A stretch of 64,000 nt of DNA from Phycisphaeraceae bacterium (GCA_020831765.1 JAFIFY010000111.1:1-64000); one strand, 5' to 3'; shown: positions 1-64,000, numbered from the stretch's first letter. Notes: a model not told the origin generated them from the letters alone. A program made the numbers and translations.

Positions 1-1
1 G

Positions 2-178
2 ATCCCCGGCTGGACCGAAGCGCTTCAGTTGCTCCAGGAAGGTGGCAAGCTCGAAGTCATCATCCCGCCGAATCTCGCCTATGGCGAGCGCGGTGCGGGC
101 CAAGTGATTCCACCCAATGCCACGCTCTTCTTCGAAATCGAGCTGGTGCGGGTCGGCGGGGACCGGCCGGCCGAGTAA
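2..178 (+). CDS. FKBP-type peptidyl-prolyl isomerase, C-terminal part
   Basis: Only the last 58 residues lie in the window; the 5' end is outside. The reading frame shows the typical end of an FKBP domain: a helix with a WTEAL core, then [11 protein letters not shown], the LAYGERG loop and [14 protein letters not shown], followed by a short hydrophilic tail and a TAA stop. These motifs belong to the FKBP fold, which catalyses cis-trans isomerisation of peptide bonds before proline. The [13 protein letters not shown] strand normally ends the domain, so the protein finishes at the usual point. Whether it is periplasmic (FkpA or Mip type) or cytoplasmic cannot be judged without the N-terminus. 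A strong intrinsic terminator follows about 55 bases later, so it is the last gene of its transcript. Confidence 0.9.
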
Positions 179-232
179 GCATCAGCTTGGGGAGTTGGCC
201 CGGATCATCGATCCGGACCTGAGATCAAAACG

Positions 233-267
233 AACGGGGCTGCCGCAGCGCAGCCTCGTTTTTTTTT
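233..267 (+). terminator. Rho-independent terminator of the FKBP gene
   Basis: An 11-bp stem (AACGGGGCTGC at 233-243 pairing with GCAGCCTCGTT at 250-260, one G-T wobble) closes a 6-base loop and is followed directly by a run of seven T. This is a classical intrinsic terminator on the plus strand. Confidence 0.88.
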
Positions 268-431
268 CGAAATTTCCCTGGCACCAGGCGATGAACCCGG
301 GACCGAGGCGCTCGGGCCGAATCTCTTCGAGGGGCGATCCGTACCGGCCCTGACTTGCTGGACCGCTCCGGCCCGGCTCACCGGGGGAGTGAACTCGAAC
401 CCATTGCCGGCCGAAGCCGTAAGATAGGCAT

Positions 432-2414
432 ATGAATTCAGGTCGATTCAACTGGGTTTCGTGGGGTACGCTGGCCGCCGCCGTGGGCCTGCTGGTGCTG
501 GCCGGCTGGCTGAGCCAGGGGCTGGCCAATGAGCGTGATGAACACCAGATCGGCCTGACGCGGCAGGATGAAGCGCCGCCTCCACCGACCGTGACACTGG
601 CTTCCACGCTTGGTGGACCGGTCCGCGCCGGGGCCGTGCTGTTTCTCTGGCATCGTGCCAACGAACTCAAGGATGCCGGCCAGTATGCCGAGGCCAATCA
701 GTGGTCCCGTTGGATTACCGATCTGCAGCCGGGCTTTCCGGCGGTCTGGTATTTCCACGCCTGGAACATGGCGTACAACATCTCCGTGACCACCAGCACG
801 CCCCGCGAGCGGTGGTTCTGGGTTGATAGCGGCGTTCGCCTGCTGCGTGAGCGCGGCCTGCGATACAACCCCCGCGCCTACATGCTCTACCGCGAGTTGG
901 GCTACATCTTCATCCACAAGATCGGGGCTTACTCCGATGACATGCACTGGTACTACAAGCGCCGCCTCGCCCTGGAATGGCAGGAGTTGCTTGGTGTGGC
1001 CTTCCCCGGGCAGGATCCGGTCGAGCGCATGCGACTGGTCGCCGAAGCGCCCGATTCGCTCAGTGAGCTGCGTCGAAGCGACCCCGCCATCGCGGAATTG
1101 ATGGATGAGTTGAGGAGGACCGGCTACGAGATCGACATCAACCTCCTCCGCACCATCGGCCGGATCGACATGGTCCCGCAATCCCGCGCGGCTGAGTTGT
1201 ATCAGAACGGCGTTTTCGCGGACACGGATTTTTTCGATCGCTCGACGCTGCCGCCACCGCCGGACGATGCCATCTCCGTGCTCATCCGTTCCATTCGTGA
1301 TCAACGCGGCTCCAGCCGCGAGCAGGCGCTCGAGGCCATTCTCAACACGCTCCGCAAACGCGAACTGCAAGATCGCTACAACATGGATGCCCGGTTGATG
1401 TGGCAGATGATGGCCGGCGTCGAGGGCGACCCGGACCTGTTCGGATACGGTCCTTTGGACTGGCGCCATCCGGCTTCGCACAGCCTGTACTGGACCACCC
1501 TCGGTGTCCGAGCGATCGAAGATGGCCGGCTGATTTCCCAGGCCGATGTGGTCAATACACGCCGCCAGATTCTCCACGGCCTGCAGGCCAAATTTCATGA
1601 GGGACGCATATTCTTTGATCCGCTCGTGCAGGATCCCCGCGTTCGACCTTCCTTGGCTGACCGGTCATCGCCGGTCGACCGGACCTTGAGCGCCTCACCG
1701 CTGAGATACTCAAGCAACCTGGCCTTCGCTCAAGCGTACGAGACAGCCTTCCAACGCGCCATCGAGGTCGTCGGCCGGGATGATGTCCGCGGGTCGGCCC
1801 AGGCCTACAAGGGTGGCCACGAAAACCTGTTGCTCGATGTGGTTCTACAGTCGTGGCTGTCCGGCGATTTCGATATGGCGCGGCAATGGGTCAATCGGGC
1901 AAGGGATCTTTACGCCCGGGAACCGCACAATATTCGATCGGGTCGCTACGAGCAGGACTTGACCACTTTCGTCACCGAACTGTTCGTGGACAATCTTGAG
2001 CTATTGCGCAACATCAACGCCTTCATCACGGTCATGCTGGAACAGGGCATCGATCGCGGCCTGCTGGAAGGCAACCTGGAGTCGTACGCCAATTTCCGGG
2101 CCGAGGCCGAGAAAGCGTATCGGCGATTCATGGAAACGCGACGGGATGATGTCGCGGCGGTTCAGGGCCGGATGCAGCTTCCTCCCTTCAGTGAGATCGA
2201 GCGCCAGATCTTTATGGAACTGATCGTCGGTAAGAGCCAGTTTGGCCGGCCGTTGCCCCTCCTGGAACGCCATCGCGTCTGGACCTACGCCCCTGGCTAT
2301 CTCCGCGAAGCCGCCTACCCCCAGGTGGCCGATGAATTGCGTCGCCAGTGTGAAGCGGTGGGCTTTGACTTCGAAACCACCTTCCCCGCGCCGACGCCCA
2401 TGGCCGCTCAGTGA
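432..2414 (+). CDS. membrane-anchored tetratricopeptide-like protein, function unknown
   Basis: A 660-residue protein with one N-terminal membrane segment (about residues 10-30, rich in Leu, Ala and Gly) and no lipobox; the rest is a soluble, helix-rich domain outside the cytoplasm. The region around residues 65-120 (RAGAVLFLWHRANELKD, then WYFHAWNMAYNIS) has the spacing of tetratricopeptide-like helices, and residues 120-180 hold many aromatic residues (YMLYRELGYIF, MHWYYKRR). It resembles long anchored hypothetical proteins I recall from planctomycetes, but I know no assigned function. The start is the ATG at 432. I see no good Shine-Dalgarno sequence before it. It lies after the FKBP terminator and so begins a new transcript, possibly continuing into the phosphoesterase gene downstream. 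Confidence 0.75.
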   Translation: MNSGRFNWVSWGTLAAAVGLLVLAGWLSQGLANERDEHQIGLTRQDEAPPPPTVTLASTLGGPVRAGAVLFLWHRANELKDAGQYAEANQWSRWITDLQPGFPAVWYFHAWNMAYNISVTTSTPRERWFWVDSGVRLLRERGLRYNPRAYMLYRELGYIFIHKIGAYSDDMHWYYKRRLALEWQELLGVAFPGQDPVERMRLVAEAPDSLSELRRSDPAIAELMDELRRTGYEIDINLLRTIGRIDMVPQSRAAELYQNGVFADTDFFDRSTLPPPPDDAISVLIRSIRDQRGSSREQALEAILNTLRKRELQDRYNMDARLMWQMMAGVEGDPDLFGYGPLDWRHPASHSLYWTTLGVRAIEDGRLISQADVVNTRRQILHGLQAKFHEGRIFFDPLVQDPRVRPSLADRSSPVDRTLSASPLRYSSNLAFAQAYETAFQRAIEVVGRDDVRGSAQAYKGGHENLLLDVVLQSWLSGDFDMARQWVNRARDLYAREPHNIRSGRYEQDLTTFVTELFVDNLELLRNINAFITVMLEQGIDRGLLEGNLESYANFRAEAEKAYRRFMETRRDDVAAVQGRMQLPPFSEIERQIFMELIVGKSQFGRPLPLLERHRVWTYAPGYLREAAYPQVADELRRQCEAVGFDFETTFPAPTPMAAQ

Positions 2415-2581
2415 GGGCCGGTTCGCCGGCACTTTGCCATCCTTTGTCCAATTCGGCTAACCTTACCCACGCTGGGGCGGTCCACGCGATACGGCTGTGC
2501 GTCCGGGCTCTCTCCCGCTTGGCCGATCTCCCCACGATGGGCCGGGCAAAGACCATCGAACCCAGGGCCGAAGGGCTGCTT

Positions 2582-3097
2582 GTGACCAGACTCGGACTGC
2601 TTTCAGATTCGCACGGCCGCGCGGCGACGACTCGAAAGGCGGTGGCACTGCTTCAGGCTCACGGGGCTGAAGTGCTGATCCACCTCGGCGATCTGGGTGG
2701 GGTGGATGTGATCGACGCCCTCCTCGTGCCCGGCGCATCACCGGGCGACCTGATCGAGGCCCATATCGTGTTCGGCAACGTGGACTGGGACGCCGATGAC
2801 CTGGAACGGTACGCCCGGGCCGTGGGCATCAAGGTCGGCCATCCCATGGGCCGGCTCACCCGCGCCGGCAAGCGGATCGCCTTTACCCACGGCCACCTCC
2901 ACGACTGCGTCGAGCAAGCGATCACGGACCATGTCGACTACCTGCTCGTCGGCCATACGCACCAGGCACGCGACCAGCGCGTCGGCATCACTCGCGTGAT
3001 CAATCCCGGAGCCCTCTTTCGGGCGGCGGCCTACACCGTCGCCATCCTCGATGTGCAGCGCGACCACTTGGAGCTGATCACCCTTCCAGAGGGCTGA
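2582..3097 (+). CDS. YfcE/MJ0936-type metallophosphoesterase
   Basis: A 171-residue calcineurin-like phosphoesterase, the normal length for the small YfcE/MJ0936 family of cytoplasmic phosphodiesterases. The metal-binding motifs occur in order: the N-terminal DSHG after a hydrophobic strand, LGDLGG, the FGNVDWD asparagine motif, THGHLHD and VGHTHQ, then the NPGA closing motif. These residues bind two divalent metals. A start at the GTG at 2582 (GAAGGG six bases upstream) puts the first strand at residue 3, as is usual. The frame is open upstream to 2411 and has an ATG at 2537, but those residues look non-homologous. The natural substrate cannot be inferred. Confidence 0.85.
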   Translation: MTRLGLLSDSHGRAATTRKAVALLQAHGAEVLIHLGDLGGVDVIDALLVPGASPGDLIEAHIVFGNVDWDADDLERYARAVGIKVGHPMGRLTRAGKRIAFTHGHLHDCVEQAITDHVDYLLVGHTHQARDQRVGITRVINPGALFRAAAYTVAILDVQRDHLELITLPEG

Positions 3098-3115
3098 GTC
3101 GACTCGGAAAATCAC

Positions 3116-3121
3116 TATAAT
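3116..3121 (+). promoter_or_regulatory. possible -10 element (TATAAT)
   Basis: A perfect TATAAT hexamer lies in the 201-base gap before the GNAT gene. No acceptable TTGACA-like hexamer sits 16-18 bases upstream, so this is only a candidate. A similar isolated TATAAT occurs at 29723. Confidence 0.3.
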
Positions 3122-3298
3122 GCCCGCCACGATCGAGTTGGCTCTTGAGTTTGCGGTTTGCCACCTTGCCTGATTCCGGCGATGCGACCGCCGGCTACTC
3201 CCGACATCCCGACTGGAGTAGAATGTCTAAAATCACCATTTTCGTCCCGGTTATGCGCCAAGACACGGTCCGCACCGGGCACTGATGAGCCATGCACG

Positions 3299-3817
3299 AT
3301 GACGCACGAGCGTCCGGACCAAGACCTGCCCGACCTGACCATCCGAACCTTCGATCCAGCGGATCGGCCCGCTGTCCAGCGCCTCTATGCTGAGGGGCTA
3401 CTCGCCGGGCAGATCGACCCCAACGACACCGCCACCGATATCGAGGACATCGAGGCGGCGTATTTCTCCGAGCCGCACAATCACTTCTGGGTGGCGGAGC
3501 TGGCGGGCAAGGTGGTCGGCATGATTGGCGTCGTCCGAGATGCCGAACAGTCGCTGGGCGAGATTCGCAGATTGCGCGTTGATCCCCAGTGGCAGAACAC
3601 CAGCGTCGGCGCCACGCTGATCGAAGTGGCACTGGCCCACTGCAAGCACCACGGATGGCTAAAGGTCGTATTGGATACCCGCTTCGAAAGGAACGTGGCC
3701 CTGGACCTTTTCAGCCGCTTCGGCTTCAAGCACAACCGCTCGCGAAACGTCCACGACCGGGAGATGCTCGAGTTCTACCTCGATCTCTATCGGCGTGACG
3801 ATGCCAATGATCGCTGA
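3299..3817 (+). CDS. GNAT family N-acetyltransferase
   Basis: A 172-residue acetyltransferase of the GNAT fold. Visible family features are the central FWVAELAGKVVGMIGVVR beta hairpin, the LGEIRRLRVDPQWQ strand that leads into the acetyl-CoA pyrophosphate loop (here QNTSVGATLIEVAL, a loose form of the Q/RxxGxG/A motif), and the final FSRFGFKHN strand. The start at 3299 (MTHERPDQ) places the fold directly after a short acidic leader; the frame is open upstream but that part is not GNAT-like. The acceptor (small molecule, antibiotic or protein) cannot be told from sequence. It is a single gene on the plus strand, about 100 bases before the DUF309 gene. Confidence 0.82.
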   Translation: MTHERPDQDLPDLTIRTFDPADRPAVQRLYAEGLLAGQIDPNDTATDIEDIEAAYFSEPHNHFWVAELAGKVVGMIGVVRDAEQSLGEIRRLRVDPQWQNTSVGATLIEVALAHCKHHGWLKVVLDTRFERNVALDLFSRFGFKHNRSRNVHDREMLEFYLDLYRRDDANDR

Positions 3818-3918
3818 TCGCAAGCGCGCAAGGCCGCGGTATCGGTGATCCACACCGCCGAAGTCCAGCCGGTTCGGGTCGAACATTCGGCCACCGATTC
3901 GTTTGTGGGAAGACCGCC

Positions 3919-4386
3919 ATGCCTCATCCCTCCCGGCCCCGATCCTTCCCATCACCCCCGGTGGAATTCAACCCCACCCATGATCAGGAGTGGGGCATCT
4001 ATCTGCGCGGCATTGAGCTCTTCAATCACCGTGAATGGTTTGAGGCCCACGAAATCTGGGAAGACAACTGGCATCTGGCCGAAGGGCCACGCAAGCGGTT
4101 CTACCAGGGCCTGATCCAGGTCGCGGTAACGCTCGAACACGCCCGCCGAGGCAACCCTCGAGGAGTCCGCACTGTCTGGACAAGCTCGCGGGGGAAGTTT
4201 GTTGAACTGCCGGATTGGTTTCTTGGGCTGAGAATTCCGGAATTGCTTGATGGAGTCGGCGAGGCGATCCAGCCCGTTCTGAATCTCGCCCCATCCGAAT
4301 TCCGACCGGGGCTGCCTCATGGACGCGATCTACCCACACGCTGGGACCGGGTGCCTCAAATCCGATTAGACTGGACGAACAGATGA
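3919..4386 (+). CDS. DUF309 domain protein
   Basis: A 155-residue protein with the hallmark motifs of DUF309: GIELFNHREWFEAHEIWEDN (roughly residues 31-50), then KRFYQGLIQVAVTLEH and the ARRGNPRG turn. The paired HExWE-type motif and the all-helical character are diagnostic. The family is widespread in bacteria and plastids, and its biochemical role is unknown to me. The start ATG at 3919 is preceded by GGGAAG with a six-base spacer. The stop codon overlaps the start of the next gene by four bases (ATGA), so the two genes are translationally coupled. Confidence 0.85.
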   Translation: MPHPSRPRSFPSPPVEFNPTHDQEWGIYLRGIELFNHREWFEAHEIWEDNWHLAEGPRKRFYQGLIQVAVTLEHARRGNPRGVRTVWTSSRGKFVELPDWFLGLRIPELLDGVGEAIQPVLNLAPSEFRPGLPHGRDLPTRWDRVPQIRLDWTNR

Positions 4387-5105
4387 GCGGAACCGCGACC
4401 CAAGCCACCGATCGACGACCCCTGATGCTGGGCATTCTCGCCGCGCTGGTGTTCCTCGGCGTCTGGGTCTGTCTGGTACTGATGACCGATATCCGTTTTG
4501 ACATCGCCATGTGGGCCGCCGGTCTTGCCGCCGGCGCGGCGACCATGTTCACCGCGGATACCGCCGACCGCCGTCGAGGGCTGGTGCTCGGCATCACGGT
4601 GGTCTTCCTGGGGGCGGGAGCGTCATTGACCATCGGCTGGCTGAAGGACCCCGGCCGGAGCGAGCGCCAGGAGCTTGCACAGAAACTGGCCAACGATCCG
4701 ATCGCTGCCGCTCGACACTGGATGATCCATAGGTTCCGACAGAATGACACCGACCCCGAATTGTCCGAACTGGTCGACGCCTTCTATATCAGGTTCGCCC
4801 ACGAACTGGCCAAAGACCCCGACGCGGATCATCAACTTACCGGTCGTCAGCGGGATGAACTGGATCAAATCATCGCCGATCAGATCGCGCAATTTGATGA
4901 AGAGCGGCGCCAGCGGATGGCCGATGAACTGGCCGAAAAGCAGCAGCCCGTTCTCCGGCGATCCGAGAGGATCGCCAGCAGATTCTCGATCCGCAACCTG
5001 GTCTACCTGCTGCTGGGTTTCGTCACCGCCTTCTATTTCGGCGCACAGGGCAATCGGCCCTCGCAACCGGGGGAACCACCGGCGGAGCGTCCCCCATCCG
5101 AATAG
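4383..5105 (+). CDS. small four-helix membrane protein, function unknown
   Basis: A 240-residue protein. Three hydrophobic segments lie near the N-terminus (about residues 12-34, 42-58 and 66-84), then a hydrophilic, strongly charged middle (about 90-200, with the acidic and Gln-rich run DEERRQRMADELAEK), and a fourth hydrophobic segment near the end (about 207-222). A Pro-rich tail follows. I do not recognise the family. The ATG overlaps the DUF309 stop by four bases, so they form one operon. It converges with valS, whose stop is 33 bases away; the short gap contains a GC-rich palindrome (CGCGGCCGCG) but no T-run terminator. Confidence 0.65.
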   Translation: MSGTATQATDRRPLMLGILAALVFLGVWVCLVLMTDIRFDIAMWAAGLAAGAATMFTADTADRRRGLVLGITVVFLGAGASLTIGWLKDPGRSERQELAQKLANDPIAAARHWMIHRFRQNDTDPELSELVDAFYIRFAHELAKDPDADHQLTGRQRDELDQIIADQIAQFDEERRQRMADELAEKQQPVLRRSERIASRFSIRNLVYLLLGFVTAFYFGAQGNRPSQPGEPPAERPPSE

Positions 5106-5138
5106 TCACGCTCCGCGCGGCCGCGCCAGGCAGTCGCA

Positions 5139-8100
5139 TCAACCAAGCCGCGCCAGTTGATTCTCAATGACATGCAGCCGGTTTCGGGCGGTATCCAGTT
5201 GCTCGCGTGTCTGCTCCACCAGGTGCGGCGGCGCTCGCTTGACATAACCTTCGTTGGCCAACCGAGCCTCGAGCGTGGCCACGTTCTTCCTCGATTCTTC
5301 CAATGCCTTGGTCAGCCGCGCCTGTTCAGCCTCCCGATCAACCAGCCCGTGAACGAATATCTGCATCCCACCGGTCGCCGCCACCGCCGCATCGGCGGGT
5401 CGGTCAACCCGTGGCCCCACATCCTTGCAATGCGCCGCGGCGAGTATCTCCACCAATTGCTGGACTTGCAGCATCCGTGACGCCTGGGCCGCCGTGGCCT
5501 GGGCTGACACCGTGACCACCTTCCGCGGCGGTACCTTGTACTCGGTCCGCACCTGCCGGATCGCACCGACGATCTCACGGACCAGTGAGAAAGCCTTTTG
5601 TGCTTCGTCATTGTCCAGCTCCGGATTCGGCGTCGGCCACGGGGCGCAGGCCAACAGGAGCGAATCGGGAAGAGCAAGACCGGGAATCGACCGCTCCGGC
5701 ACCACCGCGCGGAGTTTCTCCCATAGCGCTTCGGTGATGAACGGCATCACCGGATGGAGAAGGCGCAGGGTGACATCCAGGCAGGCGGCCAGCACCGCCT
5801 GCTGTTCGGGCTTCTCATCCATCGTCGGCTTGATGGCCTCGATATACCAATCGCACAGGTCGCCCCAGGTGAAATCGTAAAGCAGTTGGGCGTAGGTATT
5901 GAACTGATATTCCTCAAGAGCCCGGTTCGCCCCGTCCATCGTGGCCATCAGGCGTCCGAGTATCCAGCGATCGGCCGGCCCCAACTTTTCAAAACCAGTC
6001 GACGCGGGCTCTCCAGCTCCGGTCCTGGCACTTTCCAGTCGTCCCAATGCGAACCGAACCGCGTTCCAGAGCTTGTTGGCGAAGTTTCTGCCGTAGTCGA
6101 ACTTGGAACTGGTATTCCGGGCGGCAGGCGTCTGTTCATCGGGCCGCGCCTTGCCCGAGGCGATCCCGTAGGAGCTGACCATCTTCGCGCCAGGCTTGCC
6201 CGGGCTCTCCTGAATCGGCGCGGCGACCTTGATGCCATTGGCCAGTGAGATCATCTTCGGCGTGAAAACCTGCCCGGTGTGCGGACAAACCATATCCACG
6301 GGCATCCGCACATCCTGCGTCTGCGTGGTCATCTGAGTCAGCGTGAATCGCATGGCGTCCGAGCCGTGCCGATGGATGATGTCCAGCGGATCCACGCCAT
6401 TGCCCAGGCTCTTACTCATCTTCTGTCCCTCGCCATCCTGGATCATCGCGTGGATGAACACATGCTCGAACGGCAGACAGCCACGAAAATAGATGTTGAA
6501 CATCACCATGCGCGACACCCACAGGGTGATGATCTCGCGCGCGGTGCAAAGCGAACTGCCCGGGTTGAACCGCTCCAATAGTGCGTGTCCCTCGGGAATC
6601 TCGTCCGGGAACTTTTCCGGATCGGGCCAGCCCAGCGTCGAGATCGGCCAGAGGCCGCTGCTGAACCACGTATCCAGCACATCCGGATCCTGCTCCATGC
6701 CCAATTCCGTGAGCTTACCGAGCAATTCCGGCTCATCACACCGTACCGCGATGAACACGTCGCACACCGAGCGCTCATCCTCACCCCGGCTGGAACGGGC
6801 ATCGCCTTCGGACGTGCGCGATTCGATCCGAATGTGTACATCATCAATCCATGGCTTGAGCGATGCCTTGATTCGCTCAAGCAGTTCTTTCTCGGAAGAC
6901 TCGACTTCAAGCCGGCTCCACACCGGAATGCGATGGCCCCACCAGAGCTGGCGACTGATGCACCAGTCACGGATATTCTCATGCCAGTGTTGAAACGTCC
7001 GGGCATAGCGCGAGGGGAAAAAGAGCAATTTCCCTTCCCACTTGGCCGGCTTGCCAACGGTCGCCTCCTGATCGCCTCGCCACAGACACGCACCGGGCAC
7101 GGTCTGCTCGGGCGCCAAAGCGCCAAGCGCAGCGCCGGCCAATCGATCATCGGTCACCTTCACGTACCACTGATCGGACAGATACGGCTCGATGGGTACG
7201 TGAGAACGATAGCTGTGTCCCACCGAATGCCGGTACGGCCGAATCTCGGCCAGCAGGCCCTGTCGCTCGAACCAGCGGACAATCATCTTCCGGGCCTCGA
7301 AGCGGTCCTTACCGGCCAGTTCGTCAAGAAACGGATCAAAGCGACGGCCTTCGATCTCGTCGATCGGCCAACCATGGTCCAGGCTGATCGAGCCATCCGG
7401 CGCCATCACATTGACCATGGCCAGGGGCGGTTGCTGTCTTCGACCGATCTCATAATCGTTCGGGTCGTGGGCGGGGGTCACCTTGAGAAACCCGGAGGCG
7501 TATCGGGCCTTGGCATCCTCCGAATCGGCATCGGGCAGGACCACGTAATCATCGGCGATGATGGGGATCAGTCGGTTGACGATCGGCAGACGAACCCGGC
7601 GTCCCACAAGCTCGGCCGCGCGTGGATCCTTCGGGTTCATGGCCACGGCCGTATCTCCCAGCATGGTCTCCGGCCGCGTCGTGGCCACGGTCACGAACTC
7701 CCCGGTATCCCCATCGGCATCATCCACGATCGGGTACTTGAGGTACCAGAAGCTGCTGTCGACCTCGACGTTTTCCACTTCATCATCGGCCAGTGCCGTT
7801 TTCGTCGCCGGATCCCAGTTCACCAGCCGTTTGCCGCGATAGATCAACCCATCGGCGAACAGTCGGAAGAAAGCCTCGCGAACCGCCGCCGCGCAGATCG
7901 GGTCCATGGTGAAGCGTTGACGATCCCAGTCACACGAACAGCCCATGGCCTTGAGCTGATCGGTGATCCGCCCCTCGTATTCATCCTTCCACGCCTCGAT
8001 CTTGCGCACGAACTCCTCGCGGGCGAAATCGGTGCGGCGCTTGCCCTCTTCGTGGAGCACTCGCTTTTCCACCACCGTTTGTGTCGCGATTCCGGCATGA

Positions 8101-8405
8101 TCGGTTCCCGGCATCCACAGGGTATTGAACCCCCGCATGCGTCGCCAGCGGACAAGAACATCCTGGATCGTGTTGTTCAGCGCGTGGCCCATGTGCAGCG
8201 CGGCGGTAACGTTGGGCGGCGGAATCATGACCGCATACGGCTCGCCCGCATCGGTCGGGGAAGCGTGGAAAACACCCTGCTCGACCCAACGCCGCCGCAT
8301 TTCCGGCTCGATTTCCACCGGCTGATACTGGCGGCTCAACTCTCCGGCGATCGCTCCCCCCGCCGCGGGTTCAGGAGTAATGTCGGTGGATTGGCTCTGG
8401 TTCAT
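5139..8405 (-). CDS. valS: valyl-tRNA synthetase
   Basis: A 1088-residue class I aminoacyl-tRNA synthetase that charges tRNA-Val. The HIGH motif appears as HMGH after PPNVTAAL, the tRNA-side MPGTDHAGIATQ follows, the KMSKS motif appears as GQKMSKSLGN, and the C-terminal coiled-coil arm (about the last 70 residues) is present. It is roughly 140 residues longer than the E. coli enzyme, as I recall that length. The excess lies in an insertion before the DVLDTWFSSGLW motif and in another of about 65 residues between the KMSKS region and the anticodon-binding domain. The start is the ATG at 8405 (MNQSQS), preceded by GGAG ten bases away; the frame is open a little further upstream. A TATACT hexamer at 8597-8602 (minus strand) could be its -10 element, giving a leader of about 190 bases. 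Confidence 0.96.
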   Translation of the reverse strand: MNQSQSTDITPEPAAGGAIAGELSRQYQPVEIEPEMRRRWVEQGVFHASPTDAGEPYAVMIPPPNVTAALHMGHALNNTIQDVLVRWRRMRGFNTLWMPGTDHAGIATQTVVEKRVLHEEGKRRTDFAREEFVRKIEAWKDEYEGRITDQLKAMGCSCDWDRQRFTMDPICAAAVREAFFRLFADGLIYRGKRLVNWDPATKTALADDEVENVEVDSSFWYLKYPIVDDADGDTGEFVTVATTRPETMLGDTAVAMNPKDPRAAELVGRRVRLPIVNRLIPIIADDYVVLPDADSEDAKARYASGFLKVTPAHDPNDYEIGRRQQPPLAMVNVMAPDGSISLDHGWPIDEIEGRRFDPFLDELAGKDRFEARKMIVRWFERQGLLAEIRPYRHSVGHSYRSHVPIEPYLSDQWYVKVTDDRLAGAALGALAPEQTVPGACLWRGDQEATVGKPAKWEGKLLFFPSRYARTFQHWHENIRDWCISRQLWWGHRIPVWSRLEVESSEKELLERIKASLKPWIDDVHIRIESRTSEGDARSSRGEDERSVCDVFIAVRCDEPELLGKLTELGMEQDPDVLDTWFSSGLWPISTLGWPDPEKFPDEIPEGHALLERFNPGSSLCTAREIITLWVSRMVMFNIYFRGCLPFEHVFIHAMIQDGEGQKMSKSLGNGVDPLDIIHRHGSDAMRFTLTQMTTQTQDVRMPVDMVCPHTGQVFTPKMISLANGIKVAAPIQESPGKPGAKMVSSYGIASGKARPDEQTPAARNTSSKFDYGRNFANKLWNAVRFALGRLESARTGAGEPASTGFEKLGPADRWILGRLMATMDGANRALEEYQFNTYAQLLYDFTWGDLCDWYIEAIKPTMDEKPEQQAVLAACLDVTLRLLHPVMPFITEALWEKLRAVVPERSIPGLALPDSLLLACAPWPTPNPELDNDEAQKAFSLVREIVGAIRQVRTEYKVPPRKVVTVSAQATAAQASRMLQVQQLVEILAAAHCKDVGPRVDRPADAAVAATGGMQIFVHGLVDREAEQARLTKALEESRKNVATLEARLANEGYVKRAPPHLVEQTREQLDTARNRLHVIENQLARLG

Positions 8406-8651
8406 CGTGTGTCTGCTCCAATCGCTGACCCGGAGGGCCGCCAATCACGCATGACAGCCCGGCTGTGCCTGTCCCGGTAAGCGAAAATGATCTTGGCATC
8501 GGATGACGATGCGACCGCAACGCGGATGGAACGGGGGTCAACCCCTCAACCAACAGCGACCGTAAAGCTATATGCGTGACTTCGATGCATGACGACAGTA
8601 TAGCCATCGTCGGACACGCAAGCGCCGAATGGTCACCCAAGCCCGCGACCT

Positions 8652-11516
8652 TTAGTGCTCCAACTCAATGGAAACCGCCCAGACACGGTAGCCGTTGAAC
8701 TGCTCGGGCTGGAGAACTTCGAATTCCAAAGTCGTCTCCTGTGCCAGCCAACCCACGGGAATGTCAACTTCCTGCAATACAGGCTGTTGCGCATTGGGGG
8801 AACTGGCTGGAATGCGAAGCAGGCGACCATTGATCAATACCTGACCTTCCGAGGGCTGGACATCGCGGGTGATCAGGCGAAGGGTGGCGCGGCGGGCGGT
8901 CCGCGGGTCACGTACACCACGCCACATCACCGTTCCCTTGACCGTCTCACCCGGCCGGGCCGTTCCGAGCAGGATATCGGCGAAATGGCGCGTCGTTCTC
9001 CGGACCTGGCGAGGCTGATAGCCCTCGCGCTCAAAGGTCAGACGGATGCCATGCCGCCGTTCAAGGTTCATGGTCGGGTCATCACCATCAAGCAGTTCTT
9101 TCAGCTCGGCGGTCGCATCGACCAGGCGGGTGGCCTCGGCCGGCCGCGCCTCGACCACCTGACCCTCGGTGTCACCATGCTCCACACGGGTGATCGGCGG
9201 ATCAGCCTGAAGCCAGAGCGCTTCGGCCAGTTCGAATCCATCCATCTTCGGCAGCGTCACCTTGCGCTCCTGGGTTGAGCGATTGAACACCAGAAGCACC
9301 AGCTTGCCCTCTTCGGGAGTGCTCGCGGCGGCGATGATGCCTTCATCATCGGTCCGCACATCCAGCATTCTTCCGCGCAACGTGCTGAGCCAGATGAATG
9401 CGTGCTCTTCGCCCCGGTTGCGCAGGTATCCGTTCCATAACGCATGAACAGCCCGGCCGACGGCGACATCCGGGCAGACGCGAAGGGTTTCCAGGATATC
9501 GCGGATGTTGTATTCGGCGGTGGCGGCGGCCGGAGCGTGCAGAAGGTTGCACTCGGTGTTGTAGATCGGAATCCGCCGGCCATGCTTGATATCCAGCCAT
9601 GCGGTGACGACTTCATATCCAGCGGCGAACGCTTCGGGCAGACCGCCGTAGTGGTGTTCAGCCAGAAAATCGATCTCATCAGCCGCCTCCTCGAAGAAAA
9701 TCGACATGTGGGATTTCAGGAAACCAAAATCATCGCTGATGAAGCTTGGCGAACTCGGACCCCCCATCAGCACGTGGGGATTGGTGCTCCTGGCGCCTTC
9801 GGCCGCGGCGAGAAAGAACTTGGAATAGACCTCCGCGCCAAGGCGGGCCGGAAGATAGCCGTACTGCGACGGGTCTTCCAGTGGACGACTGCCCCGAGGC
9901 GTGAACTGGCGGGTATTGATGTGCCGGCCCCAGAAGAACGGCTCATTCCAGACCTCGAGCCGACGCAGGACGTTGTCCGGATCATCCGGCGTCCAGGCGA
10001 TTTCACCGATTCGCGCGTAAAAGGTGCGAAGCCGATTGGCCCATGGCTCAGCGCCCTGATCCATCCACTCGGGCCTTCGGAATAGATCGACGGTATGGCA
10101 CCAGACCACGTTGTCGGTCGCGTTGGCTGCGCGCGCCCGTTCGATGAAGACCCCGCCGGGCCGGGGCGCATTGCCCGTGAAGCCGGTGTGGGTCAGCGGG
10201 CGAAGGTAGCCGGGGTTGATCAGCTTCATGTACTCAAGGTGATCCGGCTGATCATCGCGTGCCCTTCTCGGGTTGTTCTCGCCCACATCGTGGAATCCGA
10301 ACAGCCCCTTGGGCACCGTATCGGCATTCTCAAACATGCGAACCACATTGGGATCAAGCGTGACAACCACCGGAGGCAGGGGCTGATCGAACTCATCGGT
10401 CTTCTTGACCAGCTCGATCCGGCTGACCGTGAACGCCACATCACCCACCCCGTATCGATTGTTGACCCCGATGGCGATGCCCGTGACCTGATCCCGGTGT
10501 ATCGCTTCCGGCCCGAACTCATCGAAGGTGGTTTCAAAGATGAACGGTTCATCGCGCAGGCGCGCGACATTGTTGTGCCCGTGATTGATCCGATCCGCCT
10601 GGCGGACGATCATCTCAACCGTGGCATCGTTGCGGGTTCTTGGCGCAACCACGTGAACGCGGATGCTCTGATACCGCGACCAGTCCTGAGGTTCGGGAAA
10701 CTGGAACCAGGCATGCGCTGCGTGGTCCGCGGCAACCCGGGTATCCGGCAGCCGCGCAAGGACCGACATGCCGCCCTCTTCTCCCGGCTGGACATTGATG
10801 TTGCCCGAAGTTCCCCACCGGCCCTCGATGCGAGCCGGTGCGACACCGCCGATCAACTCACCCCGGACCGTATCATCCCGGAATTCGGCCGAATAGGTTC
10901 CCGAAACCTTGCGTCCGCCGAAGGTAAAGACATCCTTGCGCCACGGTGCCCGGAAGGCGTTGCGGTCCGGCTGATGAGGAACCGTCTGGCGTGCATCCAC
11001 CGAGGCATCGAGCGTCAGTTCAAAGAAATCCGGGTCCAACTGGAATCGTCGCGTCTGAGAATCCCATGGCCCGGCGGGGAACGGGAATGGCGGATTATTG
11101 GGCGATGAGCCCGGTCGCGGAGAATCAGCGTGAATCTCGACGCGAAGTGTGCCGGTAAGCTTCCGGCCGTCGAAATTCAGGTCACGAATCTCGACCTTGT
11201 TCGGACTTCGCTCGTTGTAGTCGGCCGCGGCACGATGGCCCTCGGCAGCCCACTGCCCATCCCGGCGGCGAAGTTCCACCACCACACTTCCCGCGCCGAG
11301 GTCCGAAAGTGGACGGATATCCCTGAGCCAGAACGCGATGTTCACATCCCGATCGGGGTCATCAGGCCACACATCGGAAAAGTCCGTGAGCAGCACGACG
11401 CGCGGGTCATCAATCTGTATTGCCCGGGAATCGGTCATGACCGTCCACGCCGATCCGCAACCGATCAGCAACGCAACAAGCATGGCTGAAAAAAGCCCAG
11501 TCATTTGATTCCACAT
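8652..11516 (-). CDS. secreted lipoprotein glycoside hydrolase, clan GH-A type
   Basis: A 954-residue protein with a lipoprotein signal (lipobox LLIGC, Cys20). Beta-sandwich-like regions occupy about residues 30-390 and again the last 200. The centre looks like a TIM barrel of clan GH-A: LEVWNEPFFWG carries the Asn-Glu acid/base pair (Glu near 525), an AEHHYGG strand follows, and YNTECNL carries the probable nucleophile Glu near 655, about 130 residues later, as is typical for the clan. It may be an agarase or porphyranase-like enzyme (GH86 or a relative) or GH39-like; I cannot fix the family. The start at 11516 has AGGAG eight bases upstream; an in-frame ATG 13 codons earlier (11555) lacks that support. 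It lies 66 bases after the lyase-like lipoprotein, in the same direction. Confidence 0.72.
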   Translation of the reverse strand: MWNQMTGLFSAMLVALLIGCGSAWTVMTDSRAIQIDDPRVVLLTDFSDVWPDDPDRDVNIAFWLRDIRPLSDLGAGSVVVELRRRDGQWAAEGHRAAADYNERSPNKVEIRDLNFDGRKLTGTLRVEIHADSPRPGSSPNNPPFPFPAGPWDSQTRRFQLDPDFFELTLDASVDARQTVPHQPDRNAFRAPWRKDVFTFGGRKVSGTYSAEFRDDTVRGELIGGVAPARIEGRWGTSGNINVQPGEEGGMSVLARLPDTRVAADHAAHAWFQFPEPQDWSRYQSIRVHVVAPRTRNDATVEMIVRQADRINHGHNNVARLRDEPFIFETTFDEFGPEAIHRDQVTGIAIGVNNRYGVGDVAFTVSRIELVKKTDEFDQPLPPVVVTLDPNVVRMFENADTVPKGLFGFHDVGENNPRRARDDQPDHLEYMKLINPGYLRPLTHTGFTGNAPRPGGVFIERARAANATDNVVWCHTVDLFRRPEWMDQGAEPWANRLRTFYARIGEIAWTPDDPDNVLRRLEVWNEPFFWGRHINTRQFTPRGSRPLEDPSQYGYLPARLGAEVYSKFFLAAAEGARSTNPHVLMGGPSSPSFISDDFGFLKSHMSIFFEEAADEIDFLAEHHYGGLPEAFAAGYEVVTAWLDIKHGRRIPIYNTECNLLHAPAAATAEYNIRDILETLRVCPDVAVGRAVHALWNGYLRNRGEEHAFIWLSTLRGRMLDVRTDDEGIIAAASTPEEGKLVLLVFNRSTQERKVTLPKMDGFELAEALWLQADPPITRVEHGDTEGQVVEARPAEATRLVDATAELKELLDGDDPTMNLERRHGIRLTFEREGYQPRQVRRTTRHFADILLGTARPGETVKGTVMWRGVRDPRTARRATLRLITRDVQPSEGQVLINGRLLRIPASSPNAQQPVLQEVDIPVGWLAQETTLEFEVLQPEQFNGYRVWAVSIELEH

Positions 11517-11582
11517 ATCCTGTGCTCCTGTTCTCGTATTCGACTTCCGGTTCACATGTCCCAGAGCCGCAACGAGCGAATA

Positions 11583-13580
11583 TCACCGATCCAATGGCCG
11601 TACCGTCCAGGTCGGCCGCTCACCGGTCAAGTCCACGATCAATTCCCGCCGGCCATCGCGGACCGTCATCCTGCCACTGTTGACCGGAATGGACAGATAA
11701 GGCGATTCGAATACGGGCCAATCCGCGAAGATAAGCTGTTCGCCGTTGACCGAGGCCCTCGGCTTGCCGCCGGGACGATCGACGGTGGCCGTGTTGCTCA
11801 TGGCAAGGTCATCACCGGCCAGGGATCGAAAACGGACCGTGCGTCGCTGCTCATCGAACTCTGAAAGATCCAGGCGGGTGTCGGCCATGACGGCCCGGAT
11901 GAATGCCTCAAGATCGGCGTAAGCGGGTCGCTCGCCAAGTTGAACCACCCAACCACTGAGTCGCCCCGGGCTGACCAGCCATTGCCAGCCGCTTGGGCTT
12001 CGCGGCTCCCGATGCATGACCTGTTCATCGGTCGCCCAGTCGGCCTTTCCGTTCAGTGGCCGCGCGGCCAGATACGCATCGCCCACCCGCCAGAAGTACC
12101 AGCCTTGGCGCACCGTGGGCTTACCCACCGCTTCGGGCATGCCCAGAATGCTCTGCTCGCGGACCCGGGCGCGTCGGGCCTCATCATTGCCGACCATCGC
12201 CGGATCGACATACGCCACATGAATCGCCGCGGCCCCCTTCTGGTGATACTGGTCAAAAGGCGTGCGCCCTTCCAACGGAAAATGGCCGTGATATCCCGAC
12301 GAGATGCCGAAGGTTCGGACCGCATCGGCATCGCGCAGCAGCGCCTTGAACATGGTCGTCTGCGGCAGAATCGTCCCGGTGATCGCCACGCCGGTTTCAT
12401 TGCTGTACAAGGTCCCCATCGCGAAATTTTCAGCGAAATAAAGCACTTCCTGGTCCTTGTTGTCTCCAGTGAATCGGCCGTGCCGGTCCGGCTCGTTGTA
12501 ATAGACCGGCTTGCTGCCGCGCGATTCAAAAGGCAACGGAACGTCCTTTCGCGCAAGATTGCGGATGATCGGATGTGGCTGGTAATCGCTCATGGCCATG
12601 ACGACCGCGGCGTCCTCGATCAGCAGCGTCCGCGAATCCGGATCATCCATGGGCACGTAGCCCTGCGTGTGACCAGTCCACAGCCATGAGATCCAATCCA
12701 TGCGGCTGCCAGTGCCGCGATGGGTGAACTCGGCGCCGCCCTTGCCGTGAATCGGCTGCTCGCCTTTGGCCGCGCCCACCGCCTCGTGCGCGAATCCGCG
12801 GGATTCAGGCCCCAGATGAACCCCGTGGAAATACTTGAGCGCCATGGATGCGGCGAACCAGTCAATTCCCGCGCGGCCATAATCACGCATCACCTCATCG
12901 CGGGCGAAATCCGCGATATTCAGGATCGAAGCGCTGCTGAAACCGTAGTAAGTCGAACTGTCATACTCCCCCGCGCCCTGGTGATACCAGCGTCGTATCT
13001 GGCCTCGTATCCAATCGCGCACCCACGCCGCATCGCGACCATCCCGAACGACCGGGTCTTCCACCCGTTCGCTCCAGAGGAAGCCTGAAGCCCGCTGCAT
13101 GATGCCGTGGTTCTCCGTTCCACCCCGCATCATGATGTGATAGAAGTGCCTGGCATCGTATTCGTTGCTTTTGCGCACATCTTCAGGCAAGCGATCGCCG
13201 AACTGAAAATACATCCGCGCCCGAAGGTAGGCGGCAAAGTGGTAAAGGCCCCGATCGCCCTTGGCCCTGTCCACTTCCATCAGGTGGCGATAGGCGGCAA
13301 GGGCGTTGGCATCCTCCACATCAAGGGCCAACTGCGCCAGGACGGCGGGTAGCACGTACTTGTGCGGATCGCCGTGACCGGTCTGGGGCCAGACGCGTTG
13401 CGACCATTCGGCGGTTTTCATCGCATCCTGATGGGCGATCTGCTTGAGATACCAGTGCTGGCGTTGGGCGAACGTCGATGCTTCATCGGTATCCATCACC
13501 GTGATGCGCTCGACAGCGGGCCCGGCGCAGCCGGCCACGATGATCGCCGCGAGAATCGGGAGGGCCAAAAACCTGTTCAT
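11583..13580 (-). CDS. large secreted lipoprotein, possible polysaccharide lyase-like toroid protein
   Basis: A 665-residue lipoprotein: the signal peptide MNRFLALPILAAIIVAGC ends in a lipobox with Cys near 18. The start ATG at 13580 has AAGGAAGG five bases upstream. The first 400 or so residues are helix- and aromatic-rich (HFYHIMMRGGTENHGIM, YDSSTYYGFSSASILNIADF), which recalls the alpha/alpha-toroid of heparinase and alginate lyase-like proteins. Toward the C-terminus beta structure dominates (MTVRDGRRELIVDLTG). The His and Asn in GGTENHG and the Tyr in STYYGF would be candidate active-site residues if it is a lyase. That is inference from overall shape; I do not recognise the exact family. 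It lies between the transport unit and the glycoside hydrolase on the same strand. Confidence 0.6.
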   Translation of the reverse strand: MNRFLALPILAAIIVAGCAGPAVERITVMDTDEASTFAQRQHWYLKQIAHQDAMKTAEWSQRVWPQTGHGDPHKYVLPAVLAQLALDVEDANALAAYRHLMEVDRAKGDRGLYHFAAYLRARMYFQFGDRLPEDVRKSNEYDARHFYHIMMRGGTENHGIMQRASGFLWSERVEDPVVRDGRDAAWVRDWIRGQIRRWYHQGAGEYDSSTYYGFSSASILNIADFARDEVMRDYGRAGIDWFAASMALKYFHGVHLGPESRGFAHEAVGAAKGEQPIHGKGGAEFTHRGTGSRMDWISWLWTGHTQGYVPMDDPDSRTLLIEDAAVVMAMSDYQPHPIIRNLARKDVPLPFESRGSKPVYYNEPDRHGRFTGDNKDQEVLYFAENFAMGTLYSNETGVAITGTILPQTTMFKALLRDADAVRTFGISSGYHGHFPLEGRTPFDQYHQKGAAAIHVAYVDPAMVGNDEARRARVREQSILGMPEAVGKPTVRQGWYFWRVGDAYLAARPLNGKADWATDEQVMHREPRSPSGWQWLVSPGRLSGWVVQLGERPAYADLEAFIRAVMADTRLDLSEFDEQRRTVRFRSLAGDDLAMSNTATVDRPGGKPRASVNGEQLIFADWPVFESPYLSIPVNSGRMTVRDGRRELIVDLTGERPTWTVRPLDR

Positions 13581-13673
13581 GCATCCTTCCTTTCCAAACA
13601 AGCCGCCCGATCGGCGGCGACCACCCGGATGATGCGCACGCACCGGGCCGACCGCATCGATCCATGACCAGAA

Positions 13674-14558
13674 TCATTGATGGTCGGACATCTGGCTGAC
13701 GGTGATCTTGACTTCATCCCGGTCGGCGATCCGCTTGATCCGGCCATCCTCCATCCAGATGATGCGGTCGGACTGGGCCAGCATCTTATGGTCGTGCGTC
13801 GAGCAGATCACGGTGACGCCCTGCTCGCGGTTCATTTCCTTCATCAACATGATGATCTCCTCGCCGGTCTTGAGGTCCAGGTTCGCGGTCGGCTCATCGG
13901 CCAGAATGATCGCCGGCCGATTCGCGAACGCCCGGGCGATCGCCACGCGCTGCTGCTGGCCGCCCGAAAGCTCCTTGGGCGTGTGCAGCAGGCGGTCGCC
14001 CAGCCCGACGCGGCCGAGAATCTCCACGCCACGATCCTGCGCCTCATCACCGGGCAGACCGGCAAAGAGCATCGGAAGGGTCACGTTCTCCAGCGCGGTC
14101 ATCACCTTGATGATGTTGTAGCTCTGGAAGATATAGCCGATCTTTCGGCATCTGAGCCAGGCGAGTTCATTGGCGTCGAGCTGGGCCACATCGATCTCAT
14201 CGATGAACACGTTGCCCGAAGTGGGCTTGGTCAGTCCACCGATGCAGTTGAAAAGGGTCGTCTTGCCCGATCCGGACGGTCCCATGATCGAGATGTACTC
14301 ACCGGCGGCGATGTTGACCGTGACATCGTCCAGCGCCTTGATGATCTGTTCCCCCATGCGGTAGTGCTTGGAGACGTTGGAGGTCATCACCGTCTGGTCC
14401 ACCTGCCGATCGAGATCGGCGAACCAATCGACCCCCCCTTTGACGAGTTGCTCAGCGCGGGCATCGGGATGACCGGAATCGACGGCGGCCGTCGCATCGA
14501 GCCGAGCGTCGGGGGACCGGAGCGGCCGACCGGACAACAGAGGATTGCGTTCGCTCAT
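13674..14558 (-). CDS. ABC transporter ATP-binding protein, LolD/MacB type (second ATPase of the unit)
   Basis: A 294-residue ATPase with a 55-residue hydrophilic extension before the ABC domain. Motifs in order: Walker A GPSGSGKTT, the Q-loop IGYIFQSYNI, the signature LSGGQQQR, Walker B AIILADEPTANLD and the switch His in STHDHKM. The GYIFQ and LSGGQQQRVAIARA pattern is that of the LolD/MacB/FtsE group, which partners FtsX-type permeases. Its ATG overlaps the stop of the 214-residue FtsX permease by four bases (ATGA), so the two are a pair. It shares unusual positions with the other ATPase of the unit (26800-27534), such as LRC before the Q-loop, which suggests duplication. The real start is 14558, with a GGGGAG-like site upstream. 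Confidence 0.92.
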   Translation of the reverse strand: MSERNPLLSGRPLRSPDARLDATAAVDSGHPDARAEQLVKGGVDWFADLDRQVDQTVMTSNVSKHYRMGEQIIKALDDVTVNIAAGEYISIMGPSGSGKTTLFNCIGGLTKPTSGNVFIDEIDVAQLDANELAWLRCRKIGYIFQSYNIIKVMTALENVTLPMLFAGLPGDEAQDRGVEILGRVGLGDRLLHTPKELSGGQQQRVAIARAFANRPAIILADEPTANLDLKTGEEIIMLMKEMNREQGVTVICSTHDHKMLAQSDRIIWMEDGRIKRIADRDEVKITVSQMSDHQ

Positions 14559-15199
14559 TTTTCTCCCCTCATGGCTTCGATCGGGGGCATCTTGGCAGCG
14601 ATCTGCGCTGGAATCGCCGCGCCCAGCGTTGTCAGGCCCATTCCGATCAGCAGGACGAAAATCACCTTGAGCGGCAGCCCGCCGAAACCGACATGGCTCC
14701 AGAACGCGCCACCGTAGTCGGCCACGCTCAGGAGCAGCGAAATGGCCAGCCCGATGATGACGCCCAGCCCCGCTCCAACCAGTCCCAGCAACGCCGCTTC
14801 GACCAGCACACTGAAAAGAATCAGCCGGTCCAGCCCGCCAAGGCACTTGATCGTGCCGATCTCCCGATACCGCTGACTCACATTCATGAGCATGGTGTTG
14901 AGGACGCCCGCCGCCGCGACCAGCAGGGCCATGACGAACATCAGCAGAAACCCCTGAACCTCGCCGGCATCGCGGTCGGTCCGCAGCCCCATCATACCGG
15001 CGACCCCGTCATGAAACGGAGCATTGGGATCGGCATAGGGCATGGTCAGCAGATACATCATGAAGGCGGTCGTGGTGGCGATGGTCAGACCGGTGATGAA
15101 CGCGCGCCCCATGCGCACCTTCAGACTGCTCATCGCCAGAGCCCAGACCAGGTCGGCCCGAAGGCGAAGCTCACCGATTTGCCACTCTGCTTTTTCCAT
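14555..15199 (-). CDS. minimal FtsX-family ABC permease
   Basis: A 214-residue permease with four membrane segments: about residues 33-52, 84-105, 125-160 (possibly a long or re-entrant pair) and 180-200. The loop between the first two is only about 30 residues, far shorter than the MacB-type periplasmic domain. The features that place it in the FtsX superfamily are the VLNTMLMNVSQRYREIGT coupling region, the IKCLGG motif, and the C-terminal PAQIAAKMPPIEAMRGEK, which matches the conserved proline-and-Ala end of such permeases. The start ATG at 15199 has AGGAG eleven bases upstream. Its stop overlaps the ATPase gene. It probably dimerises with itself or works next to the giant permease; that is not shown by sequence. 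Confidence 0.85.
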   Translation of the reverse strand: MEKAEWQIGELRLRADLVWALAMSSLKVRMGRAFITGLTIATTTAFMMYLLTMPYADPNAPFHDGVAGMMGLRTDRDAGEVQGFLLMFVMALLVAAAGVLNTMLMNVSQRYREIGTIKCLGGLDRLILFSVLVEAALLGLVGAGLGVIIGLAISLLLSVADYGGAFWSHVGFGGLPLKVIFVLLIGMGLTTLGAAIPAQIAAKMPPIEAMRGEK

Positions 15200-15243
15200 C
15201 TGTGCAACAACTCCTGATCGCCATGGCGGGGTTCGCCCGCGCC

Positions 15244-17385
15244 CTAATACCCCACGCCCACCGATGTCCAGAGGAAGTTGATCGCGATCGCCAGCATGCC
15301 CGTCAAGCCCAGACCCGCGCCAAAGCCCACGGCCAGGATGGGTGCGTAGTTGGTCCATCGCTCGCGGCCGAACCGCCGCGCCAGGTAGAAGCGGCCAAGG
15401 CAAGCGCCGATGAAGATCGGAATCGCCATGTGCGGATAGCCGTTCATCGCTCCAATGCCGCCATAGATGTATTGGGCACTGAGCCCCACCGTATGGAACA
15501 GGCCGAACAGCGCGGTGCAGCCGATGGCCACGAACGCGATCACGCCCGGCTTGATCGCCTCCATCAGCATGCTCTGCCCTTCGCGGAGACCGGTGGCCCA
15601 GACGGCCTTGATCTGGGCGAACTGGGGCCAGAATTTCTCGACGTAGGGATAGTTCTCCGATGGAATCGGGCCCAGACTGTCCACGTAGTTCCAGAAGATG
15701 AACGAAGCCACCAGCATCAGCGGGAAGATGAGCAACTCGGCCTTGAGAATCGAGGTGAATCGCGTACGGGTCAGTTGCGTCTCGCGAAGCAGATCACTCA
15801 TGCCGCCGTAGTTCTGCAAGGGCAGCGGCGCGAACCAGATATTGAGCCCGCGGTGCTGGCTGATGAACACCGCGCTCTCGAAGACAAAGGGAACGCCGGC
15901 GCTCTGCCCGGCGATGCCGCTCATCCGGGCGTTGATGTAGGTGTTGATCGGCGTCCAGAGGAAGGCGAACCCGATCAGCCACCAGATGCTGAAACGCTCT
16001 TCGGCCTCGACCCCATCGTTGATCAGGTAATACGAAAGCGCCACATAGCCGGCCGAAGCCAGGAGCCAGACACCGATCGCCAGCCCGGTGCTCGGATCGC
16101 CGCGCTCCTTATCGCGCCGCCAGAACGCCGTGGGATCGACGGTGACCTTGTCGAAATCCCGCACCACACGCTGGCCGACTTCGTCGGAGTCGCTGGCTTC
16201 ACCCGCGCCGGGCGCCGGCGAGCTCGATGCGGCGGCGACCGCATCCATCCGCTCCCTGCGTCGCTGGGCGCTGAACTTGCGCCACGCTCGAACCATGCCG
16301 AACAGGCCGACGAAAAACACGGCGAACGCGGTGCCGATGCCCACCGAAAGATAAACATCCAACGTCGCCGCCACGTGGGTCTGGATCGCATCCTTGCCCG
16401 GCTGCCAGTTGGGCAGATAGCCCAGGGGTTGGAGGATCAGCGGGTTGATGGCAAGCTGGAACGCGATCGTGGTGAAGAACATGCCCACCACGATGCGCCA
16501 GGGCAGCACGAAGCCGGTGAACAACAGCCCGAGGTTCAAAGCAATGCCGATGGTTCCGCCGGGCAACAGATGCTCGAACGTGGTGGTCAGGTCGAGGAAC
16601 GGAATCGGAAGCAGCGTGATCGGTCGCCCGAGAAAAGCCTGACTGAGCGTGGGGATGGCCACATAGAACAGGCCGAAGACCGCGCCGATCATGACGCCGA
16701 TGGAAAAGCAGTACTGCCGATAGCCACGCTTGTTCTTCTCCTGGCTGGTCTCGGCCAGCGCGATGGCGCCTTCGGCGTGAATCGGGGCCAGCGGGAACGG
16801 AAGCTTCTCGACATCCGAGGTGACCTTGTAGGAGAGAAAGCCCAGCGAGAGCTGCGTGAGCTTGGAGAGCACCATGCTGCCGACCATGACCGCCATCGCC
16901 GGCAGCCAGACCGAGGAGGTCAGCGGTTCAAAGGCCTGGTCGCCGTAGGGGGAGAACCAGATCGGGATTTTGTGACCGATGCCGAAGTTGGCGAACGCCT
17001 CGGAATTGGTCATGTAGCGGTTGAAGATGAGATAGGCGAACACGCCGCCACCAAGCATCACCCCTCCGGAGATATGCGAGAGGTGACTGACGGTGTATTT
17101 GAGGATATAGAGTTCCTGCTTGCGGAGCTGGATGAAGGATCGCCTGGCCAGTTCCACGAAGAGGATGATGGTCACCCAGTCGGCGGCGGTGCCCATATCC
17201 TGCCCGATCATCAGTCCCATGAAGATGATGCCCGGCAGCATGACGAACGCGATGAAAAACGCGCCGACGACGGTGCGCCAGGTGAAACCGGTCTCATACG
17301 GTTCGTGCTGGATCGCCTCGATGCTGAACTTGGCATCGTAGAACGTTTCCTGGGCTTTGGGCTGGGGCTCGGAGTCCTTGGCCAT
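15244..17385 (-). CDS. OPT-like polytopic membrane protein
   Basis: A 713-residue protein with about twelve or more hydrophobic segments spread through the chain and a hydrophilic cytoplasmic-looking stretch around residues 380-440 (RRERMDAVAAASSSP). The motif EKLPFPLAPIHAEGA at about residues 193-207 resembles the signature of oligopeptide-transporter (OPT) family proteins. The ATG at 17385 is only three bases after the stop of the giant permease, with AGGAGG inside that gene 14 bases upstream, so translation is coupled. A related, larger protein lies at 23649-26753 and shares the xLxFPL motif. Substrate and mechanism are not evident. This could also be a member of the DUF6784/DUF6785 group, which I associate with such gene neighbourhoods from memory. 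Confidence 0.7.
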   Translation of the reverse strand: MAKDSEPQPKAQETFYDAKFSIEAIQHEPYETGFTWRTVVGAFFIAFVMLPGIIFMGLMIGQDMGTAADWVTIILFVELARRSFIQLRKQELYILKYTVSHLSHISGGVMLGGGVFAYLIFNRYMTNSEAFANFGIGHKIPIWFSPYGDQAFEPLTSSVWLPAMAVMVGSMVLSKLTQLSLGFLSYKVTSDVEKLPFPLAPIHAEGAIALAETSQEKNKRGYRQYCFSIGVMIGAVFGLFYVAIPTLSQAFLGRPITLLPIPFLDLTTTFEHLLPGGTIGIALNLGLLFTGFVLPWRIVVGMFFTTIAFQLAINPLILQPLGYLPNWQPGKDAIQTHVAATLDVYLSVGIGTAFAVFFVGLFGMVRAWRKFSAQRRRERMDAVAAASSSPAPGAGEASDSDEVGQRVVRDFDKVTVDPTAFWRRDKERGDPSTGLAIGVWLLASAGYVALSYYLINDGVEAEERFSIWWLIGFAFLWTPINTYINARMSGIAGQSAGVPFVFESAVFISQHRGLNIWFAPLPLQNYGGMSDLLRETQLTRTRFTSILKAELLIFPLMLVASFIFWNYVDSLGPIPSENYPYVEKFWPQFAQIKAVWATGLREGQSMLMEAIKPGVIAFVAIGCTALFGLFHTVGLSAQYIYGGIGAMNGYPHMAIPIFIGACLGRFYLARRFGRERWTNYAPILAVGFGAGLGLTGMLAIAINFLWTSVGVGY

Positions 17386-17388
17386 GGA

Positions 17389-20300
17389 TTACTTCGATGC
17401 CTCCTTGAAAATGGCAGCGCCTTCGTGGATGAACCGGCTCCGCGATGCATCGTCCAGGTTCCGCCAAAGCAGGAACTGCTGGCGCACCAGGTTCAGGAAG
17501 CCGTAATTGGTCCGCGACCAGGATTCCTCGGTGCCGCTGGCCCGGCGAAGATCGATGGTCACCCCGAACACGCCCTCGTTGGGCGTGGGATGCACGTTCA
17601 TCTGAACGTGCTGGGATACATCCAGGTCATAGGGGGCCAGCCACATGTCGCATTTGACCCGCAGCGCATCCTCAGCTCCGGCCAACATGTCCACGGCCAC
17701 ATCCCGGCAGTTGAAGTCCGTGCTCGTGGCCTCGCTGTGGTTGAGCAGGAACCGCCTGAAGAAAGCCATCATGCCCACCGCATTGCCGCGCGTCAGCGTG
17801 AAGGGCAGGCTGAAGACGATCCGGCCGGTCTCGACCGGCTCGGGCAGGTCCCACTTGGCCATGCCCGACGGCGCCGCCAAGGCCGCGGCCTTACGCGCCG
17901 GCACCAGCGTCGCCACCAGCACGACCATGCCCGTGGCCATCGCCAGCAGCATGGCGATCACGCTGGTGAAGTTGAAGGACAACTCGGTCAGAACCTCGAT
18001 GTTGAAAAACGCGTTCGCCGCCGGAATCGCCCAGGCGAACGCCAGGCCCGCCAGCGTGCCGAAGATGATTCCCAGCACCGAGAACACCATCGATTCGCTC
18101 AGCAGCAGGAACGAAATCTGATTCGGCGATAGTCCGATCGCCCCGAGCATGGAGACTTCTCCCTTCCGCTCATCCACCGCGCCCATCATGGTGTTGAGCA
18201 CGATCAGGATGCACAGGAGCACGGGCACGATGACCTGCGCCAGTCCGGCGACACTGCTCTGCGTTCGCGTGGTGATCAGGCTCAGTCGATTGTCGAAGGT
18301 GCCGAACATCGCATAGTTGATCCGCAACTCGATATCCCGGCGAATCTGCTCAATGTTGTGGCGATCCGGCTCAAAGCGGATGGCCAGCGACTTGGGCGTG
18401 ACCCCGACGCGGTCGGCGGCCAGCATGGGCACGGTCACCAGTCGCTGCCAACTGTAACTGAGCGAAGGCCCTTCGTTGATGAGATCGCCAGAGGCCGCGG
18501 GGGTGAACGCGCTCATCAGGAAATCGACCATCGCCAGGCTCCGCCCGGTCAGATCGCGATAGCGATCCGCCTCGTCGGTATCCATGATGCCCACCACGCG
18601 CCACGGCATGTTGCGCATGAAGACGCGAGGCAGTTCATCTTCCGGGCGAAGCGACGCCTCACCGGCGGCGATCTGCTCAGGCGTGCCATCGAAAATATCC
18701 TCGGCCGCGATGCCCAACTCCGCCGCCGCATTGTCGGGAAGCATGATCTGGAAGGGATAGGGATCATCTTCAGCGAACCAATGTTGATTGCTGATGGTCT
18801 GATGCAGGTGGCTGAATCGAACTTCCTGAGGCTCAAAACCCATGATGCCCGTGGCGATGAAGGGCGGCCCGACCCGGGGGATGGTCAGCACATCATCGGC
18901 CTCGGGCTGCTCCTCGGGCCCCAGACCATTGGCAATGCGGATGGCGCCGGCCTCCGCGCGGCGAAGCTCGGCGATCTGTTCCACCGTCTGACCCGATCGA
19001 ACCCTGTGACGATCGGGCATGCGGCGAACTTGGATCATGTTCCGCCCTTCGCGGTCGGCGTTGTTGCCCCCGGCGACCTCGATCCAGAAACCGCGAATGG
19101 CGACTTCATGCTCATCACCGAACTCGCTCTTGATCGCCGAGACGAAATCGCGGCCCAGGTCACGCCAGTTGTACTCCCGGAACACCACGCCTTCGAACTT
19201 CGGCTCCAAAGGCTCGACCGTCCGACCCTCGATCCGGTCTTCCAGCGATACATGGGACTGCATCAGCGCATCGCGCCCGCTCACAGAAACGAACGTGATG
19301 ATACTGAAGGTGAGCACGGTGACGGTCAGCGAGGTGAGGAACGTTCGGCTCGGCCGCTTCTTGAGATTGCTCACACCAAGGGACAGCGCCGTGGCCAGGG
19401 AGGCGAAGAAGCTGATCTCCTCGCTCTCCACTTCACCGGCCGAAGCGCGGGCCCGCCGCACCAGCACATCGAACCGCTGATAACAGATGCCCAGCACCAC
19501 GATGGACATCAGGATCATCACGAAAGCCACGATCACGATGAAGGGCGAAACGGCGATGAGCAGCGCCGGATGCGTAAACTGAAGGAAGACGACCACCAGC
19601 GCGAAAAGAATAGTGGTGCCGATGAGCTTGCGAATGATCGTCTTCGAGCCAACCACCAGCCTTTCGAGGAACCAGCAGCCCGGAACCAGAATGCCCATGA
19701 GTATGACGGCTGAGAAGATCGCCTCCCGTCCAAGCTGAAGAATCCGCGGATAGGCCCGCTGAAGCATGCCCCAGGACACGCGCGCTTGCCCGTAAGCCGC
19801 CTGCCATTGTCCTTCCTTGGCGGCTTGTTCAGCGCGTGCAAGCAACTCGTCGGCGCGAACCAACGCATCATCAACCGACTGATCGCGCAGGTTGCGCGAG
19901 GCATATTGGCCCTGGCGCTGCCTGGCCAGTTCATTCATGTCCCGGGCGATCTTGAGCGGCGTCATCTCCAGGAAAATATTCGGATCGCCATCGGCCGTCT
20001 GTCCGATGATATAGCCGACACCCCGTCGCGCAGCCCGGAACCGCGCCTCTTCCGTGCCCTCGGCGACACCGGGGATCGGACCGGTCAACAGCATGGGGAA
20101 GCCGGTGCCGCGCTGGGCGACGATCCGTGCGCGCCGGCCCGGTTGCATGTAGAGAATGTTCGATTCGGTGCCGATCTCCAGATAGCGGAGCAACGGGTTG
20201 TCGATGCCGAAATGTTCCGGCTGCCCGCCGGTGACGGCGTCGGTGATGACCAGCTCCTGGCCGGGCGACGCCACCGAGCGATAGTCCACCGGGTCCGGTC

Positions 20301-23300
20301 CGGGCGCGAACACCCAGGGGTAAACCTCGGTGACGATCAGGTTCTTTTCCGTGACCCGATCCGCCACCAGGCTGAAGTTGAACGTCTGCTGCTGCGTGCC
20401 GATCTGCGCTTCATTGGCCACACGATTGACCAGCCCCTGTCCAATATCCATGCCGTAGGCGTAGACACGGGGCGTCGAATCGCGCATGAACGTGAGCGAC
20501 TCGACCGGGAACTGGTAATTGCCGTTTCGCCGCGATTGGGCCACGAAACCCATCCGGCCGCCGTAAAGCGTCGATGAGTTGATCTGCCGGCCACCGGCGG
20601 CCGTACGGGGCAGATTCGGGCTGTAGACCAGCACATCGGGAACCGGATCCTGGGCATCGATGCCCGAGCGGGCATTGAATTCGAGGATGCGACCCGACAG
20701 CCGACCGTAATCGATCCTTGGAAATCTGTCCGGGCTGGATGAATCCAGATGGCTTTCCAGACCCAGGGCGATCAGCGTGATCGCGGTCTTGAACTGCGGG
20801 GCAAGATGGTCGGCCGCCAGCCGCTCGGGGACATCGCGCGGCGTATCGAGCTTGACCTTCTGCTCGTTCATCGTCACCAACGGAAGAAGACCCACGTTCA
20901 CCGATGCCCAGAAGTCGGTGTAGTGAACCGGAACCCGCGGCATCTGGAAGGGATGATCCACGGCATCGGCCTCGGTGAGGAATAGCCAATCCCGCTCCCA
21001 GCGGCCGCGCACCGTCGCCACCGTCATCACCTCGCGCATCCGTGCGTTGATGCTGTTGATGTACGTGGCGTTCGACGCGACCGGCGGCCGAACCCTGAAT
21101 GGCGCTTGGGTTTCCAACACCAGACCGGCCGATGGGCCGCCATCGGAAAGTGAAAGCATCCAACCCATCAAGGGCGACCCGACCACCGCCCGGTCGCCTT
21201 CAGCCCGATCGCGCTGGGCCGAGGGGTGAATGACCTCGATGATGCCGTCGATCACATCGCGGTTGGCCAGAACGTAATCCCGCTCGGTACGTTCCTCCTG
21301 ATATTCCTGCAAAAGCCGCTCGCGGAGGAGTTCGGTGCGCAGTGATGGGTCCGGCAAGGTGCCTTCGCGATCGCGTTGCTCCACCAGGCGCCAGAATCGG
21401 TAGGCTCGCTCCGTCCAGGGCAGCGAACGATTCATGAGCGTGGAATCGCGCATCTCGGCGATGTCGAGCGTTATCGCTTCGGCGGCGCGTATTTCACGCT
21501 CAAGCTGGCTGAACTCATCCGTGCCTCGCCTGAAAGCGGCTTGTCTGCGTCCCACCGCGGCCGCCTCGTCAGCCTTGTCCGCGCGGGCCGCTTCCACGCG
21601 GCGCGTCAGCCAGTCCTGCACGAACCACTCAGCCGCATCCGCGCTCAGGCCCGTCGGAGCCGGGTTCTCAGCCCACTCTTTGAGTTCGGTGTAATAGGCC
21701 AGGCGGGTTTCCGGCGGCAGAACATCACCGAGGAGCCCTTCGCGGTTGTGGGCGATGACCACGACGGTCGCCCCGAACGCGCCGAACAACACGGCGGTGA
21801 TCGTCCCCGGCAGCCACCGGCGGCTGAACGGTTTGGGGTTGTCCGGTTCGCCACCGGCCAATACGTAACCGATGAGCCATCCGATACCGCCGGCGATCAG
21901 GATGCCCATGATCAGGCCGAAAACGGGAAAGGGTTTATCACCCTCGCCGATCCCGACGAGCCGATTCTCACGGAGCAGAACGTTCTCGGCGAACAGACGG
22001 CTGCTGTACCCTCCAAGGTATTCGGCATCGAGCAGCGCGATGACCAACCCCTTGCGCCGCACACTCTCGGCCGCGGCCGTACCCTCACGGGTCAGGAATT
22101 CGAGCAGGCGAATCGCGGCCGCGATGTTGGTGGCGGTGGTGGCGCCGTGCGCATGATCGGGCGCGACCGACACGCTGTCGATCGACACGGTCAACATGAC
22201 CGAATCATCGAGGTTGGGAATCGTCAATCGCCCTGACGGAATCGACTGGCCATCGGCCAGGTCATTGGCGCGGCGAAGCGAGGCGACATTAGGCAATCCA
22301 TATTGCGAGACCAGGCGGCGCGCAAGATCATCCTCACGCACCCGGTAGGTCGTACGCCGCGAGGTGATGAGCAGCTCAGTGCCCTCGGTCAGATTGGCGA
22401 AATCGACATTGGGATTGTCATCGATGATCCGGCGCGGCTCGGTGCCGAATTCCGCGGCCACCCTCCGCAGCAGTTCATCCTCGCTGATCGTGATGACCAG
22501 GGGCTCGGTCGGCGGCAGATAGAAATACATCGCCTCATAAGGTCGATTCTCGTAGATGTGGCCGCCGGCCACGACCGCATCCATCGGCTGCGCCGGGCCA
22601 TCAGCCTCGCGGTCGCGCAGGCCCAGCATCCGGTAGAGGTCCGGGCCACCGTTCTCGGCCACACGTCGAATTTCGCGCGTCGAAAGAAAGAATCGCGGAG
22701 CTGGAATCGGGGTGTTGGCAAAGAGCGTTTCCGCCCGTTCGCGGGTGATCTGATCGCGAGGGCTGTCCGGCGGCCCTTCGATCACCACCACGGCCCGGAC
22801 ACCGAGCCCGAACAACGCCTCGAAATTCCTCCCCCCCGCGAAGTCCATGACCGCAATCGCCCCTCGGAGTTGAAGACCGTTGAGATCGGCCCAGTCCCCT
22901 TCACCGACATAAACCAAGGGGCCCGAAACGCCGCCTTCCGGTGTCAAAGAGGTCATTACCCCATTGGGCCAGAGCGGCGAGAGGCTCCACTGGCCGTCGC
23001 CCACGGTCAGGGTGGATGGCTCGGTGCGCGGGCCCGGTTCGCGGAGGTTGCTGAGCTCCACCGGGGCCATCACCTGACCTCGAAGCGAGCCGACATACTC
23101 GAGGTCGGCAAATCGCCCTGATTCGGACCCGAGCACGCCCCACAGCCACTGATGCAAACCGCCTCGCTCCGTTTCCGGATCGAGCAGTTCCGCGCGCCGT
23201 GCGCCGACACTGAGGCTGTCACTGAGCGTCCGGACCGTCGATCCATCGCCGCGTCGATGGGTGCCGTCGGCCTGCCGCTGGCGGAAGTAGAACACGCCGC

Positions 23301-23649
23301 GCCCCTGGGCGTTGATTTCGTAACCGATCTGGCCGCGTATGCCGCCCTCGACGGTCAAATCCCGCTCATCGCCGAGCAGGAACCGTCGCTTGCCCGATTC
23401 ATCCACAATGTACGGCTGCTGAAGCACCGCATCGATCACCCGGCGGATTTCCTGCTTGTCGCTGAGCTGCTCGACATGGCGCAGCGCATCGGGATGGAGC
23501 GTGTTCAGATCGCTGATCGCCTGACGACGAACGGCATCCATGCCGCTGAACCGATCTTCGGCCACCGGACCGGCCGAAACCCGGGCTGAGAGCAGGGTGG
23601 CCAGCAACAGGCCGGCGGCGAGGATGAATGGAGTGCGGATCGGTGGCAT
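17389..23649 (-). CDS. giant FtsX-type permease with PA-like, LysM-like and degenerate M28-like domains
   Basis: A 2086-residue protein. A signal-like segment (about 5-26) is followed by a beta-rich region, then a PA-like fold around 243-300 (LRGAIAVMDFAGG then LGVRAVVVI). Two LysM-like repeats follow (about 384-430 and 434-478; the second begins TYRVREDDLARRLVSQYGL and ends SGRLTIP). Next is an M28-peptidase-like stretch (about 480-560) with HGATTATN and LLDAEYLGGYS, where the metal ligands of true M28 enzymes look lost. Hydrophobic pairs lie near 576-598 and 612-632, a large exterior domain covers about 650-1305, and three segments lie at 1308-1390. A full FtsX module covers about 1432-1917 (VLNTMMGAVDERKGEVS; three closing segments), with a third LysM-like repeat (about 1547-1592, RHRVRSGQTVEQIA) in its exterior loop. 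The ATG shares one base with the upstream stop (TGATG). Confidence 0.78.
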   Translation of the reverse strand: MPPIRTPFILAAGLLLATLLSARVSAGPVAEDRFSGMDAVRRQAISDLNTLHPDALRHVEQLSDKQEIRRVIDAVLQQPYIVDESGKRRFLLGDERDLTVEGGIRGQIGYEINAQGRGVFYFRQRQADGTHRRGDGSTVRTLSDSLSVGARRAELLDPETERGGLHQWLWGVLGSESGRFADLEYVGSLRGQVMAPVELSNLREPGPRTEPSTLTVGDGQWSLSPLWPNGVMTSLTPEGGVSGPLVYVGEGDWADLNGLQLRGAIAVMDFAGGRNFEALFGLGVRAVVVIEGPPDSPRDQITRERAETLFANTPIPAPRFFLSTREIRRVAENGGPDLYRMLGLRDREADGPAQPMDAVVAGGHIYENRPYEAMYFYLPPTEPLVITISEDELLRRVAAEFGTEPRRIIDDNPNVDFANLTEGTELLITSRRTTYRVREDDLARRLVSQYGLPNVASLRRANDLADGQSIPSGRLTIPNLDDSVMLTVSIDSVSVAPDHAHGATTATNIAAAIRLLEFLTREGTAAAESVRRKGLVIALLDAEYLGGYSSRLFAENVLLRENRLVGIGEGDKPFPVFGLIMGILIAGGIGWLIGYVLAGGEPDNPKPFSRRWLPGTITAVLFGAFGATVVVIAHNREGLLGDVLPPETRLAYYTELKEWAENPAPTGLSADAAEWFVQDWLTRRVEAARADKADEAAAVGRRQAAFRRGTDEFSQLEREIRAAEAITLDIAEMRDSTLMNRSLPWTERAYRFWRLVEQRDREGTLPDPSLRTELLRERLLQEYQEERTERDYVLANRDVIDGIIEVIHPSAQRDRAEGDRAVVGSPLMGWMLSLSDGGPSAGLVLETQAPFRVRPPVASNATYINSINARMREVMTVATVRGRWERDWLFLTEADAVDHPFQMPRVPVHYTDFWASVNVGLLPLVTMNEQKVKLDTPRDVPERLAADHLAPQFKTAITLIALGLESHLDSSSPDRFPRIDYGRLSGRILEFNARSGIDAQDPVPDVLVYSPNLPRTAAGGRQINSSTLYGGRMGFVAQSRRNGNYQFPVESLTFMRDSTPRVYAYGMDIGQGLVNRVANEAQIGTQQQTFNFSLVADRVTEKNLIVTEVYPWVFAPGPDPVDYRSVASPGQELVITDAVTGGQPEHFGIDNPLLRYLEIGTESNILYMQPGRRARIVAQRGTGFPMLLTGPIPGVAEGTEEARFRAARRGVGYIIGQTADGDPNIFLEMTPLKIARDMNELARQRQGQYASRNLRDQSVDDALVRADELLARAEQAAKEGQWQAAYGQARVSWGMLQRAYPRILQLGREAIFSAVILMGILVPGCWFLERLVVGSKTIIRKLIGTTILFALVVVFLQFTHPALLIAVSPFIVIVAFVMILMSIVVLGICYQRFDVLVRRARASAGEVESEEISFFASLATALSLGVSNLKKRPSRTFLTSLTVTVLTFSIITFVSVSGRDALMQSHVSLEDRIEGRTVEPLEPKFEGVVFREYNWRDLGRDFVSAIKSEFGDEHEVAIRGFWIEVAGGNNADREGRNMIQVRRMPDRHRVRSGQTVEQIAELRRAEAGAIRIANGLGPEEQPEADDVLTIPRVGPPFIATGIMGFEPQEVRFSHLHQTISNQHWFAEDDPYPFQIMLPDNAAAELGIAAEDIFDGTPEQIAAGEASLRPEDELPRVFMRNMPWRVVGIMDTDEADRYRDLTGRSLAMVDFLMSAFTPAASGDLINEGPSLSYSWQRLVTVPMLAADRVGVTPKSLAIRFEPDRHNIEQIRRDIELRINYAMFGTFDNRLSLITTRTQSSVAGLAQVIVPVLLCILIVLNTMMGAVDERKGEVSMLGAIGLSPNQISFLLLSESMVFSVLGIIFGTLAGLAFAWAIPAANAFFNIEVLTELSFNFTSVIAMLLAMATGMVVLVATLVPARKAAALAAPSGMAKWDLPEPVETGRIVFSLPFTLTRGNAVGMMAFFRRFLLNHSEATSTDFNCRDVAVDMLAGAEDALRVKCDMWLAPYDLDVSQHVQMNVHPTPNEGVFGVTIDLRRASGTEESWSRTNYGFLNLVRQQFLLWRNLDDASRSRFIHEGAAIFKEASK

Positions 23650-26600
23650 CAGTACACCTTCGGACTGTACGCGGGGACATCAACGAACCGGTTGATCGCA
23701 TCACCGACCTCATCCGTGCCCACCGCCTCGACATACAGCGAGAGCAACAGGTCGGTCATGTTGAACGCGAACACACAGAAAACCGCGCCGACCACCATGC
23801 CGATGAACAGGGGCTTGGCGCTTTTGTAAGTATTCATGCCCCCGTACTTGATGATCAACTTTTTGCAGATCCACGCGACGAAGACGCTGCCCCACAGGAA
23901 GCTGCCTTCGGTGCCGATCAGCGGATCGTGCTTATTATACGGCGAAATATGGGGGAACCAGATGCTGGCCAGGATCAGGAAGTACCCGATCGGATGCAGG
24001 GGGAAGCCCAGGAACCTGGACCGAAGCAGGCTCAGCCCGGCGTAGACCCCAAAACCAACCATCATGGCCCCGATGCGGATCCCGATCGGGGATGTGAACG
24101 AATCCAGACCCGGCTCTCCCAGAAAGTGGCTGACCCAGAGCGTGTACGCCAGGGCGCCGTATGAGTTGATGGCCCCGACGCCTTCGGCCGTATAAAACTC
24201 GCGTCCAAAGAAGTACGCCAGCACGATGAAGCTGAACATCCCCACCGCCAGCGCCACCAGGAACGAAAGCAGCGTCGCCACGGCCAGGGTTCGGTAATTC
24301 AGTTCGTGACGGCGCGCAAGTTCAATGTTTTCAAGCTGCTGCGGTAGCAGCCGACCCAGGAGCGTCAGCGGCAGAATGGCGATCGTCGTAAACAGCGCAA
24401 AAGCGCGCGACCCCAGCCAGCCGGTCATCCCCAGCAGCATCGGAAGTTTGAAATAGTCGTAAAACACGTGCGTGGTGTGGAGCCCCGTCTCGGCTCGAAC
24501 ACGGGCCATCGCCAGAATCTGGGCGAAAAAGAGGGCACCCACCAGGATCAGGAAGATCACATTCGTGATGCCGAAATCGTAAAGCAACAGCACGATGATG
24601 ACCGGCAGCAGCCCCAGCCCGAGCCTGGTCAGGCCGGGCGAGACATAGCTGCCCAGTTTGGGGTTCGTCGTCGGCGCCTTGGACCGGATGGTCTTGATCA
24701 GCGACAGCACACTCAGGGCGACACAGGCGCCCAGCAACTGTTCCATGTGGAAGGGGAAAAAGCGACCGCCGCCGTAGCCCAGGTAGGACCTCTCGACAAA
24801 AAGCGTCTCGGGCGCGGCCTGGCGGATGATCAGCAGCGCGACCTGGTAGAGGCAGAACAGCACCCAGATCGAGAAGGAGATTTCCAGGCTCACCAGAAAC
24901 GCGATGCCGATCACGATCGGCGAGAGCACCAGAAAGACCTTGTCCATCTCCCGGAACGCCCCGGTGGTGAAGAAATTCTCCGAGACGTTAAATGCCACGG
25001 TGAACTGCGCTTCCATCATCTGATGATGATGCAGCGCTTCGAAGAATATCCAGGAAAACCCGATCAGCATTCCGCAGAGGAACACCCAGTTGAACATTCC
25101 CTTACGCCACCTGGGGCGATGAATGTCCTCGGCGGTCTCCAATTCCATGTCGTGACGGATGATGTGGTCGGCGACCTCGACCAGCGGAAACGCCAGGTTC
25201 TCCCGTTCGATCCACTTGCGCCGGAGCCACTCGGCCAGGCACATCAATGTCAGGAACATCACCGTCAGCAGCAGGAACCACCGCACCAGCGGCCCGGCCC
25301 AGACTTTCCAGGGAATCTCCGGAAGCACAGCATTGAACACCCGGTCGAAGAATCCCAGCCGGCGGGCTTCGTCACGCTCGTGAGGTTCGCTCCATACCGA
25401 GACCTGCAGGCTCCGCATGTTCTGGTTGGGCTGCCCATCACGACGCTCGGCACGCGGCGCCAGGATGAATCCACGCTCACGCGTGCTCATCCGAAGCACC
25501 ATGCTGGCCCGGACCTCATCGTACGCCTGGCGGCTGATGGCCTCGAAGCGCCCGCGGTGGTGCTCACGAAGTTCCTCTGAGTCGGGGGCGAGCAATCCGA
25601 ACCGAACCTTGTAAACGTTGGTCAGTTCCTCGCGCAGCAGTCGATCATCCCGGCTGCTCAGCCACGCCATGTCCTCGCGCAAACGCTGTACCAACTCCAC
25701 ATCTGGCCGAGCCCCGGCATCCTGACCATACTGCTCAATGACCACTTCCCGAACGGCAAGTGCCTGAGGGTCCTCAAACTCGGTCGCCGCATCGGCCCAT
25801 TCGCCCAAGGTGGCATCGAGCAGGGCGATCCGCCGCTCCAGCAGCGTCAGCATCTCGATATCCTGACGATTCCGATCCCGCAAGACGCGCTGGTAGGCCG
25901 AAAAGTCATTGACCCGCATCGAGCGCATCCGGTCGGTTGTCTGGCTGGCGTATTCCTCGCCAAAATGCACCAGTACCCGGCTAAGCCGCTCCAGGGCCGC
26001 CCGGCTCTTCTCCTGAGCGTCCTGCAGCAGCGTCTCCAACACCGCCTCGGTCAACCCCAGCCCCTCGGCGGCCTGAAGCGTCCATTCATCGCGGGTCACC
26101 AGTCGCGAGGTGCGATCGACCTCATCCACACCCAGATCGGGCAATCGCTCGGCGACTCGCCGCCGGAAGGTCTCCAGTTCCTCTTCCTGCTGACGCCTTG
26201 CCTCTTCGGCAAGCTCCAATTCCGCCTGTCTTCGAAGAAGATCGGCTCGGAAAGCCAGCATGTCGGCGATCGTGTCCTGGGCGCCACTGCGCAACGCCCG
26301 GATTCGCCGGTCATCCAACTGCTGCTGCAGGCGATAGCTCTTGTGCCAGGCCAGCGCTTCGGCATTGGGCGGCAATGGCTCCCATCTCGTGTTGCCCGCG
26401 TGATAGCGGGTGTGATAGGTGTTCGTGCCATTGATCATGTACTCGAACACCGGCACCATCATGGCGATGTAAACCTGCCGAACCAGGCCGATGTTCATGA
26501 CCGGCGCGGCGATGGTGAGCATGCAGTAAAGCAGCACCACGTTCCGCCGATCGAGCCAGCGACGACCGGAAATCCAACGCACCACCGCCAGTGAAAGAAT

Positions 26601-26753
26601 GAGACTGAAAATCAGCCCGACCGCCCAGCCAACGGGCGTGGCGGTTTCGATATCCAGATGAATCGTGTTGATCGTGAGGAACTGGCTCAACGGAGCGATC
26701 ACGGCGATCAGCACGAGGCCGAGCAGGATGGTTGCCAATCGGGAAGCGGTCAT
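23649..26753 (-). CDS. large OPT-like polytopic membrane protein (DUF6785/6784-like)
   Basis: A 1034-residue protein. Three to four hydrophobic segments lie in the first 105 residues. They are followed by a long hydrophilic, strongly charged and probably partly coiled-coil domain (about 125-470, e.g. EEARRQQEEELETFRRR at about 183-199), and then a second half with about ten membrane segments from residue 485 on. At about 516-530 there is RENLAFPLVEVADH, a parallel to the EKLPFPL motif of the 713-residue neighbour, so the two look like relatives. MARVRAETGLHTTH lies in a loop of the second half. The architecture fits the DUF6785/DUF6784 type membrane proteins as I remember them. The stop overlaps the start of the giant permease by one base. 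The ATG at 26753 is preceded by a short AAGGAA site. Confidence 0.7.
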   Translation of the reverse strand: MTASRLATILLGLVLIAVIAPLSQFLTINTIHLDIETATPVGWAVGLIFSLILSLAVVRWISGRRWLDRRNVVLLYCMLTIAAPVMNIGLVRQVYIAMMVPVFEYMINGTNTYHTRYHAGNTRWEPLPPNAEALAWHKSYRLQQQLDDRRIRALRSGAQDTIADMLAFRADLLRRQAELELAEEARRQQEEELETFRRRVAERLPDLGVDEVDRTSRLVTRDEWTLQAAEGLGLTEAVLETLLQDAQEKSRAALERLSRVLVHFGEEYASQTTDRMRSMRVNDFSAYQRVLRDRNRQDIEMLTLLERRIALLDATLGEWADAATEFEDPQALAVREVVIEQYGQDAGARPDVELVQRLREDMAWLSSRDDRLLREELTNVYKVRFGLLAPDSEELREHHRGRFEAISRQAYDEVRASMVLRMSTRERGFILAPRAERRDGQPNQNMRSLQVSVWSEPHERDEARRLGFFDRVFNAVLPEIPWKVWAGPLVRWFLLLTVMFLTLMCLAEWLRRKWIERENLAFPLVEVADHIIRHDMELETAEDIHRPRWRKGMFNWVFLCGMLIGFSWIFFEALHHHQMMEAQFTVAFNVSENFFTTGAFREMDKVFLVLSPIVIGIAFLVSLEISFSIWVLFCLYQVALLIIRQAAPETLFVERSYLGYGGGRFFPFHMEQLLGACVALSVLSLIKTIRSKAPTTNPKLGSYVSPGLTRLGLGLLPVIIVLLLYDFGITNVIFLILVGALFFAQILAMARVRAETGLHTTHVFYDYFKLPMLLGMTGWLGSRAFALFTTIAILPLTLLGRLLPQQLENIELARRHELNYRTLAVATLLSFLVALAVGMFSFIVLAYFFGREFYTAEGVGAINSYGALAYTLWVSHFLGEPGLDSFTSPIGIRIGAMMVGFGVYAGLSLLRSRFLGFPLHPIGYFLILASIWFPHISPYNKHDPLIGTEGSFLWGSVFVAWICKKLIIKYGGMNTYKSAKPLFIGMVVGAVFCVFAFNMTDLLLSLYVEAVGTDEVGDAINRFVDVPAYSPKVY

Positions 26754-26799
26754 GGATTCCTTGTCCGTCGAATTCCATTGAGCCGATCAGGAGCACGAA

Positions 26800-27534
26800 T
26801 CAGTCGCTGATCGAGCCGATGGAAATTTCCAGTTCTTCGCGGGAAACGATCTTCTCGACTTCACCACTTCGAAGGTAGACCACCCGATCCGATACATCGA
26901 GCATGCGGTGGTCATGGGTTGCCGAGACGACCGTAACCCCCTTCTTGCGGGAAAGATCACTCAGGAGCGTCACGATGGCCAGGCCGGTTTTGGAGTCGAG
27001 GTTGCCCGTTGGCTCATCGGCCAACAAAAGACTGGGGTCATTGGCCAGTGAACGGGCAATGGCGACGCGCTGTTGCTGTCCGCCCGAAAGCTCTCCAGGC
27101 AGGTGATGCACGCGGTGGCCCAGCCCGACTTCTTCGAGCAATTGCGTCGCCTTGGCCTGGGCCTGATGGTCATCCATCCCCAACAGCCGCATCGGAAGCA
27201 TCACATTCCAGAGCGCGCTGAAGACTTCGACCAGGTTGTAGTTCTGAAAAATGTAGCCGATGTTCACGCAACGCAGATACGCCAGCTCCGCCCCGCGAAG
27301 CTTGCTCAGATCGCGGCCACCCAGCTCGATCGAACCGGCTGTGGGAAAGTCCAGGGCCCCGATCATGTTGAAGAACGTCGTCTTCCCCGATCCGGATGGG
27401 CCCATCAGAGAGACGTACTCGCCCCGGGAGACGTCCAACGTCACATCCTTGAGCGCATAGACCGCGTCCTCGGCCGTTCGATAGACACGTTCGACACTGC
27501 GGGCGCGGATCAGAACGTCACTGGATGCGGCCAT
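26800..27534 (-). CDS. ABC transporter ATP-binding protein, LolD/MacB type (first ATPase of the unit)
   Basis: A 244-residue ABC ATPase of the LolD, FtsE and MacB group: Walker A GPSGSGKTT, Q-loop IGYIFQNYNL, signature LSGGQQQR, Walker B LLLADEPTGNLD and the switch His in ATHDHRM. It probably drives the giant FtsX permease that follows two genes later, and it begins the compact minus-strand unit. The ATG at 27534 is used here; a TTG five codons earlier (27549) is possible but weakly supported. A gap of 46 bases separates it from the 1034-residue membrane protein. The region upstream (27535-27997) holds no gene and may contain the promoter. Compared with the second ATPase it lacks the hydrophilic N-terminal extension. 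Confidence 0.92.
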   Translation of the reverse strand: MAASSDVLIRARSVERVYRTAEDAVYALKDVTLDVSRGEYVSLMGPSGSGKTTFFNMIGALDFPTAGSIELGGRDLSKLRGAELAYLRCVNIGYIFQNYNLVEVFSALWNVMLPMRLLGMDDHQAQAKATQLLEEVGLGHRVHHLPGELSGGQQQRVAIARSLANDPSLLLADEPTGNLDSKTGLAIVTLLSDLSRKKGVTVVSATHDHRMLDVSDRVVYLRSGEVEKIVSREELEISIGSISD

Positions 27535-27815
27535 GGGCGAGAGTCTCAAACAACCGGTCGGAACCAGCTTGAACTATTGATTCTGCAATCGATTACGGCA
27601 ATCGACACTGGCGGAATCCGGAGACGACCCGCCCCAGCATCCTCCGGCGCGATCACACTCCGGCGGAGCGAAAAACGTAGTGTACCAGCGGATCGAAACG
27701 TGGTTTCTTGCCACGATTCGCAAAAAACGTCCAGCACACCCAACAGTCGGCTCCGACCGTGGAAGGCGCGACGATCTCCAGCCGCTGATCGCAGGGAAGC
27801 GATCCCATCCCCGCA

Positions 27816-27830
27816 ATGACCACCGGTCAT
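27816..27830. promoter_or_regulatory. candidate operator dyad
   Basis: A perfect palindrome with arms ATGACC and GGTCAT and a 3-base centre lies about 280 bases upstream of the first ATPase gene of the transport unit. Its role is unproven, and such 6-bp dyads arise by chance. Confidence 0.25.
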
Positions 27831-27895
27831 AGGCAGGGTGGAACAGGATATCCAGACCGATTGGACCGAACAAGCCCGCGGCAAAAAATGATGTC

Positions 27896-27928
27896 AAAAA
27901 ACCCTCACATCACGGGGCGTGAGGGTTT
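27896..27928 (-). terminator. Rho-independent terminator of the FlgM-like gene
   Basis: On the minus strand, a 10-bp stem (AAACCCTCAC with GTGAGGGTTT, positions 27899-27908 and 27919-27928) closes a 10-base loop and runs into a series of T (six in all from 27901 down to 27896). It starts about 70 bases after the stop codon. Confidence 0.85.
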
Positions 27929-27997
27929 GGAGGAGAAAGGAGGCAGGATCATTTACGGTCTTGCGCTTCGAGACCGAGCGGGCGTCTGAATCCGACC

Positions 27998-28291
27998 TCA
28001 GACCGGGTCATCCCCGAACAGCTCTTCCACCAGCGTGTCAATCGCCTGATCAAGTTTCACGGGGCTCTCGTAGGTCCCGGCACGAATCTGCTCGCGAATG
28101 CCCTCCACCAGATCGAGCCGCACCTTCGAATCGCGGCCGAGTTCGCCGAGTTGGCGGGCCACATTCGAAAGCTCGACCCGATCGGTCGAGCCCAGGGTGC
28201 CTGCGGCATCGCCGGGCAGCCTCGCTTGAGCCTGCCGAAGTGTCGTGATCAACTGAAGCCGGGCGGCCTGGTTGAGGGCGGAGGGTTCCAT
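27998..28291 (-). CDS. flgM: FlgM-like anti-sigma-28 factor
   Basis: A 97-residue, mostly helical protein. The C-terminal half reads DRVELSNVARQLGELGR, then KVRLDLVEGIREQIRAGTY and LDQAIDTLVEELF. This is the pattern of FlgM, which holds the flagellar sigma factor FliA inactive until the hook is complete. The N-terminal part is variable, as expected for the family. The start ATG at 28291 has GGAG eleven bases upstream; the frame is open upstream to 28513 but that part does not look like FlgM. It is a single gene with its own terminator. No flagellar gene is next to it, so its regulatory partner lies elsewhere. Confidence 0.78.
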   Translation of the reverse strand: MEPSALNQAARLQLITTLRQAQARLPGDAAGTLGSTDRVELSNVARQLGELGRDSKVRLDLVEGIREQIRAGTYESPVKLDQAIDTLVEELFGDDPV

Positions 28292-28709
28292 AAGTCTGTC
28301 AACTCCATCAAGAACCGGCGGCGAACGGCCGCGCTTTGGGGTAACCGCCATCAACCTCGCCAATGGCCCCCGAACCTCGCCGGATATTGAGTCATCGTCA
28401 TGGCCACCAAAAGACCATGAAAATTGGGTTAGATGCTCTATCAAGCGGGGCAGGTCACCGGACCGACGCGACCCGGGCAGCAGGCCCGTTACCGCCCAAC
28501 ACCCTGAATGCACCGGCCGACATAGACCAATAAATATCGTTGGATCAGAGGCTTACAGCACAGTATCCGGTGCCATGCTCGCGTGGCCTGATCGCGGACA
28601 TTGATGCTGGTCAGGCCGGTCTGAATGTCGAACCCGATGGCCCGATAACCCACGGCCACCACTCGACACCGCCCCGGCTTTCACGCTCGGCATTCGCGGG
28701 CCCGACCCA
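28292..28709. other. intergenic region, no gene seen
   Basis: These 418 bases between the FlgM-like gene and the YhhQ-type gene hold no supported reading frame, RNA gene or terminator. A TTGATA hexamer on the minus strand near 28440 lacks a fitting -10 element. Confidence 0.5.
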
Positions 28710-29633
28710 TCACGAGTCCTTTGATGCGCTTCGCAACTCGGATTCTGGCGCGGCGATGAGTACCGGCGGACCACCGCCGCCATCGGCCGACCACGGATCG
28801 ATCCGCAGATACCGCCGCAGCACACTCACGAAAATGTAAATCGGAATGGTGTCCGCCAGCGCGACCAGCAACTTGAACACGTAACTGGAGAGGATCAGGA
28901 TGGTGAGAATCAGCGCGACCGAATCAAGCTGGTAACCGGCGATCACACCCGCCAACCCGCCAACCGAGTAGGTAATCAGGATCACCGCCACCGAATCGAT
29001 CAACTGACTGATCAGCGTCGAGCCGTTGTTCCGCAGCCAAAGATGTTTGCCTCCGGTCAGTTTCTTCCAGAAATGGAACAGGTACACATCGCAGAACTGA
29101 GCCGCCATGTACGCGATCATCGATGCGGCAACCGCCGAAAACGCAAGGGTTTGAACCTGGAAGTAGATCGAAGCCTCGTGCGCCTCGGCGGTGATTCGGC
29201 CGGTCTCGGGATCGACCGGCTCAAAACCCGGCAAGACGCCACCCAGCCAGAGAATACCGATGACCCAGAAGTTCAGAACCAGCCCAACCAGCACCACGAA
29301 ATTCGCGCGGCGGCGACCGTAGAACTCGCTGATCAGGTCCGTGCACAGAAACGTCACCGGATACGGCAGGACACCCACGGCGACGGCGAAGATCAGTTCC
29401 GGGTAGCTCCAGGTGAACAAATGCGTCAGAAGCATCACCTCGAAGCTCTGGCCGAACATCCACCATTCCGGGCTGATCGAGAACAACTTGATGAACCGGG
29501 TCACCCCCAGGATGTTGAGCATGGTCAACGAGCCGAGAAAGATACCGGCCAGAAGCAGGAACACCCGCTCACGGCGAAGTTGAAGCCTGACCGGATCGAT
29601 CGGAGGGAGGTCTTCCAGACGCTTGGACACCAT
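28710..29633 (-). CDS. queuosine precursor transporter (YhhQ/Vut_1 family)
   Basis: A 307-residue membrane protein with about six to seven hydrophobic segments. The family signature is visible: YPVTFLCTDLISEFYGRRRA, then AYMAAQFCDVYLFHFWKKLT, and later LRNNGSTLISQLIDSVAVI. These belong to Vut_1/YhhQ, which imports 7-cyano- or 7-aminomethyl-7-deazaguanine or queuine for tRNA modification. The protein is about 80 residues longer than E. coli YhhQ, because of an extra N-terminal part and an acidic loop (DPETGRITAEAHEAS). The ATG at 29633 has AAGGGG just upstream; the frame extends to 29768 but without support. It is divergent from the Old Yellow Enzyme homologue. Confidence 0.88.
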   Translation of the reverse strand: MVSKRLEDLPPIDPVRLQLRRERVFLLLAGIFLGSLTMLNILGVTRFIKLFSISPEWWMFGQSFEVMLLTHLFTWSYPELIFAVAVGVLPYPVTFLCTDLISEFYGRRRANFVVLVGLVLNFWVIGILWLGGVLPGFEPVDPETGRITAEAHEASIYFQVQTLAFSAVAASMIAYMAAQFCDVYLFHFWKKLTGGKHLWLRNNGSTLISQLIDSVAVILITYSVGGLAGVIAGYQLDSVALILTILILSSYVFKLLVALADTIPIYIFVSVLRRYLRIDPWSADGGGGPPVLIAAPESELRSASKDS

Positions 29634-29722
29634 GGACCCCTTATGCTGAACCCGCAGCAACTTTAGGAAAGCGGCGGGATTCGGACAAACACCCCATCCC
29701 GCCAATACCGGAGGGGATTCCC

Positions 29723-29728
29723 TATAAT
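29723..29728 (+). promoter_or_regulatory. possible -10 element of the Old Yellow Enzyme gene
   Basis: A perfect TATAAT hexamer lies 39 bases before the ATG at 29767. No clear -35 hexamer was found at the expected distance, so confidence is low. Confidence 0.35.
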
Positions 29729-29766
29729 CGCTCCTCCGTTTCCAGCCCCCGTCCCCGGAGCCCTCC

Positions 29767-31275
29767 ATGCCTCAAGCGTTCACCCGAGTCGGCCATCTCA
29801 AGACCATCGAGCAGTTCCAGGCACACCTGGCTTCCCTGGGGATCGAGCTTCCCATGGATTCGGACATTCTCAGTGCCGCCGCCCGCTCGCCACTGGCCGA
29901 ACCGATCACGATCGGGCGGGGCGAGGACACCCGGGTCTGCGGCAATCGGTGGTGCATTCACCCCATGGAGGGCTGGGACGGCACAGCGGATGGCAAACCC
30001 ACGGAGCACACGGTCAGGCGGTGGCGGCGGTTCGGGCTGAGTGGCGCCAAGCTGATCTGGGGCGGGGAGGCCTTCGCGGTGCAGCATGACGGCCGCGCCA
30101 ACCCGAATCAACTCTATCTTGCGCCGGACAACATTCAGCCGCTGGGTGATATGCTCGGAGAACTGCTCAAGGCTCATCAGGAGCGGTTCGGAACCATCGA
30201 TGATCTTGTCGTCGGCCTGCAACTCACCCACTCCGGCCGCTTCAGCCGACCCGATCGAAAAGACAAACTCGAACCCCGGATCGCCTATCACCACCCCCTC
30301 CTGGATCGCCGCTTCCATATCGATCCGAACGATCAATCGGTGGTGGTGAGCGATCAATGGATCGAAGACCTGATCGGTCGCTACATCGAAGCGGCGGTGA
30401 TGGCCCGGAAGCTGGGCTTCCACTTCGTGGACCTGAAGCATTGCCACGGTTACTTCGGCCATGAGCTGCTTTCGGCCTATGACCGGCCGGGGAAATTCGG
30501 CGGGGATTTTGAAGGGCGCACGCGGTTTCTTCGGCAGTTGGTCCAAGGCGTGCGAAAGGCCGCGCCGGGGCTGATGATCGGAGTCCGCCTTTCCATCTTC
30601 GATCGCCCGCCTTACCTGCCCGACCCCGACCAGGGATCGCCCGGCAAGCTCGGCCCTGGCATTCCCGACCGCTATCAGGACTACCTGCCCTACCCCGGCT
30701 TTGGCTGCAACCGCCAGAATCCGCTGGAACTGGACCTTACCGAGCCCATCCGCCTGCTCGAGGTGATGCGCGATGAGCTGGGGGTTGAAATGGTCAATAT
30801 TTCCGCGGGCTCACCGTATTACTGCCCGCATATCCAACGTCCAGCGTACTTCCCGCCCAGCGATGGCTACCAACCGCCGGAAGACCCGCTGGTCGGCTGC
30901 GCCCGCCAGATCGATGTGGTGAGGCAACTGAAGCAGGCCGTGCCCGGGCTGCCCATGGTCGGCACCGGATACACCTACTTCCAGGAATGGACCCCGCACA
31001 TCGCCCAGGCCGTGGTGCGCCAGGGTTGGGTCGATCTGGTCGGTCTGGGCCGTATGGTCCTGGCCTATCCCGACCTGCCCGCCGATACGCTCGAGCATGG
31101 CGAACTGCGCCAGCCCAAACTGATCTGCCGCACCTTCAGCGACTGCACCACCGCCCCGCGCAACGGCATCATCTCGGGCTGTTACCCCCTTGATGATCAC
31201 TACAAGCAAGCCGAGGAACACCAGGACCTCAAGCAGGCCAAGGCGCAGTTACGCGAAAAACTCAAGGTGATCTGA
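29767..31275 (+). CDS. Old Yellow Enzyme family NADH:flavin oxidoreductase
   Basis: A 502-residue FMN-dependent TIM-barrel oxidoreductase. Family motifs in order: RWCIHPMEGWDGTADG near the N-terminus (FMN pocket), SGAKLIWGGEAFAV, LVVGLQLTHSGRFSRP, HCHGYFGHELLSAYDRPGKF with FEGRTRFL (a variant of the usual HGYLxxxFLSPxxNxR motif), and GWVDLVGLGRMVLAYPD. A Cys-rich tail, CRTFSDCTTAPRNGIISGC, recalls the iron-sulfur cluster region of 2,4-dienoyl-CoA reductase-type members, though the spacing is not the classical one and the C-terminal flavodoxin-like half is absent. It reduces an activated alkene or related compound; the substrate is unknown. The start ATG at 29767 follows a TATAAT element. Confidence 0.85.
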   Translation: MPQAFTRVGHLKTIEQFQAHLASLGIELPMDSDILSAAARSPLAEPITIGRGEDTRVCGNRWCIHPMEGWDGTADGKPTEHTVRRWRRFGLSGAKLIWGGEAFAVQHDGRANPNQLYLAPDNIQPLGDMLGELLKAHQERFGTIDDLVVGLQLTHSGRFSRPDRKDKLEPRIAYHHPLLDRRFHIDPNDQSVVVSDQWIEDLIGRYIEAAVMARKLGFHFVDLKHCHGYFGHELLSAYDRPGKFGGDFEGRTRFLRQLVQGVRKAAPGLMIGVRLSIFDRPPYLPDPDQGSPGKLGPGIPDRYQDYLPYPGFGCNRQNPLELDLTEPIRLLEVMRDELGVEMVNISAGSPYYCPHIQRPAYFPPSDGYQPPEDPLVGCARQIDVVRQLKQAVPGLPMVGTGYTYFQEWTPHIAQAVVRQGWVDLVGLGRMVLAYPDLPADTLEHGELRQPKLICRTFSDCTTAPRNGIISGCYPLDDHYKQAEEHQDLKQAKAQLREKLKVI

Positions 31276-31305
31276 GACTGATCCGCGATTCCAGGTCTCG
31301 CCCTT

Positions 31306-32187
31306 TCACCTTCGTCGAATGAGCACCACCAACCCACCGAGCGCCATGAAAACCACGGTGGCAGGTTCAGGTATGTTCTGTGACATAATCATGGTGACAT
31401 ACGCATCAACCAGCAAGCCACTACCCGGCACTTCCTCATATCCAATAAGAATGAACGTTTCCTCATCCCACACCTCAAAAGTCAACTCGCCCATCTCCCG
31501 TTGGCCGGATCGAGGATCGATGAATTCGATGGTCGCCTCTTCACCCGGCTGAAGCTTGCCATCCCCATTCGCATCCTCCCAGCACAACTTGACGACCGTA
31601 ACATAATGAGCTTTTGGCTCGTCGGACTGGACATCCCATGCAATGAGAATCTCAACAGCGGCACAGCCTTTTAGCTGATCCACCAGAAAGTCAATCTCTG
31701 GAGGTTTCTTGTCCGCAACCCAGTCATGATCACCCCCATATTCATGATACGACTGCGCTCTGTACTTAGTCTTGCCAGGCGCAACTTCTTCCATGTACGC
31801 ATACTTTCCATCGATGAAACGATTATACGAGACCCCGCCAGGACCACAGTCCATATAGGACAACCCCCCGAGTATCTCCGCCACCTTCTTCATATCTTCG
31901 TATGTATCGGGTTCGCCATCATCATCTTTGTCACCGATGAGATAACTGTTGAAGTGTTGCGGGTACTTGCGTTGGAGGTAGAGGAACCCATTGACGGCGG
32001 CGACCGGACCGCACATGGTCTCACCCCCTTCCCCGATATCTCCTTGCTTCAGATTCCCGAACAGGGTTCCGTCAGGATCCTTGTCAATACAGACCTTGGC
32101 CCCCACGGCCACCGACGAAACAAGCCCCATGAGCATTACGGCACACGCGATCGCACACAGCCGGGAATAGATTTGACCAGACATCAT
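31306..32187 (-). CDS. PEP-CTERM protein with a papain/C39-like domain
   Basis: A 293-residue secreted protein: a signal peptide (about residues 1-29, ending AVGA), then GETMCGPVAAVNGFLYLQ with the Cys-Gly-Pro arrangement of papain-like C39 domains, later AHYVTVVKL with a candidate catalytic His, and IEFIDPRSGQ with a candidate Asp. The C-terminus is IPEPATVVFMALGGLVVLIRRR: a PEP motif, hydrophobic stretch and Arg tail, which is the exosortase sorting signal. It also contains a calcium-like acidic run (DKDDDGEP) and a second (DANGDGKLQ) that resembles an EF-hand or dockerin loop. I infer a cysteine peptidase-like protein tethered or secreted via exosortase, whose enzyme is not in this window. 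A minus-strand promoter and structured leader lie upstream. Confidence 0.8.
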   Translation of the reverse strand: MMSGQIYSRLCAIACAVMLMGLVSSVAVGAKVCIDKDPDGTLFGNLKQGDIGEGGETMCGPVAAVNGFLYLQRKYPQHFNSYLIGDKDDDGEPDTYEDMKKVAEILGGLSYMDCGPGGVSYNRFIDGKYAYMEEVAPGKTKYRAQSYHEYGGDHDWVADKKPPEIDFLVDQLKGCAAVEILIAWDVQSDEPKAHYVTVVKLCWEDANGDGKLQPGEEATIEFIDPRSGQREMGELTFEVWDEETFILIGYEEVPGSGLLVDAYVTMIMSQNIPEPATVVFMALGGLVVLIRRR

Positions 32188-32273
32188 GGCGACACCTCAC
32201 TTTCTTTGAAGGACTCGAAACCCCAGCGCCCACATGGACGCTCTACACGAGAACGGTCATGCTCCCAACGGCT

Positions 32274-32317
32274 CGAACAATTGGCCACAAACACCCATTA
32301 ACCATCGCGATTGTTCG
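32274..32317 (-). repeat. inverted repeat in the leader of the PEP-CTERM gene
   Basis: CGAACAAT (32274-32281) and ATTGTTCG (32310-32317) are perfect 8-bp arms separated by 28 bases; one more pair on the outside and two near-pairs on the inside extend the stem. It lies in the long 5' leader, about 90-130 bases before the ATG at 32187. Confidence 0.45.
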
Positions 32318-32323
32318 ATATCA

Positions 32324-32335
32324 AGATATATATCT
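32324..32335. repeat. 12-bp palindrome in the same leader
   Basis: AGATATATATCT is a perfect 12-bp palindrome at 32324-32335, between the promoter and the inverted repeat. It could be an operator-like site, but AT-rich palindromes also occur by chance. Confidence 0.35.
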
Positions 32336-32364
32336 CACAAAATCGCTTTGGCTTACCTTTTTAT

Positions 32365-32392
32365 AGTATACAGTATTTTGAAGAAAGGTCAA
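32365..32392 (-). promoter_or_regulatory. sigma-70 type promoter of the PEP-CTERM gene
   Basis: On the minus strand TTGACC (32392-32387), a 16-base spacer and TATACT (32370-32365) fit a vegetative promoter, one mismatch per hexamer. The predicted start of transcription is about 170 bases before the ATG at 32187, so the leader is long. Confidence 0.6.
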
Positions 32393-32714
32393 GTTCTTGT
32401 TGATATCAATTCAGTCACGCTCGTTGCGTTGCCCGTATTTTTGGCTGAGGTGATCCCCATTTCCGGATCGCTATCTCAACTTTCCAATCATCGTCATGGC
32501 TCGAGTACCGATCTCAATCCAGTAGTGCCGCGTTTCTGGCATGCCGCCCAAAAGTCGGTTTATTCATTCACCTATGCGCCAACCTTCCCCAAAAAAAGCG
32601 AAAAACAATAACCCTTACCGGTTCGACCCCGGCAGACCGACACTTCGGACGACGGGCATCGTTCGCAACGATTCAGTCGACATGCATCCCCTACGGTTAA
32701 ACGGACATTCCCCG
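32393..32714. other. AT-richer intergenic region, no gene seen
   Basis: These 322 bases between the promoter and the 3' end of cstA are visibly AT-richer than the rest of the window. A dyad ATCGTT-CGC-AACGAT is present near 32659-32673, but no T-tract follows it. A short reading frame on the plus strand (32234-32611) has no homology signs and no ribosome-binding site, and is not annotated. Confidence 0.4.
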
Positions 32715-34739
32715 TCATCCAGGTTCTTGGCCGCTTGGCCTCGCTTCAATGCCGTGGATCAAATCCTCCTCGACAATGTTGCGCACCCGGGGGAACAGCC
32801 GGACGGCTTCCACGATCATCCACGCCTCGAGGGCCAGTGTGGCCGCGGCGATGGCGACCAGCACGTAGCGCCCGTTGGCGTACCAGGTCGGCAGTTCCGC
32901 CAGCATGGCCCAGGCCGGCACCACCAGCATGAAGAGCATGGGGACGACCATGAACCAGATCGCCAGGCCGCGCCGCCACAGATAGAAAGCGATCACCAGA
33001 AAAGCCAGACCGGCCAGGAGTTGATTCGTCGCCCCGAAGAGCGGCCAGAGAATCGCCCCGCCCTTGCCCGCGGTCTCCAGGCCCCATGGCTGACCAGGCA
33101 GTGGAACCGCCGCGAGCAGCAAAGCCACACCCACGGCGAACGCGGTGGCGCCGAATGTGTTTCGCAGCCAAGTCACCGGATTGAGCGTGACCGGGGGACG
33201 CGGAGGCACGGTTTCCGTTGCTCGGCCGGTAATCCGTGATGTATCGGTGCGGGGCAGGAACGTCGCGGCAAGTTCCTGGACGACGTATCGCTGAAGCCGG
33301 CAGGCGGTATCCAATGTCGTTGCCGCGAAGCTGGCCACCAGCACCCCCATCAATGCCACGGCGACACCCATGGGCACACCCAGGGCACTGACGAAATTGG
33401 CCGCGCCCACCACAAAGGCCCTGACCTTGGCTCCGAGCGCATCGGCCGCGCCCCACGATGAATACTGCAAACCGTAAGCCGTCGCGCCCACGGCGGCCGC
33501 CGCCGATCCATCCTCACTGACCACGATCCCATCCTGCCCCAGCAGTTCCGCGGCCTGTCCGGCCGCCAGCGGCAGACCCAACCCCAACCCCGCCGCGCAG
33601 GCGACGATGACCAGGGTGGCCAGGAACCCCTCGGTCAACATCGAGCCATAGCCCACGAACCGGGCATCGGGCTCGCTCTTGAGTTGCTTGGAACTGGTTC
33701 CCGAAGAAACGAGGCAGTGAAAACCGCTGATCGCGCCACAGGCGATGGTGATGAAAAGGAACGGAATCATGGCCGGCGCGCCGTGCGGATTCCAGTTAAC
33801 CATCGGCGCGACCCATTCGAGCTTCTGGGGCTCGGCGCCGGTGACCGGAGGGGCAGCGCTGACCAGCGATGCGATCACCAGGCCGGCCAGAATCAGCCCC
33901 AGCGCTGAGAGAAGTTGCAGCGAATTGATGTAATCCCGCGGCTGCAAGAGCGTCCAGACCGGCAGGACGGACGCCACCGCTGAATAGGTCAGGAGAAGAA
34001 CCACCCAGGTGAAATCGCTCCAACCGGCCAGAAGGCTGTTGAAGCCGTGAAGCGAATGCATCAGCGGATGAAGGATCGGCGCCAGGAAGCCCAGGACACC
34101 GTGGGGATCGATCGCGAAATTCTCATCACCGATGATGACGGTCAGGTACATGACCATGAGCGCCAAAATCGATGGGATCAGTAGTTGGTGCCCTCGCCTG
34201 TGAAGGTAGATGCCGATGGCGATGGCGATGGGAATCTGAACCATGCACGGGAAAATGGCCGCTGGATATGCACGAAACACGGCGGCGATCACCATGCCGA
34301 AGATCGCCAGCACAATCGTCAGCGCCATGAAGAGCACGAGCAGAAACAGCAGGCGGACCCGGCGATTGATCAGCCGACCGGCGATATCACCCACGGTCTG
34401 CCCCTTGTTGCGCAGCGAAACCACCAACGCCCCAAGGTCATGGACCGCACCGATGAAGATCGATCCCAGGACGACCCACAACAAAGCCGGCAGCCAGCCC
34501 CACATGATGGCAATGGCCGGGCCGACGATCGGGCCGGTCCCGGCGATGGAAGTGAAGTGATGACCAAAGACCACCGCGCGGGGGGTAGGGACATAATCCA
34601 CGCCATCTCGCAGGCTTTCTGATGGACAGATCGCCGAGGCCGACAACCGGAAAATCTTCCCACCCAGCCAGCGGCCATAAGTGTGATAGGCCACGAGAAA
34701 ACCGATGCCGGAGAGAATGGCAATCAACAGAGGATGCAT
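32715..34739 (-). CDS. cstA: carbon starvation protein CstA family transporter
   Basis: A 674-residue polytopic membrane protein with about 16 hydrophobic segments. CstA motifs seen: the N-terminal TYGRWLGGKIFRL, then GVDYVPTPRAVVFGHHFTSI and AGTGPIVGPAIA; later GFHCLVSSGTSSKQLKSE and VGYGSMLTEGFLA; and near the end PLFGATNQLLAGLAFLV. CstA-family proteins import peptides or pyruvate in enterobacteria and are related to BtsT; the substrate here is not known. The ATG at 34739 (MHPLLI) is preferred over a TTG at 34751; neither has a strong ribosome-binding site. It is a single gene facing the PEP-CTERM gene. Confidence 0.92.
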   Translation of the reverse strand: MHPLLIAILSGIGFLVAYHTYGRWLGGKIFRLSASAICPSESLRDGVDYVPTPRAVVFGHHFTSIAGTGPIVGPAIAIMWGWLPALLWVVLGSIFIGAVHDLGALVVSLRNKGQTVGDIAGRLINRRVRLLFLLVLFMALTIVLAIFGMVIAAVFRAYPAAIFPCMVQIPIAIAIGIYLHRRGHQLLIPSILALMVMYLTVIIGDENFAIDPHGVLGFLAPILHPLMHSLHGFNSLLAGWSDFTWVVLLLTYSAVASVLPVWTLLQPRDYINSLQLLSALGLILAGLVIASLVSAAPPVTGAEPQKLEWVAPMVNWNPHGAPAMIPFLFITIACGAISGFHCLVSSGTSSKQLKSEPDARFVGYGSMLTEGFLATLVIVACAAGLGLGLPLAAGQAAELLGQDGIVVSEDGSAAAAVGATAYGLQYSSWGAADALGAKVRAFVVGAANFVSALGVPMGVAVALMGVLVASFAATTLDTACRLQRYVVQELAATFLPRTDTSRITGRATETVPPRPPVTLNPVTWLRNTFGATAFAVGVALLLAAVPLPGQPWGLETAGKGGAILWPLFGATNQLLAGLAFLVIAFYLWRRGLAIWFMVVPMLFMLVVPAWAMLAELPTWYANGRYVLVAIAAATLALEAWMIVEAVRLFPRVRNIVEEDLIHGIEARPSGQEPG

Positions 34740-34899
34740 AGGCGCGGCCAATCAGCACACACAAGGACAATCAGAGTTCGCCACGGTTCGCGGCTCGAAG
34801 GAGCCGTCAACCATTCATGAACCGCCGCAAACCAGCCGGGCATTCTAGCGAGTGGGACACGCAGCCGGAAGACACGCGCCGGGCATCGAGCGGCAGGCC

Positions 34900-35736
34900 T
34901 CAAGCCGTATCCACCAGGGTCCGACCCAGCCGCTGGGCCATCCAGTCGCAGATGGCTTCAAGGTCCGCGGCGGGCTTGCCGGAATGGGGATCGGTCGGCT
35001 GATAAGGCGGTGGACCGAACTCCGGACAGACCAGCATTTTCTTCACTCCCGCCCCGCTTTGAACGTCCAGAATCAGCCGCCACCAGGATTCGAACCGCTC
35101 GACGGTCGCCAACGCCTCGGGGGTTCTCGGGTCGGCGATCTGGGGCGATTGAGAGGTTCCAACCCGGGCGTGGATGTAGTCGGTCCGCGCCGCGACCGCC
35201 TCGATCATGGCCCGATCGGCGGAGCGGTCCAAGTCAAACAGTCGTTCACACACGCACGTCCAGTGCGACAGGTCCGCCGTCAGGCGAAGGTCGGCAACGG
35301 CCTCCAGAAGGGCCACGGTCGCATACGGGTTGAACAGGATGCGCGATCGGTGGGTTTCAAACGAAACGGGAAACGGCAGGTCGGCGGCGATGCGGCAAAC
35401 CTCGCGGAAGTAACGCGCCGCTTCGTCGCGCGGCCAGGAATCCCGCCCGGGATGGCAATTCACACGAACCGGCTTGATGGGCAGAATCCACTCAACCTTC
35501 CGCCGAAAGTCGGCGATGTGATCATCGACACCCGAATGAGGCGTGAAGCCCGCACTATGAATCTGGGCGACAAGCTCAAGCCCATGTTCAGCCAATGCAT
35601 CCAGAATCGGCCCGGAATCCACAGGCTCCTGGAAACTCGCCTCAAGGCCGGTGTAGCCCACGGCCTTCGCTCGCGGCGCTGCATCGGCCATGGAACCGGA
35701 AAAACCCCACAGATGACGAACCCATCGCAGTTCCAT
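34900..35736 (-). CDS. sugar phosphate isomerase/epimerase family TIM-barrel protein
   Basis: A 278-residue protein with the xylose-isomerase-like AP-endonuclease-2 TIM barrel. Candidate metal-binding positions appear in order: VNCHPGRDS, SFETHRSR (Glu), LTADLSHW (Asp and His), DYIHARVG (His), and LVCPEFGPPPY (Glu). This matches the divalent-metal site of sugar isomerases, epimerases and hydroxypyruvate isomerases. The ATG at 35736 has AGGAAG four bases upstream. The substrate is unknown; the neighbourhood of a sulfatase and a beta-helix protein (divergent, 145 bases away) suggests use in breakdown of a carbohydrate, but this is inference. Confidence 0.8.
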   Translation of the reverse strand: MELRWVRHLWGFSGSMADAAPRAKAVGYTGLEASFQEPVDSGPILDALAEHGLELVAQIHSAGFTPHSGVDDHIADFRRKVEWILPIKPVRVNCHPGRDSWPRDEAARYFREVCRIAADLPFPVSFETHRSRILFNPYATVALLEAVADLRLTADLSHWTCVCERLFDLDRSADRAMIEAVAARTDYIHARVGTSQSPQIADPRTPEALATVERFESWWRLILDVQSGAGVKKMLVCPEFGPPPYQPTDPHSGKPAADLEAICDWMAQRLGRTLVDTA

Positions 35737-35880
35737 CACGCTTCCTTTCTCGATGCTCGCGAGATTGACCCATCGAATCGCCCGCACTAATTACCATAAA
35801 CTGGACGCGCATTCACCCCTTGGTTGCGCATGCGAACGCCGGTCACCTTTCCGGTATCCGACAACAGGCAGGACAAGCTC

Positions 35881-37341
35881 ATGACCGAATCACGTCCCAA
35901 CATCCTTCTGATCACCACCGACCAACAGCGATGGGACGCCCTGGCCCTCAATGCCCCGGGCACCGACCTGCGCACCCCGATCTGCGATCAACTCGCCGCC
36001 GGCGGCGTGAATTTCACCCGCGCGTACTCCACCTGCCCGGTCTGTATCCCCGCTCGACGCACGCTGCTCACGGGTCTGCATCCCAGCACGCACGGGCTTG
36101 TCGGCTACCAGGACGGCCTGGAATGGAACCCGCCTTTCACCCTTCCGGGGCTTCTGGCAAGGGCCGGCTGGCAGACGGCCCTGATCGGCAAGCTGCATCT
36201 CTTTCCGCAGCGTAAGCGATACGGCTTTGAAACCATGATCCGCACTGAATCGCCCAACGATCGGTGGGACAGCCCCATCCAGACCGTCAACGACTGGGCC
36301 GATGCGCTCAAGGCCGAGGGGATCAGCCACCCCAACAATCTCGGCATCAACGGCAATGGCCGCGTCGCCCGGCCATGGGATCAGGAAGAGCGGCTCCACC
36401 ACACCAGTTGGCTGGCCGATCGAGCCGTCGATTTTCTGGTCAAGTATCGCGACCCAAGCTGCCCGTACTTTCTGCACCTGAGCTTCTGGGCCCCACATCC
36501 ACCGTTGATTCCACCCGCCGCGTACTGGGATCGTTACCACGGAAAACACCAGCGCAAGCCGATCATGGGCCAATGGGCTCCGAAGTTCGCACAGCAACCC
36601 GGCGGCATCGCGGATGACAGTTCGATCGGGCCATTCGATCCCCGTGAAATGGACGATGCGATCGCCGGCTACTACGGGCTGATCAACCATATCGATGACC
36701 GGATTCGCTTCGTGCTCACGCGAATGTTCGAGTATGGTTCACCCCGCGCCAAAGAGCCGACCCTGATCATCTTCACCAGTGATCACGGAGAGATGCTGGG
36801 CGATCATCATCTCTGGCGTAAGAGCCTGCCCTATGAGGGATCGGCGCACATCCCCATGTTCATGGCGTGGCGCAATATGCCCGGTTTGCGGCAGGGCTGG
36901 AGCGATGAACTGGTGGGACTGGAGGATGTCGCGGCCACGGTGCTGGAAGCATGCGGTCAGCCGATTCCCGATGCGCTTGCGGGGGAAATCGAGTCCACGA
37001 GCCTTCTGCCAATCCTGCGGGGTGAGCGCCCGAAGGTACGAGAACGACTTTTTGGCGAATGTACCGGCGTGGGAAGCCACCACTATGTGATCGAGGGCCG
37101 ATACAAGTATGCCTGGTTCACCAAGACCAACGAAGAGCAGTTATTCGACCTTCAGGAAGACCCTTGCGAAGAGCGGGACATCTCCGGACAGACGGCGTTG
37201 CTTGAGCCCATGCGCGATCATATGGCCGCGCACCTTGCCGAACGGAAAGACCGCCACTATGACCGCGGCGCGCTTAGGCCCTGTGCCAATCAGCCGCCAC
37301 GCATATTCTGGGAGAATCGGTTCACCGAGCATCGCCTCTGA
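35881..37341 (+). CDS. sulfatase, formylglycine-dependent type I
   Basis: A 486-residue sulfatase of the alkaline-phosphatase superfamily. MTESRPNILLITTDQQRWDA carries the two metal Asp residues, and CIPARRTLLTG holds the Cys of the CxPxR motif that is oxidised to formylglycine. IGKLHLFP and FTSDHGEMLGDH give further metal and active-site residues. No signal peptide is visible from this start. The start is the ATG at 35881, which places the conserved first strand at residue 7; the frame is open 19 codons further upstream. It belongs to the enzymes that remove sulfate esters from polysaccharides; the target cannot be named. The stop is 88 bases before the beta-helix gene, probably the same operon. 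Confidence 0.9.
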   Translation: MTESRPNILLITTDQQRWDALALNAPGTDLRTPICDQLAAGGVNFTRAYSTCPVCIPARRTLLTGLHPSTHGLVGYQDGLEWNPPFTLPGLLARAGWQTALIGKLHLFPQRKRYGFETMIRTESPNDRWDSPIQTVNDWADALKAEGISHPNNLGINGNGRVARPWDQEERLHHTSWLADRAVDFLVKYRDPSCPYFLHLSFWAPHPPLIPPAAYWDRYHGKHQRKPIMGQWAPKFAQQPGGIADDSSIGPFDPREMDDAIAGYYGLINHIDDRIRFVLTRMFEYGSPRAKEPTLIIFTSDHGEMLGDHHLWRKSLPYEGSAHIPMFMAWRNMPGLRQGWSDELVGLEDVAATVLEACGQPIPDALAGEIESTSLLPILRGERPKVRERLFGECTGVGSHHYVIEGRYKYAWFTKTNEEQLFDLQEDPCEERDISGQTALLEPMRDHMAAHLAERKDRHYDRGALRPCANQPPRIFWENRFTEHRL

Positions 37342-37429
37342 TGGATCGGAACTTGCGCATCGCATCCCGGACCGCAAGAAACCATCCACCCACTCGCTGT
37401 GCTCCAGAGCCCAAGGAGAACGACTTTCC

Positions 37430-39352
37430 ATGCGCACCTCCGGAATATTCTCGTTTCATGCCTCAGGCCCGCTCCGATCGCTCCTGATCATGGGGCTGAT
37501 CATCTGCTTGTGGGCTTCGCCCCTTGCCGCGCGGCAGCTTTACGTTGCGCCCGACGGTGATGACGCCCATCCGGGCACGGAGCAACAGCCGTGGCGCACC
37601 ATCAAGCACGCGGCGGCACAGGTCGAACCGGGCGACTCGGTACATGTAGCGCCGGGCATCTATGCCGGGCCAATCCGCCCGGCCAGGTCCGGCAGCGCGG
37701 AATCGCCAATCCGCCTGGTTTCCACTGAACCGGGCAAGGCCGAAGTCAGCGGCGCCCGACCGATCGAGGGCTGGGAGCGATACCGCGATCAGGTCTGGGT
37801 CGCCACGGTCGAAGGCACCGTCGATCAGGTCTTCGTGGATGGCAAACGAATTTCCGAGGCAAGCTACCCGACCGACTCAGGCGACCCGTATCGTCGACGT
37901 GTCCTGCGGCTTGACCGGAATCAGGCCGTCATCACCGGCAAGGGGCTGGACCAGCCCGAGGGACACTGGGTGGGTGCAAGACTCTGGGGCCTGGATGAGC
38001 AGCGCCAGTGGGTGGCCCAATACACGCAAGTCGTCGCTTCGGAACCAGGCAAGCTGACGGTCGCCGATGGCCGTGGCTGGTGGCGGGAAGGCAGTGGATG
38101 GGCCATTCTCGTCGGCACCCTGACCGCACTGGATTCTCCAGGCGAGTGGGCACACCAGGACGGCAAGCTTTATCTCTGGATGCCCGACGGGCGGGAGCCC
38201 ACGCCCGAGCGCGTCGAGATGGTGCGGCAAGGCTTCGCGTTCGATCTCTCGGGACGCTCGCACATACACATCGAAGGGTTTCGACTCCGCTGCGCCTCGA
38301 TCAACTTCGATCAAGCCGCTCATTGTGTCGCCGATGGGCTTATCGCCAAGTATGTCTCACTTGAGCGTTCACTGCGCGGCGGGTTCAATCGTGACCGCGG
38401 AATCAATGCCCAGGTCGAAGGCCTGGGTATCGTGCTCGGCGGGCGGCACAATATCATTCGAAACAGCCATATCGCCTACGGCGACGGGGATGGAATCTCG
38501 GTCTATGGCGAATACAACCGCGTGGAGAACTGCCTGATTCATGACTTCAACTGGTCGGCCACCGATTGTGCGCCGATCAACGTGACCGGCGTGGGCCATG
38601 TCATCACCCGCAACACCATTTTCAACTCAGCGCGATCGATCATCGTGCACCGCCGACTTCGTCAGGGTGAAATTTCCCACAACCGACTCTTCAACGCCGG
38701 CCTGGTCTGCCGCGATCTGGGAATGACCTACACCTATCAGACCGATGGTCAGGGCACGCGGATCGCCTACAACATCATTCACCACAACTGGGCGGTTCGA
38801 TCCGGCTGTGTGGGCATCTATCTGGATGATCAGACCAGCAGACATGTGGTCCATCACAACGTGGTCTACCAGGTCAATGAGGCGATCGCGCTCAATCCGC
38901 CCGACAGCAAACACAATCTTATCGCCAACAATACGCTCCTGGCATTCGCCAACAGCATCAGCATGTCCCTTCGCCGGCCCCAGGACATGACCGGGACGGT
39001 GATTCGCAACAACATTTTCCGGGGCGGGGTCACCGCCGAAGAGCACATGCCCAATGTCACGATCGACACCAACCTGTTTCGCCAGGTTGATCCCCTCTTC
39101 GTCGATGCCGATGCGAAGGATTTTCGGCTCCGCGAGGGCTCTCCGGCCATTGATGCCGGGACGCCGATTCCGCCCTGGACTTTCCCCATCACGGGTAAGT
39201 CCCCGGACCTGGGGGCTTTTCCCTTCGGTGCAGCGCCGTGGCGGGCGGGTTGCGATCTGCCCGCCGCCGAGCGGATTGAACTTCCCACCATCGATCTGCG
39301 ACCCTTCCGGGATGGAAGCTGGCACCCGCTGAACGTGGTCAACGAGCCGTAA
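37430..39352 (+). CDS. secreted right-handed beta-helix protein, probable polysaccharide-active
   Basis: A 640-residue exported protein: signal peptide about residues 1-35 (LLIMGLIICLWASPLAA), then the YVAPDGDDAHPGTEQQPW motif, typical of right-handed parallel beta-helix proteins of the DUF1565 type. The middle holds many PbH1-like turns (HNIIRNSHIAYGDGDGISV, ENCLIHDF, ITRNTIF, IAYNIIHHN, HHNVVY, VIRNNIFRG), and the end carries the common FRLREGSPAIDAGTP motif. Proteins of this form include alginate and pectate lyase-like enzymes and sulfatase partners. A catalytic set cannot be assigned. The ATG at 37430 has AAGGAG eleven bases upstream. Confidence 0.82.
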   Translation: MRTSGIFSFHASGPLRSLLIMGLIICLWASPLAARQLYVAPDGDDAHPGTEQQPWRTIKHAAAQVEPGDSVHVAPGIYAGPIRPARSGSAESPIRLVSTEPGKAEVSGARPIEGWERYRDQVWVATVEGTVDQVFVDGKRISEASYPTDSGDPYRRRVLRLDRNQAVITGKGLDQPEGHWVGARLWGLDEQRQWVAQYTQVVASEPGKLTVADGRGWWREGSGWAILVGTLTALDSPGEWAHQDGKLYLWMPDGREPTPERVEMVRQGFAFDLSGRSHIHIEGFRLRCASINFDQAAHCVADGLIAKYVSLERSLRGGFNRDRGINAQVEGLGIVLGGRHNIIRNSHIAYGDGDGISVYGEYNRVENCLIHDFNWSATDCAPINVTGVGHVITRNTIFNSARSIIVHRRLRQGEISHNRLFNAGLVCRDLGMTYTYQTDGQGTRIAYNIIHHNWAVRSGCVGIYLDDQTSRHVVHHNVVYQVNEAIALNPPDSKHNLIANNTLLAFANSISMSLRRPQDMTGTVIRNNIFRGGVTAEEHMPNVTIDTNLFRQVDPLFVDADAKDFRLREGSPAIDAGTPIPPWTFPITGKSPDLGAFPFGAAPWRAGCDLPAAERIELPTIDLRPFRDGSWHPLNVVNEP

Positions 39353-39606
39353 GCGCTTGTGGGGCGATGAGGGCAAGGTTCCCGCCCGGATTCTTCTTTG
39401 ACCCGTGCGCACCGGCGCGGCATTCGCTATCATCCCCACCGGGGTTCGGCCCGATTCCGTCGGTCCGCCAAAGCCTTGCCGCATCGCCGACCGGAACCAA
39501 CTCCCGCTCTCCCGGATATCGCCCCGGGGGCTGGGAGTCCGCCCGAACGATCGCCTTCAAGTGACACGCACGCCAACGATTCGCCTCGTCCCTACCCGAC
39601 ACGCCC

Positions 39607-40551
39607 ATGCCCTCAACGCAAGCCACCCATGCCCCCCCGACGCCCGCTCGCGTTCTGACTCACCTCCAGCACCTCGAGGCCGAGTCGATCCACATCATCC
39701 GCGAGGTTGCCGCCGAGTTCGACAACCCGGTCATGCTTTTTTCCATCGGCAAAGACTCGTGCGTCATGCTCCACCTGGCCCGCAAGGCGTTTCATCCGGC
39801 CAAGCCGCCCTTTCCCCTGCTGCACATCGATACGACCTGGAACTTCCGCGACATGTATCGATTTCGCAATGAATACATCGTCGGCGAACTGGGGATGGAG
39901 TGCCTGGTACACATCAATGAAGAAGGTCTCAAGCGTGGCGTGGACCCCTTCCGCGATGGCAGCAAGGTCTTTACCGATGTGATGAACCTGGGCGCGTTGC
40001 GTCAGGCACTGGACAAGTACGGCTTTGATGCGGCGTTCGGCGGCGGCCGTCGCGATGAGGAGAAAGCACGCGCCAAGGAGCGCGTCTATTCCTTTCGCGA
40101 CGCCAATCACCAGTGGGACCCTAAGAACCAACGGCCCGAGCTGTGGAACCTGTACAACGGAATGGTCCAGAAGGGCGAGCAGATTCGAGCCTTTCCCCTG
40201 AGTAACTGGACCGAACTGGACATCTGGCAATACATTCACCTTGAAAACATCCGGCTGGTGCCGGCCTACTTCGCCAGCGAGCGCGATGTGGTGGAATTCG
40301 AGGGCAACCTGATCGCCGTGGATGATGGCCGTGTTCCTGAAAAGCTCAGGAAAACCTCGCGCCGGGAATGGATTCGCTTCCGGACCCTGGGCGACTATCC
40401 GCTCAGTGGAGGAACCCTCAGCCGCGCAACCACGCTGCCGGAGATCATCCAGGAAATGCTTCTGGCCACGCGCTCCGAACGTGAAGGGCGCGCCATCGAC
40501 AAGGACCCGGGCGCGAGCATGGAAGAGAAGAAACGTCAAGGCTACTACTGA
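39607..40551 (+). CDS. cysD: sulfate adenylyltransferase subunit 2 (ATP sulfurylase small subunit)
   Basis: A 314-residue protein with PP-loop [12 protein letters not shown] and, further on, [21 protein letters not shown] and [15 protein letters not shown], all typical of CysD. With CysN it makes adenosine 5'-phosphosulfate from ATP and sulfate. The C-terminal part [20 protein letters not shown] is complete, so the length is normal. The stop codon shares one base with the start of cysNC (TGATG), so they are translated together. No Shine-Dalgarno sequence is obvious before the ATG at 39607; the 254-base gap upstream contains no clear promoter. Confidence 0.96.
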
Positions 40552-42497
40552 TGATCGAACAGAACGAACTGATCGCCGGCGATATCCACGCCTATCTTCA
40601 GCAACACGAGCGGAAGGAACTGCTTCGCTTTCTGACTTGCGGGAGCGTTGACGACGGCAAATCCACGCTGATCGGCCGGATTCTGTTCGATTCCAAGATG
40701 GTCTATGAGGACCAACTCGCGGCCCTGGAGGTTGATTCCAGGCGCTTCGGCACGACGGGCGGGGCGTTTGATCCGGCGCTGCTCACCGATGGCCTGAGGG
40801 CCGAGCGCGAACAGGGCATCACCATCGATGTCGCCTACCGCTATTTCTCCACGGCGAAGCGAAAGTTCATCATCGCCGACACCCCCGGCCACCAGCAGTA
40901 CACCCGCAACATGGCGACCGGGGCCAGTAACTGCGACCTGGCCATCATTCTCATCGATGCCCGTCACGGGGTGCTGGAGCAGACTCGGCGACATTCATTC
41001 ATCACCTCGCTGCTTGGCATTCGTCACATCGTCGTGGCCATCAACAAGATGGACCTGGTCGACTGGTCGGAAGAGGTGTTCGAACGCATCAAGGCCCAGT
41101 ACACCGAATTCGCCGTCAAGCTCAAGCTCAATGACATCCGCTTCGTGCCGATGAGCGCACTGGAAGGCGAGAACGTGGTCCATACCTCCGGGCGCATGCC
41201 CTGGTACACCGGGCCGACGCTGATGCATGTGCTGGAAAACGTCGTCATCGTCAGTGACCGTGACTTCGCCCGCTTTCGCCTTCCGATCCAGTTCGTCAAT
41301 CGCCCGAACCTGGACTTTCGCGGGTTCACCGGCACCATCGCCGGAGGGATTGTCCGGCCGGGCGATCCTGTCATCGTGCTGCCCAGCAAGAAGCTCAGCC
41401 GCGTCCGACGGATCGTGACCATGGATGGCGACCTGGATGAGGCGTTCACACCTCAATCCGTGACGCTCACCCTGGAAGATGAAATCGATGCTTCCCGAGG
41501 CGACATGATCGTCCACCCCGATGATCAGCCCCGGATCGCCCGTGCCTTTGAAGCCATGATCGTCTGGATGGCCGATGAGCCGATGCCGGTCGGTGGCCAG
41601 TACCTGATCAAGCACACCACCCGAACCAGCCCCGGTGTTTTGACCGCCATTCGTCATCGTGTCGATGTCAACACGCTTGAGCAGCAGGATACCGATCACT
41701 TGAACCTCAATGAGATCGGGCGATGCGTCGTCGCACTGCAACGGCCGATCTGCTTCGACCCCTATCAGCAGAACCGTTCGACCGGCGGATTCATCCTGAT
41801 CGATCGACTGACGAATAACACGGTCGGCGCCGGCATGATCCTGGACCACGATCCTCAGCAACTGCGCGGAACCCATCGCCGCGACATGTATCTGGCGCCC
41901 GTTCAGGTTCAGCGACATGACAGCCACATCACACTCGAGCAGCGGTTCCAGCGCCTCGGACAGCGGCCGGCCACCATCTGGCTGACGGGGCTGACCGGTT
42001 CGGGCAAGAGCGCGATCGCCTATGCGCTCGAGGAGCGGCTGTTCAACGCCGGCTACCTGGCTCATGTGCTCGATGGACGCAACGCCCGGTTAGGCCTAAG
42101 CGTGGACCTTACGTTCACCGATGAGGATCGCGCTGAAAACCAACGACGCGCGGCGGAAGTGGCCAAGCTGTTCAACAACGCCGGATTGATCAGCATCTGC
42201 GCCTTCATGTCGCCACACGCCGATGACCGGGACTGGGCAAGGAAAATCGTTGAGCGGGGCGGATTCCCCTTCTTCGAAGTCTATTGCCATGCCCCCGAGG
42301 ATGTTCTTGAAGAGCGCATCCGCAAGGCTCGGGAAGGCAATATCGACACGGAGAAGGTGATCGCGTTCAGCGATCTGGATTCGCCATACGAGCCGCCGAA
42401 GAACCCGACGCTGCTTCTGGAAACCCAGGAGCTGACGCTCGAGCAAAGCGTTGACCAGCTCATGGACCTGCTAACCCGGGAAAAGATCATCCGCTGA
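40551..42497 (+). CDS. cysNC: CysN/CysC fusion: sulfate adenylyltransferase subunit 1 and APS kinase
   Basis: A 648-residue bifunctional protein. CysN part (about 1-440): GTPase P-loop [12 protein letters not shown] (about 31-42), [12 protein letters not shown], the AINKMDL motif, and beta-barrel domains. APS kinase part (about 460-648): P-loop GLTGSGKSA (about 479-487), then [20 protein letters not shown] and the closing ESP-like segment [11 protein letters not shown]. The usual DGDNxRHGL motif of APS kinase is DGRNARLGL here, with Asp to Arg and His to Leu changes; related CysNC fusions of planctomycetes carry variants at the same place, as I recall. The product PAPS can feed sulfotransferases or sulfite production. 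A bidirectional-looking hairpin region at 42528-42581 follows, which is better read as the terminator of hsp20. Confidence 0.95.
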
Positions 42498-42527
42498 CAC
42501 CCCGAGAGCCCGGTGGCGGCAGATCTC

Positions 42528-42581
42528 AAAAAAAGCCCCGCGGCCATACCCCTTTGGCGGTGAGTGGGGCAAGGCCGCGGG
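42528..42581 (-). terminator. Rho-independent terminator of the hsp20 gene
   Basis: On the minus strand, stem CCCGCGGCC (42581-42573) pairs with GGCCGCGGG (42545-42537) around a long loop that contains a smaller TGCCCC/GGGGTA-like stem, and runs into GC and seven T (42534-42528). It is a good terminator for Hsp20, about 60 bases after its stop. Confidence 0.8.
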
Positions 42582-42643
42582 AAGTACATACGTTGTTGGG
42601 CCGCCCTTCATGGACTCGGGCGGACACCGGTCTTCAGAACGTC

Positions 42644-43069
42644 TCAGCCCTTGATCTCGATCTTGCGGGGCTTGACTTCTTCACGCTTACGGAAGACCAG
42701 GCGAAGCACACCGTTCTCGATCGAGGCATCCACGCTGTTCTCGTCGATCGTGTCGGGCAGGTTGAACGTGCGGCTGACACGGGTCGCTCGACGCTCATTG
42801 AGGTGGACTTCACCTTCCCGCTTCTCGTGCTCACGATGCGCCAGGATGGTCAGGGCGCCGTTCTCGACGGTCACATCGATCTGGTCACGGGTGAATCCCG
42901 GCAGCTCCGCATCGATGTAGAGCATCTCGGCATCTTCGCGGATGTCCACCGGATAACGCGCGGTCAGCACATCCTCGCTGGGCCTCCAGTCATTGAACAG
43001 GCGGCTCAGTTCACGATCAAAGACTCGCATGGGACTGGACACGGTCGCGGGCATTCTGTTGGTCAGCAT
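42644..43069 (-). CDS. small heat shock protein Hsp20
   Basis: A 141-residue alpha-crystallin-type chaperone that binds unfolding proteins to prevent aggregation. The alpha-crystallin domain occupies about residues 35-135: YPVDIREDAEMLYIDAELPG, VENGALTILAHRE and the SIENGVLRLVFRKRE closing strand. There are short N-terminal (MLTNRMPATVSSP) and C-terminal (RKIEIKG, the I-x-I motif) flanks. The ATG at 43069 has AAAGGAG upstream. No CIRCE element or clear heat-shock promoter was recognised in the 409-base gap upstream. Confidence 0.93.
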   Translation of the reverse strand: MLTNRMPATVSSPMRVFDRELSRLFNDWRPSEDVLTARYPVDIREDAEMLYIDAELPGFTRDQIDVTVENGALTILAHREHEKREGEVHLNERRATRVSRTFNLPDTIDENSVDASIENGVLRLVFRKREEVKPRKIEIKG

Positions 43070-43404
43070 GACAAGCTCCTTTCTGGCTCGATGGCCTCAC
43101 AAACCTGAACTTGACTCTTGAACACCACTGTTTGGATCGCTCCGACGCCGCGCCCCTGAAGCTCAAACATTCAGGCTGCGGCAGCGGGGCAACTTCGCAC
43201 AGGAGTGATGCAACGACCGTGCCGGGGTCGAAAGTCGTAAGTGACGATAATTGAAATATTTATGAACGATAAGACAAGGCCGGATTCTGCCATATTGGCA
43301 GTTTGGCCCTGGATGGGGATTCACAATTGCAGTCAGGTTGGGCTCTGGTCGCAAGCGGCAGGGAAGTCCATGCCAGGTTCACCCATGCCCGGGCGCATCG
43401 CCCG
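43070..43404. other. intergenic region upstream of hsp20
   Basis: No gene is seen. A weak inverted repeat CCTGAA-N9-TTCAGG lies near 43156-43176. An AT-rich patch around 43235-43270 is the most promoter-like area, but no hexamer pair with proper spacing was found. Confidence 0.45.
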
Positions 43405-43497
43405 TTTCGAGGGCACCCGTTCCGGGGTGGGCTATTCCGGGGGTGCCCGTTCCGGGGGTGGACTATTCCGGGGGTGGACTATTCCGGGGTGGCCCAT
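43405..43497. repeat. 15-16 bp minisatellite overlapping the 3' end of the SDR gene
   Basis: Five copies of a unit close to TTCCGGGGGTGGACTA start at 43420, 43435, 43450, 43466 and 43482, with a degenerate copy at 43405. The spacing is 15, 15, 16 and 16 bases. The last copy covers the final codons and the stop of the dehydrogenase gene; the others lie just downstream. The plus strand has five runs of four to five G, so a G-quadruplex is conceivable. Confidence 0.8.
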
Positions 43498-44324
43498 GGG
43501 GCGAAGCTGTCGCCGATGCCGCTGGCCAGATAGCCGCCATCCACCACGAGGCAATGCCCGTTGACAAAACCGGCCGCGGGCGATGCGAGGTAGATCGCAG
43601 CGCCGGCGATCTCCGATGCCTCGCCAAACCGGCCCATCGGGGTGTGCTCGAGAATCCGTCGGCCGCGGTCGGTGTTCTCGATCATCTTCCGATTGATGTC
43701 AGTAGGGATGAACCCGGGGGCGATCGAATTGGTGCGTATGCCGTACTTGGCCCATTCGTTGGCCAGGCTTCGTGTGAGGCCCATGATGGCGTTCTTCGCC
43801 GCCGCGTATGCCGCCACTTCCACCAGATCGACAAAACTGGATATCGACGCCAGGTTGATGATGCAGCCTGAATGCTGCTCGCGCATCAGGACACCGGCGG
43901 CCTGGGCACACCTCAGCGAACCGGTGACGTGGGTGTTGTAGATTTCATTGAACTGCTCCGGAGTGAGTTCAAAGGTCGGCTTGCGAAGCATGACCCCGGC
44001 GCTGTTCACAAGAATATCCAGTCGCCCGAACTCGTCGACCACTTCGGCGATCGCCTTCTCCACGCTCTTATTGTTGGTCACATCGAGGGAAACCCCGGCC
44101 ACGTAAGGCTCGGCATCATCGGCGATATGGTCGGCATCGTTGGCCTCGGCGGTACGCTGGATTTCCTTGACCGCCTGCTCGACCTTCTCCCGGTTGCGCG
44201 AGCCGACCATGACCCGTGCTCCATGGTCCACCAGCCCGACGGCGATGGCCATGCCGATACCGCTGGCACCGCCGGTCACCAGTGCCACTTTGCCGGAAAG
44301 ATCAAACCATGGGGTTCTTGCCAT
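43479..44324 (-). CDS. short-chain dehydrogenase/reductase
   Basis: A 281-residue classical SDR. The Rossmann motif is TGGASGIGMAIA, with NSAG (active-site Asn region), then INLASISS with the catalytic Ser and the YAAAK motif with Tyr and Lys. GSRNREK after strand 2 begins with a Gly-Ser-Arg set, which favours NADPH. A variant loop (EANDADHIADDAE, about residues 60-72) is longer than usual. Similar enzymes include gluconate 5-dehydrogenases and 3-oxoacyl-ACP reductases; the fit to a sugar dehydrogenase is by context only. The ATG at 44324 has AAGGAG ten bases upstream. The last codons lie in the minisatellite. Confidence 0.9.
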   Translation of the reverse strand: MARTPWFDLSGKVALVTGGASGIGMAIAVGLVDHGARVMVGSRNREKVEQAVKEIQRTAEANDADHIADDAEPYVAGVSLDVTNNKSVEKAIAEVVDEFGRLDILVNSAGVMLRKPTFELTPEQFNEIYNTHVTGSLRCAQAAGVLMREQHSGCIINLASISSFVDLVEVAAYAAAKNAIMGLTRSLANEWAKYGIRTNSIAPGFIPTDINRKMIENTDRGRRILEHTPMGRFGEASEIAGAAIYLASPAAGFVNGHCLVVDGGYLASGIGDSFAPWATPE

Positions 44325-44460
44325 GGATGCTGCGCTCCTTCTTCATCGGAATCAACCCTCCAGCATAGCACATGTCGCCCACCGCCGAATCACCGGGCCT
44401 TGGGAAGGAACCCCGTCTCCATGACAGGCGAATTCGGTCCCGGCGATGACGGATACGCCA

Positions 44461-45696
44461 TCACCTTGCCGCCGCGACCCCGGCCTGACTTTGAAGCGCG
44501 GCGAGAATGCGGCGATGAGGATTGGACATCGGCAACTTCAGAACGGCCGACAGATCGGCCCATTTCCGGCCATCACCGATATTCAAACGATGTTTCACGT
44601 GAAACCACCTGACTTCAAAGCGAACCAGTCGATGGGTCGTTCGATGATCGAAGTGGAGCATTAATGAACCCGACCTCTTGCCGCCACCACGAGCACCCAA
44701 CCGGATGCCCGCGATCGACTCCAATTGTGGCTGGTCGCCTTCGGCCGGGGCTTCGATCGTCAGGAACTGCCACAATCCCGACCACAGTCCCACCGGCCCG
44801 CGCCGCTCCACAATCCATCGCCGCCGCCCGGTCCGCTTGTCCTCATGCTCAACCACGAACACGCGATGAACCACAGGTAGCACGGTCGCGGGCTTGGCAC
44901 CCACGCCGAATCGCTCAGGTTTGCCGGACTGGCGGCCCACGCACAACTTCACCAGCGGGCATCGGCCGCACTGAGGATTGCGCGGCCGGCAGACCACAGC
45001 GCCCAACTCCATCATCGCCTGATTGAAATCGCCCGGATCACGCGGACTGACCCACTGCGCTGCGATCTTCTCACACCGCTTGCGCAGAAGCGGATCATCC
45101 GGCGGTTCGGGCAGGGCCAGTATCCGGCTGACCACACGGATCACATTGCCATCCACCGCCGGCACCGCGCGGCCGAAAGCAATCGATGCCACCGCGCCGG
45201 CCGTGTATCGACCCACACCTGGCAGCCGCAGCAAATCCTCGAAACAACGCGGGAACCGCCCGGCGCGCTCACCCACCACAACCCGCGCCGCCCGATGCAA
45301 CAGCCTCGCCCGCCGGTAATACCCCAGACCTTCCCATAGTTTGTAAACCTCTTCCTCTCCCGCCTCGGCCAGATGCTCGATGGTCGGGAAACGCTCGATG
45401 AACCGCCGGTAGTAGTCCACGACCGTGGCGACTTGCGTCTGCTGGAGCATCGCTTCGCTGACCAGAACCCGATAAGGATCGGCCGCGCTGCGTCGATCCC
45501 CCACCCGCCGCGGCGCAACCCGCCAGGGCAACTGGCGATACTCCCGACGATACCAGGCAAGCAACCCCCGACGAACCTTGCCGGCGATGGCTTGAGCCAC
45601 CGCTGCGTCCACAGAATCCTGTTTTCTGAACTTGCCCAAACTACCTGACCTCTTCTCGGATTCTGACCGAGTGCTTAGACTTTTCACGATGATCAT
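44461..45696 (-). CDS. mutY: A/G-specific adenine DNA glycosylase
   Basis: A 411-residue MutY that removes adenine mispaired with 8-oxoguanine. The catalytic Glu lies in SEAMLQQTQVATV, the helix-hairpin-helix in LPGVGRYTAGAVASIAFG, and the catalytic Asp in AVDGNVIRV. Four Cys for the iron-sulfur cluster (C-x6-C-x2-C-x5-C) follow in CRPRNPQCGRCPLVKLC. The rest (about residue 250 on) is the NUDIX-like domain that reads the oxidised guanine. The start ATG at 45696 is preferred; a GTG at 45741 and later codons are possible. A parS-like site (44591-44606) lies inside the gene and is read as FHVK in this frame. The next gene, ctaA, is divergent. Confidence 0.92.
   Translation of the reverse strand: MIIVKSLSTRSESEKRSGSLGKFRKQDSVDAAVAQAIAGKVRRGLLAWYRREYRQLPWRVAPRRVGDRRSAADPYRVLVSEAMLQQTQVATVVDYYRRFIERFPTIEHLAEAGEEEVYKLWEGLGYYRRARLLHRAARVVVGERAGRFPRCFEDLLRLPGVGRYTAGAVASIAFGRAVPAVDGNVIRVVSRILALPEPPDDPLLRKRCEKIAAQWVSPRDPGDFNQAMMELGAVVCRPRNPQCGRCPLVKLCVGRQSGKPERFGVGAKPATVLPVVHRVFVVEHEDKRTGRRRWIVERRGPVGLWSGLWQFLTIEAPAEGDQPQLESIAGIRLGARGGGKRSGSLMLHFDHRTTHRLVRFEVRWFHVKHRLNIGDGRKWADLSAVLKLPMSNPHRRILAALQSQAGVAAAR
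44591..44606. promoter_or_regulatory. parS-like ParB binding site
   Basis: TGTTTCACGTGAAACC matches the 16-base parS consensus TGTTTCACGTGAAACA, as known from Bacillus and many other phyla, at 15 of 16 positions; the central GTTTCACGTGAAAC palindrome is perfect. It lies inside mutY. Chance occurrence of a perfect 14-bp palindrome of this exact sequence in 64 kb is very small. Confidence 0.82.
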
Positions 45697-45782
45697 TGCC
45701 CGCCAGATCTCGGTTTCGGGTGAAAACTGTGACCGCCGCACACACCACGTTTCCTGGAATCCCGGGGTACCAAGATTGTAAG

Positions 45783-45811
45783 TTGGCAGGGTGGATTCGC
45801 GTGAATATAGT
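45783..45811 (+). promoter_or_regulatory. sigma-70 type promoter of ctaA
   Basis: TTGGCA (45783-45788), a 17-base spacer and TATAGT (45806-45811) match the consensus with one change in each hexamer. The predicted transcript starts only about a dozen bases before the ATG at 45831, so the leader is short. Confidence 0.62.
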
Positions 45812-45830
45812 TGACCTCAAGGCCTGAACC

Positions 45831-47099
45831 ATGACGGAACAATCAATTTCTCCCCCGCATTCACCCCTGCCCGCCCACTCCCAACGCAGCGCATCGCTGT
45901 TGCGCTGGCTGACTCTGGCGCTGGTCGTGGCCACGTTTGTTCTGGTCACGTCCGGTGGCTTGGTTACGAGCAAGCATGCGGGGATGGCGGTGCCGGACTG
46001 GCCGACGAGTTTTGGTCGGTGGCTGCTGCTGCCGGTCTGGTTGTGGTCGGACCTGGCGGTGCTGCTGGAGCACAATCACCGGATCAAGGGTGCCATTGGC
46101 GGACTGCTGGCGATCGCGGTGGTGGCCGCCGCGTGGCGATATCGAGCCCCGATCCGGGGGCTGGCGGTGGCTGTCCTGGTGATGTACATCGTCCAGGGCC
46201 TGATGGGCGGATTCCGCGTCACGGAAAATTCCACGACGCTGGCGGTGGTTCACGGCGTCTTCGGGCAGGTGGTGCTGGGTGGCTGCGTGCTCATGGCGGT
46301 GCTGGCCAGCCCTTGGTGGAGGCGGTTCGAGCGGCATGCCCCGGAGCATCGGAAAGCCGAACCGGCCGGGACCGTGAGAAGCGGCCGGCTGTCGCCGCTT
46401 ACGTTCAAGCTGGCGGTCGTTTTCCTGACGTTGCTGGTCGTGCAGCTCACGCTCGGGGCGGTGACTCGCCACAATCACGGAGCGTCGGCGATTCCCGATG
46501 CCCCGGCGGTGTATGGCGGCATCATTCCACCACTGGACCCGAACATCCGGATCGATCGCTTCCAGGAGCTTGGCGGCACCGAGTTCCAGGTGCCCTTCGG
46601 AACGCCGATCCTCCCGATGGAAGCCATCGAGACCGGGCAACGCCCCGACCTGCTGGCACAGTGGACCTTCCTGCCCGCTTCGCCGCCGACGGCCTCGATC
46701 CTATGGACCCATTACGCTCATCGCGTGATGGCCATGCTGGTGCTGCCGGTGATCCTGGTGTGGCTGCTGATTCGGCTGAGGCGGGAGCCGGGCTTTGCGC
46801 CGAGCGTGGCCGAAGCCGGACAACGCGCCGTCAGCGGGCTTCGCGGGCCGGCAGTCGCTATGATCCTGATGTTCCTGGGGCAGGTGCTGTTGGGGTTTTC
46901 GATCATCTGGTCGCGCAAAGAACCGTACATCGCCACGGGCCACCAGGCCCTGGGCGCGGCGATTCTGGGCGTCTCAGTCTTGCTCGCCGCACGCTGTTAC
47001 CGACTGGCGACCGCATCACCGATGCCGGACACGATCCAGGCCCAGTCATCGAGCCCGCCTGCCGCCACCCCACAAGGTCTTAGCCCCCGAGTTGTCTGA
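45831..47099 (+). CDS. ctaA: heme A synthase (COX15/CtaA)
   Basis: A 422-residue membrane protein with about eight segments. CtaA converts heme O to heme A for the caa3/aa3 oxidase. Characteristic features: TSGGLVTSKHAGMAVPDWP near the N-terminus, the His-bearing EHNHRIKGAIGG, AVVHGVFGQVVLGG, and a second half with WTHYAHRVMAM and ATGHQALGAAI. The spacing of His residues fits the four heme-binding positions. A loop of about 70 residues before WTHYAHRV is longer than in Bacillus, as I recall for planctomycete members. The ATG follows AAGG eight bases upstream. The ctaB gene starts three bases after the stop. Confidence 0.9.
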   Translation: MTEQSISPPHSPLPAHSQRSASLLRWLTLALVVATFVLVTSGGLVTSKHAGMAVPDWPTSFGRWLLLPVWLWSDLAVLLEHNHRIKGAIGGLLAIAVVAAAWRYRAPIRGLAVAVLVMYIVQGLMGGFRVTENSTTLAVVHGVFGQVVLGGCVLMAVLASPWWRRFERHAPEHRKAEPAGTVRSGRLSPLTFKLAVVFLTLLVVQLTLGAVTRHNHGASAIPDAPAVYGGIIPPLDPNIRIDRFQELGGTEFQVPFGTPILPMEAIETGQRPDLLAQWTFLPASPPTASILWTHYAHRVMAMLVLPVILVWLLIRLRREPGFAPSVAEAGQRAVSGLRGPAVAMILMFLGQVLLGFSIIWSRKEPYIATGHQALGAAILGVSVLLAARCYRLATASPMPDTIQAQSSSPPAATPQGLSPRVV

Positions 47100-47102
47100 A
47101 TC

Positions 47103-48041
47103 ATGAGTCGGCTGACGCGAACCACCGCAATTTCCGCATCGCTTTCCTCGCCGGATTCGGCTTCACCGACCCTGGCGCAGGATGTAGTGACGCTCACCAA
47201 GGCCAGGCTCACCCTGCTGGTGATCGTCACCGCATGGCTTGGATTCGCCCTCGGTTACCAATCATTGAATCTGTCGATCGCGGGGATCGGCGACTGGATG
47301 GTTCTGCTGGCCACGTTGCTTGGCGTATGCATGGCATCAATGGGCGCTGGCGCGATCAACCAGGTGATGGAGCGCGATGCCGACCGCCAGATGCGAAGAA
47401 CCGGCCGGAGGCCCGTGGCTGCCAGGCGAATGACGCCGGGCACGGCATCGGCCATCGGCATCGGCCTGATCGCCGGCGGCCTGATCATTCTTGCCACATG
47501 GACCACGCCTCTGGCGGTCTGGCTCACCTTCGCGACGGTGATGCTCTACACCGCCGTGTACACACCGCTCAAGCGGCTTACCTGGATCGCAACACCCGTC
47601 GGCGCCCTCCCCGGCGCTATTCCGCCGCTGATCGGCTTTGCCGCGGCGACGGGCACGCTGGCCACCAGCGCCTGGGTCATGTTCGCCATCATGGTCGCCT
47701 GGCAGATGCCCCACTTTTACGCGATCGCCTGGCTTTACCGCGACGATTACGCCCGGGGCGGCTTCCCCATGCTTCCCGTGATCGACACCGATGGCCGGCG
47801 GACATTTCGCCAGATTCTTCTGTGGTGCATCGCCCTGTTGGCCATCACCGCCGCCGCGTTCTGGCTCGGCACCGCCGGGTGGGTTTTCCTGGTCGTCGGG
47901 CTCCTGAGCGGCGGCGGGTTTCTCATGCTGGCCATCCGCCTGATTCACAGGCCCAGCCCCGTCCGGGCTCGCGTGCTTTTCCTGGCATCGCTGGTTTATC
48001 TGCCCATCATTCTGGCCTGTCTGGCGTTGGACCATGGTTGA
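47103..48041 (+). CDS. ctaB: protoheme IX farnesyltransferase (heme O synthase)
   Basis: A 312-residue UbiA-superfamily prenyltransferase with about nine membrane segments. The first Asp-rich motif NQVMERDADRQMRRT and the YTPLKR and DDYARGGFPMLP motifs of CyoE/CtaB are present. It attaches a farnesyl group to heme B, giving heme O, the substrate of CtaA. It is transcribed with ctaA and overlaps the ABC ATPase downstream by eight bases. Length is normal, with a Ser-rich N-terminal tail of about 25 residues. Confidence 0.94.
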   Translation: MSRLTRTTAISASLSSPDSASPTLAQDVVTLTKARLTLLVIVTAWLGFALGYQSLNLSIAGIGDWMVLLATLLGVCMASMGAGAINQVMERDADRQMRRTGRRPVAARRMTPGTASAIGIGLIAGGLIILATWTTPLAVWLTFATVMLYTAVYTPLKRLTWIATPVGALPGAIPPLIGFAAATGTLATSAWVMFAIMVAWQMPHFYAIAWLYRDDYARGGFPMLPVIDTDGRRTFRQILLWCIALLAITAAAFWLGTAGWVFLVVGLLSGGGFLMLAIRLIHRPSPVRARVLFLASLVYLPIILACLALDHG

Positions 48042-49083
48042 TCTTCAAGCCCCGGAGACCGATCGATCCGACTCGGTCGAACCCAATGGTCACGCGATCG
48101 AGGCGCGGGGGCTTAGCCATGCTTTTATGCGACGGGGGCGCGAAGCGAAGCGAAACGGAACGGCCAGGATTCAGGCCCTGCGGGATGTTCAGTTCACGGT
48201 GGGGTCGGGAGAAATCGTTGGCGTGCTCGGGCCCAACGGAAGCGGTAAGAGCACCCTGTTTCGCATCATCGCCACACTGCTGACCGCCGACCATGGGCAG
48301 GTGCGGCTGTTTGGTGTGGATGTCGGTCTGCAACCAGCGCGGGCCCGGAACCTGTTCGGCATCGTTTTTCAGTCGCCCGCGGTGGATCGAATGCTATCGG
48401 CCCGCGAAAACCTGCACCATCAGGCCGCGCTGTATGGCCTCAAGCCCCGCGATCTCACCGGCGTGATGGCCGGCTTGCTGGAGCGATTCGATCTCACCGG
48501 CCGCGCCGACGATCCGGTCGGCATGCTCAGTGGCGGCTTTCAGCGACGCGTTGAACTGGCCAAAGCCATGCTTCACCGGCCCCGCATTCTTCTGATGGAT
48601 GAGCCCTCGGCATCGATTGATCCGGCCGCGCGACTGGAGATGTGGCGACACTTGCAGGCCCTTCGGCAATCCGACGGCCTGACGGTATTTCTGACCACCC
48701 ATCTACTCGAAGAAGCGGAACGTTGCGATCGGCTGTTGATGATGCACGAGGGGCGACTCGTCGCCGATGGAACGCCCACACAACTCAAAGCGGATAGCGG
48801 CGTGGCCGTTCTGAACCTCACCCCTCGGCATGAACCGGGGGATGATCCGGATCGTCTGTCGGCTCGGCTTATCGAGGCGATCGCCGCGCAAACCACGCCG
48901 GATGGCGGGCGTTGGCCCGCCGAAAAACGCGATGGCCAGGTGATCATCCGCCATCCGCATGTGAACCGCCTGGCGGCCGAACTTCTCAATCACCACGCAT
49001 CGTGGATCGAGCAACTTCATCTCGGCCATCCGACCCTCGAAGATGCGTTCGTCGCGTTGACCGGACGGCGATTGGAGGAGTAA
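48034..49083 (+). CDS. ABC transporter ATP-binding protein of the CcmA/DrrA type
   Basis: A 349-residue ATPase of the group that drives ABC-2 type exporters. Walker A GPNGSGKST, the FGIVFQSPAVDRMLSAREN Q-loop region, signature LSGGFQRR, Walker B ILLMDEPSASIDP, and TTHLLEEAERCD. A variable C-terminal domain (about residues 260-349) is typical of the DrrA type. It starts inside the end of ctaB. Planctomycete ctaAB operons usually continue, as I remember, with ABC permease and cytochrome oxidase genes; here none follows, and the next genes are on the other strand. The partner permease must be encoded elsewhere, or was lost. Confidence 0.87.
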   Translation: MVDLQAPETDRSDSVEPNGHAIEARGLSHAFMRRGREAKRNGTARIQALRDVQFTVGSGEIVGVLGPNGSGKSTLFRIIATLLTADHGQVRLFGVDVGLQPARARNLFGIVFQSPAVDRMLSARENLHHQAALYGLKPRDLTGVMAGLLERFDLTGRADDPVGMLSGGFQRRVELAKAMLHRPRILLMDEPSASIDPAARLEMWRHLQALRQSDGLTVFLTTHLLEEAERCDRLLMMHEGRLVADGTPTQLKADSGVAVLNLTPRHEPGDDPDRLSARLIEAIAAQTTPDGGRWPAEKRDGQVIIRHPHVNRLAAELLNHHASWIEQLHLGHPTLEDAFVALTGRRLEE

Positions 49084-49302
49084 GAGCGTTCAGTGCTGGC
49101 GTCCGCTGGCCGAATGTTTGAATGCCAACGCCGTAACCCGGCCCAAAGGTTCGCTCAATGCGTGGTAGGTGCCGCTTCCGGGGGCGGGGTTCCATCGATA
49201 CCCCGTAAAGAGGATTTCGTTGCCAAACGAGCTTGCGGTGCCATTCGTACCTGACGTCTTCTCCGCCCTCCGTGCATAGTGCCTTCGAGCCGCTGTGCCT
49301 CC

Positions 49303-49791
49303 TTACTTGAACATCAGCGGCCGTCCGATCTGGTCGGGCTCACTCAAGCGCAGAAACTCGACCATGCTTCGAAAATCCAAGGACTGGTCGTCGGGATCGA
49401 AGTCGATATCCCAAGGGAAGGTATGAAAACCACTATAGGGAACAGACAGCGTTACGAGAGGTCTGTCCAAGTGGACATAGAAGTTCAACTCACTGCTTCG
49501 CCCATCCGTAAAAGTCAAACGTGCGACATAGGGCCTCCTGACGAGCTGTCCGCGTGGCGATGGATGGTCGGCGTTGCACAGGAACGCCACAAACTCATCG
49601 ATCATGTCCTGACGTGTGATGACGGCGGCAAGTGCAGTGCTCGCGGTGTGCTCAAGCTCAATACGCGTGACCGGAACCATTACCTCGCCGCGCTCCACCA
49701 TCGCGATGACACGGTCATAGTTGCCATCACAACCCCCGCAGACAGCGATCCCCAGCATGCCCAGAAGCAAGAGCAGACGCCTATTCGTCAT
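49303..49791 (-). CDS. small lipoprotein, function unknown
   Basis: A 162-residue protein with a lipoprotein signal: LLLLLGMLGIAVCGGC carries the Cys acceptor near residue 21. The mature part is a mixed alpha-beta domain with no motif I recognise (HLDRPLVTLSVPYSGFHTFP). It begins nine bases after the stop of the 123-residue upstream gene, so they are likely one operon. Confidence 0.65.
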   Translation of the reverse strand: MTNRRLLLLLGMLGIAVCGGCDGNYDRVIAMVERGEVMVPVTRIELEHTASTALAAVITRQDMIDEFVAFLCNADHPSPRGQLVRRPYVARLTFTDGRSSELNFYVHLDRPLVTLSVPYSGFHTFPWDIDFDPDDQSLDFRSMVEFLRLSEPDQIGRPLMFK

Positions 49792-49800
49792 GGCAATCTC

Positions 49801-50172
49801 CTAAGGGGGGGGGATGAGCAGACGGCCCACAGCAAGGGGATCGATACTCACGTCTGTGAACTGATAGCGGCGTGAGAACTCGTATGTGATCTTGTGGTCG
49901 AAGCCTTGATAGCCGAAGCGATCCTGCAACCTCCAGCCCGCATTGTAGCTCTCCCAGTGACGGCGATAACGCACTTCGGGGAAATCGTACCTATCTTCGA
50001 TCGTCACGGTCCACTCGATCTCATGGTGGCAGGTCGTGTGAATGAAGGGACCCAAATCGAAGCCGGGAGGCATTCGGAGGCCTTGGAGGGGCGCAAGGCC
50101 TCTTCGCACCAAGGGTTCCCTGTATTGCTTCGCGGTCCCCGATTTACCAACCCCGGATCGAAAAAACCACAC
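49801..50172 (-). CDS. hypothetical protein, possibly a truncated fragment
   Basis: A 123-residue protein rich in aromatic residues (CHHEIEWTVTIEDRYDFPE, RYRRHWESYNAGWRLQDRFGYQGF). It ends in IPPP, and I recognise no domain. Its last 80 residues look like the compact C-terminal domain of a larger surface protein, and the 34 residues in front of MPPGFDLGPF do not look conserved. That suggests either a start at 50073 or that the gene is a remnant of a longer one (an RHS-like C-terminal domain is one possibility, unproven). It lies between the lipoprotein and the WD40 gene on the same strand. Confidence 0.45.
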   Translation of the reverse strand: MWFFRSGVGKSGTAKQYREPLVRRGLAPLQGLRMPPGFDLGPFIHTTCHHEIEWTVTIEDRYDFPEVRYRRHWESYNAGWRLQDRFGYQGFDHKITYEFSRRYQFTDVSIDPLAVGRLLIPPP

Positions 50173-50351
50173 TGAGGCTCAGGGTGGGCTGACCCGCCCC
50201 CATTCGACCGAGGGAATTCAGGACGAACATTGCCGATTCCACGCCGGACACCCACTTTCAGGAGAGATCCTTGGTCGACTCTGGACTTACCAGCGAATTA
50301 CGGGGCCGTGTTGCAGTCAGGCCAACGTCCGGACCTGGCTCAGCGGTTGCT

Positions 50352-52841
50352 TCAATCCTCGCTCCGATGCTTCAGGAACCGGGCGGCTTCCTGGGTCAGC
50401 AGGTCAGTCTCAGCGCCTCGGGCATATCGCTCCAGCAATGCGATGGCCCGCGGCGTACCAATCCGATTCAGGACCATCACCGCCCGACTCGCCCGCCGAT
50501 CGTTGTCGGTTCGGCCCTCTGGCCGGCCAAGCTCGGCCACGATCTCTTCAAGTCGCTCGATGATCGGATCGGGCAGCTCTCTCTTGCCGATGACGAGCTT
50601 CAGCGTCGGACGTATCTTGCCGCCCATCTCAAGCAAGTCGCTGTAGGCCCTCTCCCGCCGCGCGAAGCGCTCATCACCAAGCTGCTCGATCAGGGCCTCA
50701 ACCTCGTCAACTTGAACCTCGGCCGAAGCGAGTCGGGATGCGATGAACTCGACCGTCACGTCGCCATACCTGGCCAAGCTTCCAGCGGCTCGCCAACCCT
50801 CCAGTGTCGCGCCGCTTTCCATGGTCGCCCATATCCGGTCGAGCGACTCATCGTCCCGCTCTTCCCGCTCCCGAATCGAACGCTCCAGCGCTTGAGGCAT
50901 GCGCCAGATCGTCACCGTACCGTCTGAATACCCAGCCGCCACAAGGCCTGACCGGGCATCCACCGCGAGCGCTGTGACCGAGGCATCGACCTCAGGAAAG
51001 CGATGCACCCGGCTGTTCTCGACCAGGTCCCAGACCTCGAGCCTTCCATCGCTTCCACCCACCAGGAGCAGATCCGAACGACCCGGCGCGAACGCAAGCG
51101 GTCGCGGTACCATCACATCGGGCAATCCGACCGCATCCAAGAGCAGAACCCGTCCCCCACCCACGAACTCAAAAAGCTGCACCTGGCGATTGCTCGTGGC
51201 CAGCGCCAGCAACGATCCATCGGGCGCCAGAGCCGCCCTCGCGTTAGCGCGTCGGATACGAACATCCTGTGGCGTGAAGCCGCCCAGAAAATGATGCTCG
51301 ACCTTCATCGAGATTCCATCCCAGAGCGTCGCGGCATCATTCTCCACCACGGAGAACCACCGCCCCTGCTCCGAGAACGTCACCTGTCCGCCCATGGTGG
51401 GAAGATTCCCAAGTTCCTCCAGCGCCGGCTCGCGGTCGCCCACCCACCGCCGGATCGCACTGCCGATGGTGAACGTCATCACCGCCGAACCATCTCGCGG
51501 CGAAAAACTGCCGCTGAGCATCACCGGCGGCAGCGCAACCGCATCGATCCGTTCCCGACGATCCGTATCCCAAACCAGCACGCTCGCATGCTGGGCAACC
51601 CGTTCGGCGACCTTAACTCGCCCACGCCCGATGTGCAGGTCCGACGAGTCGACTGTCAGGCTCGCTGGAAAACCACCAAGAACTTCCTGTTCATCCACAT
51701 TCCAGACAATCACCCGATCGTTGGCATCCCATGAAGCAAGCAATCCCGACTGATAATCCATCGCGAGCAGACGCACCGGCGCCAGGTGGCCTTCATGGGC
51801 ACGGGGCCGATCACCGGTTGTCAGGTCGATCACCTCGACCGATCCGGTGCGGCGAGCAGCGATGAAGTAACGCCCCTCGCCGGACAATGCGACGCTGCTG
51901 TTTCCCCCCACCCGCATGTGGTGTGGAAACCGCTCACGACGATGGAGGACTTCACCATCACGAACTCGCCATACCGTCAGGGTTCCGTTGGTATTTCGCG
52001 CTGCCACCGTCGAGCCGTCCGCTGAGCAGGCCAGCGAAACAAACCCGCGAGCGCCCGGCTCCTGAAGACTCCGAACCAAATCATCTGTCTGGCCATTGAG
52101 AAGCGACACCGCTCCGGTTGTCTGCGCCGCCACCAATCGCTTTCCATCGGGCATCAGGACCAAGCCGGAGACCGCCGCGCCCAATTCAATCCGCTTGCCC
52201 ACCGGCTGAAGCGTGGACACGTCCCACTGAAGGACCAGGCCATTGCTCGTACCCACACCCACCCGGCTCCGATCATTGTCCATGGCCAGGCACTGCCCCA
52301 CGACACCCTGGGGAAACGCCAACTCGGCTTCCAGCTCTCCCGTACGGACATCCATCATGGCCACGCGGTCACCCAGCAGAAGCATCGCCCGCGTGCCGTC
52401 CTGGCTCAGACCCAATGAAGGATTGCTCGGGCGTTCCGAGGTCGGTTGCGGATATCGGGCGATCAGCCGCCTGTTCTCTGCATCAAAAACGGAAATCGAT
52501 CGCCCGCAGCGGGCAGCCACGCGGCGACCGTCTCCCGAGAACGCAAGCTCCTGGACCACGGCCCCATGTCCTCCCACCTCGCCCAGGTGCTTCCCCTCGG
52601 CCACATCCACAAGTGCCACCGTGCCATCGGCGTAGCCCAGCGCGGCAATCGAGCCCGAAGGTGCGAACGCAACCGCCTGGGCGCTCTGCTCGACCCACGG
52701 TCGTGATTCACCCAGCCGAACCACCCGGGCATCCGGCTCGGCGCGCACCTCGACCGAATCCAGCGCCGCCAGAGATATCAAGAACGCAAGCAAAACATGT
52801 CGGATACCAGACACCGGGAAACGGATCTCCAAGCGAACCAT
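50352..52841 (-). CDS. WD40 repeat protein with planctomycete-type C-terminal tail
   Basis: An 829-residue exported protein: signal peptide about residues 10-33 (HVLLAFLISLAALDSVEVRA). WD40-type repeats fill most of the rest (e.g. VAFAPSGSIAALGYADGTVA, LACSADGSTVAARNTNGTLT, LAVDARSGLVAAGYSDGTVT). After about residue 660 there is a helical tail with LGDERFARRERAYSDLLEMG, then IGTPRAIALLERYA near the end. This HEAT-like tail is a common companion of WD40 domains in planctomycetes, as I know it from genomes of the phylum. Function unknown, probably protein interaction in the periplasm. The start at 52841 has GGAG nine bases upstream; the frame is open to 53087. Confidence 0.85.
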   Translation of the reverse strand: MVRLEIRFPVSGIRHVLLAFLISLAALDSVEVRAEPDARVVRLGESRPWVEQSAQAVAFAPSGSIAALGYADGTVALVDVAEGKHLGEVGGHGAVVQELAFSGDGRRVAARCGRSISVFDAENRRLIARYPQPTSERPSNPSLGLSQDGTRAMLLLGDRVAMMDVRTGELEAELAFPQGVVGQCLAMDNDRSRVGVGTSNGLVLQWDVSTLQPVGKRIELGAAVSGLVLMPDGKRLVAAQTTGAVSLLNGQTDDLVRSLQEPGARGFVSLACSADGSTVAARNTNGTLTVWRVRDGEVLHRRERFPHHMRVGGNSSVALSGEGRYFIAARRTGSVEVIDLTTGDRPRAHEGHLAPVRLLAMDYQSGLLASWDANDRVIVWNVDEQEVLGGFPASLTVDSSDLHIGRGRVKVAERVAQHASVLVWDTDRRERIDAVALPPVMLSGSFSPRDGSAVMTFTIGSAIRRWVGDREPALEELGNLPTMGGQVTFSEQGRWFSVVENDAATLWDGISMKVEHHFLGGFTPQDVRIRRANARAALAPDGSLLALATSNRQVQLFEFVGGGRVLLLDAVGLPDVMVPRPLAFAPGRSDLLLVGGSDGRLEVWDLVENSRVHRFPEVDASVTALAVDARSGLVAAGYSDGTVTIWRMPQALERSIREREERDDESLDRIWATMESGATLEGWRAAGSLARYGDVTVEFIASRLASAEVQVDEVEALIEQLGDERFARRERAYSDLLEMGGKIRPTLKLVIGKRELPDPIIERLEEIVAELGRPEGRTDNDRRASRAVMVLNRIGTPRAIALLERYARGAETDLLTQEAARFLKHRSED

Positions 52842-53041
52842 GTCATCGTTCTCCAGATTACCTGAACATTCAGGGCCTCGATCACCCGTGAACAACCCCA
52901 GACTATAGCATCGCAGTGTCCTCGCACTCGTCGATCCGATCGGCATGTTTTCGGAGCAACAGTCGGAAAACCGACAACCATCGGGTAAGCTCCAATACCC
53001 GACTCTTGACAGGATGCTCGTAAAATTGAGGATGATTCTCA

Positions 53042-55261
53042 ATGAGTATTCGATGGAAACTGCTTGCCCTTCTGCTGGTGATGACACTCGGACCTTTGCT
53101 GGTCTCGCGGGCCATGGATATCTGGGCCATTGGAAATCTCGGGCGTGAGGTGGGGACGGAGGTTCGAGTATCCCTGACCCTTGATGCCCGGCTCGATCTG
53201 ATGCGGCTCATCGAGAGCTACGCCACCATCATCGAGCGTGAATCGACGATCGGCATGTTGCTGCTGAGGAATCAGGCGCGTGAGGTGGAGTTTCTGCTTG
53301 ATCAGCGTCAGCCGGATGGTGATGAACGGACGTTGTTTTTCAGCCGGGATTTCGAAGGGAACGGCGCCACGATCCCGGGCATGATCCGCTCGGAACATCA
53401 CGGTAGACTTCTGCCCGATGGCGAAATCGAGCCGCGCTGGGTGAGCTTCCAGCATCCGGTCTTCCACCACGCGCCGGGCGTCGAGATGGAAGCCGTGCAT
53501 GATGATCTCATCCGACTTTCCGGGGTCGGCCGAAAGTTCGCCCAGCTCTCCGAGACACTGACGGCGGTGCTCTGGCAGTATGTCTCCCTCGACAACGGGG
53601 CCCATGTGTCATGGCCGGGCAAGGGCGAATATCCGGAAGATTTCGACCCACGGGACAGGAGTTGGTATCGGTCGGCGATGGAACAAGGCCGGCCGGGGTG
53701 GCAGCCGCCGATCGGCGATGTCACCACCGGACGCGCCGTCCTGACCGCCAGCATGCCGGTGTTCCGCCATGTCGAGCGCGATGGGCAAATCGAGCGCATC
53801 CCCGCAGGGGTGACCGGGCTGGATGTTCCACTGGCCAGTGTGCTTGGCACAGCAAGGCTGAACACCCCCTGGGCCCATGAAGCCGAGCTGCTGCTGATCC
53901 GTCTGGCCGGTCAAGAGGAGGCCCATCAGTTCACCGAAACGCCACCCGACGCCCAAACGGTTCCCATCATCTTCGCCCAGAGTTCATTCCGCGAGGAGCA
54001 GCAGGACTGGCGGCGTCCGCCAAGCTTTCGGGTCCTGGGTCTGCCCGAGGGGTCGGGATTCGAGCCGATCCTGGCCGACATGGTCAATGGTCGCCTGGAT
54101 GTTCGGACGGTGGAATTAAAGGAGCGAACCTATCTTTGCGGCTACGGACCGATCGAAGTCGAAGGGCAGGCCGCCGGCTATCTGGTGATCATGGTGCCCG
54201 AGCCGGCCATTACCCAACAGGCGACTGAACTTGAGCAACAGATTCATGACCAGTTCTGGACATTGCTGCACCAGACCGGGATGGTGGCTCTGCTGGTCGC
54301 GGCGCTGGGGGTCATCCTGGCCTGGCGTGGAGCATCGCGCGTGACGCGGCCGGTGCGTGAGCTGGCCCAGGCGGCGGGGCGAATCGCCGAAGGAGACCTG
54401 GACCATCCACCGGCCGAACCTCGGGGGCGGGACGAGCTGGACCAGATGGTTCGCGCCTTTGCGCGGATGGTCCCGGCACTGCGCGATCACATGCGAATCC
54501 GCGAATCACTTCGCCTTGCCACCGAAGTGCAGCAGAGCCTGTTGCCCGAAGGGCCCCCGACCATTGAAGGGCTTGAACTGGCCGGTGACAGCCGGTATTG
54601 CGATGAGACCGGCGGCGATTATTTCGACTATCTGCGCTTCCAGCGGCTCGGCCCACGGCACCTGGCCGTCGCGATCGGCGATGTGACCGGTCACGGCGTG
54701 GCCGCAGCGCTGCTCATGGCCACGGCCCGCGGCATTCTTCGAAGTCGCGTCAACCAGAGCGGTTCACTCGCCGAGGCCTTCGGTGACATCAATCGGCATC
54801 TTGTCGAAGACCAGTGTCACGGTCGATTCATGACCTTGTTCTACCTGGTCATCGACCTGGACGATCGCAAGCTGCGGTGGCTGAGTTGCGGCCATGATCC
54901 GGCGTGGCTGATCGACGTCGAATCCGGGCGTTCAACCATGCTGGAAGGCGCTGATGTGCCGCTGGGCGTTGCGCCGGACTGGAGCTTCAACGAAAGCGAG
55001 CGGCCGATGCCCGATCGTGAAAGCCTGATCGTCGTTGGGACCGATGGTATCTGGGAAACCGCCGATGCGCAGGGCCGGTTTTACGGCAAGGATCGCCTCG
55101 TGGAAGTTGTGCTGCGGCATCGCCTCGAGCCAACACGAGCGATCATCGATGCGGTGCTCGCTGATCTTGCGGCGTTCCGTGGCGAGCGGCGGCAGCGCGA
55201 TGATGTCACGCTGGTGATTGTTCGCATACTCCCCGATGCCCTTCAGACAGCCGGCACCTGA
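53042..55261 (+). CDS. dCache-HAMP-SpoIIE (PP2C-type) phosphatase
   Basis: A 739-residue membrane protein. A first membrane segment (about 8-24), an extracytoplasmic double Cache domain (the DPRDRSWYRSA motif near 202-212), a second membrane segment (about 411-428), a HAMP linker (about 430-490) and a SpoIIE/PP2C domain (about 500-735). The phosphatase motifs are GGDYFDY (524-530), IGDVTGHGVAAAL (545 on), VVGTDGIWE (664-672) and RDDVTLVI (719-726). These bind the Mn ions. The architecture is that of receptor-linked regulators of partner-switching pathways, dephosphorylating an anti-sigma antagonist. The ATG at 53042 is preceded by AGGA within a small TTGAG-N7-CTCAA dyad. It is divergent from the WD40 gene. 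Confidence 0.92.
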   Translation: MSIRWKLLALLLVMTLGPLLVSRAMDIWAIGNLGREVGTEVRVSLTLDARLDLMRLIESYATIIERESTIGMLLLRNQAREVEFLLDQRQPDGDERTLFFSRDFEGNGATIPGMIRSEHHGRLLPDGEIEPRWVSFQHPVFHHAPGVEMEAVHDDLIRLSGVGRKFAQLSETLTAVLWQYVSLDNGAHVSWPGKGEYPEDFDPRDRSWYRSAMEQGRPGWQPPIGDVTTGRAVLTASMPVFRHVERDGQIERIPAGVTGLDVPLASVLGTARLNTPWAHEAELLLIRLAGQEEAHQFTETPPDAQTVPIIFAQSSFREEQQDWRRPPSFRVLGLPEGSGFEPILADMVNGRLDVRTVELKERTYLCGYGPIEVEGQAAGYLVIMVPEPAITQQATELEQQIHDQFWTLLHQTGMVALLVAALGVILAWRGASRVTRPVRELAQAAGRIAEGDLDHPPAEPRGRDELDQMVRAFARMVPALRDHMRIRESLRLATEVQQSLLPEGPPTIEGLELAGDSRYCDETGGDYFDYLRFQRLGPRHLAVAIGDVTGHGVAAALLMATARGILRSRVNQSGSLAEAFGDINRHLVEDQCHGRFMTLFYLVIDLDDRKLRWLSCGHDPAWLIDVESGRSTMLEGADVPLGVAPDWSFNESERPMPDRESLIVVGTDGIWETADAQGRFYGKDRLVEVVLRHRLEPTRAIIDAVLADLAAFRGERRQRDDVTLVIVRILPDALQTAGT

Positions 55262-55309
55262 CGGTTGTCGCTCCGGTAACACGTTCACGGCCCTCTGCCA
55301 TCCAAGCGT

Positions 55310-56434
55310 TCAGTCCAGATCGCCGCGCTCCCATCGCCTGAGGAAATCAACAAGCTCCGCGACGGCAGCGCTCCGTGCATGGCGCACGAAGTATCCGCTG
55401 CCGGCCTTGCCCAGCGTGAGTCGGCCGGTGGGCTCTACATCAAGCAGGTGGCCGACGCAGTACCCGGCATTGAACCGATCGCCGGCTCCGGTACTCTTGA
55501 TCGGCCTCGGGCAGAACGGCCCTTGGGCGAACGTCACACCTTCGGCGCCCGCCATGGCGGCGCTCTTGAGGCAGTGCGTCACCACTTCATCGATCCCCAG
55601 CATGCGGCGGATCGATTCGGCCTGCCGCATCAACGCCTCCGGCTCTTCTTCGGCGGTGGAAATGTCCAGTGCGGATGCGATGGCGTTGGCTTCGTTGAGA
55701 TTGCCCCCCAGCGTCAGCGGACCGGCCGCCTCGAACCCCTTGAGCACCTCGAGCATCGCCCGGATATCCTCGACACTTCGGCCACGCGGGTCGACCAGGT
55801 CAACAAAGAATCGAGGCCGATGATCCAACTTGCTGAAAACCTCGCGCTGAAGCTTCTTCCAGCACTCGGTCATGTGCGGGTAAAGCGTCCAATCGGTAAT
55901 GGCGATCAGGGAAGCTTTGCGGCAGGCGTCAAGATAAGCACCGTCGGCCAATACCCGGTCCAATAGATCAGGATCGAACTCGGCCAACTGGCTTACCGCC
56001 GAGAGCATGTACTTGCCATCCTGAAACTCGAGGGCCAGCGTCCGGCCCGGCTGGGAGCCCCATGAATGGCAGCTCCGGCACGCCCGGGCGAATGGTTCGA
56101 ACGCCGCGTGAATCGGTGTGCCCAGTGTGCCGAAATAATCGAGCTTGATGCCCAGGGCAAGCAGGCCGTCACCGAGATTCACCGCGCAGCCGCCGGCGTG
56201 AATGCCGGTGATGACGATTTCGCGAAGGCTGCTCTTCCCCGCCGCGCCTTGGATCAGACCCGCGAACTGCCCGATGGTGTCCACGGGTTTGAATCTCGAT
56301 AGCGTCTGGCGCTGATCGACCACGCTGATCATCTCATCCACAAAACCATCAAAGCCCGCCACAACCTGAAACTCGGCAAGGCGCGCGGCCGACTCATTCA
56401 GACGGTCAATCAGTGAGGCAAAATCAGGCGTCAT
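55310..56434 (-). CDS. PfkB family sugar kinase
   Basis: A 374-residue protein of the ribokinase/PfkB fold. Seen: FQVVAGFDGFVDEM near the N-terminus, GGCAVNLGDGLLALG (a GG substrate motif), DLVDPRGRS, and the C-terminal PIKSTGAGDRFNAGYCVG signature, with the catalytic Asp of GAGD. The substrate is probably a sugar or sugar acid, but cannot be named. Its start at 56434 (MTPDF) has GGAG six bases upstream. It lies convergent with the phosphatase and divergent from the KdgK-like gene. Confidence 0.82.
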   Translation of the reverse strand: MTPDFASLIDRLNESAARLAEFQVVAGFDGFVDEMISVVDQRQTLSRFKPVDTIGQFAGLIQGAAGKSSLREIVITGIHAGGCAVNLGDGLLALGIKLDYFGTLGTPIHAAFEPFARACRSCHSWGSQPGRTLALEFQDGKYMLSAVSQLAEFDPDLLDRVLADGAYLDACRKASLIAITDWTLYPHMTECWKKLQREVFSKLDHRPRFFVDLVDPRGRSVEDIRAMLEVLKGFEAAGPLTLGGNLNEANAIASALDISTAEEEPEALMRQAESIRRMLGIDEVVTHCLKSAAMAGAEGVTFAQGPFCPRPIKSTGAGDRFNAGYCVGHLLDVEPTGRLTLGKAGSGYFVRHARSAAVAELVDFLRRWERGDLD

Positions 56435-56766
56435 CCAATGCTCCAATCAGGGTCTGCTGATCGCCGCATTCTAATCAAAACCACCCTCCCCCCAATGGCG
56501 GCATCGGTCCCCGTCAGCGCGGCCGGCCGATCGGCGACACTCCATTCATCGCCCATTTGCTTCTTGGCCGTGGCAGCGTTGCCACTGGACGGGTCAACGC
56601 GACCGTGCGAATTCCGTGAACTGTTCACCCGAGTTTGCGCAATTCCTGCTCCGGCCAATGTCCGACCGCTTTGACAGATGACAGACCAATCCGCAGAATC
56701 TCAATTTCCGCTTTGATGCGGCCTGCCTCCTGACTTCGACCTCCTGAAATCAAAGAGAGACAACTG
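56435..56766. other. divergent intergenic region between two PfkB kinase genes
   Basis: No gene is seen in these 332 bases. A likely promoter for the right-hand gene lies at 56671-56699 (annotated separately). Nothing else stands out. Confidence 0.5.
56671..56699 (+). promoter_or_regulatory. probable promoter of the KdgK-like gene
   Basis: A perfect TTGACA (56671-56676), a 17-base spacer and CAGAAT (56694-56699; four of six matches). Transcription would start near 56706, about 60 bases before the ATG at 56767. Confidence 0.5.
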
Positions 56767-57942
56767 ATGGGCCTGAACCTGAAACCTGTTGAATCGTGTG
56801 AGTTGGACCTGGTCTCCCTGGGCGAATGCATGGTCCGGCTGAGCCCTCCGGGCACGGGACGCATCGAGTTCGCCAACCTGATGGAAGTGTGGGTTGGAGG
56901 GGGCGAATACAACGTCGCCTATGCCCTTTCGCGTTTGGGCCTGCGTACCGGCTGGGTGGGGGGCCTGGTGGACAATCCGGTCGGGAAGATCATTCTCAAT
57001 CATGCCCGTTCGGCGGGCGTGGATGTCAGCCATGTGGTCACGTTGCCCTACGATGGAGTCGGGCGCGAGGCCCGGATCGGCCTGAACTTCACCGAGGTGG
57101 GGTCCGGCCCGCGCGCCAGCGTGACGCTCTACGATCGCGGGCACTCGGCCACCAGCAAGATGGAACCGGGCCAGGTTGACTGGAAGCACCTGTTCCAGGA
57201 GCGCGGCGTTCGCTGGCTCCACACCGGCGGCATCTTCACCTGCCTGAGCCCAACCACCCGCAAGCTTGCCGCCGAGGCCCTGATGGCGGCGCATGAAGCG
57301 GGCACCATCGTCTCGTACGACCTCAACTTCCGCTCCAAGCTCTGGAGCAGCAAGGAAGCCATCGAAACCACCCGGCCGCTGGTCCAGTACATCGACTGTC
57401 TCATCGGCAACGAAGAAGACTTCCAGGCGGTACTTGGTTACGAGGTCGAGGGCGCTGAGGCGGGGGCCGATCTCAAGAGCTTGCCGATTGAGAACTACAA
57501 GAAGATGGTCCGCCGCGTGGCCCGCGATTATCCGAACCTCAAGGTCATCGGAACGACGCTTCGCGAGGTCTACAACGCCGGGAGCAACGGCTGGTCGGCG
57601 ATTCTCTACGCCTCGGAGACCGACACCTTCTATCAGGATCAGTGCCCGGGAACCAAGCAGCAGCTTTTCGTCGATCCGTTGACCATCGAAGACCGCGTGG
57701 GCGGCGGGGATGGTTTCGCCTCGGGTTTCGCCTTCGGCTTCCTGAGCGGGGCACGGACCATGGAGAAGAAGCCCGGCAAGTTCTCGATCGCATACGGTGG
57801 CGAAGCGGATTATCAGACCTGTGTCGATCTTGGCACCGCGCACGGTGCCATGCTGCAATCGACGCGCGGCGATACATCACAGATCACCCTGCCGGAACTG
57901 GAACGCGTCGCCACCGGCGGCGGCGCCCGCATCATCCGGTAA
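56767..57942 (+). CDS. PfkB family kinase, 2-keto-3-deoxygluconate kinase-like
   Basis: A 391-residue kinase of the PfkB family. LVSLGECMVRLSPPG and VGGGEYNVAYALSRLG at the N-terminus, DLNFRSKLWSSKEA in the middle, and DRVGGGDGFASGFAFGF at the end, with the catalytic Asp. The first two motifs match KdgK-type enzymes, which phosphorylate 2-keto-3-deoxygluconate, a common product of alginate and uronate breakdown. It is longer than E. coli KdgK, with additions in the second half (about residues 230-290). A promoter lies upstream, and the ATG is preceded by AAGAGAG. Confidence 0.82.
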   Translation: MGLNLKPVESCELDLVSLGECMVRLSPPGTGRIEFANLMEVWVGGGEYNVAYALSRLGLRTGWVGGLVDNPVGKIILNHARSAGVDVSHVVTLPYDGVGREARIGLNFTEVGSGPRASVTLYDRGHSATSKMEPGQVDWKHLFQERGVRWLHTGGIFTCLSPTTRKLAAEALMAAHEAGTIVSYDLNFRSKLWSSKEAIETTRPLVQYIDCLIGNEEDFQAVLGYEVEGAEAGADLKSLPIENYKKMVRRVARDYPNLKVIGTTLREVYNAGSNGWSAILYASETDTFYQDQCPGTKQQLFVDPLTIEDRVGGGDGFASGFAFGFLSGARTMEKKPGKFSIAYGGEADYQTCVDLGTAHGAMLQSTRGDTSQITLPELERVATGGGARIIR

Positions 57943-58059
57943 GACATGAGCGCCGGTCGCGGTCCATATCGGTCCAGCGTCGCGTTCAGATCATCACAGA
58001 TAATCAGCGGCACCATGCGCGGCGATTTCGCCATGGCCGCAATACAGCAGGCCGGCCCC

Positions 58060-59475
58060 TCACCCCAGCCGGAACATGAAACGGCACATCTTCTTGATCA
58101 GCGAAGATTTCATCCGGTTCATCGCCCACTCCTCAGAAACACGCTTGTTGAGAAACGCCATCGTCGGGAAAGAGTGTTGAAGCAGCATGATCTTGTGCAT
58201 ACGAATCCGGTTCTGGATCGCCAGAGCCCATTCGTTGATCATCTCGCCGCTTCCTTCGCCGACGACTCCAGCGGCGTGAATCCGGCCGGCGGGGCTGACC
58301 AGCACCTTGACAAAGCCCTTGCCCAGATTCTCGGCGATCGCGGCACCGTAGTCCTCGTGCCGGGTCACGACCGTCTCATATCGCACCTTCCGCTTGTTCA
58401 GTTCCTCCTCCGAAGGGCCCACCCATGAGTACTGCGGCTCGGTAAAGACGGTCCATGGAACAAGGTATCGCTTGAATCTCCGCTTCATCGGCCAGGGCAT
58501 CATGGAGTTGATCAGGGCCAGCATTCCCTGATGCATGGCCGCGTGAGAGAACTGGGCATAACCGTTGCAGTCCCCCGGGGCGTAGATATTGCGAGCGGTT
58601 GTTCGAAGGTATGGATTGACCTCGATCCCGCGCTCACTGTGAGCCACGCCGGCATTGTCCAGCTTCATCGACGCAAAGTCCATTCGCCGGCCCGTGGCCA
58701 CCAGAATGTGCGTTGCCTCGATCGCGCCATCTTCCTCAGTCAGAAGCCGGACGCCCGAACCCGTCGCCTCCACGCGTTTCATCGTTCGGTTGGTTTTCAG
58801 TGTGATGCCATCGCGCTCAAAGGCATCTTCGATCAATGCCCTGGCATCACCATCGGTGCGCCACATCAATCCCTTGCCACGCATCACCATGGTCACCCGG
58901 GCGCCCAGCCTGGCGAAGCCCTGGGCCATTTCACTGGCGATCGCACCCGAACCGATCACGATCATCGATTCGGGCACGGACGGAAGATTGAAGAGATTCT
59001 CGTTGGTCAGCAGGGGAACCTGGTCCAATCCCTCGATCGGCGGAAGGGCGGGTCGTGTGCCGGCACAGATGAAGATGCGCCGGGCGGTGATGCGCTTCTC
59101 TCTGACCGCGAGCGTGTGGCGGTCAACGAACGATGCCTTTCCTTCGCCCAGCACGAGGTTGACGTTTGCGAACATCCGGCGGGTCTTGGCTTCGTTGATG
59201 TACTTCAGATGCTCCTGGATCCTCGGGAAGATGGAGCGTACTTCCGGGCGCGGCGTTGGCGCCAAGCCGTAATCCTCGAGTTTGTCGAATCCCGCCCGCA
59301 TCTTGCCCATGCGCAGGAGCGCTTTGCTGGGAATGCACCCGACGTTCATGCACTCGCCACCGATCTTGTTGGCTTCAATCGCGCAGACGCTCAGGCCCAT
59401 TTCCGCACCCATGATGGAAACGGCCATCCCCGCCGGGCCCAATCCGATGACGGCCAAGTCGTGTTCATACTTCAT
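58060..59475 (-). CDS. dihydrolipoamide dehydrogenase-like flavoprotein
   Basis: A 471-residue pyridine nucleotide-disulphide oxidoreductase of class I. The FAD-binding motif is DLAVIGLGPAGMA, the redox-active pair lies in GGECMNVGCIPSKALL (Cys-x4-Cys), the NAD-binding motif is IVIGSGAIASEMAQGFARLG, and the second FAD motif is IYAPGDCNG. The C-terminal dimerisation domain is present, with LQHSFPTMAF; the His-x4-Glu pair usual for lipoamide dehydrogenase is not clear there (HSFPT), so it may act as a mercuric reductase-like or soluble transhydrogenase-like enzyme. A long hairpin lies upstream of its start, which is the ATG at 59475. No partner 2-oxoacid dehydrogenase genes are nearby. Confidence 0.87.
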   Translation of the reverse strand: MKYEHDLAVIGLGPAGMAVSIMGAEMGLSVCAIEANKIGGECMNVGCIPSKALLRMGKMRAGFDKLEDYGLAPTPRPEVRSIFPRIQEHLKYINEAKTRRMFANVNLVLGEGKASFVDRHTLAVREKRITARRIFICAGTRPALPPIEGLDQVPLLTNENLFNLPSVPESMIVIGSGAIASEMAQGFARLGARVTMVMRGKGLMWRTDGDARALIEDAFERDGITLKTNRTMKRVEATGSGVRLLTEEDGAIEATHILVATGRRMDFASMKLDNAGVAHSERGIEVNPYLRTTARNIYAPGDCNGYAQFSHAAMHQGMLALINSMMPWPMKRRFKRYLVPWTVFTEPQYSWVGPSEEELNKRKVRYETVVTRHEDYGAAIAENLGKGFVKVLVSPAGRIHAAGVVGEGSGEMINEWALAIQNRIRMHKIMLLQHSFPTMAFLNKRVSEEWAMNRMKSSLIKKMCRFMFRLG

Positions 59476-59511
59476 ATTCAGCCCAACTTGATTACGAAAA
59501 CAGGATCAGGA

Positions 59512-59553
59512 CATTCACCGCCCGGCATCATTCGGATGCCGGGTGAGCGAATG
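59512..59553 (-). other. long hairpin between the kinase and flavoprotein genes
   Basis: CCCGGCATC (59521-59529) pairs perfectly with GATGCCGGG (59535-59543) around a 5-base loop; outer arms CATTC (59512-59516) and GAATG (59549-59553) extend it. No T-run follows at once on either strand, so it is not a canonical terminator. It lies 150 bases after the histidine kinase stop and 40 bases before the flavoprotein ATG, on the same strand. Confidence 0.6.
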
Positions 59554-59704
59554 AGGTTACACCCTCGACGGATTTGCCGCGCCCGCGGATTGGGGTCTTT
59601 TGATGTGATGCGCCGGTCGGGGCGGCCACCCACAGCCCCACGGTCGCCGCATGGCGGAAAGGAAGCCCCACAAGCGCACCGGAATCGATCCGCCTCAGGG
59701 CCGT

Positions 59705-62700
59705 CTAGGCCGCCTCGCGCGCCGAAGCCAGGCACCGGTTGATCACCCCGAACAGCTTGTCCTTCTCGATGGGCTTGGTGGCATAGTCATCGCACCCGGC
59801 CGCCAGGCATTTGTCTCGGTCGCCGCTCATCGCGTGCGCGGTCAGGGCGATGATCGGCACGGTCGATCGCCTCGCACGCAACTCCCGCGCAGCGCTGTAG
59901 CCGTCCTTGATCGGCATCTGCATGTCCATGAGCACCAGGTCGAACGGGCGACCTTCCCGCTCGGCCCGCTCCAATCGCTCGATCGCCTCCTGGCCGTTCT
60001 CGGCGACATCCACTTCAGCGCCCCGGTGCTCGAGCAGGAAGGAAATCAGGCGCTGATTGTCCGGGCCATCCTCGGCGAGAAGTATGCGGCGACCCGCTAA
60101 TTCGGTCGCTTCGGGGGCCGCAACCGCGGTGACGCCGTCCGAGGGCGGTTCCATGGCCTCATGGTCCAGGGTCCGCACCCGCCGGGCGCTCTGATCGCCG
60201 CTCAAGATGCACGCTTCATCGGCCGCGGTCAGGGGCAGACTGACCCGGAAACAGGAACCCTCGCCCAACTTTGAATCCACAAGTGTCAACTCACCACCCA
60301 GCAGTTCGGTCAACTGCCGGCTGATCGCAAGCCCGAGGCCGGTGCCACTGAATCGTCGGGCGCTGGAGGAATCGACCTGCGTGAATGGCTGGAACAGCAG
60401 TCGTGTCCGATCAGGATCGATGCCCGCGCCGGTATCGATCACATCAAAGCACACTTGGCCGGGGCCATCCGCCTTGTTCCACTTGACAATGAGTCGGACC
60501 TCGCCATGATCCGTGAATTTGATCGCATTGCCGGTCAGGTTTATCAGTATCTGTCGCATCCGTAGCGGATCGGTGGTGATGGTCCGGGGAACATCACCTG
60601 GAAACTCGAACCGGAAGGACAATCCCTTGCTCCGTGCCCGGGCATGCATCAGCGACGCCACTTCCGCCACCAGTTCATACAACCGGCATGGCTGACGCTT
60701 CACTTCCATCTTGCCGGCTTCAATCTTGGACAGATCGAGAATGTCATTGATCAACTGGAGCAGGTGCTGCCCGTTGCGGCGGATCACTTGCAGATGATCG
60801 ACGACTTCCGGTTGATCGGACGATTTGAGCAGGAGATCGGTGAAGCCGAGAATCGCCGTCATCGGCGTGCGGATCTCATGGCTCATGTTGGCCAGGAATT
60901 GAGTCTTGGCGCGGTTGGCGCTCTCGGCCTCATCCCGGGCCTTGGCGAGTTCGGCCTCGCTTCGCTTGCGCTCGGTGATGTCGAAATTGACGCCGGTGAT
61001 GCGCAACGGCTTGCCCGAATCATCATGCGTCACCACCGCCGAACCGGCGAGATGGCGGATCGATCCATCCCGACGGCGGATGCGAAAGTCAATATCAAAG
61101 TCCTGTCCCGCAATGGCGCATTGTCTGTAATGCGCCTCAGTGGATTCGAGATCCTCGGGCAACACGCAGCGGCGCCAATCCTCAAGCCTGCCGGTGAAAT
61201 CGGTCGGATCGACATCGTAAAGCTCGAACATCCGATCATCCCAGGTCAATTGCTCCGTGGCGAACTCCACTTCCCAGATGCCGATGCCGTTCCCACGCGT
61301 GGCCACTTCAAGCCGTCGCCGGCTCTCTCGAAGCTCCCGCTCAGCCAGTATCGAGGCGGTGATGTCCTCCTTGACCGCGACATAATGCGAGACCGTACCG
61401 TCCTCATCCGCCACGGGCGAGATGACCGCCCGCTCCCAATAGAGTTGCCCATTCTTCTTTCGGTTGACCAGTTCTCCCGTCCACGTGCTGCCGGTCAAGA
61501 TCGTGGTCCATAGCGCGGCGTAAAACTCCGTATCCTGCTCTCCGGACTTGAGGATGCGCGGGTTGGATCCGATCGCCTCCGTTTCCGAATAGCCGGTCGT
61601 GCGGACGAACGCATGGTTGACGTATTGGATCGTGCCCTCGCGATCGGTGATCACCACCGAGGCCGGCGTCTGTTCGATCGCCTGCTGAAGCAGGAGTTGC
61701 TTTTGAAGCGCCTGGCGCTCCCGCGTCACATCCCAGCCAAAGCAGAGAAGGGACGGTTCAGTTATTGATTCATCGGATCGCGTGATGCGCCAGAGAATAT
61801 GACGGACCGAGCCATCCGGCCCGGCCATACGTTGCTCGAACCGGCTCTCAGCACCGCTTTCTACCGCCTGGCCCAGCGCACCAACCAACTCGGCACCGTC
61901 TCCGACATCCACCAGCGCCTGAAACTCCCGGCCCCGGAGTTCTTCTTCGGACAGGCCGAACAGCGAAAGAAAAACACCGTTGGCCTCGAACAGACGACCA
62001 TCCGGGTAGCAGCGGCAGATCAGCTCCGTCCTGCCCGCCAAGGCAGCCTTGAGCAGTAACCGCTGCCGGACAATTTCGGCCTCCTGACTCTCAACCAGCA
62101 GCGATGCGGCCAGGCGCTGCTTTTGCCATCGCGCTGCCAACCAGCCGAACAGTCCGCCGATCACCAGGATGGGCACGCCCGCGATCAATGCCGCCCATTG
62201 AATCGTACGAACCTGAGAGAGATATTCGCTCAAGTCCAGATCCAACCCCACCGCGGCAACCACATTTCCGGCGGAGTTGCGGATCGGCGCATAGGCGGAA
62301 ACAAAAATGCCCCAGTCATCCTCGTAGGCTTCGAGGCAGATTCTTGAGACTCCATCCTCCAGGATCAGGTACATGGGGTCCCGCAAGTCGTCCAACTCAT
62401 AGATGTCGCCGAGGTAGCTGTGTTGCTCAACCCCATCCTCATCGAAAGTACCCGGCGGCGTCGCATCCAGGGCGAACCGCAGATAACCCCCACCCGGATC
62501 GCGATAGAAGGTATACAGAAAGCGGATATTCGGCTGCGATCCCTTGAGCCTGACCAGGGGATCAACAAGCGCCGCATACTCAGGCGAATCCTGCGTCCCA
62601 TTTCGCGTCAGTTGTTCGTGAGCATCACCATCGATCAGCGAGGCAGCGGCTCGGACCTGATCAAGCATGTGCTGCTGAAGACGATCACGATACGCCTGAT

Positions 62701-62896
62701 GCGCTGAGAGATAGACCGAAAGCGTCCCCAGCCCGCCAGCCGTGAGGACAATCAACACCGTCATCACCGGCCAATTGGTCAGCAGGAGCCTGTCGGACAG
62801 CCGGGCGAGGTACCCTCGATCACTGGTTGCGTTCTTTCGACGAGTCACGTTGACCGGGCCTCCAGTCGGCGAATTCAGCCTCGCGATACGCGCCAC
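59705..62896 (-). CDS. hybrid sensor histidine kinase with three PAS domains and a receiver
   Basis: A 1063-residue sensor. Membrane segments near 43-63 and 233-255 flank an exterior domain of about 165 residues. Three PAS domains follow (about 285-395, 400-520, 525-645; the second begins LLLQQAIEQTPASVVITDREGT in two adjacent blocks). The HisKA phosphoacceptor His is near 673 in FLANMSHEIRTPM, and the HATPase contains NLTGNAIKFTDHG and DTGAGIDPDR. A receiver domain ends the protein, with the phosphorylated Asp near 991 in FDLVLMDMQMPIKDG. This arrangement senses an exterior signal and passes phosphate to a downstream response protein that is not adjacent. The ATG at 62896 is used; an in-frame GTG 15 codons later is an alternative. 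Confidence 0.94.
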   Translation of the reverse strand: MARIARLNSPTGGPVNVTRRKNATSDRGYLARLSDRLLLTNWPVMTVLIVLTAGGLGTLSVYLSAHQAYRDRLQQHMLDQVRAAASLIDGDAHEQLTRNGTQDSPEYAALVDPLVRLKGSQPNIRFLYTFYRDPGGGYLRFALDATPPGTFDEDGVEQHSYLGDIYELDDLRDPMYLILEDGVSRICLEAYEDDWGIFVSAYAPIRNSAGNVVAAVGLDLDLSEYLSQVRTIQWAALIAGVPILVIGGLFGWLAARWQKQRLAASLLVESQEAEIVRQRLLLKAALAGRTELICRCYPDGRLFEANGVFLSLFGLSEEELRGREFQALVDVGDGAELVGALGQAVESGAESRFEQRMAGPDGSVRHILWRITRSDESITEPSLLCFGWDVTRERQALQKQLLLQQAIEQTPASVVITDREGTIQYVNHAFVRTTGYSETEAIGSNPRILKSGEQDTEFYAALWTTILTGSTWTGELVNRKKNGQLYWERAVISPVADEDGTVSHYVAVKEDITASILAERELRESRRRLEVATRGNGIGIWEVEFATEQLTWDDRMFELYDVDPTDFTGRLEDWRRCVLPEDLESTEAHYRQCAIAGQDFDIDFRIRRRDGSIRHLAGSAVVTHDDSGKPLRITGVNFDITERKRSEAELAKARDEAESANRAKTQFLANMSHEIRTPMTAILGFTDLLLKSSDQPEVVDHLQVIRRNGQHLLQLINDILDLSKIEAGKMEVKRQPCRLYELVAEVASLMHARARSKGLSFRFEFPGDVPRTITTDPLRMRQILINLTGNAIKFTDHGEVRLIVKWNKADGPGQVCFDVIDTGAGIDPDRTRLLFQPFTQVDSSSARRFSGTGLGLAISRQLTELLGGELTLVDSKLGEGSCFRVSLPLTAADEACILSGDQSARRVRTLDHEAMEPPSDGVTAVAAPEATELAGRRILLAEDGPDNQRLISFLLEHRGAEVDVAENGQEAIERLERAEREGRPFDLVLMDMQMPIKDGYSAARELRARRSTVPIIALTAHAMSGDRDKCLAAGCDDYATKPIEKDKLFGVINRCLASAREAA

Positions 62897-63083
62897 CCCC
62901 GAAGCGGCCGCGTGTCGCGCTCACTGAACCACCGATGGCCCCCTCACGCCCCGGCATGCCGCAAAGCGGCCGGAATCATCAAGCTTGATGCGATCCGGCT
63001 TCAGTTACATCGACTTGCGGAAAGCCCGGCTTTATTGACCTACCGCCCCGGGCGCCCGACCCATCCAAGCGACCGGTGCCGGT

Positions 63084-64000
63084 TCACCGGCTTCTTACCC
63101 CTCGTCGCAAGAGCACGATCGCGCCGGCGGCCAGCAGCATGGCGCTGGCCGGCTCGGGAATCGCCGCCGCACCGCCTCCGCCCGACCCGGTAAAGAAACT
63201 CATGCCCTCAACCATCGTCTGGTTTCCGAGCCAGAGATTGCCCGATGCATACAGCGACCCTTCGATCTGGGCCTTCGTTCCGGTGGACAGCGATCCATCA
63301 TGAGCAAAAAAGGAAGCCTCGCCGAGGAAATCGGCCCCAAGCCAGATGTTGCCCGCCGCATGGATGTTCACGCCATAATCACCCGACCGGAAAATGCCCG
63401 TATGCTGCCCGGTTGAGAAATCGCCATCGATGATCAGGTTCACTTCCCCGGCACTGGTATCGATCGCGAGCTTGCTGTGATTGCCCAGCCAGAAACTGCT
63501 GAAGTGGTATGTGCCGGCCGTGAGGGTGACCGTGCCGTGCTGGCCCGTTGAGAATGCGCCGTGCGCACCAGCTCCGAGGTCGGCCGTTTCATGGTTGCTC
63601 AGCCAGAAATTCGAACCGCCGCTGTGACCGAATTCCGGCCCGAACAATAATTGGGCGGTGATGTCCGGATTGGTCTGGTGGACACCGCCGGCGATCTGAG
63701 CGTGATTATGGGTCCATGATGTGGTCCCATACTGCCCGTGACCGTGGATACCACTGTGGTTATTGGCGTTCAGCGATGTCACGGCGAAGGCATCGCCTTG
63801 GACCGTCGAATGATTGCCCAGCCCGATCGACCCGGTCGAGTAGAGCGTTCCATCCACCATGGTGTGGTTGCCCAGGGCGATCGATCCACCCACGATGTCG
63901 CCGCCAACCTGCACATGGGTGCCCGTGCCAACGCTGCCCAGGGCATAGATCGCCCCGGTCATCGTGTTGAAATGAAAGTCGGCCGGGATCACCGCCCCGC
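63084..64000 (-). CDS. PEP-CTERM protein with beta-helix-like repeats, 5' end outside the window
   Basis: About 305 residues are visible; the frame is open at the window edge. The visible part consists of imperfect repeats with recurring LGNHS, LGNHT, TGQHG and TGQHT turns (SIALGNHTMVDGTLYSTGS, GSIGLGNHSTVQGDAF, STGQHTGIFRSGDYGVNIHA), which suggest a small repeated beta-helix. It ends with AAIPEPASAMLLAAGAIVLL and an RRGVRSR tail, a PEP-CTERM sorting signal. It resembles adhesin-like or bactofilin-like polymer-forming repeats; the family is not recognised with certainty. Export and anchoring through an exosortase encoded elsewhere is expected. Confidence 0.82.
   Translation of the reverse strand, partial: GAVIPADFHFNTMTGAIYALGSVGTGTHVQVGGDIVGGSIALGNHTMVDGTLYSTGSIGLGNHSTVQGDAFAVTSLNANNHSGIHGHGQYGTTSWTHNHAQIAGGVHQTNPDITAQLLFGPEFGHSGGSNFWLSNHETADLGAGAHGAFSTGQHGTVTLTAGTYHFSSFWLGNHSKLAIDTSAGEVNLIIDGDFSTGQHTGIFRSGDYGVNIHAAGNIWLGADFLGEASFFAHDGSLSTGTKAQIEGSLYASGNLWLGNQTMVEGMSFFTGSGGGGAAAIPEPASAMLLAAGAIVLLRRGVRSR

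Follow-up and report, generated by a model that had tools for sequence, protein, structure and literature searches.

What would a bacterium do with one membrane protein that joins a peptidase-like ectodomain, modules of the kind found in cell-wall enzymes and an ABC permease? The window that we analysed, a 64,000-nucleotide stretch of DNA from a Phycisphaeraceae bacterium (GCA_020831765.1 JAFIFY010000111.1:1-64000), raises this question through a minus-strand gene at positions 17389-23649. A sequence-only reading had described its 2086-residue product as a PA-like domain, two LysM-like repeats and a decayed M28-like stretch joined to an FtsX module, with a third LysM-like repeat in the FtsX exterior loop, and had interpreted the whole as an ATP-driven membrane pump coupled directly to a wall or glycan polymer. 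Our analysis confirms the observation as a whole and supports the interpretation in part. The domain assignments are well supported; our tentative reading of the protein as the large permease of an uncharacterised type VII ABC system belongs to a full explanation that falls a little short of being probable.

Results

A giant FtsX/MacB-type permease in a single frame

ORF calling and translation gave one unbroken frame of 2086 amino acids (aa), as had been claimed (Table 1). A frame error or fusion artefact is ruled out, because the orthologue L069 has the same architecture. In a full-length Pfam scan, FtsX (PF02687) was found at residues 1810-1922 (56.3 bits vs. a cut-off of 25.5; 4.3e-15), and among 29 aligned family members FtsX was present in all 29 and MacB_PCD in 14. 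We also modelled the C-terminal 817 residues with AF2 (pLDDT 76, pTM 0.53), and a Foldseek search matched the predicted structure to MacB (3.7e-9), LolCDE and HrtBA/HrtB; the Pfam score and these matches bear out the FtsX identification. The conserved domain at the C-terminal end showed a weak helix-grip/SRPBCC resemblance.

An FtsX transmembrane (TM) domain, a MacB-like exterior domain between TM1 and TM2 and nearby LolD/MacB-like ATPase genes, three features of type VII membership, were found. ABC proteins of this class usually perform mechanical work outside the membrane and do not pump substrates across it. The protein is thus an ABC permease, as had been proposed, but its FtsX module is of the type VII (MacB/LolCDE-like) kind, for which the proposed pumping would be unusual.

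Table 1. Features of the giant permease and of the neighbouring genes in the window
Feature	Residues	Position	Strand	Basis or remark
Giant type VII (FtsX/MacB-like) ABC permease with PA and pseudo-M28 ectodomain and three inserted LysMs	2086 aa	17389..23649	-	
Signal peptide / N-terminal TM	1-26	23572..23649	-	Hydropathy
N-terminal part of M28 fold, before PA	~125-210	23020..23277	-	Region profile aligned to 2ek8
PA domain	~214-335	22645..23010	-	Profile match to 2ek8/6hc6; AF2 blocks mostly pLDDT 70-93
LysM 1, in hairpin turn before M28 'DS' strand	383-430	22360..22503	-	Pfam, PDB, L069
LysM 2	432-479	22213..22356	-	Orthologue L069, PDB alignment, local LysM HMM
Pseudo-M28, metal ligands changed, interrupted by TM hairpin and helical insert	~484-965	20755..22200	-	
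TM hairpin inside M28 fold	~575-640	21730..21927	-	Hydropathy
Conserved region, possibly beta-sandwich / carboxypeptidase-regulatory-like	~985-1230	19960..20697	-	Weak
Extra TM helices and canonical FtsX TM1	~1300-1460	19270..19752	-	Hydropathy, AF2 model
FtsX/MacB-type exterior domain	~1460-1798	18256..19272	-	MacB_PCD in 14/29; Foldseek MacB/LolCDE/HrtB
LysM 3, inside FtsX exterior domain	1545-1592	18874..19017	-	Pfam, full-length scan
FtsX TM2-TM4	~1800-1930	17860..18252	-	Pfam FtsX, AF2 model
Conserved C-terminal domain, signature W-L-A-P-Y/F-D-L	~1935-2086	17392..17847	-	
LolD-like ABC ATPase 1		26800..27549	-	Listed start TTG; ATG 5 codons downstream
DUF6785/DUF6784 membrane protein		23649..26753	-	Stop overlaps permease start codon (TGATG)
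OPT-like transporter		15244..17385	-	Starts 3 bp after permease stop
Small FtsX-like permease		14555..15199	-	Start at 15199 inferred
LolD/MacB-like ABC ATPase 2		13674..14558	-	Start 14558 or 14387; longer listed ORF probably over-extended

A widespread family

A search of genome contigs with the single 2086-aa sequence returned no relatives; with a profile built from alignment A3, at least 539 were confirmed. The family members are giant type VII ABC permeases of ~1500-2500 aa, and the best 80 of the 539 come from Poribacteria, Armatimonadota, Latescibacterota, 'Zipacnadia'/WS1, Desantisbacteria and others. Of 51 genomes from the host's taxonomic family (its own included), 18 had a match at E<=1e-10, and the permease module was present at E<=1e-60 in 40 of 294 genomes sampled from the host's phylum. 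Our search of the open-licence literature returned no paper on the giant permeases. The giant PA/pseudo-M28 permease family is widespread and uncharacterised.

The ectodomain is an ancestral pseudo-peptidase

Neither PA nor M28 was called by Pfam in the 2086-aa protein alone, where M28 reached 13.4 bits, below its cut-off. Across the aligned family, M28 was matched in 27 of 29 members (best 6.9e-15) and PA in 5 of 29. A 27-sequence profile of residues ~125-975 retrieved from the PDB the PA+M28 aminopeptidase of Aneurinibacillus (2ek8, 1.6e-20), 6hc6 (1.3e-19) and nicalin (2.9e-8), the 2ek8 match spanning the N-terminal M28 part, PA and M28. With a narrower profile, the gamma-secretase chain 4uis_A, which we take to be nicastrin, came first (7.9e-6) and nicalin next. 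An AF2 model of residues 125-975 was weak overall (mean pLDDT 55.6); compared with known structures by Foldseek, it matched 2ek8 (1.5e-10) and also PaAP, PSMA and TfR1. The profile search and Foldseek thus agree on PA+M28 structures, and the PA and M28-like identification is upheld. A TM hairpin (residues 579-633) is inserted in the M28 fold of the permease, and the alignment shows the same insertion in L069 and in three distant family members (L127, L165 and L039). For the conserved region that follows, CarboxypepD_reg was found in 2 of 29 aligned members, with a best E of 0.017.

In alignments, the motifs HGATTATN and DAEYLGGYS occupy the positions of the M28 metal-site motifs, and the M28 ligands (H, D, E, D, H) have been replaced: S489 stands at the His, T505 at the bridging Asp and Y544 at the second Glu, and by eye the last Asp and His positions are changed as well. 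This bears out the earlier observation of an altered metal-binding motif. The replacement extends well beyond this protein, since in two alignments the metal-site His survives in no more than 1/29 and 5/26 family sequences, and the Asp in no more than 1/29 and 3/26. Loss of the metal site rules out an active M28 peptidase, and its family-wide extent rules out a decay confined to the source genome. We conclude that the loss is old and general and that the M28 domain is an ancestral pseudo-peptidase. The site is lost, as the word "decayed" had implied, but it is not decaying in this protein in particular. The further suggestion that the domain binds rather than cuts appears to be right.

Three LysM domains nested in other domains

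Scores for the LysMs in the single sequence were close to the Pfam cut-off of 20.9 bits. LysM 3 (residues 1548-1591) reached 23.2 bits in the full-length scan and 18.1 bits, below the cut-off, when its loop was scanned alone; LysM 1 was just over it (21.3 bits) with residues 375-485 scanned alone. Against the PDB, LysMs 1 and 2 matched the double LysM found in the cortical-lytic enzyme 4s3j (E=6.6e-4); their match to 4uz2 was weaker. Since the orthologue L069 gave three LysM stretches in Pfam (E=4.4e-14, 52.6 bits), the low scores of the single sequence do not reflect chance LysM-like sequence, which we rule out. The claim of three LysMs, the third in the FtsX exterior loop, is accordingly sustained.

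In LysM-free relatives, the site of LysMs 1 and 2 is no more than a turn leading into the M28 'DS' strand, and the FtsX-loop site of LysM 3 has 2-32 residues. As the same loops are short there, we regard the LysMs as nested insertions and not as appended domains. A model of residues 375-480 showed strands and paired helices in roughly the order expected of LysM, at low pLDDT; LysMs 1 and 2 lie in a low-confidence part of the ectodomain model, and LysM 3 is a low-confidence block of the C-terminal AF2 model. With an HMM built from poribacterial LysMs only, the permease gave weak matches at residues 387-423 and 1547-1562; its whole-protein score of 11.5 bits exceeded the best of 500 shuffles (6.8), and the single-domain scores did not exceed the shuffles.

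LysM is a kind of module that usually binds cell-wall sugar chains. Sugar binding by LysM 3 is doubtful, because it is the least conserved, falls under the cut-off alone and is modelled at low confidence, and LysM 3 may be without it. The same doubt could be extended to all three LysMs: they would be evolutionary baggage, loop fillers that bind no glycan, around a core that functions as in the LysM-free relatives. LysM identity between the permease and L069 is only 29-42%, LysM 3 being the lowest segment measured (29%), which agrees with this possibility. However, both members of the lineage, with an overall identity of only 54% (alignment A5), have kept three LysMs in matching places, and the presence of LysM and F5/8C in different loops elsewhere in the family suggests that contact with glycans is selected for; we find it quite improbable that the LysMs are mere baggage, although most relatives outside two lineages do live without them.

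Those two lineages were delimited with a local LysM HMM, which was seeded partly from these proteins and so is biased towards them. At E<=1, it matched 44 of 107 long ORFs, namely the permease, L069 and 42 from Poribacteria, some of the latter with weak scores; Pfam confirmed LysM in two of the poribacterial proteins (L088 and L155). The poribacterial LysMs occupy two loops other than those of the permease, within PA and close to DGxDNDxDG repeats; in another relative (L100), the M28 region contains an F5/8C domain (2.4e-19) in place of LysM. Among longer giants from elsewhere in the host's phylum, the local HMM found LysM in none of 14, and Pfam found no extra modules in the eight scanned. 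Because LysM occupies different sites in two lineages, it was, judging from these sequences, most simply gained at least twice, and a sugar-binding module of another type once.

The LysMs are thus late, lineage-specific insertions, and the core of most relatives outside the two lineages is without them, so wall binding is not the core function. Separate gains at different loops imply that glycan contact is useful to the machine and not essential. The proposed direct coupling to a wall or glycan keeps its modules but not its generality: it describes a lineage-specific variant.

Transporter-like partners

The TGATG overlap with the gene before it and the 3-bp gap to the gene after it place the permease gene within an operon by layout, and AGGAGG precedes the start of the OPT-like gene. 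The OPT-like protein had no Pfam match. One relative (L107) matched PF03169 over most of the model (2.7e-5; 23.5 bits vs. a cut-off of 25.8) and another (L100) did not match PF03169 in Pfam, so that the OPT label is a putative one taken from a single relative just under the cut-off. No paper in the open-licence literature searched names DUF6785. The gene set conserved in relatives comprises LolD-like ATPase(s), the small FtsX protein, the OPT-like transporter and DUF6785: among fetched loci, 59 relatives had 6.5 kb or more of downstream sequence, and of these 58 showed an OPT-like or DUF6785 gene and 49 showed a closely related ATPase. Two genes further downstream of the permease (8652-11555 and 11583-13643) had no PDB match.

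MacB and LolCDE are the best structural matches of the permease, and the highest-scoring models for the ATPases are those of MacB, LolD and DevA, although the scores do not reach the cut-offs of these models. These results would fit export or outer-envelope delivery of the MacB/LolCDE type, in which a peptide, lipoprotein or polysaccharide is picked up at the membrane by the ectodomain and moved outward while the LysMs bridge the wall layer. However, the conserved gene set yielded no MacA-like adaptor, TolC-like channel or LolA-like carrier, and characterised OPT-family proteins are importers. We consider export improbable.

A role in wall remodelling has precedents in the class. Proteins of the type VII ABC kind use ATP for work that lies outside the membrane, and a partner often determines what that work is; FtsEX and YbbAP-TesA act together with envelope hydrolases (PMC12646458). 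An FtsX fold with an exterior domain, combined with LysMs, would suit a mechanotransmitter that gives ATP control over a cell-wall hydrolase or synthase as in FtsEX, with the LysMs placing it at the septum or sacculus and the PA/pseudo-M28 region serving as a protein-protein docking platform. Yet no wall hydrolase was identified among the conserved neighbours, the partners being the transporter-like OPT and DUF6785 proteins, and the rarity of LysM outside the two lineages also argues against this role, which we judge distinctly unlikely.

Discussion

We prefer a model of mechanotransmission from the ATPases to a wall-tethered, peptide-binding ectodomain that serves the OPT-like transporter; taken whole, it comes close to being probable without quite reaching that point. 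The two permeases and the ATPases would form one complex, and ATP binding and hydrolysis would set the outside domains in motion; ATPase-driven motion of the ectodomain is what type VII membership leads us to expect. The PA/pseudo-M28 region would be a receptor for peptides or protein chains and not an enzyme. Nicalin, nicastrin and the transferrin receptor are non-catalytic M28 relatives with receptor or scaffold roles. The pseudo-M28 ectodomain probably grips peptides, and would function as a receptor of the nicalin or transferrin-receptor kind on an ATP-driven lever. Captured ligand would be handed to the OPT-like and perhaps also the DUF6785 transporter, the OPT-like protein providing the inward route. 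In this lineage, the LysMs would anchor the ectodomain to a GlcNAc polymer, peptidoglycan or another, which would place the receptor at the wall and perhaps select wall-linked peptides.

A bolder version of this model is possible, if rather unlikely: the relatives would make up a new class of type VII ABC machines, conserved in several phyla, and the protein would be its wall-tethered form. In this class, an ATP-moved, non-catalytic PA/M28 receptor would feed an OPT-like transporter with peptides that may come from the wall, and glycan-binding modules would have been acquired repeatedly in different loops to target the polymer. In kind, the receptor would then correspond among bacteria to nicastrin, nicalin and the transferrin receptor.

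The type VII ABC class is known, and none of the members that we found described combines a built-in pseudo-peptidase with inserted LysMs and an OPT-like partner. The family is common in little-studied phyla, so that learning what it does would assign a function to many giant proteins that lack annotation; it would also show whether a receptor bound to the wall can be worked by an ATP-driven lever.

Among known systems, MacB, LolCDE, FtsEX and YbbAP share with this permease the FtsX TM fold, the exterior domain between TM1 and TM2 and separate LolD-like ATPases. In contrast to them, the permease adds TM helices before FtsX TM1, an N-terminal PA/pseudo-M28 ectodomain, LysM insertions, a conserved C-terminal domain and OPT-like and DUF6785 partners, and it is about five times as long as LolC or LolE. 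The PA+M28 aminopeptidases (2ek8, YwaD 6hc6 and PaAP) have the same domain order of M28 N-terminal part, PA and M28, whereas the permease lacks the metal ligands, is fused to an ABC permease and carries LysMs and a TM hairpin in the fold. Nicastrin and nicalin share with the pseudo-M28 domain a degenerate M28 signature around 'DS....APGA', and the transferrin receptor shares its fold in the Foldseek comparison of the predicted structure; the domain's overall sequence similarity is stronger to the M28 enzymes. Nicastrin, nicalin and the transferrin receptor are eukaryotic and unfused to transporters, and their roles are not directly transferable. The LysMs of cell-wall enzymes (4s3j, 4uz2 and LytE) match the tandem LysM pair in sequence, but there they are appended to a wall hydrolase, whereas here they are nested inside the other domains of a permease.

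Inserted modules and the C-terminal domain of the giant permease

Poribacterial relatives of the FtsX/MacB-like permease (L088 and L155) reach about 2400-2500 aa, and the interior of their PA domain holds two LysMs, accompanied by DGxDNDxDG-type repeats that look calcium-binding. In a Desantisbacteria relative (L100), residues 360-477 match an F5/8 type C domain (E 2.4e-19) that is inserted into the M28 region. We also observed a transmembrane hairpin inserted within the metal-ligand-altered M28 fold of the permease, which recurs sporadically among relatives (the orthologue L069, and L127, L165 and L039). The C-terminal domain is strongly conserved, the relatives sharing the signature W-L-A-P-Y/F-D-L-G-V-x-Q, and its Foldseek matches to helix-grip/SRPBCC folds were weak (E 0.05-0.14).

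Features in the window and in permease relatives
Feature	Location	Strand	Remark
Permease C-terminal domain	window 17392-17847	-	residues about 1935-2086
Transmembrane hairpin in M28 fold	window 21730-21927	-	
967-aa protein	window 8652-11555	-	downstream of permease gene set
686-aa lipoprotein-like protein	window 11583-13643	-	downstream of permease gene set
293-aa secreted protein	window 31306-32187	-	
Poribacterial relative	L088:4955-12427		
Poribacterial relative	L155:5126-12256		
Desantisbacteria relative	L100:6844-11748		

Other window genes and paralogues

The 967-aa protein gave faint glycoside hydrolase family 39/42 signals, below cut-off (E about 0.2-0.3), and searches of Pfam and the PDB returned no match for the 686-aa lipoprotein-like protein. 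A PEP-CTERM-like tail, PEPATVVFMALGGLVVLIRRR, forms the C-terminus of the 293-aa secreted protein.

A genome from the host's taxonomic family (G059) carries at least seven giant permeases (loci L071, L072, L074, L075, L077, L078 and L083), a marked paralogue expansion.
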